A stretch of DNA of 64,000 nt from Firmicutes bacterium ADurb.Bin193 (GTDB lineage: Bacteria > Bacillota > Clostridia > Monoglobales > Firm-18). The position numbers and the translations under genes are program-made. The stretch covers positions 62,001-126,000 of the forward strand of contig MWCQ01000002.1 of NCBI GenBank assembly GCA_002070105.1, read 5' to 3'. Under the pieces are notes generated by a model. It was not told the origin of the DNA. It saw only the letters and a program-made list of their open reading frames with translations, and searched no databases. How positions within the stretch are numbered: the stretch's first letter is position 1; the number at the start of each line of letters is the position of its first letter. Below, piece after piece: positions 1-64,000 of this stretch.

Positions 1-1100
1 TATGTATAACTCTCCTCACCGAGCAAAGAAAAATCGAATTTTCCGTCCTTCACGGCACGGCTCGGATTTTTGGTGAAATCCAAAAACACCCGTCTTCCTT
101 TGTTTACGGTTTCGTTATACACCAATATGTCAATCAGAGAAGAAGAAAAATCGCAAACCTTTCTGGGGTCAAAAGGCCATTGATAGCCCTTTAAGAAAAT
201 AGCATCGAGCATTTTGCCCGTATCGGAAAAATAATCATCCAGAAATTCCTTTTCGTCTTTGCCTTCCTTGTCGGTAGAAACATAGCGCGGAATAACCTGT
301 TGGTATGTTCCCGAAAGATTCCATCTGAACTTAATTGAAGCAATACCGTATTGGGACTCTGTAAGGTTCTTTCCCTTTACACCCGCTTCAAACGCAATAC
401 CGGTGGCGCCTGTCTGGCTTTCGGGGTATACCGACATCTGATACATCCCTGCAGGCCCGCCCGTCGCATAAATAATATTTGTGCAATTAAAAATAACAAA
501 TCTCTTTGACTCATCTTCCAACGCATTATTATTGAGTGTAAGAAGCCCTACACTTTTGGTCTTTTCCTTATCGGTCAGTATTGCAATGACCTGATATCCG
601 TCAAAGATTCCGATACCTTTTTGAAACACCTGCTGCTTTAGCTTTTCGGTCATATATTTAGAAGTCAACGGCCCTGCCGATGTTGCACGCTGTCTTGGGT
701 CATGGTCGGTTTTGTACCCTATGTATTCTCCGAAACTGTTGTGAGGGAATGGCACGCCGATATCTACAAGCCGATAGAAGCTTTGTGCCGACAAAGCCGC
801 CTCGACCAATGCGATATCGCCGTGCATGCTTCCTCCGTCATACAATGTCTTTGCCATTTCATACACGGAATCCTGCGTTGAACCTGCCAAAGTCAGCTTA
901 TAATATGTCTGCTTGTCGGAGCCGGTATTCAAAGATGTCCCCATATTCAGTCCTTCCGTTACAACGGCAATATCTTTCTGACCGAAAGAGTACAGCCTGT
1001 CCGCGGCATTAAGACCTGCCGCGCCCGAACCGACCACAACAGTATTAAAAGAGTATATCTCAAAAGAAGTTCCGTTTATATGCAGTGTTTCTTTTTTCAT
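1..1100 (-). CDS. FAD-dependent flavoprotein, fumarate reductase/succinate dehydrogenase type (partial, 3' end outside window)
   Basis: The reading frame starts at the ATG complementary to 1098-1100 and runs off the left edge, giving about 366 residues. Near residue 22 is a Rossmann dinucleotide-binding motif, VVVGSGAAGLNAA, followed by a region typical of flavoprotein subunits of the fumarate reductase/succinate dehydrogenase/3-ketosteroid dehydrogenase superfamily, including ATGGPAGMYQMS. There is no signal peptide, so it is probably cytoplasmic. It starts 3 bp after the stop of the SDR gene and is very likely co-transcribed and coupled with it. With an Old-Yellow-Enzyme-type reductase upstream, it suggests redox processing of an unsaturated or hydroxylated carbon compound, but the substrate cannot be read from sequence. 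Family is clear; function is inferred. Confidence 0.8.
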   Translation of the reverse strand, partial: MKKETLHINGTSFEIYSFNTVVVGSGAAGLNAADRLYSFGQKDIAVVTEGLNMGTSLNTGSDKQTYYKLTLAGSTQDSVYEMAKTLYDGGSMHGDIALVEAALSAQSFYRLVDIGVPFPHNSFGEYIGYKTDHDPRQRATSAGPLTSKYMTEKLKQQVFQKGIGIFDGYQVIAILTDKEKTKSVGLLTLNNNALEDESKRFVIFNCTNIIYATGGPAGMYQMSVYPESQTGATGIAFEAGVKGKNLTESQYGIASIKFRWNLSGTYQQVIPRYVSTDKEGKDEKEFLDDYFSDTGKMLDAIFLKGYQWPFDPRKVCDFSSSLIDILVYNETVNKGRRVFLDFTKNPSRAVKDGKFDFSLLGEESYT

Positions 1101-1103
1101 CGC

Positions 1104-1880
1104 TTATAATCTCCTGAGATGGAATCCGCCATCAATATTAATTACTTCCCCGGTAGAATAGCCGAGTTTACCCGAACAAAAAACAGAAACGGCGTTTGCG
1201 ATATCCTGCGGGTAACCCCAACGGTTTATCGGAATAAGTCCCTCACCGATAAGCTTATCGTATTTTTCCTTCACTGTTTTTGTCATGTCGGTAAAAATAA
1301 TGCCGGGTCTTATTTCGTATACATTAATTCCGTATTCCGACAGTCTGTCGGCAAAAAGCTTTGTTATCATGCTAATTCCGGCTTTGGATATGCAATACTC
1401 GCCTCTTGAGGTTGACGAAGTATAGGACGACATAGATGCAATATTTATAATAAGCGGGCGTATATCCGCATTTTCCGTTACCTGTTTAATCATAATATTT
1501 GCAACGGCCTGAGTCATAAAAAATGTACCCTTGAGGTTAATATCCATTACAAAGTCAAAGCTTTCCTCCGTCGTTTCAAGCACATCGGTTCTGACCTTCG
1601 GTGCCACTCCCGCATTGTTAACAAGACAATCGATTCTTCCGTAAGTATCTAAAACCTTATTAAGAAAATCACTTCGGTCTTTCTTATTGGTCAAATCCCC
1701 GTTAAAATACAAAACAGGTTGTCCTGTGCTGCGAATTGAATCCATATTTTCGGCGGCTTGCTTAGGGGCTATTACATCCAGTATTGCTATGGCAAATCCG
1801 TCCTTCGCAAGTTGCGATGCAATCCCAAACCCGATACCCCTTGCCGCACCTGTTATAACAGCAACTTTCTTATCTAACAT
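1104..1880 (-). CDS. Short-chain dehydrogenase/reductase (SDR), FabG/KduD-like
   Basis: This is a 258-residue classical SDR. The N-terminal cofactor motif TGAARGIGFG is at about residues 11-20, NNAG is at about 88-91, and the catalytic Tyr/Lys pair lies in YCISK at about 160-164 with an upstream Ser. It probably oxidises a hydroxyl or reduces a keto group with NAD(P)H in the cytoplasm. It sits between an OYE-type reductase (38 bp upstream) and an FAD flavoprotein (3 bp downstream). KduD-type (pectin catabolism) and FabG- or BaiA-type functions are all compatible, and the sequence alone does not decide between them. Confidence 0.85.
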   Translation of the reverse strand: MLDKKVAVITGAARGIGFGIASQLAKDGFAIAILDVIAPKQAAENMDSIRSTGQPVLYFNGDLTNKKDRSDFLNKVLDTYGRIDCLVNNAGVAPKVRTDVLETTEESFDFVMDINLKGTFFMTQAVANIMIKQVTENADIRPLIINIASMSSYTSSTSRGEYCISKAGISMITKLFADRLSEYGINVYEIRPGIIFTDMTKTVKEKYDKLIGEGLIPINRWGYPQDIANAVSVFCSGKLGYSTGEVINIDGGFHLRRL

Positions 1881-1918
1881 CGGTTACATACATCCTTTTT
1901 TTATGATTATCCTTTTAC

Positions 1919-3289
1919 TTATAAATGCTCTGATACGGTAGTATCCATCCGTATGGGCGGCTTACCTTCTCTTCCCTGCTTATAGATAGGCCCGTATACT
2001 TTTGAATCCTTGATTACGCATCCGGTCTTTCCACCGTCACGCATTATAACAGTACAATTACTGCATACCGTGCAGCATTTTCCCCGTTCCATTGCACCGG
2101 CTTCAAAAATATCCTTTGCAAAGTCGGGATAAGCCAATGCCTGCCGACCAAAGCCCGCAAGCTTAAACCACCCTTCCTTTATTCCGCCCGCCGCTACATT
2201 GACCGCATATTCCCTCAGCCAACTGAATGTCGTGGCTATAACCGCCATATCGGGTACAGCCTGCTGAATCTGCCTTGCAATACCCAGCATATTTGCAATA
2301 CCTTCCAACGGGTGCTGAGGCGGTGTATAGAGCCCGTTGTCATACGGCCTTCCCACATGCGGATTGTAATAGGGGTTCCCGCTGCTGAGGTTAACAAGCC
2401 TAACCCCTTTTTCATAAAGTATTTTTACCAGTTTAATCGGCTCGGAAAGATCGGGCTTATGAAAGTCATCGCGGCTTACCCCCCAGCCATACGGATAGGG
2501 AACAGCATCATACGCATTCAGCCTGAGAGTAATATCGATTTTGCTTCCGAGCCTTGCCTTTATTTTATCAACGATATTCAAAAGAAACCGTGTTCTGTTT
2601 TCGAAAGAGCCGCCATACCTTCCTTCTCTTGTAAAAGCGGATAAAAGCTCGGAATTAAGATAGCCGTGACAGCTTTTGATATCAACCGCATCAAAGCCTA
2701 TTTCACTCGCTATAACAGCCGCCTGAACAAAACGGTCTTCCAGCATTTCCAGCTCATCATCGGTAATCATCCTGTAGTTTTTAGACAGGCTTCCCTCCAG
2801 ATAAGGGTTTTGGGTTGCAATCATAGACGCCGGTTTCCCGTCCGGCTTGCTGTATCTGCCCGAATGGGTAAGCTGTAAAACCGTATACGGCTTATATGTA
2901 AAGCTGTATGTATCCGAGGCATTTTTTATAATTCTATCGTACAATGCCTGAAAGTCGGATTTGTTTTCCCGACAAATATACAGTTGCCTCGGATTAGCTC
3001 TTCCTTCGGGAACAACGGCGGTAGCTTCCAACCATATAAGCCCCGCTCCTCCCTTGGAAAAACGGTCATATCTTCTGAAGGTAAGCTCATCGGGCTTGCC
3101 GTCCGATGTGCCGTCGCAACCCTCCATAGGATGTATTGCCAGTGGATTGGGGATTGTTTTATCCCCTATTTTAATCGGTTGTTTTAACACCTCAATGTCT
3201 TCCGACAGGGGTATTTTAACCCCAAGACACTGTATATCGTTTTTTAACTGTTCAAGTGAATCATAATTAAATCGTCTGTGCTGGTGCAC
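1919..3289 (-). CDS. NADH:flavin oxidoreductase, Old Yellow Enzyme family with 4Fe-4S ligands
   Basis: The 456-residue protein has an OYE-type TIM barrel: NPLAIHPMEG near the N terminus, HSGR near residue 145, and IKSCHGYL followed by GGSFENRTRF in the FMN/substrate region. Near residue 410 is a cysteine cluster, CTVCSNC, followed 11 residues later by another Cys, which matches the [4Fe-4S] ligand pattern of 2,4-dienoyl-CoA reductase/trimethylamine dehydrogenase relatives. Unlike those enzymes it stops after the cluster and lacks the C-terminal FAD/NAD(P) domains, so electrons may come from a partner, plausibly the flavoprotein two genes downstream. GGAGGA lies just before the ATG. It is probably an ene-reductase; substrate unknown. 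Confidence 0.85.
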   Translation of the reverse strand: MHQHRRFNYDSLEQLKNDIQCLGVKIPLSEDIEVLKQPIKIGDKTIPNPLAIHPMEGCDGTSDGKPDELTFRRYDRFSKGGAGLIWLEATAVVPEGRANPRQLYICRENKSDFQALYDRIIKNASDTYSFTYKPYTVLQLTHSGRYSKPDGKPASMIATQNPYLEGSLSKNYRMITDDELEMLEDRFVQAAVIASEIGFDAVDIKSCHGYLNSELLSAFTREGRYGGSFENRTRFLLNIVDKIKARLGSKIDITLRLNAYDAVPYPYGWGVSRDDFHKPDLSEPIKLVKILYEKGVRLVNLSSGNPYYNPHVGRPYDNGLYTPPQHPLEGIANMLGIARQIQQAVPDMAVIATTFSWLREYAVNVAAGGIKEGWFKLAGFGRQALAYPDFAKDIFEAGAMERGKCCTVCSNCTVIMRDGGKTGCVIKDSKVYGPIYKQGREGKPPIRMDTTVSEHL

Positions 3290-3368
3290 ATAATCTCCTC
3301 CAATTATTCAAATGCCTGTGCAAATTTTTTTATAGCATATAATATCATACATCAGTTGCATATAAAAC

Positions 3369-4985
3369 TTAATCTTCATCAAGCATCACGCCACTGATAT
3401 CTACGCGATATGCCTGAATCATATCTCCCATAGGCTTATTGAAATATACCTTCTTTCCGTCGCGCGAAAAGGCCGGGTCCACATGCATACGATAAGTCCA
3501 AATCTTACCCGCCTCTTCATGCATAAGGACCGCAATAGGCGTGGTATTGCCTGCTCTGTAAAGCCTCATAATGATTGGACTGATATTGTAAAGTGTTTCG
3601 GATGCCAAGTACTTTCTATCCGGAGACATCCCCGGATGGTTACCCGGTCCTGCCAGCGTTTCTATAAAATTGCCGTCTCTGTCAAAACGCTTCGCTGTAT
3701 GCTTAGGCTGTCCGTTAGCCCCCGCATCCTTGTCATGCGCGAACAAAGTTGAATCATCATACCATTGCTGGTGCAGGGGTTTTTTATTATCAAAGATTTT
3801 AAAATCTGTGCCGTCTGTTTTGAATGTAATTATAAATTTGTTTTCTTCTTTACTGTCCGTATCCAGCCTGATTGCTATATATGTGCCGTTAGCGCTAATC
3901 TGCGCATGGTACATCGACCAGTCTTTAGGATTGTCGCTGCCGGTCAGCTGATCCTTCAGATTGCCAAGGTCATCTTCAAGATCGGCTATCTTGGTGACAG
4001 CACCGTTTTTATACATGTAAACCCCGTTACGCCCCAAAGTGCTTCCGTTAGGATAGTTCTTTTTGTCCACTAAAAGCGCTACGGCACCGTTGGGAGCATC
4101 CCCATGACCAATATTTGCCATTATGGGCGGATGCACCTCTTCACCGCTAGTATTGACAATATGCGTAATTTTCCCTTTTCCGGGTGTTGAGTCGCTATAT
4201 GCAATCGTATTATTGTCAAGCCATATCTGACGAGCGCCGTCTTCGGTGTTAATACCTTGTATATCCCTTATTTTCACATGGTTGGTAAGGTCGGAGTTGC
4301 ATATATAAAGGCCTCCGCTGATTTTTTCGTCTTTGTTTTTTGGCTTTCTGTCATATTTTACATAAACAACCTTACTGCCATCCGGACTTTCGGGGCTTGT
4401 GCCGAAATAACCTATTGCAGACATACCTTCATCCTGAGATATTCGCTCATAGACCAGAGATCTGTCGATACTATAGATATCGGAATAAAGATTAGTATCA
4501 GAATTCGAAGCCTCCATTTCACGATTCCAGACCACAAGCTTCGCACTATAATGGCTCAGGCTTTCAGGTATAGTTAAGTCAACGGTATATACAGATTCAC
4601 TTCCCGAAGCTCCGATGCCCGCTATGTTAACGGTTTTAACCTTGTCAAGCCTTTTATCACGATATAGAGAAATTATTAACACGGCAGGCTTTGAAGCATC
4701 AGTATTTTTAATGGTTGTTACTCTGAATATTTTACCGTTCGGGATCAATGCATCGATAACTATACCTTTGGAATCCTGAAGAGTAACACTCTTAATAGTG
4801 TATGGCTTGGGGGTGCTGCCGGAAAGATTAACGCTTCCCCCGTCTTCAGCCGATACCTTTACACTTTCTGCCAAAGCGGGTACTGCGAATTGTCCCGAGA
4901 AATAATCAAATCCGGGTGCAATGCTCACATTTACAATTGTTATAACAACAAGTAAAAAAACCAATAAAAAATGAACACGCTTCAT
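3369..4985 (-). CDS. Secreted beta-propeller protein, type A N-terminus (paralogue 8 of 8)
   Basis: This 538-residue protein is the last of eight tandem paralogues in transcription order. Residues 1 to about 40 form a signal peptide (MKRVHFLLVFLLVV). Residues about 45-165 form a predicted beta-sandwich with the pattern 'LIISLYRDK...AKLVVWN', which resembles modules in the large secreted proteins at 17974-21420 and 31933-34470. From about residue 175 a TolB/WD-like propeller follows: SPESPDGSKVVYVKYDRKP, GHGDAPNG, PLHQQWYDDSTLFAHD, HPGMSPDRKYLASETLY and HVDPAFSRDGKKVYFN. The repeated SPDG blades and conserved His residues recall oligogalacturonate-lyase (PL22)-type propellers, but the His-x-His metal motif is His-x-Asp here. 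Whether it is an enzyme or a binding protein is undecided. Confidence 0.75.
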   Translation of the reverse strand: MKRVHFLLVFLLVVITIVNVSIAPGFDYFSGQFAVPALAESVKVSAEDGGSVNLSGSTPKPYTIKSVTLQDSKGIVIDALIPNGKIFRVTTIKNTDASKPAVLIISLYRDKRLDKVKTVNIAGIGASGSESVYTVDLTIPESLSHYSAKLVVWNREMEASNSDTNLYSDIYSIDRSLVYERISQDEGMSAIGYFGTSPESPDGSKVVYVKYDRKPKNKDEKISGGLYICNSDLTNHVKIRDIQGINTEDGARQIWLDNNTIAYSDSTPGKGKITHIVNTSGEEVHPPIMANIGHGDAPNGAVALLVDKKNYPNGSTLGRNGVYMYKNGAVTKIADLEDDLGNLKDQLTGSDNPKDWSMYHAQISANGTYIAIRLDTDSKEENKFIITFKTDGTDFKIFDNKKPLHQQWYDDSTLFAHDKDAGANGQPKHTAKRFDRDGNFIETLAGPGNHPGMSPDRKYLASETLYNISPIIMRLYRAGNTTPIAVLMHEEAGKIWTYRMHVDPAFSRDGKKVYFNKPMGDMIQAYRVDISGVMLDED

Positions 4986-5060
4986 TTAATCATCCCCGCA
5001 TTCTTTGCCTGAACAAAAAGTCCGGTCCGCGGTAGTAAAAAATCAATTAAAAAGTCAAAC

Positions 5061-6683
5061 TCAGTTTTGAGTGTCAATCACACCGCTGATGTCCACACGA
5101 TATGCCTGAATCATATCTCCCATAGGCATATTGAAATATACCTTCTTTCCGTCTCGCGAAAAAGCCGGATCCATATGCATACGATAAGTCCAAATCTTAC
5201 CCGCCTCTTCATTCACAAGGACCGCAATCGGCTTGGTATTGCCCGCTCTGTAAAGCTTCATTATGATAGGACTGATATTGTAAAGAGTTTCCGATGCCAA
5301 GTATTTCCTGTCCGGAGACATACCCGGATGGTTACCCGGCGCCGCCAGCGTCTCTATAAATGTGCCGTTTCTGTCAAAACGCTTCGCTGTATGCTTAGGC
5401 TGTCCGTTAGCCCCCGCAACCTTGTCATGCGCGAACAAAGTTGAATCATCATACCATTGCTGATGCAGGGGTTTTTTATTTTCAAAGATTTTAATATCCG
5501 TACCGTCTGTTTTGAATGTAATAACATATTTGTATTCGTCACTGTCGATAGTGGATGTATCCAGCCTTATTGCTATATATGTGCCGTTGGTGCTAAGCTG
5601 CGCATGGTACATCATCCAGTCGTTGGGATTGTCGCTGCCGGTCAGCTGATTCTTCAGCTTGCCAAGGTCGTCTACAAGGTCGACTACCTTAGTTACAGTA
5701 CCGTTTTTATAAATATAAATCCCGTTTGGCCCCAAAGTGCTTCCGTTGGGATAATGCTCTTTGTCCACTAAAAGCGCTATGGTACCGTTCGGAGCATCTC
5801 CGTGACCTAAATTCGCCTGTATGGGCGGATGCACCTCTTTGCCGCTTGTATCGACGATATATGTTATGTTTCCTTTGCCGGGTGTATAATCACTATATGC
5901 AATCGTATTATTGTCAACCCATATCTGATGAGCGCCGTCTTCGGTGTTGATACCTTGTATATCCCTTATTTTCACATGATTGGTAAGGTCAGAGTTGCAT
6001 ATATAAAGGCTTCCGCTGATTTTATCGTCTTTGTTTTTTGGCTTTCTGTCATATTTTAAATAAGCAACCTTGCTTCCGTCCGGACTTTCGGGACTGGTGC
6101 CGAAATATCCTATTGCAGACATACCTTCACCCTCGGAAACTTTTTCATAAACAAGGGATCTGTTGATACTAAAGATATCCGGATAAAGATTAGTATCAGA
6201 ATTCAAAGAACCTGATTCCGGATTCCAGACCATAAGCTTTGCACTATAATGGCTCAGGCTGTCCGGTATAGTGAAGTCAACGGGATAATCAGCTTCGGTT
6301 CCCGAAGCTCCGGTACCCGCTATGTTAACGGTTATAACATTATCAAGCTTTTTATCGCGATATAAGGCAATTATTAACACAGCAGGATTTGTAGCGTCAG
6401 TTTTTTTAGCGATAGTTACTTTGGCTATCTTACCGTTAGGAATCAATGCATCGACAACTTTACCCTTGGAATCCAGAAGAGTAACACTTTTAATAGTGTA
6501 TGGTTTCGAGGCGCTGCCGGGAAGATTAACGCTTCCTCCGTCTTCAGCCGATACCTTTATACTTTCCGGGAAAGCGGGTATTGTGAATTGTCCCGAGAAA
6601 GAATCAAATCCGGGTGCAATGCCCGCATATACAGTTATTAATACAACAAGCAAAAAAACCAATGAAAAATGAACACGCTTCAT
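5061..6683 (-). CDS. Secreted beta-propeller protein, type A N-terminus (paralogue 7 of 8)
   Basis: This 540-residue paralogue has the same architecture as the gene at 3369-4985: signal peptide (MKRVHFSLVFLLVV), beta-sandwich and a C-terminal propeller with GHGDAPNG, PLHQQWYDDSTLFAHD and HMDPAFSRDGKKVYFN. An AGAGGTG ribosome site precedes the ATG. The gene lies 75 bp upstream of its neighbour, with no obvious terminator between them. The segment 5527-5792 is base-for-base identical to 7231-7496 in the next paralogue, while the flanks differ, which points to recent gene conversion or partial duplication. Confidence 0.75.
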   Translation of the reverse strand: MKRVHFSLVFLLVVLITVYAGIAPGFDSFSGQFTIPAFPESIKVSAEDGGSVNLPGSASKPYTIKSVTLLDSKGKVVDALIPNGKIAKVTIAKKTDATNPAVLIIALYRDKKLDNVITVNIAGTGASGTEADYPVDFTIPDSLSHYSAKLMVWNPESGSLNSDTNLYPDIFSINRSLVYEKVSEGEGMSAIGYFGTSPESPDGSKVAYLKYDRKPKNKDDKISGSLYICNSDLTNHVKIRDIQGINTEDGAHQIWVDNNTIAYSDYTPGKGNITYIVDTSGKEVHPPIQANLGHGDAPNGTIALLVDKEHYPNGSTLGPNGIYIYKNGTVTKVVDLVDDLGKLKNQLTGSDNPNDWMMYHAQLSTNGTYIAIRLDTSTIDSDEYKYVITFKTDGTDIKIFENKKPLHQQWYDDSTLFAHDKVAGANGQPKHTAKRFDRNGTFIETLAAPGNHPGMSPDRKYLASETLYNISPIIMKLYRAGNTKPIAVLVNEEAGKIWTYRMHMDPAFSRDGKKVYFNMPMGDMIQAYRVDISGVIDTQN

Positions 6684-6764
6684 AATAATGCAACACCTCT
6701 TCTTTTTTTGTCAGAGCCGAAATTCCGATCCGCGATAGTACAAAAATCAATTATACGAGTAAAC

Positions 6765-8384
6765 TCAATCTTCGTCAAGCATCACACGACTGATGTCCAC
6801 ACGATATGCCTGAATCATATCTCCCATAGGCATATTGAAATAAACCTTCTTTCCGTCGCGCGAGAAAGACGGGTCCACATGCATACGATAATCCCAAATC
6901 TTACCTTCCTCTTCATGCATTAGAACTGCAATAGGAGTAGTCTTGCCCGCACTGTAAAGCTTCATTATAATAGGACTGATTCTGTAAAGCGTTTCGGATG
7001 CCAAATACTTCCTGTCCGGAGACATTCCGGGATGGTTACCCGGCGCTGCCAGCGTTTCTATAAAATTGCCGTCTCTGTCAAAACGCTTCGCTGTATGCTT
7101 GGGTTGTCCGTTAGCCCCCGCATTCTTGTCATGCGCGAACAAAGTTGAATCATCATACCATTGCTGGTGCAGGGGTTTTTTATTATCAAAGATTATAATA
7201 TCCGTACCGTCTGTTTTGAATGTAATAATATATTTGTATTCGTCACTGTCGATAGTGGATGTATCCAGCCTTATTGCTATATATGTGCCGTTGGTGCTAA
7301 GCTGCGCATGGTACATCATCCAGTCGTTGGGATTGTCGCTGCCGGTCAGCTGATTCTTCAGCTTGCCAAGGTCGTCTACAAGGTCGACTACCTTAGTTAC
7401 AGTACCGTTTTTATAAATATAAATCCCGTTTGGCCCCAAAGTGCTTCCGTTGGGATAATGCTCTTTGTCCACTAAAAGCGCTATGGTACCGTTCGGTGCA
7501 TCCCCATGACCCAAACTCGCCTGTATGGGCGTATACACCTCCTCACCGTTTGTATTGACTATATATGTTAAAATTCCGTTGGATGTAACATCACTGTATG
7601 CAATCGTATTATTGTCAACCCATATCTGATGAGCGCCGTCTTCGGTGTTTATACCTTGTATATCCCTTATTTTCACATGATTGGTAAGGTCGGAGTTGCA
7701 TATATAAAGGCTTCCGCTGATTTTATCGTCTTCGTCTTTTGGCTTTCTGTCATATTTAACATAAACCACCTTACTGCCGTCCGGACTTTCGGGGCTGGTG
7801 CCGAAATATCCAAATGCCGACATATTGTCGCCCTCGGAAACTTTTTCATAAACCAGGGATCTGTCAATACTATAAACATCGGCATAGGGACTCAAATTGA
7901 ATAACGGCTCCTTGAAATTCGGATTCCAGACCATAAGCTTTGCACTATAGTGGCTCAAGCTGTCCGGTAAGGTTAAGTTAATGGTATAATCAGCCTGGCT
8001 TCCCGCGGCTCCGGTGCCTGCTATGTCAACAGTTTCAATATTATCAAGCTTATTATCACTATATACGGCAACTATTAACACAGCAGGCTTTGTACCGGCA
8101 ACATTTTTAGCGATAGTTGCTTTTGATATCTTACCGTTCGGAATCAATGTATCGATAACTATACCCTTGGAATCCTGAAGAACAACACTTTTTATGGTGT
8201 ATGGTGTCGAGGTGCTGCCGAGAAGCTTAAGACTCCCTCCGTCTTCAGCCGGTCCCTTTATACTTTGTGCCAAAGCGGGTATTGCGAATTGTCCTGAGGA
8301 AAAACCATTTCCCTGTGCAACGCCCGCACTTACAATTATTAAAACTACAATCGAAATAACCAATGAAAAATAAATACGCTTCAT
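6765..8384 (-). CDS. Secreted beta-propeller protein, type A N-terminus (paralogue 6 of 8)
   Basis: The open frame extends up to 8453, but the start chosen here is the ATG at 8384 (MKRIYFSLVISIVV), because it aligns with the signal peptides of the other type A copies and has an AAAGGTG ribosome site. The extra 23 codons are translated leader sequence, which is itself duplicated before the sister gene. The mature protein has the same beta-sandwich and propeller, with conserved GHGDAPNG, HQQWYDDSTLFAHD and SFSRDGKKVYFN. It shares the 266-bp identical tract with the paralogue downstream. Confidence 0.75.
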   Translation of the reverse strand: MKRIYFSLVISIVVLIIVSAGVAQGNGFSSGQFAIPALAQSIKGPAEDGGSLKLLGSTSTPYTIKSVVLQDSKGIVIDTLIPNGKISKATIAKNVAGTKPAVLIVAVYSDNKLDNIETVDIAGTGAAGSQADYTINLTLPDSLSHYSAKLMVWNPNFKEPLFNLSPYADVYSIDRSLVYEKVSEGDNMSAFGYFGTSPESPDGSKVVYVKYDRKPKDEDDKISGSLYICNSDLTNHVKIRDIQGINTEDGAHQIWVDNNTIAYSDVTSNGILTYIVNTNGEEVYTPIQASLGHGDAPNGTIALLVDKEHYPNGSTLGPNGIYIYKNGTVTKVVDLVDDLGKLKNQLTGSDNPNDWMMYHAQLSTNGTYIAIRLDTSTIDSDEYKYIITFKTDGTDIIIFDNKKPLHQQWYDDSTLFAHDKNAGANGQPKHTAKRFDRDGNFIETLAAPGNHPGMSPDRKYLASETLYRISPIIMKLYSAGKTTPIAVLMHEEEGKIWDYRMHVDPSFSRDGKKVYFNMPMGDMIQAYRVDISRVMLDED

Positions 8385-8466
8385 ATTAGACAACACCTTT
8401 GCATTTTTGTCAGAGCCGAAAATCCGGTCCGCGGTAGTACTATAATAAATCAATTATACGAGTAAA

Positions 8467-10068
8467 TCAGTTTTGAGTGGCAATAACATTGCTGATATCC
8501 ACACGATAAAGCTGAACCATATCCCCTATGGGCTTGTTGAAATAAACCTTCTTTCCGTCCCGTGAAAAAGACGGATTCAGATGGGTACGCATAGACCATA
8601 CATTTCCCGGAGACTCACTCGAAAGTATTGCCAGCGGTTCTATGCTGCCTACCCTATAAAGCCTCAATACGATGGGATTTGACTGGTAAAGAGTTTCGGA
8701 AGCCAAATACCTTTTGTCCGGCGATATCCCTAAATGGCATCCGACCCCCGACAGTGTCTCCAAAACATTGCCGTCCCTGTCCCAGCGCCTCCCCGCCTGA
8801 TACGGGAGGTTGTTCCAATAATTGTCATGCCCGAACAGCGTGGAATCGTCATACCATTGCTGATGCAGGGGTTTTTTGCCCGGAAACAGCTTTACATCGG
8901 TACCGTCAATTTTACAGGTTAATAGATTCTGCATGTCCTTGCCGGTATCCAGGCGTATTGCCAGATGGGTTCCTCCGGGGCTTAGCTCGGCATGGTACAT
9001 ATACCAGTCGTCTGTATTATCACTGCCCTCAAGCTCAGCCTTCAGCCATCCGAAATCCTTTTCAAGGTCAACCGCCTTTGTTATTTTGCCGTCCTTGAAT
9101 ATATAGATGCCGTTAGGTCCAAGGTTGCTGCCATTGGGATATTTCGTTTTGTCTACCCAGAGGGGGATTGCACCGTCCGGAGCATCACCATGCCCTAAAT
9201 AGCCTTCGTACGGGCCGTATGCCACCTCGCCGTTTATGTTGACGATGTATGTTTTACCGCCGTCAGCCATATCCATATAGGCAATGTGATTGTTGTCAAC
9301 CCATATCTGATATGAGCCGTCCTCCCAGTTCGTTTCGGCAATATCCCTTATTTTCCTGTGATTGGTAAGGTCTGAGTCGCATATGTAAAGACCGGCGCTG
9401 AGGCCCGCATCAGGCGCAGGCTTGTTGTCGTACAGTACATAAGCGATTAACTTCCCGTCAGGGCTTTCGGGACAGGTGCCGAAATATCCATGTTCGGCCA
9501 TTCGGCCTTCGGGGGATACTCTTTCATAAACCATAAATTTGCCTATATATTCATCGACGATATCCTTTTCGCTTAAATCACTGATAATTATAAGGCCTCT
9601 GTTGTCCCAGAAGGTATATTTCTCGAATGCATCCGCAAATGCTCTTACAGGAACCATCGTCCTGCCGTCGATTATTTGCGCGGGGACATCAATTTCCCTT
9701 TCCTTATTGTTTACCTTCATCGTTTTGCTTCCGATTACCATTTCAACCTTACCGCGTTCAAACTGAATTTTAATGGTGGATGTATCCTCGATCCAATCCA
9801 CATTTGCGCCGTAACACTCGGCAACAAACCGTAAAGGTATAAGCGTCCTGCCGTCCTGAATTATCGGCGTAACATTAGGGTCATTCGGGTCGATCCTGGT
9901 TTTTACATTATTTACAATCGCATCGGGGCACCCGATAAGCAACCCTATCCTGCGGTTTGATGTGTCGGTATCTGCAATGCCACCCGGTACAAAAAGAGTA
10001 TTTGCCAACAGAACGCAGACAAGCACTGCAAACATCAGTCTTCTGATTTTGCTTTTAATGCCTTTCAT
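8467..10068 (-). CDS. Secreted beta-propeller protein with copper-amine-oxidase-N-like domain, type B (paralogue 5 of 8)
   Basis: The protein has 533 residues. Residues 1 to about 32 form a signal peptide (RRLMFAVLVCVLLANTLFVPG). Residues about 38-165 match the copper amine oxidase N-terminal-like domain found in many clostridial wall proteins: two repeats with DGRTLIPLRFVAECYGANV and DGRTMVPVRAFADAFEKY. The C-terminal propeller (about 175-530) is homologous to that of the type A copies: GHGDAPDG, PLHQQWYDDSTLFGHD, GCHLGISPDKRYLASETLY and HLNPSFSRDGKKVYFN. The same propeller joined to two unrelated N-terminal modules in one array implies domain shuffling. The domain name does not imply copper or amine oxidase activity. 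Confidence 0.75.
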   Translation of the reverse strand: MKGIKSKIRRLMFAVLVCVLLANTLFVPGGIADTDTSNRRIGLLIGCPDAIVNNVKTRIDPNDPNVTPIIQDGRTLIPLRFVAECYGANVDWIEDTSTIKIQFERGKVEMVIGSKTMKVNNKEREIDVPAQIIDGRTMVPVRAFADAFEKYTFWDNRGLIIISDLSEKDIVDEYIGKFMVYERVSPEGRMAEHGYFGTCPESPDGKLIAYVLYDNKPAPDAGLSAGLYICDSDLTNHRKIRDIAETNWEDGSYQIWVDNNHIAYMDMADGGKTYIVNINGEVAYGPYEGYLGHGDAPDGAIPLWVDKTKYPNGSNLGPNGIYIFKDGKITKAVDLEKDFGWLKAELEGSDNTDDWYMYHAELSPGGTHLAIRLDTGKDMQNLLTCKIDGTDVKLFPGKKPLHQQWYDDSTLFGHDNYWNNLPYQAGRRWDRDGNVLETLSGVGCHLGISPDKRYLASETLYQSNPIVLRLYRVGSIEPLAILSSESPGNVWSMRTHLNPSFSRDGKKVYFNKPIGDMVQLYRVDISNVIATQN

Positions 10069-10105
10069 AGATTCCCCTCCCCGGTATTGACAATTATCTT
10101 AATTG

Positions 10106-11716
10106 TCAGTCACTCATTAGATTACTTATATCCACACGGTACATCTGAACCATATCTCCGACCGGCTTGTTGAAATAAACCTTTCTTCCGTCACGGGAGA
10201 AAGAGGGGTCTATGTGAGTTTTCATACTCCATACCGTTCCCGGCGGCTCGGCAAAAAGGATTGCAAGCGGCTCAACATTGCCGCACTTGTAAAGCCTCAA
10301 TACAATGGGATTGGTCTGGTATTGAGTTTCGGAAGCCGCATACTTTCTGTCGGGGGACAGACCCATGTGACATCCGACTCCGGCTAATGTTTCGATATAA
10401 TTGCCCTCTAAGTCCCAACGCTTTAATTTATACATCGGATATTCTCCGTATTCCCAGTCAACCTCATGCCCGAATACGCTTGTATCATCATACCATTGCT
10501 GATGTAAAGGCTTTTTCGCAAAGATTCTCATATCCTCACCGCCCGGTTTGCAGGATACAAGATTTACATTTGCATCGCCCGACCCTGTTTCAAGCCTGAT
10601 TAATATGCGTTCACCGCCGGGGCTTAACTGTATATGACCCAAAGACCACGCCAATACATCGTCATTGCCTCCGAATTTGTCTATTAACGGTGTGAAATCC
10701 CTTATAGGATCTACTGCATGCATAATAGAGCCGTCTTTATGATCGTACAGATAAATTCCGGCAGGACCAAGAGCGCTTCCGTTTCTCCCTACAACCAAAA
10801 GCAATTGACCGACCTTGGGGTTATCTCCGTGACCTAAATTCCCCTCAAACGGGCCGGCAACTTCCTCTCCGTTTGTATTAATGATATATGTTTTAACACC
10901 TTTTCCGTCTACATTATCGTTATATGCAAGCGTATTGTTGTCAAGCCATATCAGGTGAGAACCATAGTGCCAGTTTACATTGCTTATGTCTCTTATTTTC
11001 CTGTGGTTGGTAAGATCCGAATCGCATAAGTAGAGCGCGCCTTTTTTGCTTGCTTTTGAATCGGGTTTGTTTTCGGTTACTATATATGCGACTAACTTTC
11101 CGTCAGGACTTTCGGGGGTGGTTCCGTAATATCCCGGAAGCATGGACGGCCCGTCGGACTGTGCAACCCTTTCATGAACCAAAAACCTGCCTATATATTC
11201 GTCGGTAACATCTCTGTCATTTAAGTCGCTGATAATTATAAGACCTCTGTTGTCCCAGAAAGTATACTTTTCGAAAGTATCCGCAAATGCTCTTACGGAA
11301 ACCATCGTTCTGCCGTCGATTACTTGAGGAGGTACATCCATTTCTCGGGTATTGACATTGTATTTTATCGTTGTTTTTCCGAGTACCATTTCAACCTTAG
11401 CGCGTTCCAGTTGAACTTTAACGGTGGATGTAGCTTCATCCCACTCTACCTTTGCGCCGAAACACTCTGCAATAAAACGCAAAGGAATAAGCGTCCTGCC
11501 GTCCTGAATTATCGGTACAACATTAGGGTCATTCGGGTCAATCCTGGTTTTCACCCCGTTTACGATTGCATCGGGGCACCCTATAAGTAACCCTATCTTG
11601 CGGTTTGCTGTTTCAATGCCGGCAACGCTGCCCGGTACAAAAAGAGTATTAGCCAATAAAACACAGACAAGTACCGCAAACATTAACCTTTGGATCTTCC
11701 TTTTGTTGGTTTTCAT
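10106..11716 (-). CDS. Secreted beta-propeller protein, type B (paralogue 4 of 8)
   Basis: This 536-residue paralogue has a signal peptide, a copper-amine-oxidase-N-like domain (DGRTLIPLRFIAECFGAKV and DGRTMVSVRAFADTFEKY) and the common propeller (GHGDNPKVG, PLHQQWYDDTSVFGHE, GCHMGLSPDRKYAASETQY, HIDPSFSRDGRKVYFN). It is closest to the copies at 13288-14907 and 14942-16567, sharing KGALYLCDSDLTNHRKIRD. The gap to the upstream gene is 26 bp and to the downstream gene 37 bp, supporting one operon. GGGAGGGAAATTT just upstream of the ATG contains the ribosome site. Confidence 0.75.
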   Translation of the reverse strand: MKTNKRKIQRLMFAVLVCVLLANTLFVPGSVAGIETANRKIGLLIGCPDAIVNGVKTRIDPNDPNVVPIIQDGRTLIPLRFIAECFGAKVEWDEATSTVKVQLERAKVEMVLGKTTIKYNVNTREMDVPPQVIDGRTMVSVRAFADTFEKYTFWDNRGLIIISDLNDRDVTDEYIGRFLVHERVAQSDGPSMLPGYYGTTPESPDGKLVAYIVTENKPDSKASKKGALYLCDSDLTNHRKIRDISNVNWHYGSHLIWLDNNTLAYNDNVDGKGVKTYIINTNGEEVAGPFEGNLGHGDNPKVGQLLLVVGRNGSALGPAGIYLYDHKDGSIMHAVDPIRDFTPLIDKFGGNDDVLAWSLGHIQLSPGGERILIRLETGSGDANVNLVSCKPGGEDMRIFAKKPLHQQWYDDTSVFGHEVDWEYGEYPMYKLKRWDLEGNYIETLAGVGCHMGLSPDRKYAASETQYQTNPIVLRLYKCGNVEPLAILFAEPPGTVWSMKTHIDPSFSRDGRKVYFNKPVGDMVQMYRVDISNLMSD

Positions 11717-11742
11717 AAATTTCCCTCCCTAATATTTTTTAT

Positions 11743-13248
11743 TTAAATAATATTACTTATATCCGCACGGTAAACATGAATCGTATCCCCGACCGGCTTA
11801 TTAAAATAAACCTTTTTTCCGTCTCTCGAAAAAGAAGGATTGACATGAGTACGCATATCCCAAATAAAACCCGCAGGTTCACTCATAAGGATTGCCAACG
11901 GGGTAGTGTTGCCTACCCTATAAAGCCTCATTACCACAGGGTTGGTCAGGTATTGGGTTTCAGAAACAAAATACTTCCTGTCGGGGGAAATCCCCATATG
12001 ATTCCCGACCCCCGCCAGTATTTCTATACAGTTACTGTCTCTGTCCCAACGCTTCGCTTGAAACATAGGCTTTTCATTCCAGTCACAATCATGCCCATAT
12101 ACTGTCGAATCATCATACCACTGCTGATGCAGGTAGTTCCACTCAAAGAGTCTGATATCCGTACCGTCCGATTTGAATGATATAAGATATTTTTCTTTCA
12201 GAGGTATTCCTGTATCAAGTCTGATAGCCATATATGTGCCGTCAGTGCTGAATTGTGCATGGTAAATATACCAGTCATCCGGATTTTTCCCCCCGGCTAA
12301 CCGAGGTTTCAATTGTCCGATATCCTTTTTAAGGTCTGCCACCTGTGTTACAACGCCGTCCTTAAATACATAAACACCGTTTGGACCTAAATTGCTTCCA
12401 TTGGGGAAGGTTCTTTTGTCAACCATAAGAGGTAATAAACCGTTCGGAATATCTCCGTGCCCGATATAGCCCTGTATCGGACCATACAGCACATCGCCGT
12501 TTGTATTGATTATATATGTTTCATTACCTCTTGCCTTATCCATATATGCAAGCGTATTATTGTCAATCCATAACACACACGCACCGTCGTGCCAGCTAAT
12601 ACTCGCAATGTCTCTTATTTTTTTATGGTCTGTCAAATCCGAGTTGCAAATATAAAGACTTCCGCTCGGAAATGAATTTTCCGGAGGTTTTTCGTCATAA
12701 ACCACATAAGCGATTTTGCTCCCGTCGGGGCTTTCGGGACAGGTCCCGTAGTATCCGACTTCCGACGCCATAGCGCCGCCTATTGAAACCTTTTCATAGG
12801 TCATAAATCTGCCTATGTATTCATCAATCAGGTCACTTCCCGTTAAATCGCTTACAACAACCAAACCTCTGCTGTCACTGAAAACATATTTATCAAAAAC
12901 ATCCGCAAATGTTCTTAAAGGTACCATTGCCGCGCCGTTTATTATTTGAAGGGGGGCTTCAAGCTCTACCTCCGAATATAGCAGATTACACTTTTTGCTC
13001 CCGACTGTCATTGCAGCAACTTTGCGCTCCAATGCAATCCTAATCGTCGATGTCGCTTCATCCCAGTCCACCTTTGCGCCGAAGCACTCGGCAACATACC
13101 GAAGCGGCACAAGCACCCTGCCGTCCCGGACAACCGGGCTTACATCAGGATTGTTCGGATTTATTCTTGTTTTCACATTGTTTACCACAGCATCAGGGCA
13201 CCCAACGAATAATCCGATTGTGCGATTTGAGCTATTGCTCATATTCAT
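11743..13248 (-). CDS. Beta-propeller protein, type B, lacking a signal peptide (paralogue 3 of 8)
   Basis: The N terminus reads MNMSNSSNRTIGLFVGCPDA, going straight into the copper-amine-oxidase-N-like domain without the hydrophobic leader of the other seven copies. AGGAGA lies 6 bp before the ATG at 13248; an in-frame ATG at 13254 directly abuts that site. Only 33 bp separate it from the stop of the upstream gene, so no lost exported start can be hidden there. The rest is intact: DGRVLVPLRYVAECFGAKV, the propeller with GHGDIPNG, YLHQQWYDDSTVYGHD and HVNPSFSRDGKKVYFN. Either this copy stays in the cytoplasm or its leader was deleted. Confidence 0.72.
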   Translation of the reverse strand: MNMSNSSNRTIGLFVGCPDAVVNNVKTRINPNNPDVSPVVRDGRVLVPLRYVAECFGAKVDWDEATSTIRIALERKVAAMTVGSKKCNLLYSEVELEAPLQIINGAAMVPLRTFADVFDKYVFSDSRGLVVVSDLTGSDLIDEYIGRFMTYEKVSIGGAMASEVGYYGTCPESPDGSKIAYVVYDEKPPENSFPSGSLYICNSDLTDHKKIRDIASISWHDGACVLWIDNNTLAYMDKARGNETYIINTNGDVLYGPIQGYIGHGDIPNGLLPLMVDKRTFPNGSNLGPNGVYVFKDGVVTQVADLKKDIGQLKPRLAGGKNPDDWYIYHAQFSTDGTYMAIRLDTGIPLKEKYLISFKSDGTDIRLFEWNYLHQQWYDDSTVYGHDCDWNEKPMFQAKRWDRDSNCIEILAGVGNHMGISPDRKYFVSETQYLTNPVVMRLYRVGNTTPLAILMSEPAGFIWDMRTHVNPSFSRDGKKVYFNKPVGDTIHVYRADISNII

Positions 13249-13287
13249 AAGCATTCTCCTAATGTTCAGATTTTTATTTACTGAATT

Positions 13288-14907
13288 CTACTGCATTAAA
13301 TAACTTATATCCACACGGTACATCTGAACCATATCTCCGACAGGCTTGTTGAAATAAACCTTTTTTCCGTCGCGGGAGAAAGAAGGGTCTATGTGAGTTT
13401 TCATACTCCATACCGTTCCCGGCGGCTCGGCGAAAATGATTGCAAGCGGCTCAACATTGCCGCACTTGTAAAGCCTCAATACAATGGGATTGGTCTGGTA
13501 AAGCGTTTCGGAAGCCGCATATTTTCTGTCGGGGGACAGACCCATGTGACATCCGACCCACGCCAATGTTTCGATATAATTGCCATCCAAGTCCCAACGC
13601 TTTAACTTATACATCGGCCTTTCAGGGCTTTCCCAGTCAACTTCATGCCCGTATATGCTTGTATCGTCATACCATTGCTGATGCAAAGGTTTTTTTGAAA
13701 TGATTCTCATATCCGCACCGCCCGGTTTGCAGGATACAAGATTTACATTTGCGTCGCCCGACCCTGTTTGAAGCCTGATTAATATGCGTTCACCGCCGGG
13801 GCTTAACTGCACATGACCCATATCCCATGTAAACGGATCATCATCGCCGCCGAATTCGTCTGCTAACGGTGTGAAATCTCTTTTTACATCCAATGCCTGC
13901 GTGATTGAACCGTCTTTATGATCATACAGATAAATTCCGGGAGCCCCAAGATCACTACCGTTTTTATAAGCGCTTTGGTGTACAACCATAAGTATTTGAC
14001 CGACCTTGGGATTATCTCCGTGACCTAAATTCCCCTGATACGGACCGGCAACTACCTCGCCGTTTGTATTAATGATGTAAGTTACAATACCTTTCCCCGC
14101 TAAATTATCGTTATATGCGAGCGTATTATTGTCGAGCCATATCACATGCGAGCCGTAGTGCCAGTTTACAGCGTTTATGTCCCTTATTTTCCTGTGGTTT
14201 GTAAGGTCCGAATCGCATAAGTAAAGCGCACCTTTTTTGCTTGCTTTTGAATCGGGTTTGTTTTCGGTTACTATATATGCGACTAACTTTCCGTCAGGAC
14301 TTTCGGGGGTGGTACCGAAATATCCCGGAAACATGGACGGTCCGTCGGTCTGGGCAATCCTCTCATGAACCAGAAATCTGCCGATGTATTCATCGGTAAC
14401 ATCTCTGTCATTTAAGTCGCTGATAATTATAAGACCCCTGTTGTCCCAGAATGTATATTTTTCAAAAATATCGGCAAATGCTCTTAAGGGAACCATCGTT
14501 CTGCCGTCGATTATTTGCGCGGGGACATCGATTTCAACGGTGTTATTGCCCACTTTAACCTTTTTGCTTCCGATTACCATTTCAACCTTAGCGCGTTCAA
14601 ACTGAATTTTAATGGTGGATGTAGCCTCGACCCATTCCACATTTGCGCCGTAACACTCGGCAATAAAACGCAAAGGAATAAGCGTCCTGCCCTCCAGAAC
14701 TATCGGCACAACATTTGGGTCATTCGGGTCAATCCTGGTTTTCACACCGTTTACGATTGCATCCGGGCATCCGATGAGTAACGCTATCTTGCGGTTTGCT
14801 GTTTCAATGCCGGCAATGCTGCCCGGTACAAAGAGGGTATTCGCCAACAAAACACAGACAAGCACCGCAAACATTAACCTTTTGAACTTGATTCTACCGT
14901 TTTTCAC
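13288..14907 (-). CDS. Secreted beta-propeller protein, type B (paralogue 2 of 8)
   Basis: This 539-residue paralogue has a signal peptide (RLMFAVLVCVLLANTLFVPG), the copper-amine-oxidase-N-like domain (residues about 38-165) and the propeller with GHGDNPKVG, PLHQQWYDDTSIYGHE and HIDPSFSRDGKKVYFN. It starts 34 bp after the stop of the first gene of the array. It probably acts outside the cell; no enzymatic residues can be assigned with confidence. Confidence 0.75.
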   Translation of the reverse strand: MKNGRIKFKRLMFAVLVCVLLANTLFVPGSIAGIETANRKIALLIGCPDAIVNGVKTRIDPNDPNVVPIVLEGRTLIPLRFIAECYGANVEWVEATSTIKIQFERAKVEMVIGSKKVKVGNNTVEIDVPAQIIDGRTMVPLRAFADIFEKYTFWDNRGLIIISDLNDRDVTDEYIGRFLVHERIAQTDGPSMFPGYFGTTPESPDGKLVAYIVTENKPDSKASKKGALYLCDSDLTNHRKIRDINAVNWHYGSHVIWLDNNTLAYNDNLAGKGIVTYIINTNGEVVAGPYQGNLGHGDNPKVGQILMVVHQSAYKNGSDLGAPGIYLYDHKDGSITQALDVKRDFTPLADEFGGDDDPFTWDMGHVQLSPGGERILIRLQTGSGDANVNLVSCKPGGADMRIISKKPLHQQWYDDTSIYGHEVDWESPERPMYKLKRWDLDGNYIETLAWVGCHMGLSPDRKYAASETLYQTNPIVLRLYKCGNVEPLAIIFAEPPGTVWSMKTHIDPSFSRDGKKVYFNKPVGDMVQMYRVDISYLMQ

Positions 14908-14941
14908 AAATTTTCCTCCCTGTTTTTTTAGATTTTTATAA

Positions 14942-16567
14942 TCAGTCGCGAATTAAATTACTGAAATCCACGCGGTACATCTGAATCATATCTTCTGCGA
15001 CAGGCATGTTGAAATAAACCTTCCTGCTGTCGCGGGAGAAAGATGGGTCTATGTGAGTTTTCACACTCCATACCGTACCCGGCGACTCGGCGAAAAGGAT
15101 TGCAAGCGGCTCAACATTGCCGTACCTGTAAAGTCTCAATACTACGGGGTTGGTCCAGTATTGAGTTTCGGAAGCATAGTACTTTCTGTCAAAAGATATT
15201 CCCATGTGGTTGCCAACCCCCGCTATTGTTTCGATATAATTTCCGTCCAAATCCCAGCGTTTTGCTTTATACATCGGATATTCTCCGTTTTCCCAGTCAA
15301 CCTCATGTGCGAAAATGGTTGTATCATCATACCATTGCTGATGCAAAGGCTTTGTCGGAAAGACTTTCATTTCCGAGCCGCCCACTCTGCACGATAAGAT
15401 TTTTACATTATCCTGACCCCCACCTACTCCAAGCCAGATTAATATGCGCTCACCGCCGGGGCTTAACTGTACATGGCCCATTTCCCATGTGAATATATCG
15501 TCTCTGCTGCCCGGGAATTTTTCCTTTAGTGGTCCGAAATCCCTTTGAACATCCAATACCTGCTTAACAGAGCCGTCTCTGTGATTATACAGGTAAATTC
15601 CGGGAGGCCCGAGATCGCTTCCGTTCTTATAGGCATCCCGCTGCACATACATAAGTATTGAATTGACATTGTTGTCTCCGTGACCTAAATTCCCCTGAAA
15701 CGGGCCGGCAACTTCCTCTCCGTTTGTATTAATGATATATGTTTTAAGACCTTTTCCGTCTACATTATCGTTATATGCAAGCGTATTGTTGTCAAGCCAT
15801 ACCACATGCGAGCCGTAATGCCAGTTTACATTGCTTATGTCCCTTATTTTTCTGTGGTTGGTAAGATCCGAATCACATAAGTAGAGTGCGCCTTTTTTGC
15901 CTTCTTTTGAGCCTGGTTTGTTTTCGGTTACCAAATATGCGACCAACTTACCGTCAGGACTTTCGGGAGTGGTGCCGTAAAATCCCGGAAGCATGGACGG
16001 CCCGTCGGACTGTGCAACTCTTTCATGGACCAAGAACCTTCCTATGTATTCGTCGGTAACATCCCTGTCATTTAAGTCGCTGACAATTATAAGACCTCTG
16101 TTGTCCCAGAAAGTATACTTATCAAAAAGATCCGCAAATGCCCTTACGGAAACCATCGTTCTGCCGTCGATTACTTGCGCAGGCACATCCATTTCTCTGG
16201 TATTGACATTGTATTTTACCGTTGTGTTTCCGAGTACCATTTCAACCCTGGCGCGTTCCAAGTCAACTTTAACGGTGGATGTAGCCTCATCCCACTCCAC
16301 CTTTACGCCGAAGCACTCGGCAATAAACCGCAAAGGAATAAGCGTCCTGCCGTCCTGAATTATCGGCACGACATTAGGGTCATTCGGATCAATCCTGGTT
16401 TTTACACCGTTTACGATTGCGTCGGGGCACCCGATAAGCAGCCCTATCTTGCGGTTTGCTGTTTCAATGCCGGCAATGCTGCCCGGTACAAAAAGAGTAT
16501 TTACCAGCAAGACGCAGACAAGCACCGCAAACATTAACCTTTGAATCTTTCTTTTACTGATTTTCAT
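14942..16567 (-). CDS. Secreted beta-propeller protein, type B (paralogue 1 of 8, first gene of the array)
   Basis: This 541-residue protein is promoter-proximal in the array, with an AGGGGGGGGA ribosome site before the ATG and a 300-bp divergent intergenic region separating it from an AraC regulator. It has a signal peptide, a copper-amine-oxidase-N-like domain and the propeller (GHGDNNVNS, PLHQQWYDDTTIFAHE, GNHMGISFDRKYYASETQY, HIDPSFSRDSRKVYFN). Small substitutions in conserved blades (SFDRKYYA for SPDRKYAA, SRDSRK for SRDGKK) suggest it diverges somewhat from the others. Confidence 0.75.
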   Translation of the reverse strand: MKISKRKIQRLMFAVLVCVLLVNTLFVPGSIAGIETANRKIGLLIGCPDAIVNGVKTRIDPNDPNVVPIIQDGRTLIPLRFIAECFGVKVEWDEATSTVKVDLERARVEMVLGNTTVKYNVNTREMDVPAQVIDGRTMVSVRAFADLFDKYTFWDNRGLIIVSDLNDRDVTDEYIGRFLVHERVAQSDGPSMLPGFYGTTPESPDGKLVAYLVTENKPGSKEGKKGALYLCDSDLTNHRKIRDISNVNWHYGSHVVWLDNNTLAYNDNVDGKGLKTYIINTNGEEVAGPFQGNLGHGDNNVNSILMYVQRDAYKNGSDLGPPGIYLYNHRDGSVKQVLDVQRDFGPLKEKFPGSRDDIFTWEMGHVQLSPGGERILIWLGVGGGQDNVKILSCRVGGSEMKVFPTKPLHQQWYDDTTIFAHEVDWENGEYPMYKAKRWDLDGNYIETIAGVGNHMGISFDRKYYASETQYWTNPVVLRLYRYGNVEPLAILFAESPGTVWSVKTHIDPSFSRDSRKVYFNMPVAEDMIQMYRVDFSNLIRD

Positions 16568-16867
16568 AAATCCCCCCCCTTAAAATTCTAATTACTTTGA
16601 ATAGTTTTGTTTATTCTGTCCAAAAACTGCAGATTTGTTAACAGAGTACTTTCATTTTAGCTGTTTTTGTGATATACTGTTTATGTCGCATTGTTCGACC
16701 ATTTTTTTAGGGAAAAACAGGCATAAGATACTATCTCCCTATTTGCCATTATACATCAATAAAGTAAATAAGTATATATTAAAATTGCTTAAAAATTAGC
16801 GTTTTTTGCTATATAATTTGCTATATAAAAATTATGGAAATTTCATTACAGACATGAGGTGTTTTCA
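16568..16867. promoter_or_regulatory. Divergent intergenic region between propeller array and AraC regulator
   Basis: This 300-bp AT-rich stretch has no gene. It contains a direct repeat, TTGCTATATAA, twice within 16806-16828, just upstream of the AraC gene, and a TGATATACT -10-like element near 16671. It probably holds both promoters and the AraC-family operator. The repeat is seen; its role is inferred. Confidence 0.5.
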
Positions 16868-17710
16868 ATGAATAATCCGAAGATTATTCCCGCCGATTCC
16901 GTCAGAATCAAATATAATGAAGCCCGCAAGGATATGAAGCTGGAACAGCACTCTCATAACTTCTATCAGATTATATACATCAAAGAGGGCTTGATAGAAT
17001 TTAAGATAAACGGCAAAAAGTATACCGCAGGCAAAAACAGCCTGATATTTATAAGTAATTTGGAATCACATGAGCTTAAGGTGTTGGAATACCCGTACAA
17101 GAGGTATTATGTACTTATAAAACCGCATTATTTGCACTCTTTAATCAGTGAACCGGTGCTTGTGTCAATATTTAAGCACCGTCCCGCTCACTTTAACCAT
17201 GTTATTGCTTTAAGACCCGAAGACAGCGTATATGTTTCCAATACCTTTAAAAGTATGTATGATGAAGCGTCAACTTCAATGCCTTTTTGGGAGTTTACGC
17301 TGTGTTCATATTTCTTTTTGCTTTTGACCTTTTTGTTCAGAAAGTACAAAGATTCTTTTCCGATAACAACAATCAACAAACCCATGGAGACAATTCTTGA
17401 TGTTCAGAAGTATATTGAACAGCACTTTACCGAAAACATAGTTTTGGAGGAAGTTTCAAAGCGCTTTTATTCCAATAAGTTTTATATGTCTCATTTGTTT
17501 AAAAAAATAACCGGCTTTTCATTTAAGGAATACCTTATTTTGCAAAGAATATTAAAATCAAAGGAGCTGCTTATAAACAGCTCTGAAAGTATTACCCATG
17601 TAGGATTATATTCGGGCTTTAACAATGTTAATCATTTTATCAGAATTTTCAGACAATATGAGGGAATTACTCCTTATCAATACAGGAAAAAACACGCGGC
17701 TTATCAGTAA
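16868..17710 (+). CDS. AraC-family transcriptional regulator with N-terminal cupin domain
   Basis: The protein has 280 residues from the ATG at 16868, chosen over the in-frame GTG at 16859 because TGAGGT lies 7 bp before it. Residues about 15-100 form a cupin-like sensing domain (EQHSHNFYQIIYIKEG). The last 100 residues hold two helix-turn-helix units: LEEVSKRFYSNKFYMSHLFK and THVGLYSGFNNVNHFIRIFR, then GITPYQYRKKH. It is divergent from the eight-gene propeller array and faces the secreted glycosidase gene, so it is the likely sugar-responsive activator of one or both. Confidence 0.88.
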   Translation: MNNPKIIPADSVRIKYNEARKDMKLEQHSHNFYQIIYIKEGLIEFKINGKKYTAGKNSLIFISNLESHELKVLEYPYKRYYVLIKPHYLHSLISEPVLVSIFKHRPAHFNHVIALRPEDSVYVSNTFKSMYDEASTSMPFWEFTLCSYFFLLLTFLFRKYKDSFPITTINKPMETILDVQKYIEQHFTENIVLEEVSKRFYSNKFYMSHLFKKITGFSFKEYLILQRILKSKELLINSSESITHVGLYSGFNNVNHFIRIFRQYEGITPYQYRKKHAAYQ

Positions 17711-17792
17711 CAGCGTTGGGGCGTGAATCGAAGGCGTCCGCCGGGGTGTGAAATTGCACAAATATGCGCAATTTTTTTATAAACATACAAAA

Positions 17793-17832
17793 AAGCCGCG
17801 GCACTGCTGTAATTCAGCAGCACCGTGGCTTG
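17793..17832 (-). terminator. Rho-independent terminator of the secreted glycosidase gene
   Basis: A GC-rich stem, AGCCGCGG/CCGTGGCT (one G-T pair), with an inner CTGCTG/CAGCAG, ends in a T-run when read on the minus strand. This fits termination of transcripts coming from the gene at 17974-21420. Confidence 0.7.
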
Positions 17833-17906
17833 CAGGCGGTAAGTACGACGTATTTGCAATAAAGTAAAAATAAAAAATGATGAATAATAAGTGATAAATG
17901 ACAAAT

Positions 17907-17937
17907 AAACCCTGTATTTGCTATAAATACAGGGTTT
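17907..17937. terminator. Hairpin between convergent genes
   Basis: A perfect 13-bp stem, AAACCCTGTATTT / AAATACAGGGTTT, with a 5-nt loop lies between the converging AraC and glycosidase genes. It may serve as a terminator, although its T-run is short. Confidence 0.55.
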
Positions 17938-17973
17938 ATCATATACTGACTTTGTAGGGCAATATTTATAATG

Positions 17974-20900
17974 TTAATTATGCGGCTTTACTATGACTAT
18001 ATAGGTGCTGGGGGTTTTACTTCCATCTGGCGGGAATGTGCACCCCAGGCTAACTTCAGTATCTGCATCAAATGTCTTGTAATACAGTTTGTAAGCAGCA
18101 CCACCGTTCCCGGTCATTGTATCGTCGCCGGCATTTACAGCAGCCCAGCCGTTGCTCGACATCCATGTAGGCATACTGCTATGATTAACATTAACAACAC
18201 CTTGGGGGTTTTTGTACGGAACCGCTAAATATACTGTTACGGCCTGTGTAACGGTGAATTTTATAGCGGTCTCTGACCCCAGATTAGCGGGGTAATACTT
18301 CGCTTTCACAGCATTAGTTTCGTTGTCGGTTCTTATCAGCACGCCGCCCTTAAGAATATCGGGAACAGTTTCCGCAAAGGCTGTCGTACTCACGCTTGCC
18401 CCCATGTTATACATAGGAACTCCCACATCAAAAGGCTCATCCGCTATTGTAACATTGCTGATACCCTTGGCTGTGTTCATCCACAAGCTTCCCTCTTGTA
18501 TCAGCAAGTCTGACACATTACAGGATACAACCCTTGCAATGGGTTTTAGCGTGGAAAAGCTGTCCCATATAAACACACGAACCTTTTTCGCGTCACCCAC
18601 ATCAACAGCTTCACTTAAAATGTTGGCGTTCAGGTTTGCCGCCAGTATATTCTCTCTCAGTACCTTCATACCGATGAGAATGTCATTCTCATTATAAAAG
18701 GCAAGAATAATGTCAGCGGTAATCGGGTATGGGTTGTCGTTTTTAACCACCATTTCGGTAAGCGTCCCATTGGAGGCTTTCATAGACTCAATCACCACTA
18801 CACCTACATTAAGCGTAACAGTTGCGATGTTGGAATAATTCACTCCGTCAAACACACGCCAGGTGAATGTGTCAATCCCGACAAAACCGGGATCGGGGGT
18901 ATAGGAAGCTTCGTTGTTGCCTTCGCTATACTCAAAAGTACCGTGCGACGGTCTTTTTATCACCTCGATTTCTTCCAGATCACCGGAGCCGGAGGTGTAA
19001 TCCACAAAATCTATCTGCGTTCTCGGCGCGTTTTGGGGAAACTTAAAGGTTTTGTCATTGGCCACAGGCGCATATCCAACCTGAGTTTCCGCAGACCCCA
19101 TACCGGAAACGGGGACATTTGACTGCCACATATTATCAATCTGAGTTTTTGTCAGAGTATCGGCGCCGTGTGTAAGTACAATTTTATCTATAAGCGGGAA
19201 ATCACTCTTGCGTTTAGTAATCTTAAGCGTATATTCCTTGCCTGCCGCAAGGTTCTGCAAATAAACCGGCCCGCCGTTATGCACCTCTCTGTTTCCCGTA
19301 AAGCTCCATTCAGTTCTCCAGTCCCAACCGCCTTTTGCAATATAAAGACCATCGATACCAGGTAATTGTCCGTTGTTCAATGTCACGGGCTTAAATTGGC
19401 CATTCTCTCGCTCCGTCGGGTGGTGAAAGTTTAGATTCGGTGTAAACCGTGCTCCATCCAGATAAATATCCAGTCCGTTGTTGGCAGAATTGATCCCGTT
19501 GGTTCTTATCCATACAAACCATGTTCCGGGAGTGGTCACGGTGAATTTATATTCCAAGTATCCTCCGGCGTTATTTGGTCCTGCCCAAAAATCGTTACAC
19601 TGCTGACATTCACCTGCATCATCCGAATGATCACACTGTTCGGGGACGGTATGATTGGTAGGTGGCAGCGCCGCCGGCTGCATTGCCATCCCTCCGGAAT
19701 AATTGGCGCTGTTGATTAGGCTGTTCTTATTATTAAAGCCGGGATTAAACCCTGCCGAGACAGCCCGCTCAATGCCCTTAAAGACGAGGGTGTCCTGTAC
19801 GCTCGTTGCATCGACCTTTTCGTACATATATGCTTTGGAGTAATGCTCTGCCTCCATGGATACTACGCCATCTACTTCACCAAATCTGTAGTTTGTGGTT
19901 TCAACCTCGTAAGTCTTCGGTGTGGGTGTGGGTTCGCCCACAATATAATTTTGATGCTTGATATAAAGTGCAACCTCTGACCCGGTTATTCCGGCGGGCT
20001 TTGTAAAACTATTTGTACCTTCGGTCAGGGTAACATTATCCTGATTGACCCAGGTGCCGCTCGCGCAGTCAAACCATTTAAGGTCATAGGTTCCGGCACG
20101 CATATTTTTTACGCCCATACTGCCCGAATATGTGTGGGAATAAGCGATATAGCTGTTTTGCGGATTTTCCATCACATAATGTGTACTGCCGGAGGCAAGG
20201 CTGTTGTTGGGGGACATTTTGTTAAAATCGGTAGCCTCAAAAAAGTTTACCACATGTCCGCAAGCCTCCACAACATGCTGGGGAGTATCTGTGATGGGTG
20301 TTCCATCGGTAAGCACCCATTCGGAATGCGACTCGGTAAAGAACATACGAAGAACCATGGAGTATGCGCCGCCCATACCGGCCGCCCAGTAGCACTTGCG
20401 CAGCTTTGCCCAGTTCTGATTCGCCAGTGCCGTATTCCCCGCCTTTTCCGCGCTTGCAGCCGCAATCCACGCGCCTTGCATGATTTTGCATTCAACGATA
20501 TTCAAGTTGTATCGGCCCGCGGCGTTTCTCCACTCGCGATTGGCTTTTTCGTTGATTTCGCTCGAATCTCTCTTGTTATAATTGGCGCCCGTGTTCGGAT
20601 CCGACGGCGATGAATTCTTTTCATCTTGCGGACTGGTGCCGCCGTGATACTGGATAGCAAACTGGTCTATATACGGATCATTCGGCAAGGGAAATGTGTC
20701 AAACCGACGGTAATGATTGGCGATAACATGGTCGTATTCGTCCGCATCGGCAATAATCTTAGCCAGTGCGGATATCTTAGCATCGGTGAACCCTTCGGGA
20801 GATTCCTCGGCAATGACCCAGATAAGGTTTTTGTATTTCTTAAAACGATTGACTATGGTCTCAAAAAAGGCCTTTTCCGCCGCGGATACCGTCGTATCCG

Positions 20901-21420
20901 TTTTATTACCCCAGGGGTAAATGCCATCGTCATAGAAGAAGAAATACATGATGGTGCCATTGGCGTCCAGCTGGTCAAACCAGCCTTCCCACTGGGCAAG
21001 GATGGGCTCGCTGAGACCCTTAGTGATGTCCGAGTCGACAAAAGGATTCATGGTGTTGTCGCCATCGCCTTGAGCAGGCTTGTTGATCGTTCCGCGGATG
21101 GCTTGAAAATAAATACAGTTCGCACCGGAGTCTTTGATGCGATCTATGATTTCCTGCTGATTGCCGCCGGTTCTTGTGCCGTCCGACTGGCGCGTGCCTA
21201 TGTAAAGGAATTCCTCCGGGTCGCCGGGGCCGCATATAAACACAGGGTCATACCCCGTAGCGGTTTTTCTTACCAGCCAGCTGGGATTTTCAGGATCCAC
21301 CATAACCTGACCTATCATAGGACCGCTGTCTGCTTTTACCGGCACTGTCTGCGGCAAGATGCACACAATAAGCATAACTGCCACTTGAAACAATGCCACT
21401 GGCTTTGCTAAGGACTTCAT
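17974..21420 (-). CDS. Large multidomain secreted glycoside hydrolase-like protein (DUF4038-like barrel, carbohydrate-binding and Ig-like modules)
   Basis: The start chosen is the ATG at 21420 (MKSLAKPVALFQVAVMLIV...), which gives a signal peptide and has GGAGGT 7 bp upstream; the open frame extends to 21558 without such signals. The 1148-residue protein has a TIM-barrel-like domain at about 40-370 resembling DUF4038/GH140-type glycosidases, with acidic candidates in LIWVIAEESPEGF and NIVECK. A collagen-binding-2-like domain contains AGTYDLKWFD. After a PTPTP linker, a GH115-C-terminal-like module begins with VVSMEAEHYS (about 490-760). Then come a cadherin/Ig-like repeat (YTPDPGFVGIDTFTWRVFDG) and two C-terminal modules shared with the esterase at 31933-34470. 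It probably acts on plant cell-wall polysaccharide; specificity unknown. Confidence 0.75.
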   Translation of the reverse strand: MKSLAKPVALFQVAVMLIVCILPQTVPVKADSGPMIGQVMVDPENPSWLVRKTATGYDPVFICGPGDPEEFLYIGTRQSDGTRTGGNQQEIIDRIKDSGANCIYFQAIRGTINKPAQGDGDNTMNPFVDSDITKGLSEPILAQWEGWFDQLDANGTIMYFFFYDDGIYPWGNKTDTTVSAAEKAFFETIVNRFKKYKNLIWVIAEESPEGFTDAKISALAKIIADADEYDHVIANHYRRFDTFPLPNDPYIDQFAIQYHGGTSPQDEKNSSPSDPNTGANYNKRDSSEINEKANREWRNAAGRYNLNIVECKIMQGAWIAAASAEKAGNTALANQNWAKLRKCYWAAGMGGAYSMVLRMFFTESHSEWVLTDGTPITDTPQHVVEACGHVVNFFEATDFNKMSPNNSLASGSTHYVMENPQNSYIAYSHTYSGSMGVKNMRAGTYDLKWFDCASGTWVNQDNVTLTEGTNSFTKPAGITGSEVALYIKHQNYIVGEPTPTPKTYEVETTNYRFGEVDGVVSMEAEHYSKAYMYEKVDATSVQDTLVFKGIERAVSAGFNPGFNNKNSLINSANYSGGMAMQPAALPPTNHTVPEQCDHSDDAGECQQCNDFWAGPNNAGGYLEYKFTVTTPGTWFVWIRTNGINSANNGLDIYLDGARFTPNLNFHHPTERENGQFKPVTLNNGQLPGIDGLYIAKGGWDWRTEWSFTGNREVHNGGPVYLQNLAAGKEYTLKITKRKSDFPLIDKIVLTHGADTLTKTQIDNMWQSNVPVSGMGSAETQVGYAPVANDKTFKFPQNAPRTQIDFVDYTSGSGDLEEIEVIKRPSHGTFEYSEGNNEASYTPDPGFVGIDTFTWRVFDGVNYSNIATVTLNVGVVVIESMKASNGTLTEMVVKNDNPYPITADIILAFYNENDILIGMKVLRENILAANLNANILSEAVDVGDAKKVRVFIWDSFSTLKPIARVVSCNVSDLLIQEGSLWMNTAKGISNVTIADEPFDVGVPMYNMGASVSTTAFAETVPDILKGGVLIRTDNETNAVKAKYYPANLGSETAIKFTVTQAVTVYLAVPYKNPQGVVNVNHSSMPTWMSSNGWAAVNAGDDTMTGNGGAAYKLYYKTFDADTEVSLGCTFPPDGSKTPSTYIVIVKPHN

Positions 21421-21636
21421 AATTCTACCTCCAAATAATGATATTTTTTTTGGGTTAAAAAGTGTCTTCATAAGATTTAAAGCATAGGAAAGCCGAACCC
21501 TATATGGTTTTAAAAGAGCAAATTTTTTAGAAGAGGCCATTTGGTTCCCAAATGACACATGTGAGGATTTCTGATTTTAATTCATCATTCATAATTTATC
21601 ATTCATCATTCTTTATTGCCTCGAAGAGGCACTTTT

Positions 21637-21719
21637 TGGTGCGGGTGAAGAGACTCGAACTCCCACGGTCGCCCACTAGATCCTAAGTCTAGCGCGTCTG
21701 CCAATTCCGCCACACCCGC
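21637..21719 (-). tRNA. tRNA-Leu (anticodon UAG)
   Basis: Read on the minus strand, the 7-bp acceptor stem GCGGGTG/CACCCGC encloses a D-arm with GGCGGAATTGGCAGA, an anticodon stem CTAGA/TCTAG with loop CTTAGGA (anticodon UAG), a short variable arm, and a T-arm containing GTTCGAGTC. The 3' ACCA is encoded. UAG reads Leu CUA/CUG codons. Confidence 0.95.
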
Positions 21720-21723
21720 TTAT

Positions 21724-22170
21724 TAAATTGAAAATGGAAAATGGAAAATTATTGGCACTTAAAGTTTTCCGAAAAGTTAAAAACAGGCAATTTGTTTTTT
21801 TGATGTTTTGATTATGCTGACCAGTATTCTTTCCAATTCAGCACAATCGCCGAATATAGAATTAAACTCAGATTCGGTTATATAGTCTGTTTCCTTAAGC
21901 AACTTCAGCCAATATTTTGTTTCGGTTGTTTCTTTCAGAGCAATGCTCATTTTTGAAATAAAATCCGCTTTGCTTTGTGCCTGCTGTGCTTCGCTTATAT
22001 TTGCGCCGATGCTTGTGCCGCTTCGTAAAATCTGTTTCGATAAGATATAATCGTTTTGCCTTTGGGATATATGCTTATACAGCTTTATTACTCTTACTGC
22101 AAAATTGAAGCTTTTTTCTTCAATAACATTACCCAAAAACATCAACCCCAATTTTCAATTTTCAATTGAC
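21724..22170. repeat. AT-rich inverted flanks around the four-helix-bundle gene
   Basis: Multiples of an AATTGAAAAT-like unit lie on the left (21724-21753), and the reverse form, built of AATTTTCA units, lies on the right (22150-22170). They bracket the single gene at 21777-22151. Such flanks are common around S23-type genes and suggest the unit moved as a block. Confidence 0.45.
21777..22151 (-). CDS. Four helix bundle protein (S23 / 23S rRNA intervening-sequence protein family)
   Basis: This 124-residue, entirely helical protein carries the family signature SKQILRSGTSIGANISEAQ around residues 38-56 and KETTETKYWLKLLKETDYI around 72-90. Members occur inside rRNA intervening sequences, beside diversity-generating retroelements, or as solitary genes. 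No reverse transcriptase or variable repeat is visible here. A second start (MFLGNVIE) 3 codons in is equally plausible. Function is unknown; RNA or protein binding is likely from family knowledge. Confidence 0.85.
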   Translation of the reverse strand: MGLMFLGNVIEEKSFNFAVRVIKLYKHISQRQNDYILSKQILRSGTSIGANISEAQQAQSKADFISKMSIALKETTETKYWLKLLKETDYITESEFNSIFGDCAELERILVSIIKTSKKQIACF

Positions 22171-22213
22171 ATCAAAGGGTAACAACATTCAAAAGTATAA
22201 CACCATACCGTTA

Positions 22214-23482
22214 TTATGTCAATATTCTGCGCCAATATTCTTTAAGGCTTTCCTCGAATTTATTTTCCCCGGGAGTATAGTATTTCCTGTCCTTCAAAAT
22301 ATCGGGCAGATACTGCTGCATTACATAGTTGTTCGGAAAATCGTGAGGGTATTTATATCCTTCGCCCCTTCCCAGCTTTTTTGCACCGTCGTAATGTGAA
22401 TCACGCAGGTGGTCGGGAACCTCCCCCACCCCTATGCTTTCAATATCCCCCATCGCCGCATCAATCCCGCGCACCACGGAATTTGATTTCGGCGCGGTGG
22501 CAAGCAGTATCACAGCCTCCGCAAGCGGTATTCTCGCCTCCGGAAAGCCGAGCGCAAGCGCGCAGTCCACACAGCTCTTGACGATAGTTACGGCGAGGGG
22601 ATAGGCAAGACCTACATCCTCCGAGGCAATAACCATTAGCCTGCGGCATATCGACGGCAAATCCTCCGCCGCCACAAGCCTTGCAAGATAGTGCAACGAA
22701 GCGTCGGGGTCGCTTCCCCGTATGCTCTTTTGGAACGCGCTTAAAATGTCGTAGTGATTGTCGCCGAGCCTGTCGTATGTCATAGCCTTTTTCTGACTTG
22801 CCTGCTCCGCCAAATCAAGACTTACCGTTATCACATTCTTCTCATCGGGAACTGCCGTATATGCGCAAAGCTCAGTCGCGTTAACCGCACGCCTTGCGTC
22901 ACCGTTTGCCATAACGGCTATATGCTCCGTTGCGCTGTCCTCAAAAACAAGCGTATAGCCGGGGAAGTCACCCTTTAATACCTCTATCGCACGGCGCACC
23001 GTTTTTTCAATGTCGTCCTTTGTTAGCGGTTTGAATTCAAATACCGCGCTTCTGCTTAAAATTGCGTTGTAGACATAAAAATAGGGGTTTTCCGCCGTGC
23101 TTGCTATAAGCACAACATCACCGGTTTCGATAACCTCAAGAAGCGATTGCTGCTGCTTTTTATTGAAATTCTGTATCTCGTCAAGGTAGAGCAGTATTCC
23201 GTTTTGGGCGGAAAAGCCGCCGAGCTCGGCAATAACCGCCTTCACATCGGAAACACCCGCATTGGTGGCGTTAAGCTTATGAAATTTCCTGTTCGACGAT
23301 GCGGCGGCAATATTGGCAACGGTGGTCTTACCCGTGCCGGACGGCCCGTGAAAAATCATGTTTCCTATCCGTCCGCTTTCAATCGCACGGCGCAAAACCT
23401 TACCCTCGCCCAGTATATGCCGCTGACCCTCGACCTCGTCAAGGCTTCGGGGGCGGATTCTATCAGCAAGCGGCCTATTCAT
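22214..23482 (-). CDS. rarA: Replication-associated recombination protein RarA (MgsA), AAA+ ATPase
   Basis: This 422-residue clamp-loader-like ATPase has the N-terminal family signature [17 protein letters not shown], Walker [10 protein letters not shown] (about 46-54) and Walker [10 protein letters not shown] (about 98-106), plus an arginine-finger segment near ILSRSAVF. The C-terminal half matches the MgsA tetramerisation domain ([20 protein letters not shown]). It acts at stalled replication forks with SSB. Its ATG overlaps the end of glyA by 8 bp, so translation is probably coupled. Confidence 0.95.
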
Positions 23483-24707
23483 AGAGCTTGTATTTCCCGC
23501 AAAGAGCCGAAACTCTTTTTCTTACCTTTTCCGCATTGTTGTCAAAATCCTTTATGGTGAGGGATATAAGCTCCGCAATCTCCTCCATGTCGGCCTCGAC
23601 AAAGCCCCTTGCCGAAACTGCGGCGGTACCGAGGCGTATTCCGCTTGTCACAAACGGACTTTGCGGGTCGTTGGGGATTGCGTTTTTGTTGCAGGTAATT
23701 CCGACCTCATCCAAAAGGCTTTCGGCAAGTTTTCCTGTTATGTTCATATTCTGAAGGTCAACGAGCATAAGGTGGTTGTCCGTACCGCCCGAAACAAGCG
23801 TAAAGTCTCTGTTGACAAGAGCCTTCGCAAGAGCCTTGGCATTTTTCTTGATATTCCTCTGATACTCCTTGAATTCGGGGGTCAAAACCTCACCGAAGCA
23901 TACCGCCTTTGCGGCTATTATGTGCATAAGCGGCCCGCCCTGCGTTCCGGGGAACACCGCCTTGTCAATAAGCTTTGCATATTCTTCCTTGCAAAGAATC
24001 ATTCCGCCCCTCGGCCCGCGAAGGGTTTTATGCGTGGTGGTGGTCACAAAATCCGCATAGGGCACGGGGTTTGGGTGAAGTCCCGCGGCAACAAGACCTG
24101 CTATGTGCGCCATATCAACCATAAGATATGCGCCTGCCTCCTTGGCTATTTCGGAAAAGCGTTCAAAATCAATCTCGCGCGGGTAGGCGCTTGCGCCCGC
24201 GATAATCATTTTCGGTTTGTGTGTCAGCACAATTTCACGCAGCTTGTCATAGTCAATCCTGTGTGTGATATCGTCAACGCCGTAAGGCACGATATTAAAG
24301 TATTTTCCCGATATGTTAACAGGGCTTCCGTGGCTTAAATGCCCGCCGTGCGCAAGGTTCATTCCCACAACCGTGTCACCCGGATTCAAAACCGCAAAAA
24401 AGACCGCAAGGTTCGCCTGCGCGCCTGAGTGGGGCTGAACATTGGCGTGGTCTGCGCCGAAAATCTCGCATGCCCTCTGTCTTGCAAGCTCCTCGATAAC
24501 ATCGACGCACTCACAGCCGCCGTAATATCTTTTTCCGGGGTACCCCTCCGCGTATTTATTGGTAAGGGGCGTTCCCATAGCCTCCATAACCGCCTCGCTT
24601 ACAAAGTTTTCGGAAGCAATAAGCTCTATTTTGGAGCGCTGGCGGGAAAGTTCCGCCTCTATTGCCGCCGCAACAGCGGGGTCAGCCTTTTTAATCTTGT
24701 CGAACAC
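23475..24707 (-). CDS. glyA: Serine hydroxymethyltransferase
   Basis: This 410-residue PLP enzyme converts serine and tetrahydrofolate to glycine and 5,10-methylene-THF. Visible motifs include [25 protein letters not shown] and the PLP-lysine segment [13 protein letters not shown] near residue 220. AAGGAGG precedes the ATG, and a sigma-A promoter lies 60 bp upstream. It overlaps rarA by 8 bp. Length and motifs are normal for the family. Confidence 0.97.
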
Positions 24708-24763
24708 AAAAATTCCTCCTTATGTAGTGCAACCGCTTTTTACGAATACGGAAATACACATCT

Positions 24764-24792
24764 ATTATAATAGTTTTTAATGAGATTTACAA
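24764..24792 (-). promoter_or_regulatory. Predicted sigma-A promoter for glyA
   Basis: On the minus strand, TTGTAA (24787-24792), a 17-bp spacer and TATAAT (24764-24769) lie about 57 bp before the glyA start. Confidence 0.7.
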
Positions 24793-24801
24793 TACTTTCA
24801 T

Positions 24802-24830
24802 TTGACACAATTTATATTTTTATGTAGAAT
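24802..24830 (+). promoter_or_regulatory. Predicted sigma-A promoter for nth
   Basis: TTGACA (24802-24807), a 17-bp spacer and TAGAAT (24825-24830) lie 20 bp before the nth start, back to back with the glyA promoter. Confidence 0.72.
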
Positions 24831-24850
24831 CGGTTATGAGGTGATATAAT

Positions 24851-25471
24851 TTGAAGGAAAGAATTCAGAAAATTAAGGCGATATTTGACGAAATTTACGG
24901 TGATGCGTGCTGTTCGCTTACATACGAAAAACCGTATGAACTTCTTATTGCGACACGCCTTGCCGCTCAGTGCACGGATGCGCGGGTCAATATTGTAATG
25001 AAGGGGCTTACAAAAAAATATAAATCAATATATGACTTTGCAAACGCCGACCTTGAGGAACTTATGAAGGACATACACTCCACCGGATTTTTCAGAAGCA
25101 AGGCGAAAAACATTATTGATGCCTGCAAGATGATTATTTCGGATTTCGGCGGGGCTGTCCCCGATAATATGGATGATCTGTTAAAGCTTCCGGGAGTAGG
25201 GCGAAAAACGGCGAACCTTATTTTAGGCGATGTTTTCAAAAAACCCGCTATCGTCGTGGACACCCACGCGGGAAGGATTTCAAGGCGTATCGGGCTTACC
25301 AAGCACACCGACCCGTATAAGGTCGAGCTTGACCTTATGAAGATAATCCCTCCCGATTATCAGTCCGTTTTTTGTCATCAGCTTGTATATCACGGAAGGC
25401 AATATTGCAAATCTCAACGCCCAAATTGCGAAATTTGCCCTATAAACGACTTATGCGACAAAAAAATTTAA
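24851..25471 (+). CDS. nth: Endonuclease III (DNA glycosylase/AP lyase)
   Basis: The 206-residue protein starts at TTG 24851 with GAGGTG upstream. It excises oxidised pyrimidines. The helix-hairpin-helix LPGVGRKTANLILG carries the catalytic Lys, and VDTHAGRISRRIGL carries the catalytic Asp. The C-terminal [4Fe-4S] loop has the expected spacing C-x6-C-x2-C-x5-C (CKSQRPNCEICPINDLC). All key residues are present. Confidence 0.96.
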   Translation: MKERIQKIKAIFDEIYGDACCSLTYEKPYELLIATRLAAQCTDARVNIVMKGLTKKYKSIYDFANADLEELMKDIHSTGFFRSKAKNIIDACKMIISDFGGAVPDNMDDLLKLPGVGRKTANLILGDVFKKPAIVVDTHAGRISRRIGLTKHTDPYKVELDLMKIIPPDYQSVFCHQLVYHGRQYCKSQRPNCEICPINDLCDKKI

Positions 25472-25490
25472 GATTTTCGGAAAATTTATA

Positions 25491-25519
25491 TTGCGTTTTT
25501 CATTTTTATATATTATAAT
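25491..25519 (+). promoter_or_regulatory. Predicted sigma-A promoter for gdhA
   Basis: TTGCGT, a 17-bp spacer and TATAAT (25514-25519) are followed by GGGAGGT and a TTG start at 25553. Confidence 0.72.
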
Positions 25520-25531
25520 TAAAAAGAATAA

Positions 25532-26899
<1,368 letters not shown>

Positions 26900-26955
26900 C
26901 AGACAACGGCACACACTGTAAAGTAGTATAGCTTTACAGCCGATATTCGCAAAGA

Positions 26956-27050
26956 AAAAGCAGACATAAGCAAGCCTTTTATTAAGCAAGTATTTAAGTT
27001 TAAAAAGAAACTTACTTAAAATAAAAAGGAAGGCTGTATGCTGCTTTTTT
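26956..27050. repeat. Long imperfect inverted repeat (gdhA terminator or MITE-like element)
   Basis: About 95 bp can fold on itself. The outer arms AAAGCAG/CTGCTTT, middle arms AGCCTTTT/AAAAGGAAGGCT and inner arms TTTAAGTTT/AAACTTACTTAAA form a long stem ending in TTTTTT. It probably terminates gdhA, but the length is more like a decayed miniature element. Confidence 0.55.
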
Positions 27051-27107
27051 AATCCATAATTAAGTATTATTTTTTAAAGAAAACAAAAACAGAGAGGGGT
27101 GCGTTAT

Positions 27108-27821
27108 ATGATTAAATTCGTATGCAACGATTACAATGAGATGAGCCGTCTTGCCGCAGAAATTGTGGCGGGTCAGATTACGGCAAAGCGTGACAGCGTT
27201 TTAGGTCTGCCCGCAGGCTCGACACCGGTGGGAATGTATATGGAGCTTGTTAAAAAGAAGCTTGACTACAAAAATATAATCGCATTTAATCTCGGTGAGT
27301 ATTACCCTATCTCAAAGAGGAACAATCTAAGCTATTACAATCTTCTTCACGAAATCTTCTTCAATAAAATCAATATAAGGCGCGAAAATATCCGCCTTTT
27401 TGACGGCGAAACGAGCGACCCCGATGAGGAGTGCCGAAAGTTTGAGGAGGATATCAATCGTGCGGGCGGGCTTGACCTTATTGTTTTGGGTATCGGCTCC
27501 AACTGCCATATCGGCTTTAACGAGCCTTCCGACAAGCTTGTTCTCGGTACCCATGTTAACGACCTTACCCCCCGGACAATTAAGGAGAGCTCTAAATTTT
27601 TCGCAACGCCGGAGGAGACGCCCAGACGCTCTATGACAATGGGCATGGGTACGATTTTCGCGGCTAAAAAAATTCTCCTTTTGGCAAACGGCAGTAACAA
27701 GGCAGACGCCGTCGCTCAAATGTTTTCGGGCAGGATTTCAACCCGCTGCCCCGCGACGCTTTTAAACCTTCACCATGATGTGACGATTATACTCGACAGT
27801 GCGGCGGCGGCAAAGATATGA
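27108..27821 (+). CDS. NagB-like glucosamine-6-phosphate deaminase family protein with altered active site
   Basis: The protein has 237 residues from the ATG at 27108, which is preceded by GAGAGGGG at good spacing; an in-frame GTG at 27099 overlaps that site. The sugar-phosphate loop LPAGSTPVGMY and the GxGxxxHIGFNEP segment (GIGSNCHIGFNEP), with the catalytic His and Glu, are present. The usual (V/F)N(L/M)DEY motif reads FNLGEYYPI, so the Asp that acts as the base in E. coli NagB (Asp72) is Gly. It may be a binding protein, use a different mechanism, or act on another phosphosugar. No nagA is adjacent. Confidence 0.8.
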   Translation: MIKFVCNDYNEMSRLAAEIVAGQITAKRDSVLGLPAGSTPVGMYMELVKKKLDYKNIIAFNLGEYYPISKRNNLSYYNLLHEIFFNKINIRRENIRLFDGETSDPDEECRKFEEDINRAGGLDLIVLGIGSNCHIGFNEPSDKLVLGTHVNDLTPRTIKESSKFFATPEETPRRSMTMGMGTIFAAKKILLLANGSNKADAVAQMFSGRISTRCPATLLNLHHDVTIILDSAAAAKI

Positions 27822-27827
27822 CAAGAG

Positions 27828-27904
27828 TGTCATTCCGAACAAATGAAATGAAGTGAAGAATCTGTTTTGTATTTTTTAGATTCTTCTCTGCGCTCAGAAT
27901 GACA
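27828..27904. repeat. Palindromic repeat element with TGTCATTC ends
   Basis: A 77-bp element begins TGTCATTC and ends GAATGACA, and carries an inner pair GAAGAATCT/AGATTCTTC. This arrangement matches a family of short palindromic repeats seen in many bacterial genomes. It can form one long hairpin after the NagB-like gene. Confidence 0.6.
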
Positions 27905-27933
27905 GCCATTTGTGGTATTCGTTAACACATTCA

Positions 27934-27969
27934 AAAAACCGAACCGCGGATTATTGCGGTTCGGTTTTT
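27934..27969. terminator. Bidirectional terminator between nagB-like gene and trpB2
   Basis: A stem of 14 bp, AAAAACCGAACCGC / GCGGTTCGGTTTTT, with an 8-nt loop has T-runs in both directions. It serves the convergent genes on both sides. Confidence 0.88.
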
Positions 27970-27984
27970 AATCAAAGCAAACTT

Positions 27985-29367
27985 TTAAATGCCCTGCAAA
28001 TCGGGAATTCCCTTAAGGCTCATAGCAATTTCCTCATCGGAGGGCGCATAGTTTTCCATTTCGCCCCTGTTGTAGCTTGCGTAAGCCGCAAGGTCAAAAC
28101 TCCCGTTACCCGAAAGCCCGAACAGTATGGTTTTTGCCTCTCCCCGCTCCCTGCACTCAAGCGCAACATCAATCGCCGCCTTTATGGCGTGGGATGACTC
28201 GGGTGCGGGCAGGATCGCCTCATGCCTTGCGAATAAGACTGCGGCATCGAATACATCCTTTTGACCCACCGCCCTTGCCTCATCAAGAATACCGTCATGG
28301 TAAAGCTTTGAGAGAATGGGCGACATTCCGTGATACCTAAGACCGCCCGCGTGTATATTCGGGGGGATAAAGCCGCTTCCTATGGTATACATTTTGGCAA
28401 GCGGGGTAATATGCCCGACATCGCAAAAATCATACGCATATCTCCCTTTTGTGAAGGACGGGCAGGCCGAAGGCTCCACAGCTATGAAATACGGCTTTGC
28501 CTTCCCCGTTAAGCGGTCCTGCATAAAAGCCGACATAAGTCCGCCCAAATTAGAGCCGCCGCCCGAACAGCCGATTACATAATCGGGATATTCGTCAACC
28601 ATTTCAAGCTGAATTTTGGATTCTATTCCGATAATCGACTGATGAAGCAAAACCTGATTTAAAACCGAGCCGAGACTGTAACGGGTGTTGGGCGTTGTAA
28701 CGGCCATCTCCACCGCCTCGCTTATCGCCGTTCCGAGGCTTCCCGTGTTTTCGGGGTCCTTCTCCAAAATGCTCCGCCCGATATTTGTTGTGTCGCTTGG
28801 GCTTGGGAATACATTTGCGCCGTAGGTTTCCATGATTTCCTTCCTGTACGGCTTTTGCATATAGCTTATTTTAACCATATACACCCGAAGCGGCATATCA
28901 AAATGAGCGCATGCCATTGAAAGAGCAGTTCCCCACTGACCTGCGCCCGTTTCGGTGGTGATTCTCTCAATCCCCTGCTTTTTGTTGTAGAAAACCTGGG
29001 GCACCGCCGAATTAAGCTTGTGACTGCCCGATGTGTTGCTCCCCTCGTATTTGTAGTAAATCCTCGCGGGAGTGTCAAGGTACTTTTCAAGGTTATATGC
29101 GCGGATTACGGGGGATGGACGATAAAGCCTGTAATAGTCCATAACCTCACCGGGAATATCGACATAACGCTCCAGTGTAAACTCCTGTTTGCAAAGCTCC
29201 TCGGCAAACACGGGGGTCAAATCCTCCATTGTTGCCGGCTTCATTGTAGCCGGATTGATATACGGGTCATGCTGCGACGGCATATCCGCCCTTACATTGT
29301 ACCACTGCTCCGGCATGCGGTCCTCAGTAAGCAGGATTCTGTTAGGTACTTTTCTCATTAAATTCAC
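27985..29367 (-). CDS. trpB2: TrpB2-type tryptophan synthase beta-like PLP enzyme
   Basis: This 460-residue protein belongs to the TrpB2 branch rather than classical TrpB. The PLP lysine lies in SGSHKLNSA near residue 112, the catalytic segment is ETGAGQWGTALS, and the phosphate-binding glycine loop is GCSGGGSNLGG near residue 270. It makes tryptophan from indole and serine, and is often used for indole salvage when no TrpA is present. There is no trpA or other trp gene next to it. A leader with attenuator features (29454-29545) precedes it. GGAGGGTGAATTTA precedes the ATG. Confidence 0.93.
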   Translation of the reverse strand: MNLMRKVPNRILLTEDRMPEQWYNVRADMPSQHDPYINPATMKPATMEDLTPVFAEELCKQEFTLERYVDIPGEVMDYYRLYRPSPVIRAYNLEKYLDTPARIYYKYEGSNTSGSHKLNSAVPQVFYNKKQGIERITTETGAGQWGTALSMACAHFDMPLRVYMVKISYMQKPYRKEIMETYGANVFPSPSDTTNIGRSILEKDPENTGSLGTAISEAVEMAVTTPNTRYSLGSVLNQVLLHQSIIGIESKIQLEMVDEYPDYVIGCSGGGSNLGGLMSAFMQDRLTGKAKPYFIAVEPSACPSFTKGRYAYDFCDVGHITPLAKMYTIGSGFIPPNIHAGGLRYHGMSPILSKLYHDGILDEARAVGQKDVFDAAVLFARHEAILPAPESSHAIKAAIDVALECRERGEAKTILFGLSGNGSFDLAAYASYNRGEMENYAPSDEEIAMSLKGIPDLQGI

Positions 29368-29453
29368 CCTCCAATAAAATTTTCCGATAATTTGCTTTGG
29401 ATTCTTTACGGGCTTTCACTTTGTAATAATCCTATTCTTATAAAAAAACACAT

Positions 29454-29491
29454 AAAAAATTCCTCGGCGAAATATCCTTTAGCAGAGGAAT
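29454..29491 (-). terminator. Intrinsic terminator inside the trpB2 leader (attenuator)
   Basis: On the minus strand, ATTCCTC (29485-29491) pairs with GAGGAAT (29459-29465), followed by a T-run. It lies about 90 bp before the trpB2 start, downstream of a promoter, so it would stop transcription before the gene. Confidence 0.72.
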
Positions 29492-29517
29492 GATGTTATT
29501 TTTTAATTTTTACCAAT

Positions 29518-29545
29518 CTCGGCTAATCTCATCTCATCTCTGCTA
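29518..29545 (-). promoter_or_regulatory. Array of (G/U)AG triplets overlapping an antiterminator arm in the trpB2 leader
   Basis: The RNA sense reads UAG, GAG, GAG, GAG, UAG, GAG with exactly 2 nt between triplets. This is the spacing bound by the trp RNA-binding attenuation protein TRAP. The first eight bases (UAGCAGAG, 29538-29545) are complementary to CUCUGCUA at 29480-29487, which overlaps the terminator's 5' arm. The antiterminator and terminator are therefore mutually exclusive. TRAP control is inferred. Confidence 0.6.
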
Positions 29546-29551
29546 TTATAC

Positions 29552-29581
29552 ATATTACCACAGGAATTATTAAAGTGTCAA
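29552..29581 (-). promoter_or_regulatory. Predicted promoter for the trpB2 leader transcript
   Basis: TTGACA (29576-29581), an 18-bp spacer and TAATAT (29552-29557) predict a start near 29545, right at the first triplet of the array. An alternative -10, TATAAT at 29545-29550, would give a 25-bp spacer. Confidence 0.6.
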
Positions 29582-29637
29582 TACTTTTTAAAAATTTTTT
29601 GAAAATACTGTAAATGCTGGAACTTTTGGATATGGTG

Positions 29638-29666
29638 TTGCGTCTTAACAGTAAAAGGTATATAAT
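29638..29666 (+). promoter_or_regulatory. Predicted sigma-A promoter for the YcdB/SLH-like gene
   Basis: TTGCGT, a 17-bp spacer and TATAAT (29661-29666) lie 22 bp before the start, with AAGGAGGAG in between. Confidence 0.7.
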
Positions 29667-29688
29667 TATTACATAAGGAGGAGTAAAA

Positions 29689-31809
29689 ATGAAAAAAATT
29701 GTTTCATTGGTCACGGCGCTTGCTGTTATGCTTACCGTAGCCTTTCCGGTTTTTGCGGAGGATAAGGGGGAGCAGGTTGAAAAACTCTTACTTAAGATTA
29801 AATCGGTTATAGACATACCCGATTCAATGACTGTATTCAACAGCAATATGAGAACTGACGAAAACGGTATAACATACTGGAGCTTTAACTGGTCGCTGGA
29901 AGGCAAGTCATATTTTGAAAGCCAGAATATATCCGTTGAGATTACGGATGACGGGTATATAACCTCATACTCCAAATACAACGGAGATTATAAATACTCC
30001 GAGATTGTTCAGCTTCCCAACATTTCAAAGGCTGAGGCAGAAAAAATCGTAAAGGAATTTATCTTGAAGGTATGTCCCCATATTGAGGGGCAGATTGAAT
30101 GGAAGGAACCCAATATTTACGATGCAAGCTACTATTACAGCTTCAAACGCACCGCAAACGGAATTCCCACCAATTTTAACGATGTTTCATTCTCGGTAAA
30201 CGGTATAACGGGAGAGGTTGTGAGCTATTTCTCCAACTGGAATACAAAACTGGAGTTCCCCTCCGCCGAAAAAGCGATTCCGGTTGAAAAGGCAAAGGAA
30301 CTTTACCAAAAGAACATGCCGCTTAACCTTGAGTACAGAATCAGACCCGACGGTTATATTTATCTTCAATATACCACCTCGCGCGAGCAGGGGAACAAGT
30401 ATTTAAACGCAATTACCGGACAGCTTGAGGAAATGGATTATTACTATGCGCCCTATATGTCCCAGGACAGAGCGTATATGGACGAGGCGATGTCCTCCAA
30501 GCGGACTGATATAACGCCTGTTGAGCGCAAGGAGATTGACTCTGTCGCCGGCACAATTACAACCGAGGAGGCGGAGAAAATACTTCGCTCGATACCGGAG
30601 CTTAATTTTGACGAAAGCTATTCGCTTTCAAGCTCGAACCTTTCACAGCACAAGCCCGCATACTCTGATGAATCGGTTTTCTATCTTAGCCTGTATTTCG
30701 CAAGGATTAACAAAACCGAGGGGCTTACAGACGAGCAAATGAAGATGAAAATTGCGGCGGGCGATACAATAGGAAGCGCAAACGCTACCTTTGACGCAAA
30801 GTCGGGAGAGCTTTTGAGTTTCTGGAGCAATGACTGGAGCCGTCCCGTTGACATAAATTCCGCCGCAGAAAGCAAGATTAAAAAAGAGGACAGCAAAAAA
30901 ACGGCGGATGCGTTTTTAGCAAAATATTATTCGGAGAAAATGAAGTCCGTAAAGTATATCGACAACATGGGCAGGGGCAGTGAAAATCAGCACCAGTATT
31001 CCAGAATCGAAAACGGGATATTCTTCGATTATGACGGGCTTTCTGTAGGAATAGACGGCGAGACGGGTAAAATCAGCAATTTTAACTGTTCGTGGAATAA
31101 AAACATTGCAATTCCCCCCGCGGGAAATGTCATAGGTCTTGAGGCGGCGCACAAGGTGGCATTTGAGAAAATCGGGTTTGAGTTTCAATACATTTTTAAC
31201 AAAAAAGCCGCTGTTTTGGTTTACAGGCTAAGGGACGACAAGCCTCCCTTCATCGATGCGGTAAGCGGTGAGATTTTAAACTATGAAGGAAACCCGTATA
31301 AGGAAACCATTGCGCCGAAATACAATGATATAGCAGGTCATTTCTGCGAGCAAGCGGTTTTGGAGCTGCTCAATGTCGGCGTTTTCCTGAATGCGGAAAG
31401 CTTCATGCCTGACAGCAACATTGCACAGAAGGATTATTTATTGCTTTTGTCAAAGCTTGGCAAGCAATACTATGACCGCGACAACATTGACGAGCTTTAT
31501 AAATTCCTTATAAACAGCAAGGTCATGGACGAAAATGAGAAAAATCCCGAAGGCACCGTAACGCGAGAGGATGCGGTTAAATTCCTTCTGCGAAGCCTCG
31601 GATACAGAAAGTTTGCGGAAATAAAGGGGATATTTGTCTGTGATTTTGCGGATGTTTCGGATATAAGCCCCGATCTTATCGGATATGCCACCATTGCAAA
31701 GGGGCTTGGCTTTATTGAAGGAAGCGAGGGTAAGTTTAAGCCGAAGGATATTCTTACAAAGGGCGAGGCGGCGGTCATTATATACAACTGTCTTAAAAAG
31801 AATAGTTGA
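29689..31809 (+). CDS. Secreted YcdB/YcdC-repeat protein with C-terminal SLH-like domains
   Basis: The 706-residue protein has a clear signal peptide (MKKIVSLVTALAVMLTVAFPVFA). Residues about 30-550 contain repeated PepSY/YcdB-like units, each with a motif such as VNGITGEVVSYFSNW, FDAKSGELLSFWSNDW, IDGETGKISNFNCSW and DAVSGEILNYEG. The last 150 residues resemble S-layer homology repeats (YNDIAGHFCEQAVLELLNVG; FADVSDISPDLIGYATIAKG; TKGEAAVIIYNCL), which anchor proteins to secondary wall polymer. It is probably displayed on the cell surface. The family's function is poorly known. Single gene with its own promoter and terminator. Confidence 0.82.
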   Translation: MKKIVSLVTALAVMLTVAFPVFAEDKGEQVEKLLLKIKSVIDIPDSMTVFNSNMRTDENGITYWSFNWSLEGKSYFESQNISVEITDDGYITSYSKYNGDYKYSEIVQLPNISKAEAEKIVKEFILKVCPHIEGQIEWKEPNIYDASYYYSFKRTANGIPTNFNDVSFSVNGITGEVVSYFSNWNTKLEFPSAEKAIPVEKAKELYQKNMPLNLEYRIRPDGYIYLQYTTSREQGNKYLNAITGQLEEMDYYYAPYMSQDRAYMDEAMSSKRTDITPVERKEIDSVAGTITTEEAEKILRSIPELNFDESYSLSSSNLSQHKPAYSDESVFYLSLYFARINKTEGLTDEQMKMKIAAGDTIGSANATFDAKSGELLSFWSNDWSRPVDINSAAESKIKKEDSKKTADAFLAKYYSEKMKSVKYIDNMGRGSENQHQYSRIENGIFFDYDGLSVGIDGETGKISNFNCSWNKNIAIPPAGNVIGLEAAHKVAFEKIGFEFQYIFNKKAAVLVYRLRDDKPPFIDAVSGEILNYEGNPYKETIAPKYNDIAGHFCEQAVLELLNVGVFLNAESFMPDSNIAQKDYLLLLSKLGKQYYDRDNIDELYKFLINSKVMDENEKNPEGTVTREDAVKFLLRSLGYRKFAEIKGIFVCDFADVSDISPDLIGYATIAKGLGFIEGSEGKFKPKDILTKGEAAVIIYNCLKKNS

Positions 31810-31835
31810 GGAATAAAGGATAAAAACCGAAATGA

Positions 31836-31871
31836 AAAGCCCGGATTATCGGATTTGATAGTCCGGGCTTT
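31836..31871. terminator. Terminator between convergent YcdB/SLH and esterase genes
   Basis: AAAGCCCGGA / TCCGGGCTTT form a 10-bp stem between two converging genes. Confidence 0.82.
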
Positions 31872-31932
31872 GTTTATCTTATAATTAAGAATAGTGCTTT
31901 AAGGATAAAATCTCCCCTAAAGTCTTTGAGTT

Positions 31933-34470
31933 TTAATCCAGAGGCTTAAGCACAATCACATAGGGGCTTGGTGTTTTGGATGTACCGTTCGGATTTTTAG
32001 CGGGTGTAAGTGTACAGCCAAGCTCGATAATAATATTTCCGTTAATGTCGGTTTGTGTAAAGTCCTTATAATAAGTTGTATATGTTGCACCGGAGCTGTC
32101 AAGCAATGCCGGCGTTTCCGTGCTCTTGCTCCAACCGCTCATCCAACCGGGCAGCGGGGCGGTATGGTCATAGTTTTGCGAAAGCGCCAGATATACGGTA
32201 ACCGGTTTTACCGCTGTAATTGTTGCAGCCACTCCGCTGAATGTTCCGTTATACATCAGTGTTTTTTTGCTGTTGTCCGGCCTTATCTGCACACCGCCCA
32301 CAAGCGACGCGGGAATTGTATTTGCGGTGGAAGTTCCCTGCACATACAGGAGGCTACCTACCCCGAAAGGTTCTTCGGCTGCTTCCCATGTGCCCAGAGT
32401 GCTGTGTACAGCAAGATTGCTCACCAGCACATCTCTTAATTCATAGTCAAAAACTCCTGCCATCGGCTTAAGGTCGGAACCCCACGCAAAAACGCGGATA
32501 TGTTTATAATCCTCCTCAAGCGCCAGCGGCGTATCCAGGTTTATAGTTGCAGTTTCGCCCGCATCAATAACATTTGCTTTTTTTATTGCTATGGCTTTCA
32601 TTTTCCAATTCGAGTCATACACGGCGAAGATCAAATCAGTCGTCTTTTCCGTGGGCGAATCATTTTTCACTGTAGCTCCGACAAGCCGGGTATTGCCCTC
32701 GGATACCTCCACCGACTGAATTATAAGCGGTACCGGCGGTTCGGGCTCTGCCAAAGTTTCAACAAAGCTCATGGTTACAGTTGCTTCGTTGGACTCCCTG
32801 CCCTTGTTGTCGGTAACCTTAAATTTGAATGTCACATCGCCGAGAAAGTCGGCAGGGGGTGTATAATATACCTTATAGTTGTCGAGATCGGTTGTGAATG
32901 TTCCAACTGTCGGCTGCTCGGTTATTGTAGCTGTATGAGTTGTACCCGGCTGATTTCTTGCCGCACTGTATTTAAGGTCGATTGCCACCGGCTGCTCCGG
33001 ATTTTTGAGCAGTTTAAGCTTGGTTCCTCCCGCGCCGGGAATCTCGTAGGCGGTAAAAGCATTTGCAAGATGCTTATCCGCAAAGTCCATAAACATCTCA
33101 TAGTCAACAGGCTCCATACCGTGCGCTCCCTCACGCACATGGTAGCCCACATAGCCGGTGCTGATACCTTTTGCTTCGCGGGAAGCCTTATTTGAATCCC
33201 CCACCTCGCTTTTGAGTATCGCTTTGGATGCGCCCGGATATCCTTCCGTGCCCTTACCCAATGCCGGAAGACCGTATATATCATAAGCGGGCTTTACCGC
33301 GACCGCCGCCAAGTATTCGTCCTCCGGTCGGGTAGCGCCATCACTTTCGCCGCTTTTATCCGCCAAGCTGCTTTGTATATAAACAAGCCTTGGGGCAATA
33401 AGAGCAAGCAGCATGTGCTGGTCAACCTTAAATTTATCACTCAGTCCCTGCTCACCTGCAAGCACCGTAGGGGGGGAGGTTACTACGGTTGCATCAACAT
33501 ATGTCTTCTCTCTCATATTACGGCAATACCAACTCCATGCTTCATTGGAAATGGACAGCAAGGATGCATAGCGTGGCTTTCCGCGGAAAATGGACGCGCC
33601 GCCGCAGCTGGAGCTGTTGCTTATCGCCATGGCAAACCGCTCGTCAATAGCAGCAGCCCAAAGGGCTGATTTCCCTCCCCGGGAATGCCCCAAAACGGCG
33701 ACCTTTTTGGGGTCTATATCCGTATCAGTTTCAAGATAGTCCATACATCTTATGGCGCCCCACGACCAAGCGGCAACCTCGCCCCAAAGGTCAAGGTCCT
33801 GTTTCAGCCCTGTCGGGCCCTGCGCAAACGCCAAAAAGGCGCCGTTGTTATAAGCATACTCAGCTTTGCCACTTTCCCGCGTGTCCTTGACCACATCCTC
33901 ATAATAGAACATGGCAGCGCCATACCCGCGGTTTATCATGGTTTCAACCGGCCAGAAATTGCTGCTGGCGCCGCTGGAACTCCTGTTATTAATGAACAGA
34001 ATAAGCGGTACCTTTTCGCCGTTGTCCACCTTTGCTTTGGGTAGGTAGATATGAAGGTATATATCCACGCTTTTTCCGGGCGTTGTGCCTGCAACCGATA
34101 CCAGAATCTGCTTGTAAACCGCCGTGCCTGCAAGCGTTGTAGCAGTCGAAGGCCATGTGCGCGCAGGCTCGACGCCTTTCGTCATCGGGGTGGATACGGT
34201 AGGGTTCTTCAAGGCGTTTTCCGGAATATAACCGTACATATATTCAACCATAAGGTCATAAAGCTCCTTACGGCGGGTTTCCTCCCACATATACTTATCC
34301 AAAACCTCATCGCCGTCTATCGTCTTCAGCAAATCAAGATAATCTTTGCTTTCCAGCATTGCCATTCGCTGCGCCAGAGTATAATCCGCCGAAACCGCCG
34401 GAATATATAAGGAGCTCGCAAAGATTGTTATCATTAGCACCAATACAATTGTTCGTACAAATCGTTTCAC
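31933..34470 (-). CDS. Secreted CE15-like carbohydrate esterase with Ig-like and shared C-terminal modules
   Basis: This 845-residue protein starts at a GTG with GGAGG upstream. A signal peptide covers residues 1-28. The alpha/beta-hydrolase domain (about 30-490) has the nucleophile Ser in VAVLGHSRGGKSALWAAA and the catalytic His in EGAHGMEPVDYEMFMDFADKH, which matches the glucuronoyl esterase (CE15)/acetyl xylan esterase group. A cadherin/Ig-like repeat (YTPPADFLGDVTFKFKVTD) follows, then two modules: one with DLIFAVYDSN...VFAWGSDLKPMA and one ending NPNGTSKTPSPYVIVLKPLD. Both recur at the C terminus of the glycosidase at 17974-21420. It probably cleaves ester links in hemicellulose outside the cell. 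Confidence 0.85.
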   Translation of the reverse strand: MKRFVRTIVLVLMITIFASSLYIPAVSADYTLAQRMAMLESKDYLDLLKTIDGDEVLDKYMWEETRRKELYDLMVEYMYGYIPENALKNPTVSTPMTKGVEPARTWPSTATTLAGTAVYKQILVSVAGTTPGKSVDIYLHIYLPKAKVDNGEKVPLILFINNRSSSGASSNFWPVETMINRGYGAAMFYYEDVVKDTRESGKAEYAYNNGAFLAFAQGPTGLKQDLDLWGEVAAWSWGAIRCMDYLETDTDIDPKKVAVLGHSRGGKSALWAAAIDERFAMAISNSSSCGGASIFRGKPRYASLLSISNEAWSWYCRNMREKTYVDATVVTSPPTVLAGEQGLSDKFKVDQHMLLALIAPRLVYIQSSLADKSGESDGATRPEDEYLAAVAVKPAYDIYGLPALGKGTEGYPGASKAILKSEVGDSNKASREAKGISTGYVGYHVREGAHGMEPVDYEMFMDFADKHLANAFTAYEIPGAGGTKLKLLKNPEQPVAIDLKYSAARNQPGTTHTATITEQPTVGTFTTDLDNYKVYYTPPADFLGDVTFKFKVTDNKGRESNEATVTMSFVETLAEPEPPVPLIIQSVEVSEGNTRLVGATVKNDSPTEKTTDLIFAVYDSNWKMKAIAIKKANVIDAGETATINLDTPLALEEDYKHIRVFAWGSDLKPMAGVFDYELRDVLVSNLAVHSTLGTWEAAEEPFGVGSLLYVQGTSTANTIPASLVGGVQIRPDNSKKTLMYNGTFSGVAATITAVKPVTVYLALSQNYDHTAPLPGWMSGWSKSTETPALLDSSGATYTTYYKDFTQTDINGNIIIELGCTLTPAKNPNGTSKTPSPYVIVLKPLD

Positions 34471-34624
34471 AAATCATCATCCTCCGTTTAGTTGTATGAT
34501 TCAATAAACAAAATAGAAAACCGCCGAGTATTATTCTTTTGTATTTATTATACCTTTTTAACAAAACAATGTCAACCGCTTAAAAGCAAAATCATTTACA
34601 AGTTCTTTGTTTTTGTAATAACGC

Positions 34625-34653
34625 TTGATTAAGAATAATAAAAATAGTATAAT
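34625..34653 (+). promoter_or_regulatory. Predicted sigma-A promoter for the activase gene
   Basis: TTGATT (34625-34630), a 17-bp spacer and TATAAT (34648-34653) lie about 75 bp before the TTG start at 34729. Confidence 0.7.
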
Positions 34654-34728
34654 TAAGCTGAACTTATAATACAATTTTTTTAGCAAAACACCTTTGGTTT
34701 ATTACATATACAAGAGGAGGAAAGTGCT

Positions 34729-37700
34729 TTGTCCTGCTTACTTCAACTTGGAATTGATGTGGGTTCGACAACCGTTAAGCTTTGTGTGCTTGACGAAGAC
34801 TGTAATATTGTATACAGCGACTATAAGCGGCATTTTTCCGATATAAAATTAACCGTGTCAGAGCTTCTCTCCAAAGCGGACAAGGCTCTTTTTAAGGCAC
34901 CGGTTCGGATATCCGTAACAGGCTCGGGCGGACTTTTGCTTTCAAAACTTTTGGACTTACCCTTCGTTCAGGAGGTTATCGCAACGAGAACCGCCATTCG
35001 CCGGTTTATTCCCGATGCCGATGTTGTAATCGAGCTTGGGGGTGAGGATGCTAAAATCCTGTATCTCACCGACGGCGCGGAGCAGCGCATGAACGGAACC
35101 TGTGCGGGGGGAACGGGGGCGTTTATCGACCAGATGGCAACCCTTTTAAGAACGGATGCCAAGGGACTGGATGAGCTTGCAAGCCGACACGGCACAATAT
35201 ACCCTATTGCCGCGCGCTGCGGGGTTTTTGCGAAATCGGATATTCAGCCCCTTTTGAACGAGGGTGCGGCAAAGGAGGATATCGCCGCCTCGGTTTTTCA
35301 GTCTGTCGTTACCCAGACAATCAGCGGGCTTGCACAGGGGCGCCCTATAAGGGGCAAGGTCGTTTTGTTGGGAGGGCCGCTTTATTTTTTGCCCCAGCTT
35401 GCAAAACAGTTTGAGGAGGCGCTTTGCGGCGAGGGGAATACCTTTGTGCGCCCCCAAAATGCTCAGCTTTTTATTGCGACGGGTGCGGCTCTGTCCGCAA
35501 ACGGACAGGCAGTCAGCCTTTCGGAGCTTTGTAATAAATTGGAGGACAGCTCACAGACCCATACGGAGATCACCCGTATTGCCCCTCTTTTTGAAAGCGA
35601 TAAGGAGAGGGCGGATTTCTATGCCCGCCACAGCATGAATAAGGTTAAGAGAAACAGCCTTGAATCGGTGCAGGGCGGCTTGTTCCTGGGGCTCGATGTG
35701 GGCTCTACGACCGTTAAGCTTGCAGTAATAAACGAAAATGAAGAGCTTTTATATTCCGATTATTCGCCCAACGAGGGCAGCCCCGTAGACTGCGGCGCAA
35801 AAATGCTTTCAGGGCTTTACTCGGTTATGCCCGAAAACGCATATATTGCAAACGCCTGCGCGACAGGCTATGGGGAGGCGCTTGCAATGGCGGCGTTTAA
35901 TATACCCGAAGGCGAAATCGAAACAATTGCACACTATAAGGCGGCAAGCCGCTTTTGCCCCAAAGTTGATTTTATTATCGACATCGGCGGGCAGGACATG
36001 AAATGTATGAGGATAAAAAACGGCGTTATCGACAGCATAATGATAAACGAGGCATGCTCGTCCGGCTGCGGCTCGTTTATCCAGACCTTTGCAGAGTCGC
36101 TTGAAATGGACCCGCCTTCTTTCGCGCATGAGGCGATGTTTGCAAAAAATCCCGTAGACCTCGGCACACGATGTACCGTTTTTATGAATTCAAGAGTTAA
36201 GCAGGCGCAAAAGGAAGGCGCAACGGTCGGGGATATAAGCGCGGGGCTTTCATACTCCGTTGTGCGAAATGCGCTCTACAAGGTAATCCGGCTTCGTGAC
36301 CCCGCTTTAATAGGGGACACAATCGTTGTTCAGGGCGGAACATTTTGCAACGACTCCGTTTTAAGATGCTTTGAGCTTGTTTCGCAAAAAAAGGTTATCC
36401 GTCCCGATATCGCAGGTATTATGGGCGCATTCGGCGCGGCGCTTATCGCAAAGGAGAGGTATGGCGGCGGGCGGTGCGAAATGATTTCGTCCGATGAGCT
36501 TAACGGCTTTTCATACAAAACAACAATGACAAATTGCACCGCCTGCACCAACAGCTGTCTTTTGACAATCTCAAAATTCAAAAACACCAGAACCTTTGTT
36601 TCGGGCAACAGGTGTGAGCGTTTTTCAGGTGTACAGGGGTCGGGCATAGATGAGCTTCCCAACCTCTATGATTATAAATACCGAAGGGTTTTTGACTATA
36701 AGTCCATACACCCCGACATTGCAAAAAGGGGCGTAATCGGGATACCGAGGGTTTTGAATATCTATGAGAATTATCCGCTTTGGCATACCTTCTTTACATT
36801 CCTCGGCTTTTCGGTGCATCTTTCCGCGGACAGCAGTCATGACCTTTATAAGACGGGAATGGATACGATTCCGAGCGAAAGCGTCTGCTACCCCGCCAAA
36901 CTTGCGCACGGGCATGTTGCCAATCTTATCTCGCGGGGAATAAAAACAATTTTTTACCCCTGTATTCCGTATGAGCAAAGGGAGTACAAGGACGCGGGAA
37001 ATCATTTTAACTGCCCTATCGTAACCTCGTATCCCGAGGTAATATATAATAATATGGACTCGGTAAAAAAGGACGGGGTCAGGTTTTTGCACCCGTTTTT
37101 AACCCTCGAAAACCGCAGGGCGTTCGTTAAAAGCATGTATAAGGCGCTGATGCCTTTCGAAGTAACATATATTGAGGTCAGGCGCGCCGCAAAGGCGGCT
37201 TTTGCGGAGCTTGCAAGATTTAAGGAAGATATACATAAAAAGGGCGAGGAAACGCTTTCGTGGCTTGACAAAAACGGCAAAAAGGGCATTGTTCTCGCAG
37301 GGCGCCCCTACCACATCGACCCCGAAATAAACCATGGTATTCCCCGTATGATAAACTCGCTCGGCTTTGCCGTTTTGACGGAGGACAGCGTTGCCCACCT
37401 CGGGGATTTAAAAAGGCCCATTCGGATTGTCGACCAGTGGGCATACCACACAAGGCTTTATCATGCGGCGCAGTGCGTAAACCAAAACCCACGGCTTGAG
37501 CTTGTTCAGCTTAATTCGTTCGGCTGCGGGCTTGACGCCGTTACAACCGACCAGGTCGCCGAAATCCTGTCGTCCCACAGCAAGCTGTATACCGCACTGA
37601 AAATCGATGAAATTTCAAGCCTCGGCACGGCAAAGATAAGAATACGCTCACTTAAGGCCGCCATAGAGGAGAGGAGTAAAAACGGCTTTATTCCGCCCGA

Positions 37701-39003
37701 ATCCGCGCCCTATTCTTTCAGGCGCAGGGTTTTTATGGAGGAGATGAAAAGCAGGCATACCGTAATTTTCCCCCAGATGAGCCCTATCCATTTTAAGCTT
37801 CTTGAGGCGGTTTTAAGAGCTAACGGCTATAATGCTATGGTTCTTGAGACTGTTTCGGCGGGGGATGTGGAGGCAGGCTTAAAGCATGTCAACAATGACG
37901 CCTGTTATCCCTCCATACTCGTCACGGGGCAGATAATTAACGCATTTATCTCGGGGAAGTGCGACCCTAAAAACACCTCCGTCTTTATAACTCAGACGGG
38001 CGGCGGCTGTCGCGCGACCAACTACATAGCCTTTATAAGAAAGGCGCTTTGCGACGCCGGCTATCCCGATATTCCCGTCGTTTCGCTCAATGTATCGCGC
38101 CTTGAGAGCAACCCGGGCTTTAAGATTACTCCGTGCCTTTTTGACCGGTCGATTAAGGCGCTTGTGCTGGGTGACCTTCTTCTTACTCTTCTTCTTCGGG
38201 TCAGACCCTATGAAACGAAAAAAGGCTCCGCCGACCTTATGCTTGAGTCGTGGCTTTTAAGGCTTGCACTTGATTTGCCTCAAAAAGGGTTTGACTTTAA
38301 AGGCGCTGTTGATAGTATTATATCGGATTTTGACGGTATAAGCGCAGAGGTGTGGGATATAAAGCCGAGGGTCGGAATTGTGGGCGAAATTTTAGTGAAG
38401 TTTCACCCCGGCGCAAACAACAACGCAATAAGGGTCGTTGAGGACGAAGGCGCAGAAGCTGTTATGCCGGGGCTTATAGACTTTTTGATGTACTGCTTTT
38501 ATAATTCAAATTTCAAAAGCAATGTTCTCGGCAAAAACAGGTGGGGTGCCCTTGCGAGCAATATAATCATTTGGCTGTTGGAAAATTACAGACGGTATAT
38601 GAAGGAGAGGCTTTTGAAAAATCCCCGCTTCGCACCCTATGCTCCGAAGCACATCACAAGCCTTGCAAAAAGCGCAAAAAGCCTGCTTCAGCTTGGGAAC
38701 ATTACGGGCGAGGGCTGGTTTTTGACCGCGGAGATGATAGAGCTTATCGAGAGCGGCGTCCCAAACATAATTTGTGTTCAGCCCTTTGCCTGCCTTCCAA
38801 ATCATGTGACGGGCAAGGGCGTTATAAAGGAGCTTAGAAGGCGCTATCCGCAGGCTAATATCGTGGCGATTGATTATGACCCCGGCGCAAGCGAGGTTAA
38901 CCAGATAAACAGAATTAAACTTATGATGAGCATTGCCTTTGAAAATACCGAGGACGAAAGGGAAAGAATTATTAGGACCGCGCAGACACAGCTGATGTTG
39001 TAG
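34729..39003 (+). CDS. 2-hydroxyacyl-CoA dehydratase activase-type fusion protein (two BadF/HgdC ATPase domains plus dehydratase-like half)
   Basis: The 1424-residue protein starts at TTG with AGAGGAGGAAAG upstream. Two ASKHA ATPase domains are in tandem: LGIDVGSTTVKLCVLDEDC at the start with GTCAGGTGAFIDQ and CGVFAKSDI, and LGLDVGSTTVKLAVINEN near 320 with NEACSSGCGSFIQ and GTRCTVFMNS. These Cys residues usually bind a shared [4Fe-4S] cluster that fires electrons with ATP. A Cys-rich NCTACTNSC segment and a DUF2229/HgdB-like half follow. Proteins of this length and order are widespread in anaerobes; most have no proven substrate. No dehydratase subunit genes or CoA-transferase are nearby, so its target is unknown. 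Confidence 0.88.
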   Translation: MSCLLQLGIDVGSTTVKLCVLDEDCNIVYSDYKRHFSDIKLTVSELLSKADKALFKAPVRISVTGSGGLLLSKLLDLPFVQEVIATRTAIRRFIPDADVVIELGGEDAKILYLTDGAEQRMNGTCAGGTGAFIDQMATLLRTDAKGLDELASRHGTIYPIAARCGVFAKSDIQPLLNEGAAKEDIAASVFQSVVTQTISGLAQGRPIRGKVVLLGGPLYFLPQLAKQFEEALCGEGNTFVRPQNAQLFIATGAALSANGQAVSLSELCNKLEDSSQTHTEITRIAPLFESDKERADFYARHSMNKVKRNSLESVQGGLFLGLDVGSTTVKLAVINENEELLYSDYSPNEGSPVDCGAKMLSGLYSVMPENAYIANACATGYGEALAMAAFNIPEGEIETIAHYKAASRFCPKVDFIIDIGGQDMKCMRIKNGVIDSIMINEACSSGCGSFIQTFAESLEMDPPSFAHEAMFAKNPVDLGTRCTVFMNSRVKQAQKEGATVGDISAGLSYSVVRNALYKVIRLRDPALIGDTIVVQGGTFCNDSVLRCFELVSQKKVIRPDIAGIMGAFGAALIAKERYGGGRCEMISSDELNGFSYKTTMTNCTACTNSCLLTISKFKNTRTFVSGNRCERFSGVQGSGIDELPNLYDYKYRRVFDYKSIHPDIAKRGVIGIPRVLNIYENYPLWHTFFTFLGFSVHLSADSSHDLYKTGMDTIPSESVCYPAKLAHGHVANLISRGIKTIFYPCIPYEQREYKDAGNHFNCPIVTSYPEVIYNNMDSVKKDGVRFLHPFLTLENRRAFVKSMYKALMPFEVTYIEVRRAAKAAFAELARFKEDIHKKGEETLSWLDKNGKKGIVLAGRPYHIDPEINHGIPRMINSLGFAVLTEDSVAHLGDLKRPIRIVDQWAYHTRLYHAAQCVNQNPRLELVQLNSFGCGLDAVTTDQVAEILSSHSKLYTALKIDEISSLGTAKIRIRSLKAAIEERSKNGFIPPESAPYSFRRRVFMEEMKSRHTVIFPQMSPIHFKLLEAVLRANGYNAMVLETVSAGDVEAGLKHVNNDACYPSILVTGQIINAFISGKCDPKNTSVFITQTGGGCRATNYIAFIRKALCDAGYPDIPVVSLNVSRLESNPGFKITPCLFDRSIKALVLGDLLLTLLLRVRPYETKKGSADLMLESWLLRLALDLPQKGFDFKGAVDSIISDFDGISAEVWDIKPRVGIVGEILVKFHPGANNNAIRVVEDEGAEAVMPGLIDFLMYCFYNSNFKSNVLGKNRWGALASNIIIWLLENYRRYMKERLLKNPRFAPYAPKHITSLAKSAKSLLQLGNITGEGWFLTAEMIELIESGVPNIICVQPFACLPNHVTGKGVIKELRRRYPQANIVAIDYDPGASEVNQINRIKLMMSIAFENTEDERERIIRTAQTQLML

Positions 39004-39186
39004 CTGCGAGTTGCGAATTGATAGTTGATAGTTGGCTGTCGGTGAAGGGAAAGCGGGTGTTTGACGCTGTGCAAAATGACAAATAGTCGGCAGGGTTTAA
39101 CGCTTGTTGTTGTTAATATGTAGAATTTGATTTTTGGGAGGCTTGTTCTATTGACAACATAAGTTAGCGGTGGTAAACTATATATA

Positions 39187-39206
39187 AAGTTAGTATAGGC
39201 TAACTT
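39187..39206 (+). promoter_or_regulatory. DtxR/IdeR-like operator upstream of feoA
   Basis: AAGTTAG-TATAGG-CTAACTT is a perfect 7-bp inverted repeat. Its core, TTAGTATAGGCTAA, is nearly the same as the site before feoB and resembles DtxR-type iron-box half sites (TTAGG/CCTAA). It lies 54 bp before the feoA start. Confidence 0.7.
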
Positions 39207-39260
39207 ATTTAACATCACATACAAATTACACACATATTTTAAGGAGGTTTGGCATATACC

Positions 39261-39482
39261 ATGAAAACCTTGAATACCGCCCGATGCGGCGAAACGGTTA
39301 CAGTAAAAAAACTTAACGGTGAAGGCCCTGTAAAAAGACGGATTATGGATATGGGCATAACAAAGGGTATTCCCATTTATATAAGAAAGGTTGCGCCTCT
39401 CGGCGACCCCATTGAAATAACCGTCCGAAATTATGAGCTTTCCATAAGAAAGTCCGATGCAAGTATTATTGAGATTGACTGA
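39261..39482 (+). CDS. feoA: FeoA, ferrous iron transport accessory protein
   Basis: This 73-residue SH3-like protein has the family motifs VKRRIMDMGITKGIPIYI and IRKVAPLGDPIEITVRNYEL. The ATG at 39261 is preferred over the in-frame TTG at 39249, because AAGGAGGT (39241-39248) directly abuts the TTG. FeoA helps or regulates FeoB at the inner face of the membrane. An iron-box-like palindrome upstream suggests repression when iron is plentiful. Confidence 0.93.
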   Translation: MKTLNTARCGETVTVKKLNGEGPVKRRIMDMGITKGIPIYIRKVAPLGDPIEITVRNYELSIRKSDASIIEID

Positions 39483-39528
39483 TATTTATTCGAAGCTTTT
39501 GTATAGGCTTTGAAATAATTTTTCGGAT

Positions 39529-39548
39529 ATGTTAGCATAAGCTAACAT
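39529..39548 (+). promoter_or_regulatory. DtxR/IdeR-like operator between feoA and feoB
   Basis: ATGTTAGC-ATAA-GCTAACAT is a perfect 8-bp inverted repeat. Compared with the feoA site, both fit TTAGnATAnGCTAA. It suggests that feoB has its own iron-controlled promoter. Confidence 0.7.
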
Positions 39549-39600
39549 GATAAACATTGACATTTCTTAATAAATCACTTTCTTGTCAAGTGATAAATTA

Positions 39601-39660
39601 CGGAGGTATAACCGAAGGTATAAACGAAGGTATAACCGGAGGTATAAACGGAGGTAAAAA
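39601..39660 (+). repeat. Five tandem 12-bp repeats, each a Shine-Dalgarno-like unit, before feoB
   Basis: Five consecutive units of the form CGGAGGTATAAC (two begin CGAAGG) end in CGGAGGTAAAAA, right before the ATG at 39662. The last unit gives the ribosome site of feoB; the others are spare copies. If read through in frame they would encode a Gly-rich stretch, but an upstream start (TTG at 39557) has no ribosome site. Confidence 0.85.
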
Positions 39661-39661
39661 A

Positions 39662-41809
39662 ATGTCTGTCAGAATTGCGCTTGTGGGTAACCCGAACTGC
39701 GGAAAGACCACTATGTTTAACGAATTGACAGGAAGCTCGCAATATGTGGGGAACTGGCCCGGAGTAACCGTAGAGAAAAAAGAGGGAAAGTTAAAAGGGC
39801 ATAAGGATATCTTTGTTGTTGACCTTCCCGGCATTTACTCTCTTTCGCCGTATACGCTTGAGGAGGTTATAACACGGAATTTTTTAATCGGAGAGCGCCC
39901 CGATGTTATTATAAACCTTGTAGACGCCACAAACATAGAAAGGAATTTATACCTTACCACACAGCTTGCCGAAATCGGAATACCCGTTGTCGTGTCGCTT
40001 AATATGATTGACATTATACGGAAAAACGGCGATGAAATAAATCTTAAAATTCTTAAGGAAAGGCTTGGCTGTGAGATTGTAGAAACCTCCGCAATAAAGG
40101 GTACGGGGCTTGATGAGGTTATAAAAAAGGCAGTAAGCGCATCGCACAAGCCTGCGGTTAAGCCCCCCCGTATATTCAGCGATAAGGTTGAGCGGGCGCT
40201 TACCAGAATTGAAAGCATTTTGAGAGGGTCTGTCCCCGAAGATCGCTTAAGGTGGTTTAGCATAAAGCTTTTTGAGCGGGATGAAATGGTTTTAAAGGAG
40301 CTTGAGCTTTCCGCCGCGGACATGGAGCTTGTCGAGGAATTTATCGTAAAATGCGAGGAGTTTTTTGAGGATACAAGCGAAAGCATTATTATAAACGAGC
40401 GGTATGAGTATATCACGGGGATTGTGAAGGAAAGCATTAAAAAAAAGACAAGCAATATGACCGTCTCGGACAGGATTGACCTTGTTTTAACCGACAGATG
40501 GCTTGCACTCCCGCTGTTCGTCGCAATCATGTGGGCCGTTTACTATATTTCCATTACCTCCATCGGCTCTTTTGTAACGGAGTGGACCAACAACACGCTT
40601 TTGGGAGAGATAATCACCGGAAATGTGCAGGCGTGGCTTGAAGCCGCCGGAACAGCCGATTGGCTTGTAAGTCTTATCATAGAAGGTATAATTGGCGGTG
40701 TCGGCGCGGTTTTGGGGTTTGTGCCCCAGCTTGTTGTCCTGTTCTTCCTCCTCTCTATACTTGAGGACTGCGGATATATGGCGAGAATCGCGTTTATTAT
40801 GGACAGAATTTTCAGAAAGTTCGGGCTTTCGGGGAAGTCGTTTATACCCATGCTTATTGCATCGGGCTGCGGCGTTCCAGGAATTATGGCAAGCAGGACA
40901 ATCGAGAGTGAAAAGGACAGGAGAATGACAATAATCGTTACCACCTTTATACCGTGCGGAGCAAAGCTCCCCGTAATCGCGCTGATCGGCGGCGTGCGGT
41001 TCCCGCAGAACACATGGGTCGCTCCCTCGATATACTTTTTGGGCATTTGCGCGATTGTGATTTCGGGGATTATTCTGAAGAAAACACGCCTGTTCACAGG
41101 CGAGACATCTCCGTTTGTGATGGAGCTTCCTCAGTACCACATTCCCGGGCTTAAAAGCGTAGCAATGCATGTATGGGAAAGAATAAGCTCCTTTGTTGTA
41201 AAGGCGGGAACGGTCATATTCCTTGCCTGCGGTACTATATGGTTTTTAAGCAACTTTGGCTGGGATATGCGCCAGGTAACGGCGGAGGGAAGTATACTTG
41301 CCTCCCTCGGCAAGGTTATTGCGCCGCTGTTTGCTCCTCTCGGATTCGGTGACTGGAAGCCGGTCGTAGCCACAATATCGGGGCTTATCGCAAAGGAGAA
41401 TATCGTCGGAACGCTCGGCGTTTTGTTCGGCGGTGCAAGCGGGGCGGTCGGCGATGCGTCCGTTACCGCGAGTATAGGTATGGCTTTTACCAAGGTCAGC
41501 GCATACTCGTTTATAGTGTTTAATATGCTGTGTGCGCCGTGCTTTGCCGCAATCGGTGCGATAAAGCGTGAGATGGGCGGACTCAAGTGGACTTTTTTAG
41601 CAATCGGATATCAGACGGCTTTGGCTTATGTCGTTTCGTTCGTGATTTATCAGCTTGGCTCGGTATATTTTTTGGGAAAGCCGTTGGGAGTGGGGGCATA
41701 TTTCGCCTTTCTCGCCGTTTTGTCTGTTTTATGGCTTCTTATTAGGAAGGGAAGCGGTGAAAAGGTTGCAAAAGACCCTGCAAAGGCTGAAAGGGAGGTA
41801 TTGTTATGA
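39662..41809 (+). CDS. feoB: FeoB, ferrous iron transport GTPase/permease
   Basis: From the ATG at 39662 the protein has 715 residues. The N-terminal G domain has G1 GNPNCGKT, G3 DLPG, G4 NMID and G5-like TSAIKG. A helical region follows. The C-terminal half has the gate motifs and many membrane helices, including ASGCGVPGIMASRTI and FIPCGAKLPV. It imports Fe2+. Its TGA overlaps the ATG of the small Cys-rich gene. The longer open frame to 39557 is rejected as translated leader. Confidence 0.96.
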   Translation: MSVRIALVGNPNCGKTTMFNELTGSSQYVGNWPGVTVEKKEGKLKGHKDIFVVDLPGIYSLSPYTLEEVITRNFLIGERPDVIINLVDATNIERNLYLTTQLAEIGIPVVVSLNMIDIIRKNGDEINLKILKERLGCEIVETSAIKGTGLDEVIKKAVSASHKPAVKPPRIFSDKVERALTRIESILRGSVPEDRLRWFSIKLFERDEMVLKELELSAADMELVEEFIVKCEEFFEDTSESIIINERYEYITGIVKESIKKKTSNMTVSDRIDLVLTDRWLALPLFVAIMWAVYYISITSIGSFVTEWTNNTLLGEIITGNVQAWLEAAGTADWLVSLIIEGIIGGVGAVLGFVPQLVVLFFLLSILEDCGYMARIAFIMDRIFRKFGLSGKSFIPMLIASGCGVPGIMASRTIESEKDRRMTIIVTTFIPCGAKLPVIALIGGVRFPQNTWVAPSIYFLGICAIVISGIILKKTRLFTGETSPFVMELPQYHIPGLKSVAMHVWERISSFVVKAGTVIFLACGTIWFLSNFGWDMRQVTAEGSILASLGKVIAPLFAPLGFGDWKPVVATISGLIAKENIVGTLGVLFGGASGAVGDASVTASIGMAFTKVSAYSFIVFNMLCAPCFAAIGAIKREMGGLKWTFLAIGYQTALAYVVSFVIYQLGSVYFLGKPLGVGAYFAFLAVLSVLWLLIRKGSGEKVAKDPAKAEREVLL

Positions 41810-41940
41810 TAAACTGGATAATAGGGATTATTCTTTTTGCCGCATTTTTATTTGCGGGATATAGGACATTCAAAAACAGCAAAAACGGAGGTTGCAAAAG
41901 CTGTTGCGGCTGTCCTGAAAAAGAAATCTGTCATAAATAA
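41806..41940 (+). CDS. FeoB-associated Cys-rich membrane protein
   Basis: This 44-residue protein starts in an ATGA overlap with feoB, so translation is coupled, and GGGAGG precedes it. A single membrane helix (IIGIILFAAFLFAGY) is followed by GGCKSCCGCPEKEIC. Five Cys residues there probably face the cytoplasm and bind metal. It matches the FeoB-associated Cys-rich family, proposed to take the FeoC-like role in Clostridia. Confidence 0.9.
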   Translation: MINWIIGIILFAAFLFAGYRTFKNSKNGGCKSCCGCPEKEICHK

Positions 41941-42066
41941 TAAAGGACTTATCACAAGCGGAACGGTCAGGACCGTTCCCTGCATATTGCTTATTAAAAC
42001 ACGCAATATATTGTAGGGATGGGTCTTGACCCATCCGATATTAATTATTGTGATAAGCCCTTTATT
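41941..42066. repeat. Nested palindromic element after the feo operon
   Basis: Outer arms TAAAGGACTTATCACAA and TTGTGATAAGCCCTTTA enclose two further perfect 9-bp hairpins, GGAACGGTC/GACCGTTCC and GGATGGGTC/GACCCATCC. It sits between the feo operon and cysK, which converge. It may act as a two-way terminator, but it looks like a composite of small palindromic repeats. Confidence 0.6.
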
Positions 42067-42080
42067 TGTATATTCCCTGC

Positions 42081-43013
42081 TTATTCCGAAAACAGCGGTG
42101 TCGAAAGGTATCTTTCGCCTGTGTCGGGAAGCAGGACAACAATGGTTTTTCTCTCGTTTTCAGGTCTTAATGCAAGGATTGTCGCGGTCCACAGCGCCGC
42201 ACCCGATGATATTCCGACAAGCAGTCCCTCGGTTTTTGCCAGACTTCTTCCAGTTTCAAACGCATCCTCGGACTTAACCTGTATAATTTCGTCGCAGACT
42301 TCAAGGTTCAAATTTGCGGGCACAAACCCTGCGCCGATTCCCTGAATTTTATGCGGCCCCGCTTTTCCGCCCGACAGAACGGGCGAATCGAAGGGTTCAA
42401 CCGCAACAATTTTAATGTCGGGGTTTTTGGACTTTAAATACTCGCCCGCTCCGCTTATTGTTCCGCCCGTTCCGACACCCGCAACAAATATATCAATGTT
42501 TCCGCCGGTATCCTCCCATATTTCGGGCCCTGTCGTTTTTTTGTGAATAAGCGGGTTTGCGGGGTTATCGAACTGCCCGGGAATAAATGAGTTTTCGGTT
42601 TTTTCCGCAAGCTCTTTTGCCTTCTCAATAGCACCGCTCATTCCCTTGGCGCCTTCGGTCAGCACAAGCTCTGCACCGTACGCTTTAAGCAGGTTCCTTC
42701 GCTCGGTACTCATCGTTTCGGGCATTGTAAGTATAACCCTGTAACCTTTCGCCGCCGCAACCGCCGCAAGACCTATTCCTGTGTTTCCGCTTGTGGGCTC
42801 TATGATTACCGAGCCTTCCTTTAAGATTCCTCTTTCTTCCGCGTCGTCTATCATTGCCTTTGCGATTCTGTCCTTTACGCTCCCAGCCGGATTAAAATAT
42901 TCAAGCTTTGCGACAAGACTTGATTTCAGTCCCTTGCCACGGCTGTACCCCGAAAGCTCGATAAGCGGCGTTTTACCGATAAGTTCGGTTATACTCTTAT
43001 AAATCTTTGACAT
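42081..43013 (-). CDS. cysK: Cysteine synthase (O-acetylserine sulfhydrylase)
   Basis: The protein has 310 residues from the ATG at 43013, chosen because AAAGGAGG lies 6 bp upstream and directly abuts the other candidate at 43019. The PLP lysine is in [15 protein letters not shown], and [12 protein letters not shown] and [13 protein letters not shown] bind substrate and phosphate. It makes cysteine from O-acetylserine and sulfide. It is divergent from an Rrf2 regulator, and both promoters carry the same palindrome, which suggests CymR-type control. Confidence 0.96.
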
Positions 43014-43030
43014 ATTCATCCTCCTTTTAT

Positions 43031-43059
43031 ACAAAACATATATGATTTATATGTTTTGT
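43031..43059. promoter_or_regulatory. Palindromic operator at the cysK promoter
   Basis: A 12-bp inverted repeat, ACAAAACATATA / TATATGTTTTGT, with a 5-bp centre lies at the predicted transcription start of cysK. Its core, CATATATGATTTATATG, recurs with two changes in front of the Rrf2 gene. Confidence 0.75.
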
Positions 43060-43088
43060 ATTATATCACTACTTTTCGGGTATGTCAA
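43060..43088 (-). promoter_or_regulatory. Consensus sigma-A promoter for cysK
   Basis: TTGACA (43083-43088), a 17-bp spacer and TATAAT (43060-43065): a perfect consensus, just upstream of the palindromic operator. A strong promoter blocked by a repressor fits. Confidence 0.85.
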
Positions 43089-43099
43089 TACTTTTTTTA

Positions 43100-43128
43100 T
43101 TGACTTTGCCAATATATTATTATAGAAT
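43100..43128 (+). promoter_or_regulatory. Predicted sigma-A promoter for the Rrf2 regulator
   Basis: TTGACT (43100-43105), a 17-bp spacer and TAGAAT (43123-43128), with the operator copy about 10 bp downstream. Confidence 0.7.
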
Positions 43129-43137
43129 TAAACTAAA

Positions 43138-43154
43138 CATATAAGTTTTATATG
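43138..43154. promoter_or_regulatory. Palindromic operator in front of the Rrf2 regulator
   Basis: CATATAAGTTTTATATG is a perfect 7-bp inverted repeat (CATATAA/TTATATG). It matches the core of the cysK operator at 15 of 17 positions and overlaps the expected transcript start. Confidence 0.75.
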
Positions 43155-43177
43155 AATATAAGGAGAGTGGTAAGATA

Positions 43178-43624
43178 ATGAGAATATCGGCAAAGGGCAG
43201 GTATGGTCTTGCGGCCATGATATATCTTGCTTCCGGCTTTGAGGGGCAGAGGTTTATAACCGTTACAAGCATTTCCGAAGAGCTTGACATTTCAAAGATA
43301 TACCTTGAGCAGGTTTTTTCATCCTTCAAAAAGGCGGGGCTTGTGGAATCGGCGAAGGGCGCAGGCGGCGGGTACAGGCTTTTACTGCCTCCGGATAAGG
43401 TTACCGTTTATGATATACTCTCCGCAACAGAGCAGACCCTTTTTGAAAAAGCTAAGGAGTTCCCCGGAAGCAGGGCTAAAAATATAGACAGGGCAATTCG
43501 GGAGACTGTTGTCGAGGCTGTCGACAGAGCAGTGGCGGACAAACTTAAAAGCGTTACAGTTTATGACCTTGCCTCTGCCGCCGAAAAATACGGTACGCAG
43601 GACAACATTATGTTTTATATATGA
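43178..43624 (+). CDS. Rrf2-family transcriptional regulator, CymR-like
   Basis: The protein has 148 residues. The N-terminal winged helix has ISAKGRYGLAAMIYLA and the recognition segment ISEELDISKIYLEQVFSSFK, then GAGGGYRLLLPPDKVTVYDI. It has no Cys at all, so it cannot hold the Fe-S cluster of IscR or NsrR. Divergent placement next to cysK and shared operators point to a CymR-like regulator of sulfur metabolism, which in Bacillus works with CysK. The specific partnership is inferred. Confidence 0.85.
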   Translation: MRISAKGRYGLAAMIYLASGFEGQRFITVTSISEELDISKIYLEQVFSSFKKAGLVESAKGAGGGYRLLLPPDKVTVYDILSATEQTLFEKAKEFPGSRAKNIDRAIRETVVEAVDRAVADKLKSVTVYDLASAAEKYGTQDNIMFYI

Positions 43625-43956
43625 TTTTTTATCTGTTTTTACTAAAAGGTTTCTGTTCGTCAGGAGTTTTTTCGGTATTGTTTACCTTACCGGTTTAACA
43701 ATGTATATTGACATACTCTAATTTTATTTTGCAAAATCGATTAAAATATATTTTTTTGCTTTGGAATAATCGCTTTTATTATTTGAAAGTTTAAGCATAA
43801 AAATAATTATAGAAAAAATATTTTTGAAAAATTTTATTTTTTTATTGCAAAAATTAATAAATTGTGTTAATATATATTCAGGCACAAAGCAACATATGCT
43901 ATAACAAAGAATAAATCGGTAAGGTTGCATTTGTTTGAAAGTGCCTTTCATACAAA

Positions 43957-44091
43957 GCCGCCGACGGAATTAATTGCGCCGCCGAAATTTTCACCACTTG
44001 GGCGAAACGGCGATGCGCAAAAAATGCTCTTATCATTCGTTGCCCTGCATGCAAGAGCATTTTAAAATATAATTTTATGTCGGCGCAGGGC
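43957..44091 (+). promoter_or_regulatory. Structured 5' leader of gltB (candidate regulatory RNA)
   Basis: Seen pairings: a hairpin TGCGCCGCCG (43975-43984) with CGGCG-AT-GCGCA (44008-44019); a perfect 11-bp hairpin AAAATGCTCTT (44021-44031) with AAGAGCATTTT (44053-44063); its loop bases GCCCTGC (44042-44048) complement GCAGGGC (44085-44091); and CGCCGAC (43959-43965) complements GTCGGCG (44079-44085). These could form an enclosed pseudoknot just before the gltB ribosome site. It matches no riboswitch class I recognise. Confidence 0.45.
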
Positions 44092-44110
44092 GGCGGAACG
44101 GAGCATTTTT

Positions 44111-47100
44111 ATGAAACAATTCGGATTGCCAAAAAAACAGGGCCTTTACGACCCCCGCTTTGAACACGATGCCTGCGGTATGGGCTTTGTGGTTAATATT
44201 GCGGGGCAAAAGTCCCACGACATCGTGGAGCAGGCCATTACAATTTTAAAAAACTTAAATCATCGCGGAGCAAGCGGCAGCGAAGAAAACACCGGAGACG
44301 GCGCCGGAATTTTGCTGCAAATTCCGCATGATTTTTTTTACGAGCAATGCAAAGACCTGGGGTTTTCACTCCCCTCAGCAGGGAATTATGGCGTCGGAAT
44401 GATGTTTTTGCCGCCCTCGGAAAATGCGCGCAGGGAATGTGAGGAGGAATTTGAAAAAATAGTCGCAAGCGAGGGGCAAAAGGTTTTGGGCTGGAGGACC
44501 GTGCCTGTTGACCCTTCATCTTTGGGAGACGCCGCAAAGGACGCAATGCCCTTTATAAGACAGGTGTTTATCGAGAGGGGAAATGCGTGGTGCCTCGGCG
44601 CCGACTTTGAGCGAAAGCTCTATGTTATCCGCAAAAGAGCCGAAAATGCTATCCGCTATTCCGGCGATGAGAGGCTTGAGGGCTTTTATGTCGCAAGCCT
44701 GTCATGTAAAACCATTGTATATAAGGGGATGCTTACCGCCCCTCAGCTTGACCTTTTTTACAGGGAGCTTTCCGACCCCCGTGTCACCTCATGCCTTGCA
44801 ATGGTACATTCGCGCTTTAGCACAAACACCTTTCCGAGCTGGGAGCGCGCGCACCCAAACAGGTATATCGTGCACAACGGAGAGATTAACACCATTCGCG
44901 GGAATGTAAACCGCATGAGCGCATGCAAGGGAAAGCTGAAATCGGATTTGTACGAAGGCGGTATCAATAAAATCTTTCCGGTTATAAATGATGACGGAAG
45001 CGACTCCGCCATGTTTGACAACGCTCTTGAGTTTCTTGTGCTTTCGGGAAGGTCCCTTCCCCACGCCGTTATGATGATGATACCCGAGCCGTGGGAGAAA
45101 AACGAAAGCATGAGCGAAGAAAAGAGGGCATTTTACGAGTTTCACAGCTGTATTATGGAGCCGTGGGACGGACCTGCCGCCATCGGCTTTACGGACGGCG
45201 TGCAAATAGGGGCGGTATTGGACAGAAACGGTCTTCGCCCCGCGCGGTATTATATAACGAAGGACGGAAGGCTTATTATCGCCTCGGAGGTCGGAGTTTT
45301 GGATATTGAGCCTGAAAACATCAAGCACAAGGGGAGGCTTCGCCCCGGACACATGCTTCTTGTGGACACCGAGGAGGGCAGGATTGTAAGCGACGGTGAA
45401 CTTAAACAGCGTTTTGCCTCTCAATACCCCTATAAAAAATGGCTTCTTCGGTATCTTGTTGACCTTGAAAGGCTTCCGCAACCTTCCTCCACCATTCGCC
45501 CGGGCGGAAAGCCCCTTGCGGTAAGACAAAAGGTATTCGGATACGATTATGAGAATATACGGATGATGATTGCTCCGATGGCACAGACGGGTATTGACCC
45601 TGTCGGGTCGATGGGAACGGATATTCCTCTTGCGGTCCTTTCGGAAAAGCCGAGGCTTTTATACGATTATTTCAAACAGCTTTTTGCGCAGGTTACAAAC
45701 CCGCCGATCGACGGAATCAGAGAGGACATTGTTATCTCGTCCGACCTTTATATCGGCGCAAAGGGTAACCTTATAAACCCACAGCCTGAGGACTGCCGTC
45801 AAATCAGGGTTCACAACCCCGTTATCACAAACGACGAGCTTGAGCGGCTTCGCAATATCGAGCTTGAGGGCTTTAAGGCGATAACCCTTCCCATTCTGTT
45901 TAATGCACACGAAAAGGGCGGGCTTGAAAGCGCTTTAATCAGGCTTATGGCGGAGGCGGACCGTGCCGTGGAGGACGGCGTAAATATTATCGTACTTTCG
46001 GACAGAGGCGTAGACGAGAGCCATGCCCCCATTCCCGCTCTTTTGGCGGTGGGCGGGCTTCATCATCACCTTGTACGCAACGGCATCGCAAGCAGTGTAA
46101 GTATCGTTCTTGAGTCGGGCGAGCCCAGAGAGGTTCATCACTTTGCAACCCTTATAGGCTATGGCGCATGCGCAATAAACCCCTATCTCGCCATCAGGAC
46201 TATCGGTGATCTGGTTCAGAAAGGATTTATTAAAACCGATTACGAAACGGCGGTTAAAAACTATATTAAGGGCGCGGTCAAGGGCATTTTAAAGGTTATT
46301 ACCAAGATGGGAATATCCACGATGCAAAGCTATCAGGGGGCGCAGATTTTCGAGGCATTGGGCCTTAAGAAAAGCCTTGTGGACAGATTTTTTACGGGAA
46401 CACCCTCAAGGATTGAAGGCATTGGTCTTGCCGAGATTGAAAAAGAGGTTATGCTAAGACATTTTGCCGCATTCGGCGACAGGGCGTCCGATTCGCCCGA
46501 GCTTGCTTCGGGCGGTTTGATCCAGTGGCGCAAAAACGGCGAGTATCATTTGTTTAACCCCGAAACCATTCATAAACTTCAACAGGCGGGCAGGAACAAC
46601 GACTACGGTCTTTACAAGGAATATGCAAGGCTTATAAACGGTGAAAGCCGGACACTTTGCACCATAAGAGGGCTTTTGGATTTTAAAATCGATGAATCCC
46701 GCTCCGTTCCGCTTTCGGAGGTAGAGCCGGTGGAGTCGATATGCAGACGATTCAAGACAGGGGCGATGTCCTACGGCTCCATAAGCGGTGAGGCGCATGA
46801 GGCTATCGCCATAGCCATGAACAGACTCGGAGGCAAAAGCAACAGCGGAGAGGGCGGAGAGGACCCCGCACGGTTTATCCCGATGGAAAACGGCGATTCG
46901 AAGTGCAGCGCCATTAAACAGGTTGCCTCGGGAAGATTCGGCGTTACCTCAAACTACCTTTTAAATGCCTCGGAAATTCAGATTAAAATGGCGCAGGGTG
47001 CAAAGCCCGGCGAGGGCGGACAGCTACCCGGCGAAAAGGTTTATCCGTGGATTGCAAAGGTCAGGGGCGCAACGCCGGGCGTCGGTCTTATTTCGCCGCC

Positions 47101-48688
47101 GCCGCACCATGACATATACTCTATCGAGGACCTTGCGGAGCTTATATACGACCTGAAAAGCGCAAACAGACAGGCGCGCATAAATGTAAAGCTTGTTTCG
47201 GAAATCGGTGTCGGAACCGTTGCCGCGGGGGTTGCGAAAAGTCATGCGGATGTTGTTCTTATAAGCGGTTATGACGGCGGTACGGGCGCATCACCCCGCA
47301 CAAGCATTATGAATGCGGGGCTTCCCTGGGAGATCGGCGTTGCGGAAACGCATCAGACCCTTCTTTTGAACAATCTTCGCGACAGGATTGTCATAGAAAC
47401 CGACGGAAAGCTTTTGACGGGGCGCGATGTCGTTATTGCCGCGCTTTTGGGAGCGGAGGAGTACGGCTTTGCCACAAGCGTTCTTATTCTTTTGGGCTGT
47501 GTTATGATGAGGGTGTGTCACCTTGACACCTGCCCTGTTGGCGTGGCGACTCAAAACCCTGAGCTTCGAGCAAGGTTTAAGGGCGACCCGCAGTATATTA
47601 TAAACTTTATGCGCTTTATTGCGCAGGATATAAGAGAGCATATGGCTATGCTCGGCTTTAGAACAATGGACGAGATGATAGGCAGGGTCGGCAGGCTTGT
47701 GCCGGGAAAGGCGGTAAGTCATTGGAAGGCAAGAGGCGTTGATGTGTCGGCGCTTTTGTATATGCCTGCCGAGCCTGTCGGGAAAAGCCACAGGTCAGAG
47801 ATTCACGGATATTCTCTCGGATACTCTTTTGATGTGCGCAATCTATTGGAGCCTTGCAAAAATGCAATTAAAGACGGTGAAAAGGTCTTGTTAAATCTTG
47901 AGGTCAAAAACACAGACCGTGCCGTGGGAACCGTTTTGGGCAGTGAGGTTTCCAAAAGGCATGGCTTAAAGGCCCTCCCCGACGACACGATAACGCTTAA
48001 GCTAAACGGCTCGGCGGGGCAAAGCCTCGGCGCATTCGTCCCGAAGGGCATAACCATCGAACTTGAGGGAGATGCGAACGATTATGTCGGCAAGGGGCTT
48101 TCGGGCGGAAAGCTGATTATCTATCCGCCTAAAAAGTCGGACTTTGCCTCCGAAGAAAATATTATTATCGGCAATGTCGCCCTGTACGGCGCAACGGGCG
48201 GCGAGGCATATATAAGAGGAATTGCGGGCGAGCGCTTCTGTGTCCGCAACAGCGGCGCAAACGCCGTTGTCGAGGGCGTGGGCGACCACGGCTGTGAGTA
48301 TATGACGGGCGGGTGTGTGGTTGTTCTCGGCAGATCGGGCAGGAACTTTGCCGCGGGAATGTCGGGCGGAATCGCATTCGTTCTGGACACGGACGGCAGC
48401 TTCAAAGACAGATGCAACCTTGAAATGGTTGTCTTTGAAAAGCTTGAGGATAGTGCGGAAATCGAAAAGGTTAAAAAAATGATTGAAAATCATGTAAAGT
48501 ATACAAACAGCGATGTGGGAAAAAGAGTTTTGAAAAACTGGGATAAAACCGTTTCAAACTTTGTAAAGGTTTTCCCGACTGACTATAAGAGGATGCTTTC
48601 GAATATCGAAAGGGCTTATGAGCAGGGTCTTTCCGGCGATGATGCCATGCTTGCGGCATTTGAAGCGAATTTCAGCAAGGAAGCCTGA
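44111..48688 (+). CDS. gltB: Glutamate synthase, large subunit
   Basis: The 1525-residue protein begins with a 21-residue propeptide before Cys22 (HDACGMGF), the nucleophile of the glutamine amidotransferase domain (about 22-430). A central domain and an FMN-binding synthase domain (about 830-1200) follow, with the [3Fe-4S] ligands [12 protein letters not shown], and a C-terminal beta-helix (GxxGG repeats such as [17 protein letters not shown]). It makes two glutamates from glutamine and 2-oxoglutarate. It is followed by gltD after 17 bp, then amt and glnK. Confidence 0.97.
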
Positions 48689-48705
48689 GTATCGGAGGGA
48701 TGAAA

Positions 48706-50190
48706 ATGGCTAAACCAACAGGTTTTTTGGAATATGAAAGAAAATTGCCGCCCGACCGCCCTGTTTCAGAGCGCAAGGGCGACTGGGGCGAGTTTCATCT
48801 TAATCACCCGGAAGGTGAGCTTGTCTGTCAGGCCGCGCGGTGTATGGACTGTTCCGTTCCGTTTTGCCATACAGGCATGCTTATAAACGGGGCGGCATCG
48901 GGCTGTCCGCTTAACAACCTTATACCCGAATGGAACGAGCTTATTTACAGGGGCTTGTGGAGGGAAGCGTATGAAAGGCTTACGCTTACCAACAACTTCC
49001 CCGAATTTACCGGACGGGTATGCCCCGCTCCGTGCGAGGGCTCCTGCACCTGCGGTCTTAACGGCGAGCCCGTAACGATTAAAAATATTGAGTACAGTAT
49101 TATTGAAAAAGCCTTTGAAAACGGATATGCAAAGCCGAATATCCCCTCATACTGCACAGGTCACAGGGTTGCGGTCGTCGGCTCGGGCCCTGCGGGGCTT
49201 GCCTGCGCCGACCAGCTTTGCAGCGTAGGGCATTATGTTACGGTTTTTGAGCGCTCCGACCGCCCGGGCGGACTTTTGATGTACGGTATTCCGAATATGA
49301 AGCTCGATAAAAAGTATATTAAACGGCGTATCGAGCTTATGGAAAAGGCGGGCGTAAAATTTATAACGGGCGTTGAGGTAGGGGTTGATTATTCCATCCA
49401 AAAATTGAAAGACGAATTTGACGCCGTTGTTCTTTGCGGTGGCGCGACCAAGCCCCGCGATTTGAAAATTGAGGGGCGGGAGCTTGAGGGTATTTACTTT
49501 GCGGTTGATTTCCTCGGAAGAAACACCAAAAGCCTTTTGGATTCCGACCTTAAGGACGGCAACTATATCAGTGCGAAGGGTAAAAATGTCGTAGTCATTG
49601 GCGGCGGCGACACAGGCACCGACTGTGTCGGAACGGTAATCCGCCACGGCTGCAGCAGCGTTGTTCAGCTTGAAATTGTGCCCCGTCCGCCCAAGGAGAG
49701 AATGCCCGACAATCCGTGGCCGCAGTGGCCGAAAAAATTTCTTGTCGATTACGGTCAGGAGGAGGCCGCCGCTGTATTCGGCGATGACCCGAGAATTTAT
49801 TGCACCACCGCAAAAAGGTTTATAGGTGACGAAAAGGGCTCGGTTAAGGAGGTTCATACGGTTAGTGTAAACTGGGAAAGGGACGGCAGCGGGCGTTTTA
49901 TCCCCGCGGAGATTGCGGGAAGCGAAAAAGTGTTCAAGGCGGATATTGTGCTTTTGGCGATGGGGTTTTTGGGGCCTGAGGATCAGCTTCTTTCAAAGCT
50001 TGGTATAGCCCGTGACGAGCGTTCCAATGCAAAAGCGGAGTACGGAAAATATGCCACAAACCAAAGGGGTATTTTTGCGGCGGGCGACATGAGGCGGGGG
50101 CAAAGCCTTGTGGTATGGGCGATAAACGAGGGGCGTGGCGCGGCAAAAGCCTGCGACCTGTTCCTGACGGGACAAACTCAGCTTCCGTAA
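48706..50190 (+). CDS. gltD: Glutamate synthase, small subunit
   Basis: The protein has 494 residues from the ATG at 48706, which is spaced 7 bp from GGAGG; an ATG at 48700 is too close to it. The N terminus [13 protein letters not shown] is typical. Cys clusters ([25 protein letters not shown]) bind two [4Fe-4S] clusters, [12 protein letters not shown] binds FAD, and [12 protein letters not shown] binds NADPH. It supplies electrons to GltB. Confidence 0.97.
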
Positions 50191-50203
50191 TCCTAAAAAA
50201 TGA

Positions 50204-50281
50204 GACGGCGCATAAAACTATATAAAACAAGTTGGCAATGAAGCCGATAAAACCTTGCAGGGCGCACCGTCTTATCGGCTT
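50204..50281 (+). promoter_or_regulatory. Structured leader of amt (candidate pseudoknot)
   Basis: AAGCCGATAA (50241-50250) pairs perfectly with TTATCGGCTT (50272-50281). Within that loop, CCGTC and flanking bases (50264-50271) pair with upstream GACGGCGC (50204-50211, one mismatch). The two stems abut at 50271/50272, an H-type pseudoknot layout, or could be alternatives. GCAGGGCG (50257-50264) recurs in the gltB leader. It may instead be a simple terminator after gltD. Confidence 0.4.
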
Positions 50282-50318
50282 TATTTATATAAATTCTACT
50301 ATAAAAGGAGAGGATTTT

Positions 50319-51554
<1,236 letters not shown>

Positions 51555-51565
51555 AAAATACAGGC

Positions 51566-51683
51566 GTATTTATTCCGCCGTAGCGTAAAATTATAAAAAG
51601 CGTTTCGGCGCGTAGCGCTTTCCGGAACGCAACCGCTCGCCGCGCGAGCGCAAGCGAAGGCGGATTTATTCCGCCGTAGCGTT
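51566..51683. repeat. Direct and inverted repeats between amt and glnK
   Basis: TTATTCCGCCGTAGCGT occurs at both ends (about 51569 and 51665). Between them are GC-rich hairpins: GCGTTTCGG...CCGGAACGC and GCTCGCCGCGCGAGC. The 150-bp gap holds no gene. It may be a small repeat element that still lets transcription pass into glnK. Confidence 0.5.
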
Positions 51684-51706
51684 AAATAATTTAAGGAGGT
51701 ATTGGT

Positions 51707-52048
51707 ATGAAAAAAATCGAAGCATATATCCGCCCCGAAAAGCTGGATGATATGAAGGAAATATTAGACAGCCTTAAGCTGAACGGATTGAGCGTTACAC
51801 AGATAATGGGGTGCGGAAATCAAAAGGGTTGGAAGGAATTTGTAAGGGGCACGCAAATTGACTATAATTTTGTGCCCAAAATAAAGGCGGAGCTTGTCGT
51901 AATGGACGAACAGGTCGACTCTGTAGTAAACGCGATTGTACGCATAGCTTACACCGGTGATGTCGGCGACGGCAAAATTTTTGTATCAAATATAGAGAAC
52001 GCCGTACGGATACGGACGGGGGAAAGCGGCACGAAGGCAATTCAATAG
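51707..52048 (+). CDS. glnK: P-II nitrogen regulatory protein (GlnK-like)
   Basis: This 113-residue trimer-type signal protein has MKKIEAYIRPEKLDDMKEIL, a T-loop KGWKEFVRGTQIDYNF and the C-terminal signature TGDVGDGKIFVSNIENAVRI. The position of the uridylylated Tyr51 reads Ile (RGTQI), so control by GlnD-type uridylylation is unlikely; ATP/ADP and 2-oxoglutarate sensing is expected. AAGGAGGT precedes the ATG. It lies directly after amt, as usual for Amt-GlnK pairs. Confidence 0.93.
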   Translation: MKKIEAYIRPEKLDDMKEILDSLKLNGLSVTQIMGCGNQKGWKEFVRGTQIDYNFVPKIKAELVVMDEQVDSVVNAIVRIAYTGDVGDGKIFVSNIENAVRIRTGESGTKAIQ

Positions 52049-52066
52049 TTCAAAATTATAAAATCA

Positions 52067-52104
52067 CCCTAAGCCTTATGGAATCCGGGCTTAGGGCATT
52101 TTTT
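52067..52104 (+). terminator. Terminator after glnK
   Basis: CCCTAAGCC / GGCTTAGGG with a 12-nt loop followed by TTTTTT closes the nitrogen cluster. Confidence 0.88.
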
Positions 52105-52119
52105 AAGAACACAAAGAAT

Positions 52120-52143
52120 ACAAAAGAACCGTCCCCTTGTGTT
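52120..52143 (+). repeat. REP-like repeat copy 1 (forward)
   Basis: It contains CAAAAGAACCGTCCCC followed by TTGTGTT. It is the first of four copies; the next, at 53868, is inverted. Confidence 0.8.
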
Positions 52144-53779
52144 CTTGATTTTTAAGTCTGATACTTATCCAAATGCCTATATCGTACTTACGGAATTGTT
52201 AGATAAACAGGGACACGAGGTTGTTGCTGCAGTACATTTAAGCAAAACAGAAAACCGTATATTAGTCAATAGAATAGCAAGTGTGCATAGTAGAACTAAT
52301 GACTATGGGGAAAATAAAACTGTATCATTTGTTGAAACACAAGCTGAAAAAGGAAACCTTAAATATATTGACGATAAAAAAAGTCGGCTGTGGACTACGA
52401 GCAGAGGGCTACAATTGCCCAAGCTGGTTCAGTCACTAACCGACAATAACAATATACTACATAAAGAGGATATTGTCAATAGTAGTTTATTCAAAAGTAA
52501 TAAAAATGATACATATTCCCTGCAAAACGCCCGCACAATAAACGGCTACTACAACAAAAAAACCAAAACCATACATATTAACTTGCACTCCAATATGTCG
52601 CCTTTATCTATATTCGGGCACGAGCTTTTCCACTCCCTACCCAAAGAACAACAACGCAAATTAGTCGCTTTCTTTATGCAAAACGCAAATACCAATACCG
52701 AAGAATTTAAAGCATACAAGGCGGCCCGCATGGAAGCATACCAAAGGCTATACGATAAAGAGGGATTGGGCGAATTTACCGAGCGCGACTTTTGGAACGA
52801 GTTTGCTGCCGAGAACTGCGAAACACTATTTACTAATCAGGACTATATAAATAAATTGGCGCAGTTAAGTAATAAAAGCAAGGGCTTAAAAAAGGTTTTG
52901 CATAACATACTTGACTTTATCCGCAAGGTATGGCGCATGCTTACAGGGACTACATATAAAAACAGTAGAGCGACAGAGGTTGCAGGATTGACTGCCAAGC
53001 AACTTGCGGAAGCTGAGGCTGTGTTTGCGAAGGCGTTGGGCGTTGAAAGTAAACAGTTGAATAAAATGTATGAAAAGTATGGGTTGAACGAATCGGCGCA
53101 AGACAGAATAACGCAAGAACTACAAACAGTTGCAGCCGCAAGTTTTAGCATTGTACCTGAGTTTTATCAAGAGTTTGATGCGTGGAATAAAAAAGATAGG
53201 GGAATTGATTTCCTTATGGGATATCCGAGCAAAGCACTAATAAGCGCAGGCATTCCTGATAAACCGTTGGTTGTTAACAGCGGGCGTATTCTTGATAAAG
53301 CAAAACAGCATGGATATGAAGTTGATTACTTTAGAAAGTTACCGGAGCTTTTGGAAAATCCTATGCTTGTGCTGAAGTCAAAATCTGATAACAACTCAAA
53401 AGACAGCTTTGTTGTTTACGGTGAATTATACGATGAAAGTAACAGGCCAATGATGGTTTCTCTAAAAATACACTCATATTCTAAAGATTTGCATATAGTT
53501 GATGTAAATCGCGTTACCAGTATGTACGCTCGACAAAAAGACGGTTCTGCAAACGCTGACCAATATTTAATTGACAACAGCGAAATATTATACCCGAAAG
53601 AGTATAATAAAAGAACCGCCGATTGGAGCAAAACTCAAGGGCTGCAATTGCCCAAGACACTCCAAGGCGGTTCATCTGACGCCAGTATATCATATTCTGA
53701 TAACGGTGTCAATACTAATATACGCGATGAGGGAAAAAATTATTCAGCGGTTGTCAAACATATGTTACATCAACCGTAA
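52139..53779 (+). pseudogene. 5'-truncated phage/ICE protein: MuF-C-like domain, zinc metallopeptidase, second MuF-C-like domain
   Basis: The open frame of 546 codons begins with a GTG inside the repeat, without a ribosome site. The start reads straight into the middle of a domain (PNAYIVLTELLDKQGHEVVAA...WTTSRGLQLPKLVQ). A zinc-peptidase-like motif, GHELFHSLP, follows near residue 160, then a complete second copy of the same kind of domain (KPLVVNSGRILDKAKQHGY...ADWSKTQGLQLPKTLQ). I read these as MuF C-terminal-type domains of phage or conjugative-element structural/toxin proteins. The 5' part is missing. It is probably inert, though the frame is intact. Confidence 0.6.
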
Positions 53780-53867
53780 AAATAATAAAATGGTTTCATA
53801 GCCTTTACAATTAAATCAGGGTAAATCATAAACGGGGTGCAATCCTGCAATAACACATGTAACACAT

Positions 53868-53885
53868 GGGGACGGTTCTTTTGTG
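53868..53885 (-). repeat. REP-like repeat copy 2 (inverted)
   Basis: GGGGACGGTTCTTTTGTG, the reverse of copy 1; the two bracket the MuF/peptidase gene. Confidence 0.8.
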
Positions 53886-54131
53886 CATTTATTCCATTAC
53901 TTTTTTATTATATGTTATCAATAATATACCATTATTTTACTCGGATGTCAATCTACATGTATGTTTGCATAATATATAAAATGTATGTTTGCATAATATA
54001 TAGATTAATCCTTTATCTTTTTCCTCTCTGCATTAATCCTTGCACATCAATCTTTATTTTTTGCAGGTAAAAAAACAGGACACAAACCAAAGGCGCGCTA
54101 TTTTATACGCCTTTGACTTAATATTTTTTTG

Positions 54132-54155
54132 CACAAAAGAACCGTCCCCTTGTGT
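54132..54155 (+). repeat. REP-like repeat copy 3 (forward)
   Basis: CACAAAAGAACCGTCCCC followed by TTGTGT; it pairs in inverted orientation with copy 4. Confidence 0.8.
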
Positions 54156-54185
54156 TTGCACGTCTCCTTGTGTTCATATTGGTTG

Positions 54186-54425
54186 TCAAACCCCCGTCCC
54201 CCTGACACCCGTCCCCCTGACACCGGGTGTGTGCTGGTTGGGATGACTGTGAGGACGGTGTGAACGGTCGGCGAGGGATTGCAGTGTGCCGTCATAGCGT
54301 TTGCGCCAGCGATAGATGTATTGCCGGTTTGTGCGGTACTTAATAGCAGCTTTTGTGACGCCATGTTTCAAGGAATATTGAATTAGGGATTGCCTAAACC
54401 GCATAGTTTGTGTTATTGTATTCAT
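54186..54425 (-). pseudogene. N-terminal fragment of an IS481-like transposase (helix-turn-helix part only)
   Basis: The 79-codon frame starts MNTITQTMRFRQSLIQYSLK and carries an HTH (GVTKAAIKYRTNRQYIYRW) and RYDGTLQSLADRSHRPHSHP, typical of the start of IS481/IS3-like transposases. The catalytic DDE domain is absent: the frame runs into two tandem CCCGTCCCCCTGACAC units (about 54190-54225) and stops. The element was therefore cut at this repeat. Confidence 0.7.
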
Positions 54426-54547
54426 AGCGAATAGATAGCCTCCTGTGCAAGTTTTGTGTAGTAACTCAACTATAACACATTGGCTTCCCTATTCGCTACT
54501 ATTTTTTATCAGGTGTAACACATCAATTGTAATCCTACAGGGAAGGT

Positions 54548-54625
54548 ATGGAGGACAGATTTAACGAAAAGCAGCAGGCGACTTGCAGAAAGTGCAAAAA
54601 GCGAATAGACCCGGTAAGCGACTAA
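54548..54625 (+). CDS. Very small CxxC protein
   Basis: A 25-codon frame, MEDRFNEKQQATCRKCKKR..., contains one CRKC knuckle and is preceded by GGAAGG. A hairpin terminator with TTTTTT follows (54628-54660). It may be a phage-type small protein or chance; weak support. Confidence 0.3.
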   Translation: MEDRFNEKQQATCRKCKKRIDPVSD

Positions 54626-54684
54626 AGCCACCTAACGCTATAACGGCAGGGTGGTTTTTTGTTGCCGATTTTTAAGGAGGGCTT

Positions 54685-54873
54685 ATGAAGGACAAAAAAT
54701 ATTGCCCGTACAATATACACATAGAGCAAGTTAATCAAAACCGATATGAGTATGACGAGAGCGGACATAACACCTTCCACGAGCATAAGCTGCTTGAAAT
54801 GCAAGCGCCTTCTCCGTGTAAGGGTAGTGAATGCGCCGCATGGCATCGCGGAAGATGCAGGCGCACATCGTAA
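54685..54873 (+). CDS. Small hypothetical protein, phage or mobile-element type
   Basis: This 62-residue frame has AAGGAGG 5 bp before its ATG. It has four Cys residues (KKYCPYN; SPCKGSECAAWHRGRC), with the last three in a cluster that could bind zinc. The WHRGRC ending is like small accessory proteins of prophages. No function can be assigned. Confidence 0.5.
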   Translation: MKDKKYCPYNIHIEQVNQNRYEYDESGHNTFHEHKLLEMQAPSPCKGSECAAWHRGRCRRTS

Positions 54874-54956
54874 AGGAGTGAACATAATTGAATATTCGCT
54901 CACTGCTGCCTTAACGGGCGGTTTTATTATATCTTAAAATAGGGGGGGTGGAAAAG

Positions 54957-54983
54957 AACACAAGGGGACGGTTCTTTTGTGTT
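54957..54983 (-). repeat. REP-like repeat copy 4 (inverted, longest)
   Basis: AACACAAG followed by GGGACGGTTCTTTTGTGTT: 27 bp with AACACAA/TTGTGTT ends. It closes the second bracketed cassette, right before the Lrp operon. Confidence 0.8.
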
Positions 54984-55226
54984 GGTTAATTTCCCTTACC
55001 GCTCCAAGACTTTTTCCACTTTATTATCTTACTTTAAATTACCTGAAAGTATTTTATCACACCTTAAAGGAAAGTTCAACCAAAAATTGTTACCCTCTTT
55101 TTATTCAAAACAAAGAATTTAATCGGCGATTATTGCGGCAAAGCATAACCGACAGTTGTATTTTTAGGAATTATATGATAGAATGTTTTTCAAATCATAT
55201 TATTTGAAAAATGGGGTGCTTGAATA

Positions 55227-55709
55227 ATGGAAGAAAAAATTCTGCGTTTACTTGAACAGGATTGCTGTTATACCCATGCACAGATTGCAACTATGCTTGG
55301 TATTTCTGTCGAGGAGGTTGATGCACAAATAGCCTCTTTATTTGAAAAAGGAATTATACTCAAATATATAGCACTTATTGACTGGGAAAAAACCGACAGG
55401 GAATTTGTGACCGCACACATCGAGCTTCGCGTCACTCCGCAAAGGGGTGAGGGCTTTGACAAGGTTGCCGAAAGGATCTACCAGTATCCCGAGGTTAAAA
55501 GCGTATATTTGATGTCGGGCGGGTACGACCTTGGCGTAACGATTGAGGGAAGGACACTTAAGGAGGTTGCTCTTTTCGTTGCTGAAAAGCTTGCGCCTAT
55601 GGAGTTTGTGCTTTCGACAAAAACTCATTTCGTGCTTAAAAAGTATAAGCAAAACGGTATTATTTTCGACACTCCCAAGGAAGACGAAAGAAGGATGATT
55701 TCTTTATGA
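55227..55709 (+). CDS. Lrp/AsnC-family transcriptional regulator
   Basis: The 160-residue protein has an N-terminal HTH (YTHAQIATMLGISVEEVDAQIASL) and a C-terminal RAM ligand domain (VYLMSGGYDLGVTIEGRTLKEVALFVAEKL). It probably senses an amino acid and controls the aminotransferase gene, whose ATG overlaps its TGA by 4 bp. Confidence 0.9.
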   Translation: MEEKILRLLEQDCCYTHAQIATMLGISVEEVDAQIASLFEKGIILKYIALIDWEKTDREFVTAHIELRVTPQRGEGFDKVAERIYQYPEVKSVYLMSGGYDLGVTIEGRTLKEVALFVAEKLAPMEFVLSTKTHFVLKKYKQNGIIFDTPKEDERRMISL

Positions 55710-56872
55710 ACATAAAGAGTATGCTATCCCCTGCGGTGACAGGCATGAAGCCGTCGGGGATAAGAAAGTTTTTCGACATTGTGTCTACAATGCCCGATGC
55801 GATTTCTCTCGGCGTGGGCGAGCCTGATTTTGTCACGCCCTGGCATATTCGCGATGCCGGTATTTATTCGCTTGAAAAGGGGAAAACCTATTATACCTCC
55901 AACAGCGGGCTTTTGGAGCTTCGCGAGGAGATTTGCAATTATCTCGCCCGCCGGTTCGGCGTCAGTTACGCCCCCGAAGGCGAGGTTGTTGTTACAGTGG
56001 GGGGAAGCGAGGCGATTGACCTTTGTATCCGCGCGCTTATTTCGCCCGGGGACGAGGTTTTGATTCCCGAACCGAGCTTTGTGTGCTATACACCCTGCAC
56101 ACAGCTTGCGGGGGGTGTTCCCGTACCCATTGTAACTAAAGCGGAGGATAATTTTAAGCTTACGCCAAAGGCGCTTAAAGCGGCGATTACCCCGCGCACA
56201 AAGCTTCTTATCCTTCCCTTCCCCAACAACCCCACAGGGGCGGTTATGACAGAGGATGACCTTCGCGGGATTGCCGATGTTTTGAGAGATACAAATATCT
56301 TTGTGCTTTCGGATGAAATATATGCGGAGCTTACATACGGCATGAGGCATTTTTCTTTTGCGCATATAAAGGGTATGAAGGAGCGCACCATTCTTGTAAG
56401 CGGGTTTTCGAAGGCTTTTGCGATGACGGGCTGGCGGCTTGGGTATGCCTGCGGGCACAAGGACATTATTTCAGCAATGACCAAAATACATCAGTATGCC
56501 ATTATGAGCAGTCCCACAACAAGCCAGTTTGCGGCGATTGAGGCTATGAAAAACGGCGAGGCCGATGCGGAGGAAATGGCGGCGGAGTATGACCACCGCC
56601 GAAGGATAATTCTTGAGGGTATCAGGCAGATAGGGCTTTCATGCTTTGAGCCTTTCGGGGCGTTTTATATCTTCCCCGACATCACCGTTACGGGTATGGA
56701 TTCCGAAGAGTTTTGCGAAGCTCTTTTAAGGGAGGAAAAGGTTGCGGTCGTTCCCGGAACGGCTTTCGGCAGCAGCGGCGAGGGATTTGTAAGATGCTCA
56801 TACGCTTACTCCATATCCTCTATAAATAAGGCGCTTGAGAGAATAGACCGTTTTGTGTCAAGGCATAAATAG
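55706..56872 (+). CDS. PLP-dependent aminotransferase, class I/II fold
   Basis: This 388-residue enzyme has the motifs GVGEPDFVTPWHIRDA, FPNNPTGAVM and the PLP lysine in SGFSKAFAMTGWRLGY near residue 232. It resembles PatA/aspartate-aromatic aminotransferases of Bacillota. It overlaps an Lrp regulator by 4 bp, an arrangement that suggests amino-acid-responsive control. Exact substrate unknown. Confidence 0.92.
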   Translation: MNIKSMLSPAVTGMKPSGIRKFFDIVSTMPDAISLGVGEPDFVTPWHIRDAGIYSLEKGKTYYTSNSGLLELREEICNYLARRFGVSYAPEGEVVVTVGGSEAIDLCIRALISPGDEVLIPEPSFVCYTPCTQLAGGVPVPIVTKAEDNFKLTPKALKAAITPRTKLLILPFPNNPTGAVMTEDDLRGIADVLRDTNIFVLSDEIYAELTYGMRHFSFAHIKGMKERTILVSGFSKAFAMTGWRLGYACGHKDIISAMTKIHQYAIMSSPTTSQFAAIEAMKNGEADAEEMAAEYDHRRRIILEGIRQIGLSCFEPFGAFYIFPDITVTGMDSEEFCEALLREEKVAVVPGTAFGSSGEGFVRCSYAYSISSINKALERIDRFVSRHK

Positions 56873-56929
56873 GTTATATAGTATATTACCTCTGTTTTCG
56901 GAATATCCATTAAACAGGGGGTGATTTTG

Positions 56930-57334
56930 GTGACTAAGCGGGTTGTTATTACTACGACTATATTTTCGCTTATCGTTGTTTCCCTGGTTTTTGTTGCGGC
57001 GACAGCACCTATCGGCTCCGCCGAAAAAGCCGCCGCATTTGTGCAAAGCCTCGGCTGGATTATTGACGAAAAGCCGATAGAGTCCGCCTTTGTCGACATT
57101 CCGAAGGTGTTTGACAGTGTCTATGAGAATTACAACGCTCTTCAAAAGGAAGCGGGCTTTGACCTTTCGGAGTACAGGGGAAAGCGTGTTATGCGGTATA
57201 CCTTTGCGGTTAAAAACTTTGACGGTGAAGAAAATGTTAGAGCGAATGTCCTGACATACAGAGGAAAAATTATCGGGGGCGATTTGATGACCGTCGCCAT
57301 CGACGGCTTTATGATTCCCCTGAAAAAGCGGTGA
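56930..57334 (+). CDS. DUF4830-like small membrane-anchored or secreted protein
   Basis: The start is taken at GTG 56930, 9 bp after AGGGGG; GTG 56921 is also in frame but adjoins that site. The 134-residue protein has an N-terminal hydrophobic segment (ITTTIFSLIVVSLVFVAA), then a soluble domain with FVQSLGWIIDEKPIESAFVD and YTFAVKNF. It resembles DUF4830 proteins of Clostridia; no known function. It overlaps or abuts the pseudouridine synthase gene. Confidence 0.7.
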   Translation: MTKRVVITTTIFSLIVVSLVFVAATAPIGSAEKAAAFVQSLGWIIDEKPIESAFVDIPKVFDSVYENYNALQKEAGFDLSEYRGKRVMRYTFAVKNFDGEENVRANVLTYRGKIIGGDLMTVAIDGFMIPLKKR

Positions 57335-57339
57335 GCTTT

Positions 57340-58038
57340 ATGGAGCGGCTTGACAAAATCCTTTCAAACATGGGTTTTGGTACGCGAAAAGAGGTTAAAC
57401 AGCTTATAAAGAACAAAGAGGTCAGCGTAGACGGCGTTACCGCTGTTTGCCCTGACCTTAAAGTTGACCCCGATAAGAGTGAGATAGCGGTAAAAAACGA
57501 GCCTTTGATTTATAAAAAGCATATTTATCTTATGCTTAACAAGCCGAAGGGATATGTTAGCGCAACGCAGGACAACCTCCATAAAACCGTTGCGGATCTG
57601 GTCCCCGAAAGGTTTTCGCACTATAAGCCGTTCCCCGTCGGGCGGCTTGACATAGATACTGAAGGGTTTGTGCTTTTGACAAACGACGGCGCCTTGGCGC
57701 ATGAGCTTGCCGCGCCCAAAAGGCATGTACCCAAAACATATTTTGCTATGATTGACGGGGAGATATCGCAAAACGATATTTCGGTCTTTCAAAGCGGCAT
57801 TGTTTTGGATGACGGATACAAAACCCTGCCCGCCGTCCTGAAAAAGTCGGGGGACGGGGTATTTGTTACAATATATGAGGGAAAGTTCCATCAGATAAAA
57901 AGGATGTTTAAGGCACTCGGCAAAAATGTGACATATTTAAAGCGCATTAAAATCAGCGGATTGGAGCTTGACCCGGACTTGAAACCGGGCGAGACAAGAG
58001 AAATTACCGAGGAGGAGCAAAAGAAGCTATGGACATAA
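57340..58038 (+). CDS. rsuA: 16S rRNA pseudouridine synthase, RsuA family
   Basis: From the ATG at 57340 the protein has 232 residues; the in-frame GTG at 57331 overlaps the upstream stop. An N-terminal S4 domain (ERLDKILSNMGFGTRKEVKQ) is followed by the catalytic domain with the active Asp in GRLDIDTEGFVLLTNDG and the C-terminal KFHQIKRMFKALG. It probably modifies U516 of 16S rRNA. It overlaps tex by 10 bp. Confidence 0.9.
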   Translation: MERLDKILSNMGFGTRKEVKQLIKNKEVSVDGVTAVCPDLKVDPDKSEIAVKNEPLIYKKHIYLMLNKPKGYVSATQDNLHKTVADLVPERFSHYKPFPVGRLDIDTEGFVLLTNDGALAHELAAPKRHVPKTYFAMIDGEISQNDISVFQSGIVLDDGYKTLPAVLKKSGDGVFVTIYEGKFHQIKRMFKALGKNVTYLKRIKISGLELDPDLKPGETREITEEEQKKLWT

Positions 58039-60191
58039 TAAAAAGGCTTGCGGACGAATTCGGAATCAAACGCTCTCAGGTTGAAAGCGCCGTAGAGCTT
58101 ATCGACGGGGGAAACACCATCCCCTTTATTGCGCGTTACAGAAAAGAGGTTACGGGCGGGCTTGACGACCAGCTTTTGAGGGAGCTTTACGACCGTCTTA
58201 CCTATCTTCGTGCGATAGAGGCAAGGAAAGAAGAGGTTAAACGCCTGATAGCCGAACAGGACAAGCTAACCGACGAGCTTTGTGAGCTTATTGACAAAGC
58301 CGAAAAACTTGCGGAAATCGAGGATATTTACCGCCCCTACCGCCCCAAGCGCCGCACAAGGGCGACCATTGCTAAGGATAAGGGGCTTGAGCCTTTGGCG
58401 GATTTGGTTTTTTCGCAAACTCTTTTTGAGGGCGCATTAGAGGATATATGCCTTCCGTACATAGACCCCGAAAAGGGAGTAAACACTGCGGAGGAGGCGC
58501 TTTCGGGGGCAATGGATATTATCGCCGAGGCGGTTTCGGACAATGCGGAGTATCGAAAATTTATAAGGGAATACACATTCAATGCGGGCATAATCTCGTC
58601 AAAGGCGACAGGCAGGGATGAAACGGACAAAAAGCGTGATGTTTATAAAATGTACCACGATTTTTCGGAGCCCGTAAAAAAAATCGCAGGCCACAGGGTT
58701 CTTGCAATTAACAGAGGCGAGAACGAAGGGTTTTTAACCGTTAAAATAGATACGGACGAGGCAGGAGTCTTGTCCTATCTTCAAAAAAAACTTATTCCCC
58801 AAAGACGAAGCATTACAAGCGAGTATGTCGAGCTTGCCGCCGCAGACGCGTATAAACGCCTTATTGCACCGAGCATTGAAAACGAAATTCGCAACCACCT
58901 GACCGATTCCGCGCAGGAGGGCGCAATGCGCGTTTTTTCGGAAAATCTTAAAAAGCTTTTGCTTCAGCCTCCCGTTAAGGACAAGGTAGTTATGGGGCTT
59001 GACCCTGCGTACAGGACAGGGTGTAAAATCGCAGTCGTCGACGGGACGGGGCGCTTGCTCGACACCACCGTCATATACCCCACCCCTCCGCAGTGCAGGG
59101 TTGAGGAGTCAAAAGCAAAACTTAAACAGCTTATAGAAAAGCACGGGGTTGAGCTTATATCCATCGGGAACGGCACGGCATCGAGGGAAAGCGAAATGTT
59201 TGTCGCTGAATTGATAAAGGAGATTGACAGGAAGGTTTTTTATCTTGTTGTAAGCGAGTCGGGCGCGTCGGTTTACTCCGCCTCAAAGCTTGCCGCAGAG
59301 GAGTTCCCTACCCTCGATGTTTCACAGCGAAGTGCGGTTTCAATAGCACGAAGGGTTCAGGACCCGCTTGCAGAGCTTGTCAAGATTGACCCGAAGGCAA
59401 TAGGTGTGGGGCAGTATCAGCATGATATGAATCAAAAACGCCTCGGCGAAGCCCTGGGCGGTGTTGTGGAGGACTGTGTCAACACCGTGGGCGCAGACCT
59501 TAACACAGCTTCTCCCTCCCTCCTTTCGTATGTTTCGGGCATAAACGGCGCAACCGCAAAAAGCATTGTGTCATACAGAGAGGAAAACGGAAGGTTCAAA
59601 AACAGGAAACAGCTTTCAAAGGTTCCCAAGCTCGGTCCCAAGGCTTTTGAGCAGTGTGCGGGTTTTTTGCGCATTGTCGGCGGAGACAACATACTTGACA
59701 ACACTTCCGTCCACCCCGAGTCTTATAAGGCGGCGCAAAAGCTTTTGGAGCTTACGGGATTTACGCTTGATGATGTTAAGGAAGGCAGACTTGGCGGACT
59801 TAAGGAAAAGGCAACAAAAAACATAGCCGAATATGCAAAAGCCTGCGGTGTCGGAATACCGACCCTGCACGATATAATTGACGAGCTTTTAAAGCCCGGG
59901 CGTGACCCGCGTGACAATATAGCGTCGCCCCGGTTTTTAACCGATGTTATGGATATTGACGACTTAAAGCCGGGTATGGTGCTTACGGGAACGGTCCGGA
60001 ATGTCATGGATTTCGGCGCATTCGTGGATATCGGCGTACATCAGGACGGGCTAGTCCATATATCACAGCTTGCCGACAGGTTTGTAAGGCGCCCTTTGGA
60101 TGTCGTTTCCGTCGGAGATATTGTCAAGGTAAGAGTTTTGGAGGTTGACTCCTCCGCAAAAAGGATTTCACTTTCCATGAAGAATGTTTGA
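58029..60191 (+). CDS. tex: Tex family RNA-binding protein
   Basis: The 720-residue protein has the Tex N-terminal helical domain (IPFIARYRKEVTGGLDDQLL), the YqgF/RNase-H-like domain (VMGLDPAYRTGCKIAVVDGTG), helix-hairpin-helix segments (ISRNGA-type NGATAKSIVSYRE) and a C-terminal S1 domain (GTVRNVMDFGAFVDIGVHQDG). It is the bacterial Spt6-like factor linked to transcription and RNA processing. Translationally coupled to rsuA. Confidence 0.96.
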   Translation: MDIIKRLADEFGIKRSQVESAVELIDGGNTIPFIARYRKEVTGGLDDQLLRELYDRLTYLRAIEARKEEVKRLIAEQDKLTDELCELIDKAEKLAEIEDIYRPYRPKRRTRATIAKDKGLEPLADLVFSQTLFEGALEDICLPYIDPEKGVNTAEEALSGAMDIIAEAVSDNAEYRKFIREYTFNAGIISSKATGRDETDKKRDVYKMYHDFSEPVKKIAGHRVLAINRGENEGFLTVKIDTDEAGVLSYLQKKLIPQRRSITSEYVELAAADAYKRLIAPSIENEIRNHLTDSAQEGAMRVFSENLKKLLLQPPVKDKVVMGLDPAYRTGCKIAVVDGTGRLLDTTVIYPTPPQCRVEESKAKLKQLIEKHGVELISIGNGTASRESEMFVAELIKEIDRKVFYLVVSESGASVYSASKLAAEEFPTLDVSQRSAVSIARRVQDPLAELVKIDPKAIGVGQYQHDMNQKRLGEALGGVVEDCVNTVGADLNTASPSLLSYVSGINGATAKSIVSYREENGRFKNRKQLSKVPKLGPKAFEQCAGFLRIVGGDNILDNTSVHPESYKAAQKLLELTGFTLDDVKEGRLGGLKEKATKNIAEYAKACGVGIPTLHDIIDELLKPGRDPRDNIASPRFLTDVMDIDDLKPGMVLTGTVRNVMDFGAFVDIGVHQDGLVHISQLADRFVRRPLDVVSVGDIVKVRVLEVDSSAKRISLSMKNV

Positions 60192-60494
60192 AAGACTGTT
60201 TACGGCTCTGCCTTATGAATAACTTTAGACGATATGATGATTTTCCATAATAAATCACAGGCGTTTTTGACATTTCTCCCAAACTTTTTTCGATTCTTAT
60301 CAAAAACGCCTTATAAATTGGCTTAAAATGGGGTTTTTTACGCGCAAATCCCTTTATTTTGGTGCATTTATGCAAAATACCTAAAACAATAAAATCAATT
60401 TTGTATACTTATGTAATGACACGGACATCTAAATATGGTATATTTATTATGTGCTTTATTGTTTTATGCTTTAATATTTAGGGGGGCGTTTTTG
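60192..60494. other. Gene-free stretch with a long hairpin before the ABC ATPase gene
   Basis: It contains a perfect 12-bp inverted repeat, AGGCGTTTTTGA (60259-60270) and TCAAAAACGCCT (60300-60311), with a 29-nt loop, plausibly the tex terminator. The rest is AT-rich and must hold the promoter of the ATPase gene; no clear consensus seen. Confidence 0.5.
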
Positions 60495-61607
60495 ATGGCA
60501 AGTTTAAAGATGGAAGGCGTTTACAAACGATTTGCCGGCGGAGTTACTGCGGTAAGTGACTTCACTTTGGATATTGATGACAAGGAATTTCTTATTTTGG
60601 TAGGACCCTCAGGCTGCGGAAAATCTACAACTCTTCGTATGATAGCAGGTCTTGAAGAAATCACAGAAGGTGCTATATACATTGACGGCAAACTGGTTAA
60701 TGATATTCCTCCGAAGGACAGGGATATCGCTATGGTTTTCCAAAACTATGCGCTTTATCCGCATATGACCGTTTATGAGAATATGGCTTTCGGACTTAAG
60801 CTTCGCAGAACTCCGAAGGATGAAATAAAAAGGCGTGTTCAAGAGGCTGCGAGAATTCTTGATATTGAGTATCTTCTTCAGAGAAAGCCCAAGGCGCTCT
60901 CCGGAGGTCAGCGCCAGCGTGTTGCTCTCGGTCGTGCGATTGTCAGAAATCCGAAAGTATTTTTAATGGACGAACCGCTTTCAAATCTTGATGCAAAGCT
61001 TAGGGTTCAGATGAGGACAGAAATCGGCAAGCTTCATAAAAACCTTGAAACGACATTTATCTATGTTACCCATGACCAGACCGAGGCCATGACGATGGGT
61101 TCGCGTATCGTTGTTATGAGGGACGGCTTTATTCAACAGGTTGACAGCCCTCAGACGCTGTACGAAAAGCCCTGCAATATGTTTGTCGCAGGCTTTATGG
61201 GAAGCCCGCAAATGAACTTTTTTGATGCTACGCTTGAAAGGAACGACGAAGAATTTTTACTTTCCATGAACGGTAAATACAAGCTTAAGGTTCCCGCAGG
61301 AAAAGTCGTTCCGAAGCTTAAAGATTATATCGGCAAGGTTGTTACGGTCGGCATAAGGCCTGAGCATATACATGATGAGGAGACTTATATTTCCTCGATG
61401 CCCGACAGTACGGTCGATGCGTATGTTGAAACAACCGAGCTTATGGGTGCGGAAACATATTTGTACCTTAAAATCCTTAATGACTCCTTTACCGCAAGGG
61501 TTAACCCGCGTTCAACCGCAAAATACGGAGATACGATTAAGGTTTGTTTTGATATGAATAAAATCCATATCTTTGACAAGGAAACTGAACTCACAATTGT
61601 AAATTAG
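60495..61607 (+). CDS. Sugar ABC transporter ATP-binding protein, MsmX/UgpC/MalK type
   Basis: From the ATG at 60495 (AGGGGGGCG upstream) the protein has 370 residues; the frame up to 60435 is leader. Walker A GPSGCGKST, signature LSGGQRQRVALGRA, Walker B VFLMDEPLSNLDAKLR and the His switch VTHDQTEAMTMG are present, with a C-terminal TOBE regulatory domain. No permease or binding protein lies nearby, so it is likely a shared ATPase that powers several sugar importers, as MsmX does in Bacillus. That would supply uptake for the secreted glycan system. Confidence 0.92.
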   Translation: MASLKMEGVYKRFAGGVTAVSDFTLDIDDKEFLILVGPSGCGKSTTLRMIAGLEEITEGAIYIDGKLVNDIPPKDRDIAMVFQNYALYPHMTVYENMAFGLKLRRTPKDEIKRRVQEAARILDIEYLLQRKPKALSGGQRQRVALGRAIVRNPKVFLMDEPLSNLDAKLRVQMRTEIGKLHKNLETTFIYVTHDQTEAMTMGSRIVVMRDGFIQQVDSPQTLYEKPCNMFVAGFMGSPQMNFFDATLERNDEEFLLSMNGKYKLKVPAGKVVPKLKDYIGKVVTVGIRPEHIHDEETYISSMPDSTVDAYVETTELMGAETYLYLKILNDSFTARVNPRSTAKYGDTIKVCFDMNKIHIFDKETELTIVN

Positions 61608-61659
61608 GATTACGAAAAGATTAATTTTGGCAATAAAACTAAATTTGCTATAACAGCAC

Positions 61660-61698
61660 AAAACACTCAAGCTGAACAAAACGGTTTGAGTGTTTTTT
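61660..61698 (+). terminator. Terminator after the ABC ATPase gene
   Basis: AACACTCAA pairs with TTGAGTGTT, followed by a T-run. Confidence 0.85.
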
Positions 61699-62027
61699 GT
61701 AGGCTCTTTTGCTTATGGATAAGCCCCTATACACTGCCGAAAAATAGACAAGTTTTAGTATCAGGTGTGATTCCTGATGCTATATAGTCACAAGCAAGAA
61801 AAAGCAAGGAGGACAAATTTAATTATACTCCCGTTGCTCTCACATATTTACTATCAACAAAATTGTCTGATTGAAGATAGTTTTTTATAGGTATATCTGT
61901 ACTTTCCGATTGCACTTTGACTTTCTGAAAGGCGTATAGGCTTATTTTATGCTCCTTTAACCGAGATTGTACTATCTTTTGCCCTCGTTGCATAAAATAG
62001 TACAAAAGGCAATAAGGAGGCATTATT
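61699..62027. other. Gene-free stretch before spoIIID
   Basis: No supported gene. A good AAGGAGG at about 61807 is followed by no start codon at useful spacing, suggesting a decayed or deleted gene. A 66-codon minus-strand frame (61823-62023) has no ribosome site. The spoIIID promoter should be here. Confidence 0.45.
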
Positions 62028-62288
62028 GTGAAAATACATATAGAGGAAAGAACTATACAATTGGCACAATATATTATAGATAAAAAGACTACCGTACGCG
62101 ATGCGGCTAAGCGTTTCGGGATAAGTAAAAGTACCGTACATAAGGATTTAACTCAAAGGCTTGTGACTCTTAATCCCGTCCTCGCAGGTGAGGCCCGCGC
62201 AATCCTTGACGAAAACAAGTCGGAGAGGCATATAAGGGGCGGAATTGCCACCAAAAATAAGTATAAAAAAGCCGCATTAGGCAAATAA
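62028..62288 (+). CDS. spoIIID: Sporulation transcriptional regulator SpoIIID
   Basis: The protein has 86 residues from the GTG at 62028, with AAGGAGG 8 bp upstream. The HTH TVRDAAKRFGISKSTVHKDL and the basic tail HIRGGIATKNKYK match SpoIIID, the mother-cell DNA-binding regulator that acts after sigma-E. Its presence is the best direct sign that the organism forms endospores. Confidence 0.95.
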   Translation: MKIHIEERTIQLAQYIIDKKTTVRDAAKRFGISKSTVHKDLTQRLVTLNPVLAGEARAILDENKSERHIRGGIATKNKYKKAALGK

Positions 62289-62325
62289 AGCGCGCTTTTG
62301 CTTATAACAAATGAGCGTAAAGAAA

Positions 62326-62361
62326 AAATCCGCACGATTCAAAATCATGCGGATTTATTTT
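62326..62361. terminator. Terminator between convergent spoIIID and rplQ
   Basis: AAATCCGCA / TGCGGATTT stem with T-rich tails on both strands. Confidence 0.8.
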
Positions 62362-62412
62362 GTAAATTCATATAACATACCGATTCCGGCTTGAAAACCG
62401 AATCAGTATCAA

Positions 62413-62754
62413 TTATACAAGCTCAATTATTGCCATTTCGGCGGCGTCGCCCCTGCGCGGGCCGGTTTTTATGATTCTTGTGTATCCGCCGTTTCTCTCG
62501 GAATATTTGGGAGCAATCTCGTCAAAAAGCTTCTTTACGACATCCTCCTTGGTTATATACTGCATGGCAAGGCGGTATGTGTGAAGCGTATTTGTCTTAC
62601 CCAGCGTAATCATTTTTTCCGCTGTGCTCCTTAATTCCTTTGCACGGGTAACGGTAGTTTCTATCTTTCCGTGCTCCAAAAGCGCAGTCGTCTGACCGCG
62701 GAGCATGGCAATTCTCTGATCGGTGGGTTTGCTGAGCTTTCTGTTAATCGCCAT
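62413..62754 (-). CDS. rplQ: 50S ribosomal protein L17
   Basis: The protein has 113 residues from the ATG at 62754, which has AAGGAGGCA upstream; the open frame to 62856 overlaps rpoA and is rejected. It starts [20 protein letters not shown] and ends with the conserved [23 protein letters not shown]. Last gene of the rpsD-rpoA-rplQ operon here. Confidence 0.97.
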
Positions 62755-62779
62755 CTTATTTGCCTCCTTCCAACAAAAA

Positions 62780-63730
62780 TTAATCTTCTTCCTTAGATAA
62801 TTCCATACCGAAGGCGTGAAGCTTCTGGATAACCTCTTCAAGCGATTTACGCCCAAGATTTCGGACCTTCATCATATCCTCTTCGGTTTTGTTTGTAAGG
62901 TCTTCAACGGTATTTATTCCCGCACGCTTTAAGCAGTTGTAGGAACGAACCGAAAGGTCAAGCTCTTCAATCGTCATTTCAAGAACCTTTTCCTTCTTGC
63001 TGTCTTCCTTTTCTACCATAATCTCTGCATTTCGCGCCTCGTCGGTAAGGTCGATAAAGAGGTTAAGATGCTCGCTTAAGATTTTTGCTCCTAAAGAGAT
63101 CGCATCGTCAGGCTGAATTGTGCAGTCGGTCCAAACCTCTAATGTAAGCTTGTCGTAATCGGTCACCTGACCTACGCGGGTGTTTTCAACCGTGTAGTTC
63201 ACCTTGCGTACCGGAGAGAAAATCGAATCAACCGGTATGGTGCCGATAATGCCCTGATTTGTAACCTTGTTCCTTTCAGCCGAAACATAGCCTCTGCCTT
63301 TGTTAAGCGTGATTTCCATATAAAGCTTTGCATCCTCGTTAAGCGTTGCGATATGAAGGTCTCCGTTTAAAATTTCAACATCCGCATCGGCTTTAATGTG
63401 GCGCGCACAGACTTCGCCTTCGCCCTCTGCCTCGATGTATACAACCTTGGGGCCTTCACCGTATATTTTTGCGCACAGCTCTTTAATATTAAGCACTATT
63501 TCGGTAACATCCTCTTTTACTCCCGGAATTGTCGAAAACTCATGGAGCACACCTTCGATTCTTATTGCCGAAACAGCTACTCCCGGAAGCGAAGAAAGAA
63601 GTATTCTGCGAAGAGAATTTCCGAGAGTTATACCGTAGCCGCGCTCTAACGGCTGTATTTCAAACCTTCCGTATCCTCCGTCGGGACTCATTTCCACACA
63701 TTCTATTGACGGCTTTTCAATTTCTATCAT
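62780..63730 (-). CDS. rpoA: RNA polymerase alpha subunit
   Basis: This 316-residue protein has the N-terminal dimerisation/assembly domain ([36 protein letters not shown]) and the C-terminal domain that binds UP elements and activators ([34 protein letters not shown]). GGAGGGTT precedes the ATG. Length is normal. Confidence 0.98.
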
Positions 63731-63801
63731 TTGATAACCCTCCTGTTCTTATTTTGTTTCTCGCACCATAATTCTCCGATATGGCGACTTGAGGGTAACT
63801 A

Positions 63802-64000
63802 TTACTTCGAGTACAACTCGACGATAAGATGCTCTTCAAGCGGAATGTCAATATCATCCCTTGATGCCGCAGCAACAACCTTCGCCGAAAGCGTATTGCG
63901 GTCTAAATCCAGCCACTTCGGAACTACCCTTGATGATGTTGAGTCGAGAATACTCTTAATTTTTTCAGAGTTGCGGCTCTTTTCCTTTATGGAAATAACA
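63802..64000 (-). CDS. rpsD: 30S ribosomal protein S4, C-terminal part (5' end outside window)
   Basis: The last 66 codons are present, ending PLEEHLIVELYSK. The pattern VPKWLDLDRNTLSAKVVAAA and the position upstream of rpoA identify S4, which nucleates 30S assembly and often represses its own operon. Confidence 0.93.
   Translation of the reverse strand, partial: VISIKEKSRNSEKIKSILDSTSSRVVPKWLDLDRNTLSAKVVAAASRDDIDIPLEEHLIVELYSK

Follow-up and report, generated by a model that had tools for sequence, protein, structure and literature searches.

The window is a stretch of 64,000 nucleotides from Firmicutes bacterium ADurb.Bin193, in which positions 3369-16567 are occupied by eight intact, uninterrupted open reading frames on the minus strand, named here W8 (the first gene) to W1 (Table 1). 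The encoded proteins are 503-562 amino acids long and consist of an N-terminal domain of one of two types and a C-terminal propeller of 360 residues. The propellers are alignable end to end with 49-89% identity, and motifs of the types GHGD, LHQQWYDD, H-x-G-x-S and P-x-FSRD-x-KVYFN are nearly or fully invariant among them, as described in an earlier note on this DNA, which had listed eight same-strand genes with a common C-terminal propeller and invariant motifs. The gaps between the genes are short, as stated there, with the figures corrected from 26-82 bp to 26-85 bp; the gap that precedes the third gene (W3) shrinks to 13 bp if the TTG at 8453 replaces the ATG at 8381. Most gaps hold a Shine-Dalgarno-like stretch. 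No terminator-like site was found in any gap, and the 12 sites counted across the region are no excess over the 12.6 in shuffled sequence; the absence of clear terminators between the genes is thereby upheld. A signal-peptide-like N-terminus was recognized by eye in seven of the eight proteins.

Table 1. Features of the propeller array and its flanks (positions in the window)
Feature	Position	Strand	Description	Evidence
SDR	1104..1880	-	SDR oxidoreductase	Pfam
OYE	1919..3289	-	NADH:flavin oxidoreductase of the old-yellow-enzyme type; follows W1 after 79 bp	PF00724, E 6.9e-30
W1	3369..4985	-	Second N-domain type + propeller	ORF, alignment
W2	5061..6683	-	Second N-domain type + propeller	ORF, alignment
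W2 tract	5526..5792	-	267 bp without a difference between W2 and W3 (W2 CDS positions 892-1158)	Zero dN and dS
W3	6765..8381	-	Second N-domain type + propeller; ATG 8381, ORF opens at TTG 8453	ORF, alignment
W4	8467..10068	-	Cu_amine_oxidN1 + propeller; mosaic of a W5/W7/W8-like N-domain and a divergent propeller	ORF, Pfam, identity/dS; AlphaFold model of propeller
W5	10106..11716	-	Cu_amine_oxidN1 + propeller	ORF, Pfam, alignment
W6	11743..13254	-	Cu_amine_oxidN1 + propeller, no signal-peptide-like start	ORF, Pfam, alignment
W7	13288..14907	-	Cu_amine_oxidN1 + propeller	ORF, Pfam, alignment
W8	14942..16567	-	Cu_amine_oxidN1 + propeller; first gene of array	ORF; PF07833, E 2.2e-25; alignment
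Intergenic region	16568..16858		Between array and AraC gene, divergent; likely promoter/operator	Tandem 12-bp repeat TTTGCTATATAA at 16805-16828
AraC	16859..17710	+	AraC-family regulator, divergent	PF12833, E 1.3e-18; PF02311

PF07833 (Cu_amine_oxidN1) was detected in five of the array proteins with E-values of 3e-24 to 1e-28 and 85-99 bits, well above the cut-off of 24.2 bits, in agreement with the five copper-amine-oxidase-N-like domains noted before. Because the domain is also present on a sulfatase and a BNR protein of the same run of genes, on PL11 lyases of relatives and on dozens of other ORFs in the host genome, it is regarded as an accessory module common to secreted enzymes in this host and does not count as evidence for copper chemistry. 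The N-terminal domain of W1-W3 matched no Pfam family above cut-off. It is 61-74% identical to that of the first of the three; apart from these, the closest sequence in the genome is a segment of an unrelated ORF of 167 amino acids. A separate domain in three of the genes was thus correctly recognized; the beta-sandwich fold assigned to it was not confirmed by the model, which is all-beta with a pLDDT of only 49.

The co-directional run continues past position 3369 with the OYE and SDR genes, which are probably on the transcript of the array, and then, beyond the window, with genes for an FAD_binding_2 flavoprotein, an SLH protein with DUF6250/DUF1961 and a Gfo/Idh oxidoreductase. Outside the window the run also holds a BNR/Sortilin-like protein (Cu_amine_oxidN1 and F5/8C) and the sulfatase with Cu_amine_oxidN1. 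The genes downstream of the array code mostly for redox enzymes, not for glycoside hydrolases. On the other flank, the divergent AraC regulator reported earlier is supported by two Pfam matches.

Pairwise dN/dS over the propeller ranges from 0.13 to 0.34 among W1-W8, i.e. purifying selection. W1-W3 and W5/W7/W8 form groups with full support in the tree, and the spacers of W1-W3 are duplicated too. The N-domain of W4 is 76-79% identical to those of W5 and W7, its propeller just 58-59%, and dS drops from mostly 1.1-2.0 to 0.3-0.9 across this N-domain; therefore N-domain segments have been exchanged between copies. The identical tract of W2 and W3, two genes with an overall identity of 87.4%, is a recent gene conversion. 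Since the copies are under purifying selection and recombine with each other, the data show a live, reshuffled gene set. Conservation is lowest in blades 3-4, both in all eight propellers and within W5/W7/W8 (64-67% vs 83-90% elsewhere). It is very unlikely that the array is an ordinary tandem expansion of largely redundant copies, serving dosage and without special diversification. The tight groups W1-W3 and W5/W7/W8, the duplicated spacers and the homogenising effect of gene conversion would agree with it, but the propellers have diverged down to 49% identity, all under purifying selection, two N-domain types are maintained, and blades 3-4 diverge faster than the remainder.

The AlphaFold model of the W4 propeller (pLDDT 89.3, pTM 0.90) is seven-bladed. 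The top three Foldseek matches in the PDB are oligogalacturonate lyases of family PL22 (3c5m, 3pe7; E 8e-12 to 3e-11), and in VIA the PL22 structures scored Z 26.5 (3pe7) and 26.0, followed by an unrelated propeller with 21.1. The VIA superposition on 3pe7 covers 317 residues at 3.5 A; sequence identity to PL22 is 14%. A profile of the family and two linking clades, built without PL22 sequences, also had 3pe7 as its best PDB match with E 1.2e-8, which is the valid figure, the value of 8e-15 having come from a profile that contained one PL22 sequence; TolB was close behind with the PL22-free profile (1e-7). A PDB search with the eight sequences alone gave no match. The likeness to PL22 that the earlier note had pointed out is borne out by these matches, as are the propeller fold and the existence of carbohydrate-enzyme relatives.

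The family profile can be aligned with that of PL22 over 315 columns, with a probability of 94% (E 9e-8). The two linking clades match the family with E 1.5e-27 and 2e-29 and PL22 with E 4e-17 and 2e-14; no specific Pfam or NCBIfam model matched them. The cut-off of PF14583 (PL22) was reached by no member scanned, with weak matches in 3 of 13 members (best E 0.038) and no match at E<1 for the eight array proteins. The family is a separate, uncharacterised clade of the PL22-like superfamily, not a member of PL22; its propeller may act like PL22 and yet is not classed there. The literature searched contained no description of the family and just one paper, on an unrelated matter, that names DUF1961; activity data for the two linking clades were not found in it either.

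In 3pe7 we take His242 to be the catalytic base, His287, His353, His355 and Gln350 to be the Mn ligands and Arg217 to bind the substrate. The profile alignment places H228, H271, H322 and residue 324 (numbering of the modelled W4 propeller) on 242, 287, 353 and 355, respectively. H185, H228, H271 and H322 do not vary among the 21 family members compared, and for H228 and H271 the invariance extends to PL22 and the two linking clades. Six of the eight window genes have Asp as residue 324, which is otherwise Asn; the replacement of His-x-His by His-x-(Asp/Asn) noticed earlier is real in the alignments. Gln350 and Arg217 have no counterpart, the position of Gln350 being variable, and a near-invariant Arg198, one strand before the position of Arg217, might replace the latter. 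According to DSSP, H119, H185, H228, H271 and H322 of the model belong to five different blades and lie within an inner strand or close to its beginning, which would be where propeller active sites usually sit.

The loss of two metal ligands and of Arg217 would also suit catalytically dead, lectin-like propellers for substrate capture, which keep the PL22 pocket for binding and have been multiplied for glycan variants at the surface, as would the N-terminal accessory modules and the eight copies with divergent blades 3-4. Such a role is unlikely, because H228, H271 and H322 are strictly invariant in Clostridia and Verrucomicrobiota, beyond what binding alone demands, and surface binding would be senseless for the relatives in Oscillospirales, which lack a signal peptide.

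A ninth paralogue is located on another contig of the host and combines an F5/8C-like domain (recognized by eye), Cu_amine_oxidN1 and the propeller. It is directly adjacent to a gene for an AP_endonuc_2 TIM barrel, with GH30 and GH106-like genes among its neighbours. In the tree it falls outside the cluster that the eight array genes form with Verrucomicrobiota sequences (93/97). A one-step two-motif scan of 84,980 species found seven loci. Strong matches were present in 6 of 391 genomes of the host's class (host included) and in 5 of 388 Verrucomicrobiota genomes; there were none among 59 closer relatives, and plasmids gave no match to the family. Among the matches listed from 60 relatives, 391 class members and 388 Verrucomicrobiota, the search for the same array in other genomes, suggested in the earlier note, gave no second tandem array; the genes occur as single scattered copies, up to three per genome among these matches. 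The propeller family is rare and scattered, and an array of this kind is likewise rare in the genomes covered by the search. The scattered distribution would fit horizontal transfer between glycan degraders.

At three loci in Oscillospirales-like genomes the family gene is directly beside, and co-directional with, a gene for a PL11 rhamnogalacturonan lyase, with a DUF1961 gene beyond the PL11 gene at one of them; PL11 or GH28 is nearby at three further loci, two of them Oscillospirales-like. The Oscillospirales proteins start right at the propeller and look cytosolic. GDSL esterases were seen at one other locus and GH127 at another. In Verrucomicrobiota 8 of 14 loci have a sulfatase gene no more than 5 kb away, against 2.3 expected (P 6e-4), a link that is suggestive only once related loci are collapsed (4 of 10, P 0.06); other neighbours there are GH28, GH115, GH127, GH29, GH130 and Chondroitinase-B-like genes. 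One genome has the propeller fused to DUF1961, and in Coraliomargarita the family gene is directly followed by genes for DUF1961 and a sulfatase; counting the run of the window genome, there are four contexts in which DUF1961 neighbours the propeller gene, is fused to it or shares its run. These links, held across phyla, point to uronate-rich or sulfated glycans, and the PL11, GH28 and sulfatase neighbours of the relatives make the presumed carbohydrate connection a strong one.

PL11 and the unsaturated-uronyl hydrolases GH88/GH105 are the usual companions of such lyases. The host genome has no GH88/GH105 and no PL11, which weakens a plain pectin-lyase pathway in this organism. The redox-rich downstream genes and the loss of Gln350, His355 and Arg217 count, together with these absences, against a lyase reading.

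The lack of GH88/GH105 would be accounted for by an oxidise-then-eliminate (3-keto-glycoside) pathway, in which a sugar is oxidised by Gfo/Idh, FAD and SDR enzymes and the oxidised glycoside is then cleaved, through metal-assisted elimination, by the propeller or the DUF1961/DUF6250 protein. The run of the array holds Gfo/Idh, FAD_binding_2, SDR, OYE and SLH-DUF6250/DUF1961 genes, the ninth copy adjoins the AP_endonuc_2 TIM barrel, and a 3keto-disac_hyd gene is found near one family locus and look-alike genes, identified by eye, near another. The redox-rich surroundings make this pathway a serious rival, but we nevertheless consider it improbable, as most window copies look secreted, whereas the Gfo/Idh and SDR proteins look cytosolic, the relatives in Oscillospirales adjoin PL11 or GH28 instead, and to our knowledge no propeller takes part in 3-keto-glycoside pathways. 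Mn2+-dependent elimination of 3-keto-glucosides has been described for such gene sets (PMC10628242), and DUF1080 has been described as a 3-keto-disaccharide hydrolase (PMC9007349).

The preferred reading, to which we give an even chance, is a set of eight mostly secreted PL22-like propellers, each using beta-elimination to cleave a plant-type (possibly sulfated) glycan or oligosaccharide that contains uronate, and diversified for related substrates. In these lyases the invariant H228 of blade 5, corresponding to His242 of PL22, would abstract the C5 proton, and H271 of blade 6 and H322 of blade 7 would, with Asn/Asp324, bind a divalent metal or neutralise the carboxylate directly; Arg198, His119 (blade 3) and His185 (blade 4) are possible helpers. 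Tandem duplication would have supplied the copies, with continuing exchange of segments, and the most divergent blades 3-4 may tune specificity. The N-terminal modules could tether the enzymes to the cell surface or to the glycan, the AraC regulator would turn the cluster on in response to its sugar, and the downstream sulfatase, BNR-type and redox enzymes may act on the same glycan. A wider claim is put forward more tentatively, and its truth is rather doubtful: a new family of polysaccharide lyases in which the PL22 site has been remodelled from His, His, His, Gln to His, His, Asn/Asp, and whose eight-domain recombining cassette with swappable N-modules would be a repertoire for varied glycans. 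If the array proteins are lyases, they would represent a new enzyme family, an example of the rebuilding of a metal site and a natural panel of eight enzymes for mapping specificity onto blades 3-4.

PL22, whose enzymes cleave oligogalacturonides by beta-elimination, is usually seen as a small family of narrow function that deals with pectin fragments in the cytosol. The present data suggest a larger propeller superfamily in polysaccharide-degrading bacteria, with PL22 as one of its branches and no specific Pfam or NCBIfam model for the others. The family shares with PL22 (3pe7, 3c5m; PF14583) the seven-bladed propeller of the oligogalacturonate lyase type and invariant counterparts of His242, His287 and His353; it differs in that Gln350, His355 and Arg217 are not kept and the PF14583 cut-off is missed, and the array proteins differ further in being mostly secreted, in their extra N-modules and in their tandem arrangement. 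The linking clades 'GYYDK' and 'YFNTSPESPDG' align with the family end to end at the profile level and have the same blade-5 and blade-6 His, but in blade 7 they carry Asp-x-His (GYYDK) or His-x-His (YFNTSPESPDG) instead of the His-x-Asn/Asp of the family, and identity is about 18%. The C-terminal propeller of TolB, with PD40-type blades, is the second-best match in fold and profile; unlike TolB, the family has no Tol-Pal context, reaches at most 14.3 bits against a TIGR02800 cut-off of 343, and the structural match is lower. PL24, PL25 and PL42 are seven-bladed propellers in which His, Tyr and Arg are used for uronate elimination (PMC8377490); they are absent from the fold matches listed by Foldseek and VIA, which need not exclude kinship, and no sequence link to them was found. 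Compared with these systems, the new part is an uncharacterised clade of a known superfamily together with an unusual eight-gene recombining array, tandem expansion itself being already known.

Stretches resembling the Cu_amine_oxidN1 module (PF07833) were found at about 40 sites in the 2.6 Mb host genome (G000), where sulfatases and BNR proteins are among the ORFs that carry them. In the PL11 lyases of relatives the module is placed C-terminally. Two adjoining sulfatase genes lie away from the array on contig C20, the first of which has a Cu_amine_oxidN1-like match. Within the array, the start of gene W6 lacks a signal peptide, which, judged by eye, the genes on both sides possess; the gap upstream of W6 is just 33 bp.

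Two proteins with Big_9 are encoded in the window. No catalytic Pfam match was found for the 1194-aa protein, the N-terminal part of which, judged by eye, reads like a glycoside hydrolase barrel.

A natural fusion of propeller and DUF1961 in a relative (genome G388, locus L138) offers a gene-fusion clue to the function of DUF1961.

Features and loci in the window, elsewhere in the host genome and in relatives
Feature	Location	Description
W6	window 11743-13254	propeller gene
Big_9 protein	window 17974-21558	1194 aa
Big_9 protein	window 31933-34470	large, near array; fungal-glucuronoyl-esterase-like domain (PF22244)
Sulfatase pair	G000:C20:27828-31104	open frames of 779 and 863 aa
Fusion	L138:6068-8101 (G388)	DUF1961 C-terminal to propeller
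'GYYDK' clade	L054, L055, L064, L070, L085, L087, L088	propellers of ~400 aa
'YFNTSPESPDG' clade	L056, L057, L060, L066	propellers of ~400 aa

No specific Pfam or NCBIfam model exists for either the 'GYYDK' or the 'YFNTSPESPDG' clade. Both were recovered by Clostridia as well as Verrucomicrobiota searches, and both are related to PL22, with a blade-7 motif of Asp-x-His in the former and His-x-His in the latter.
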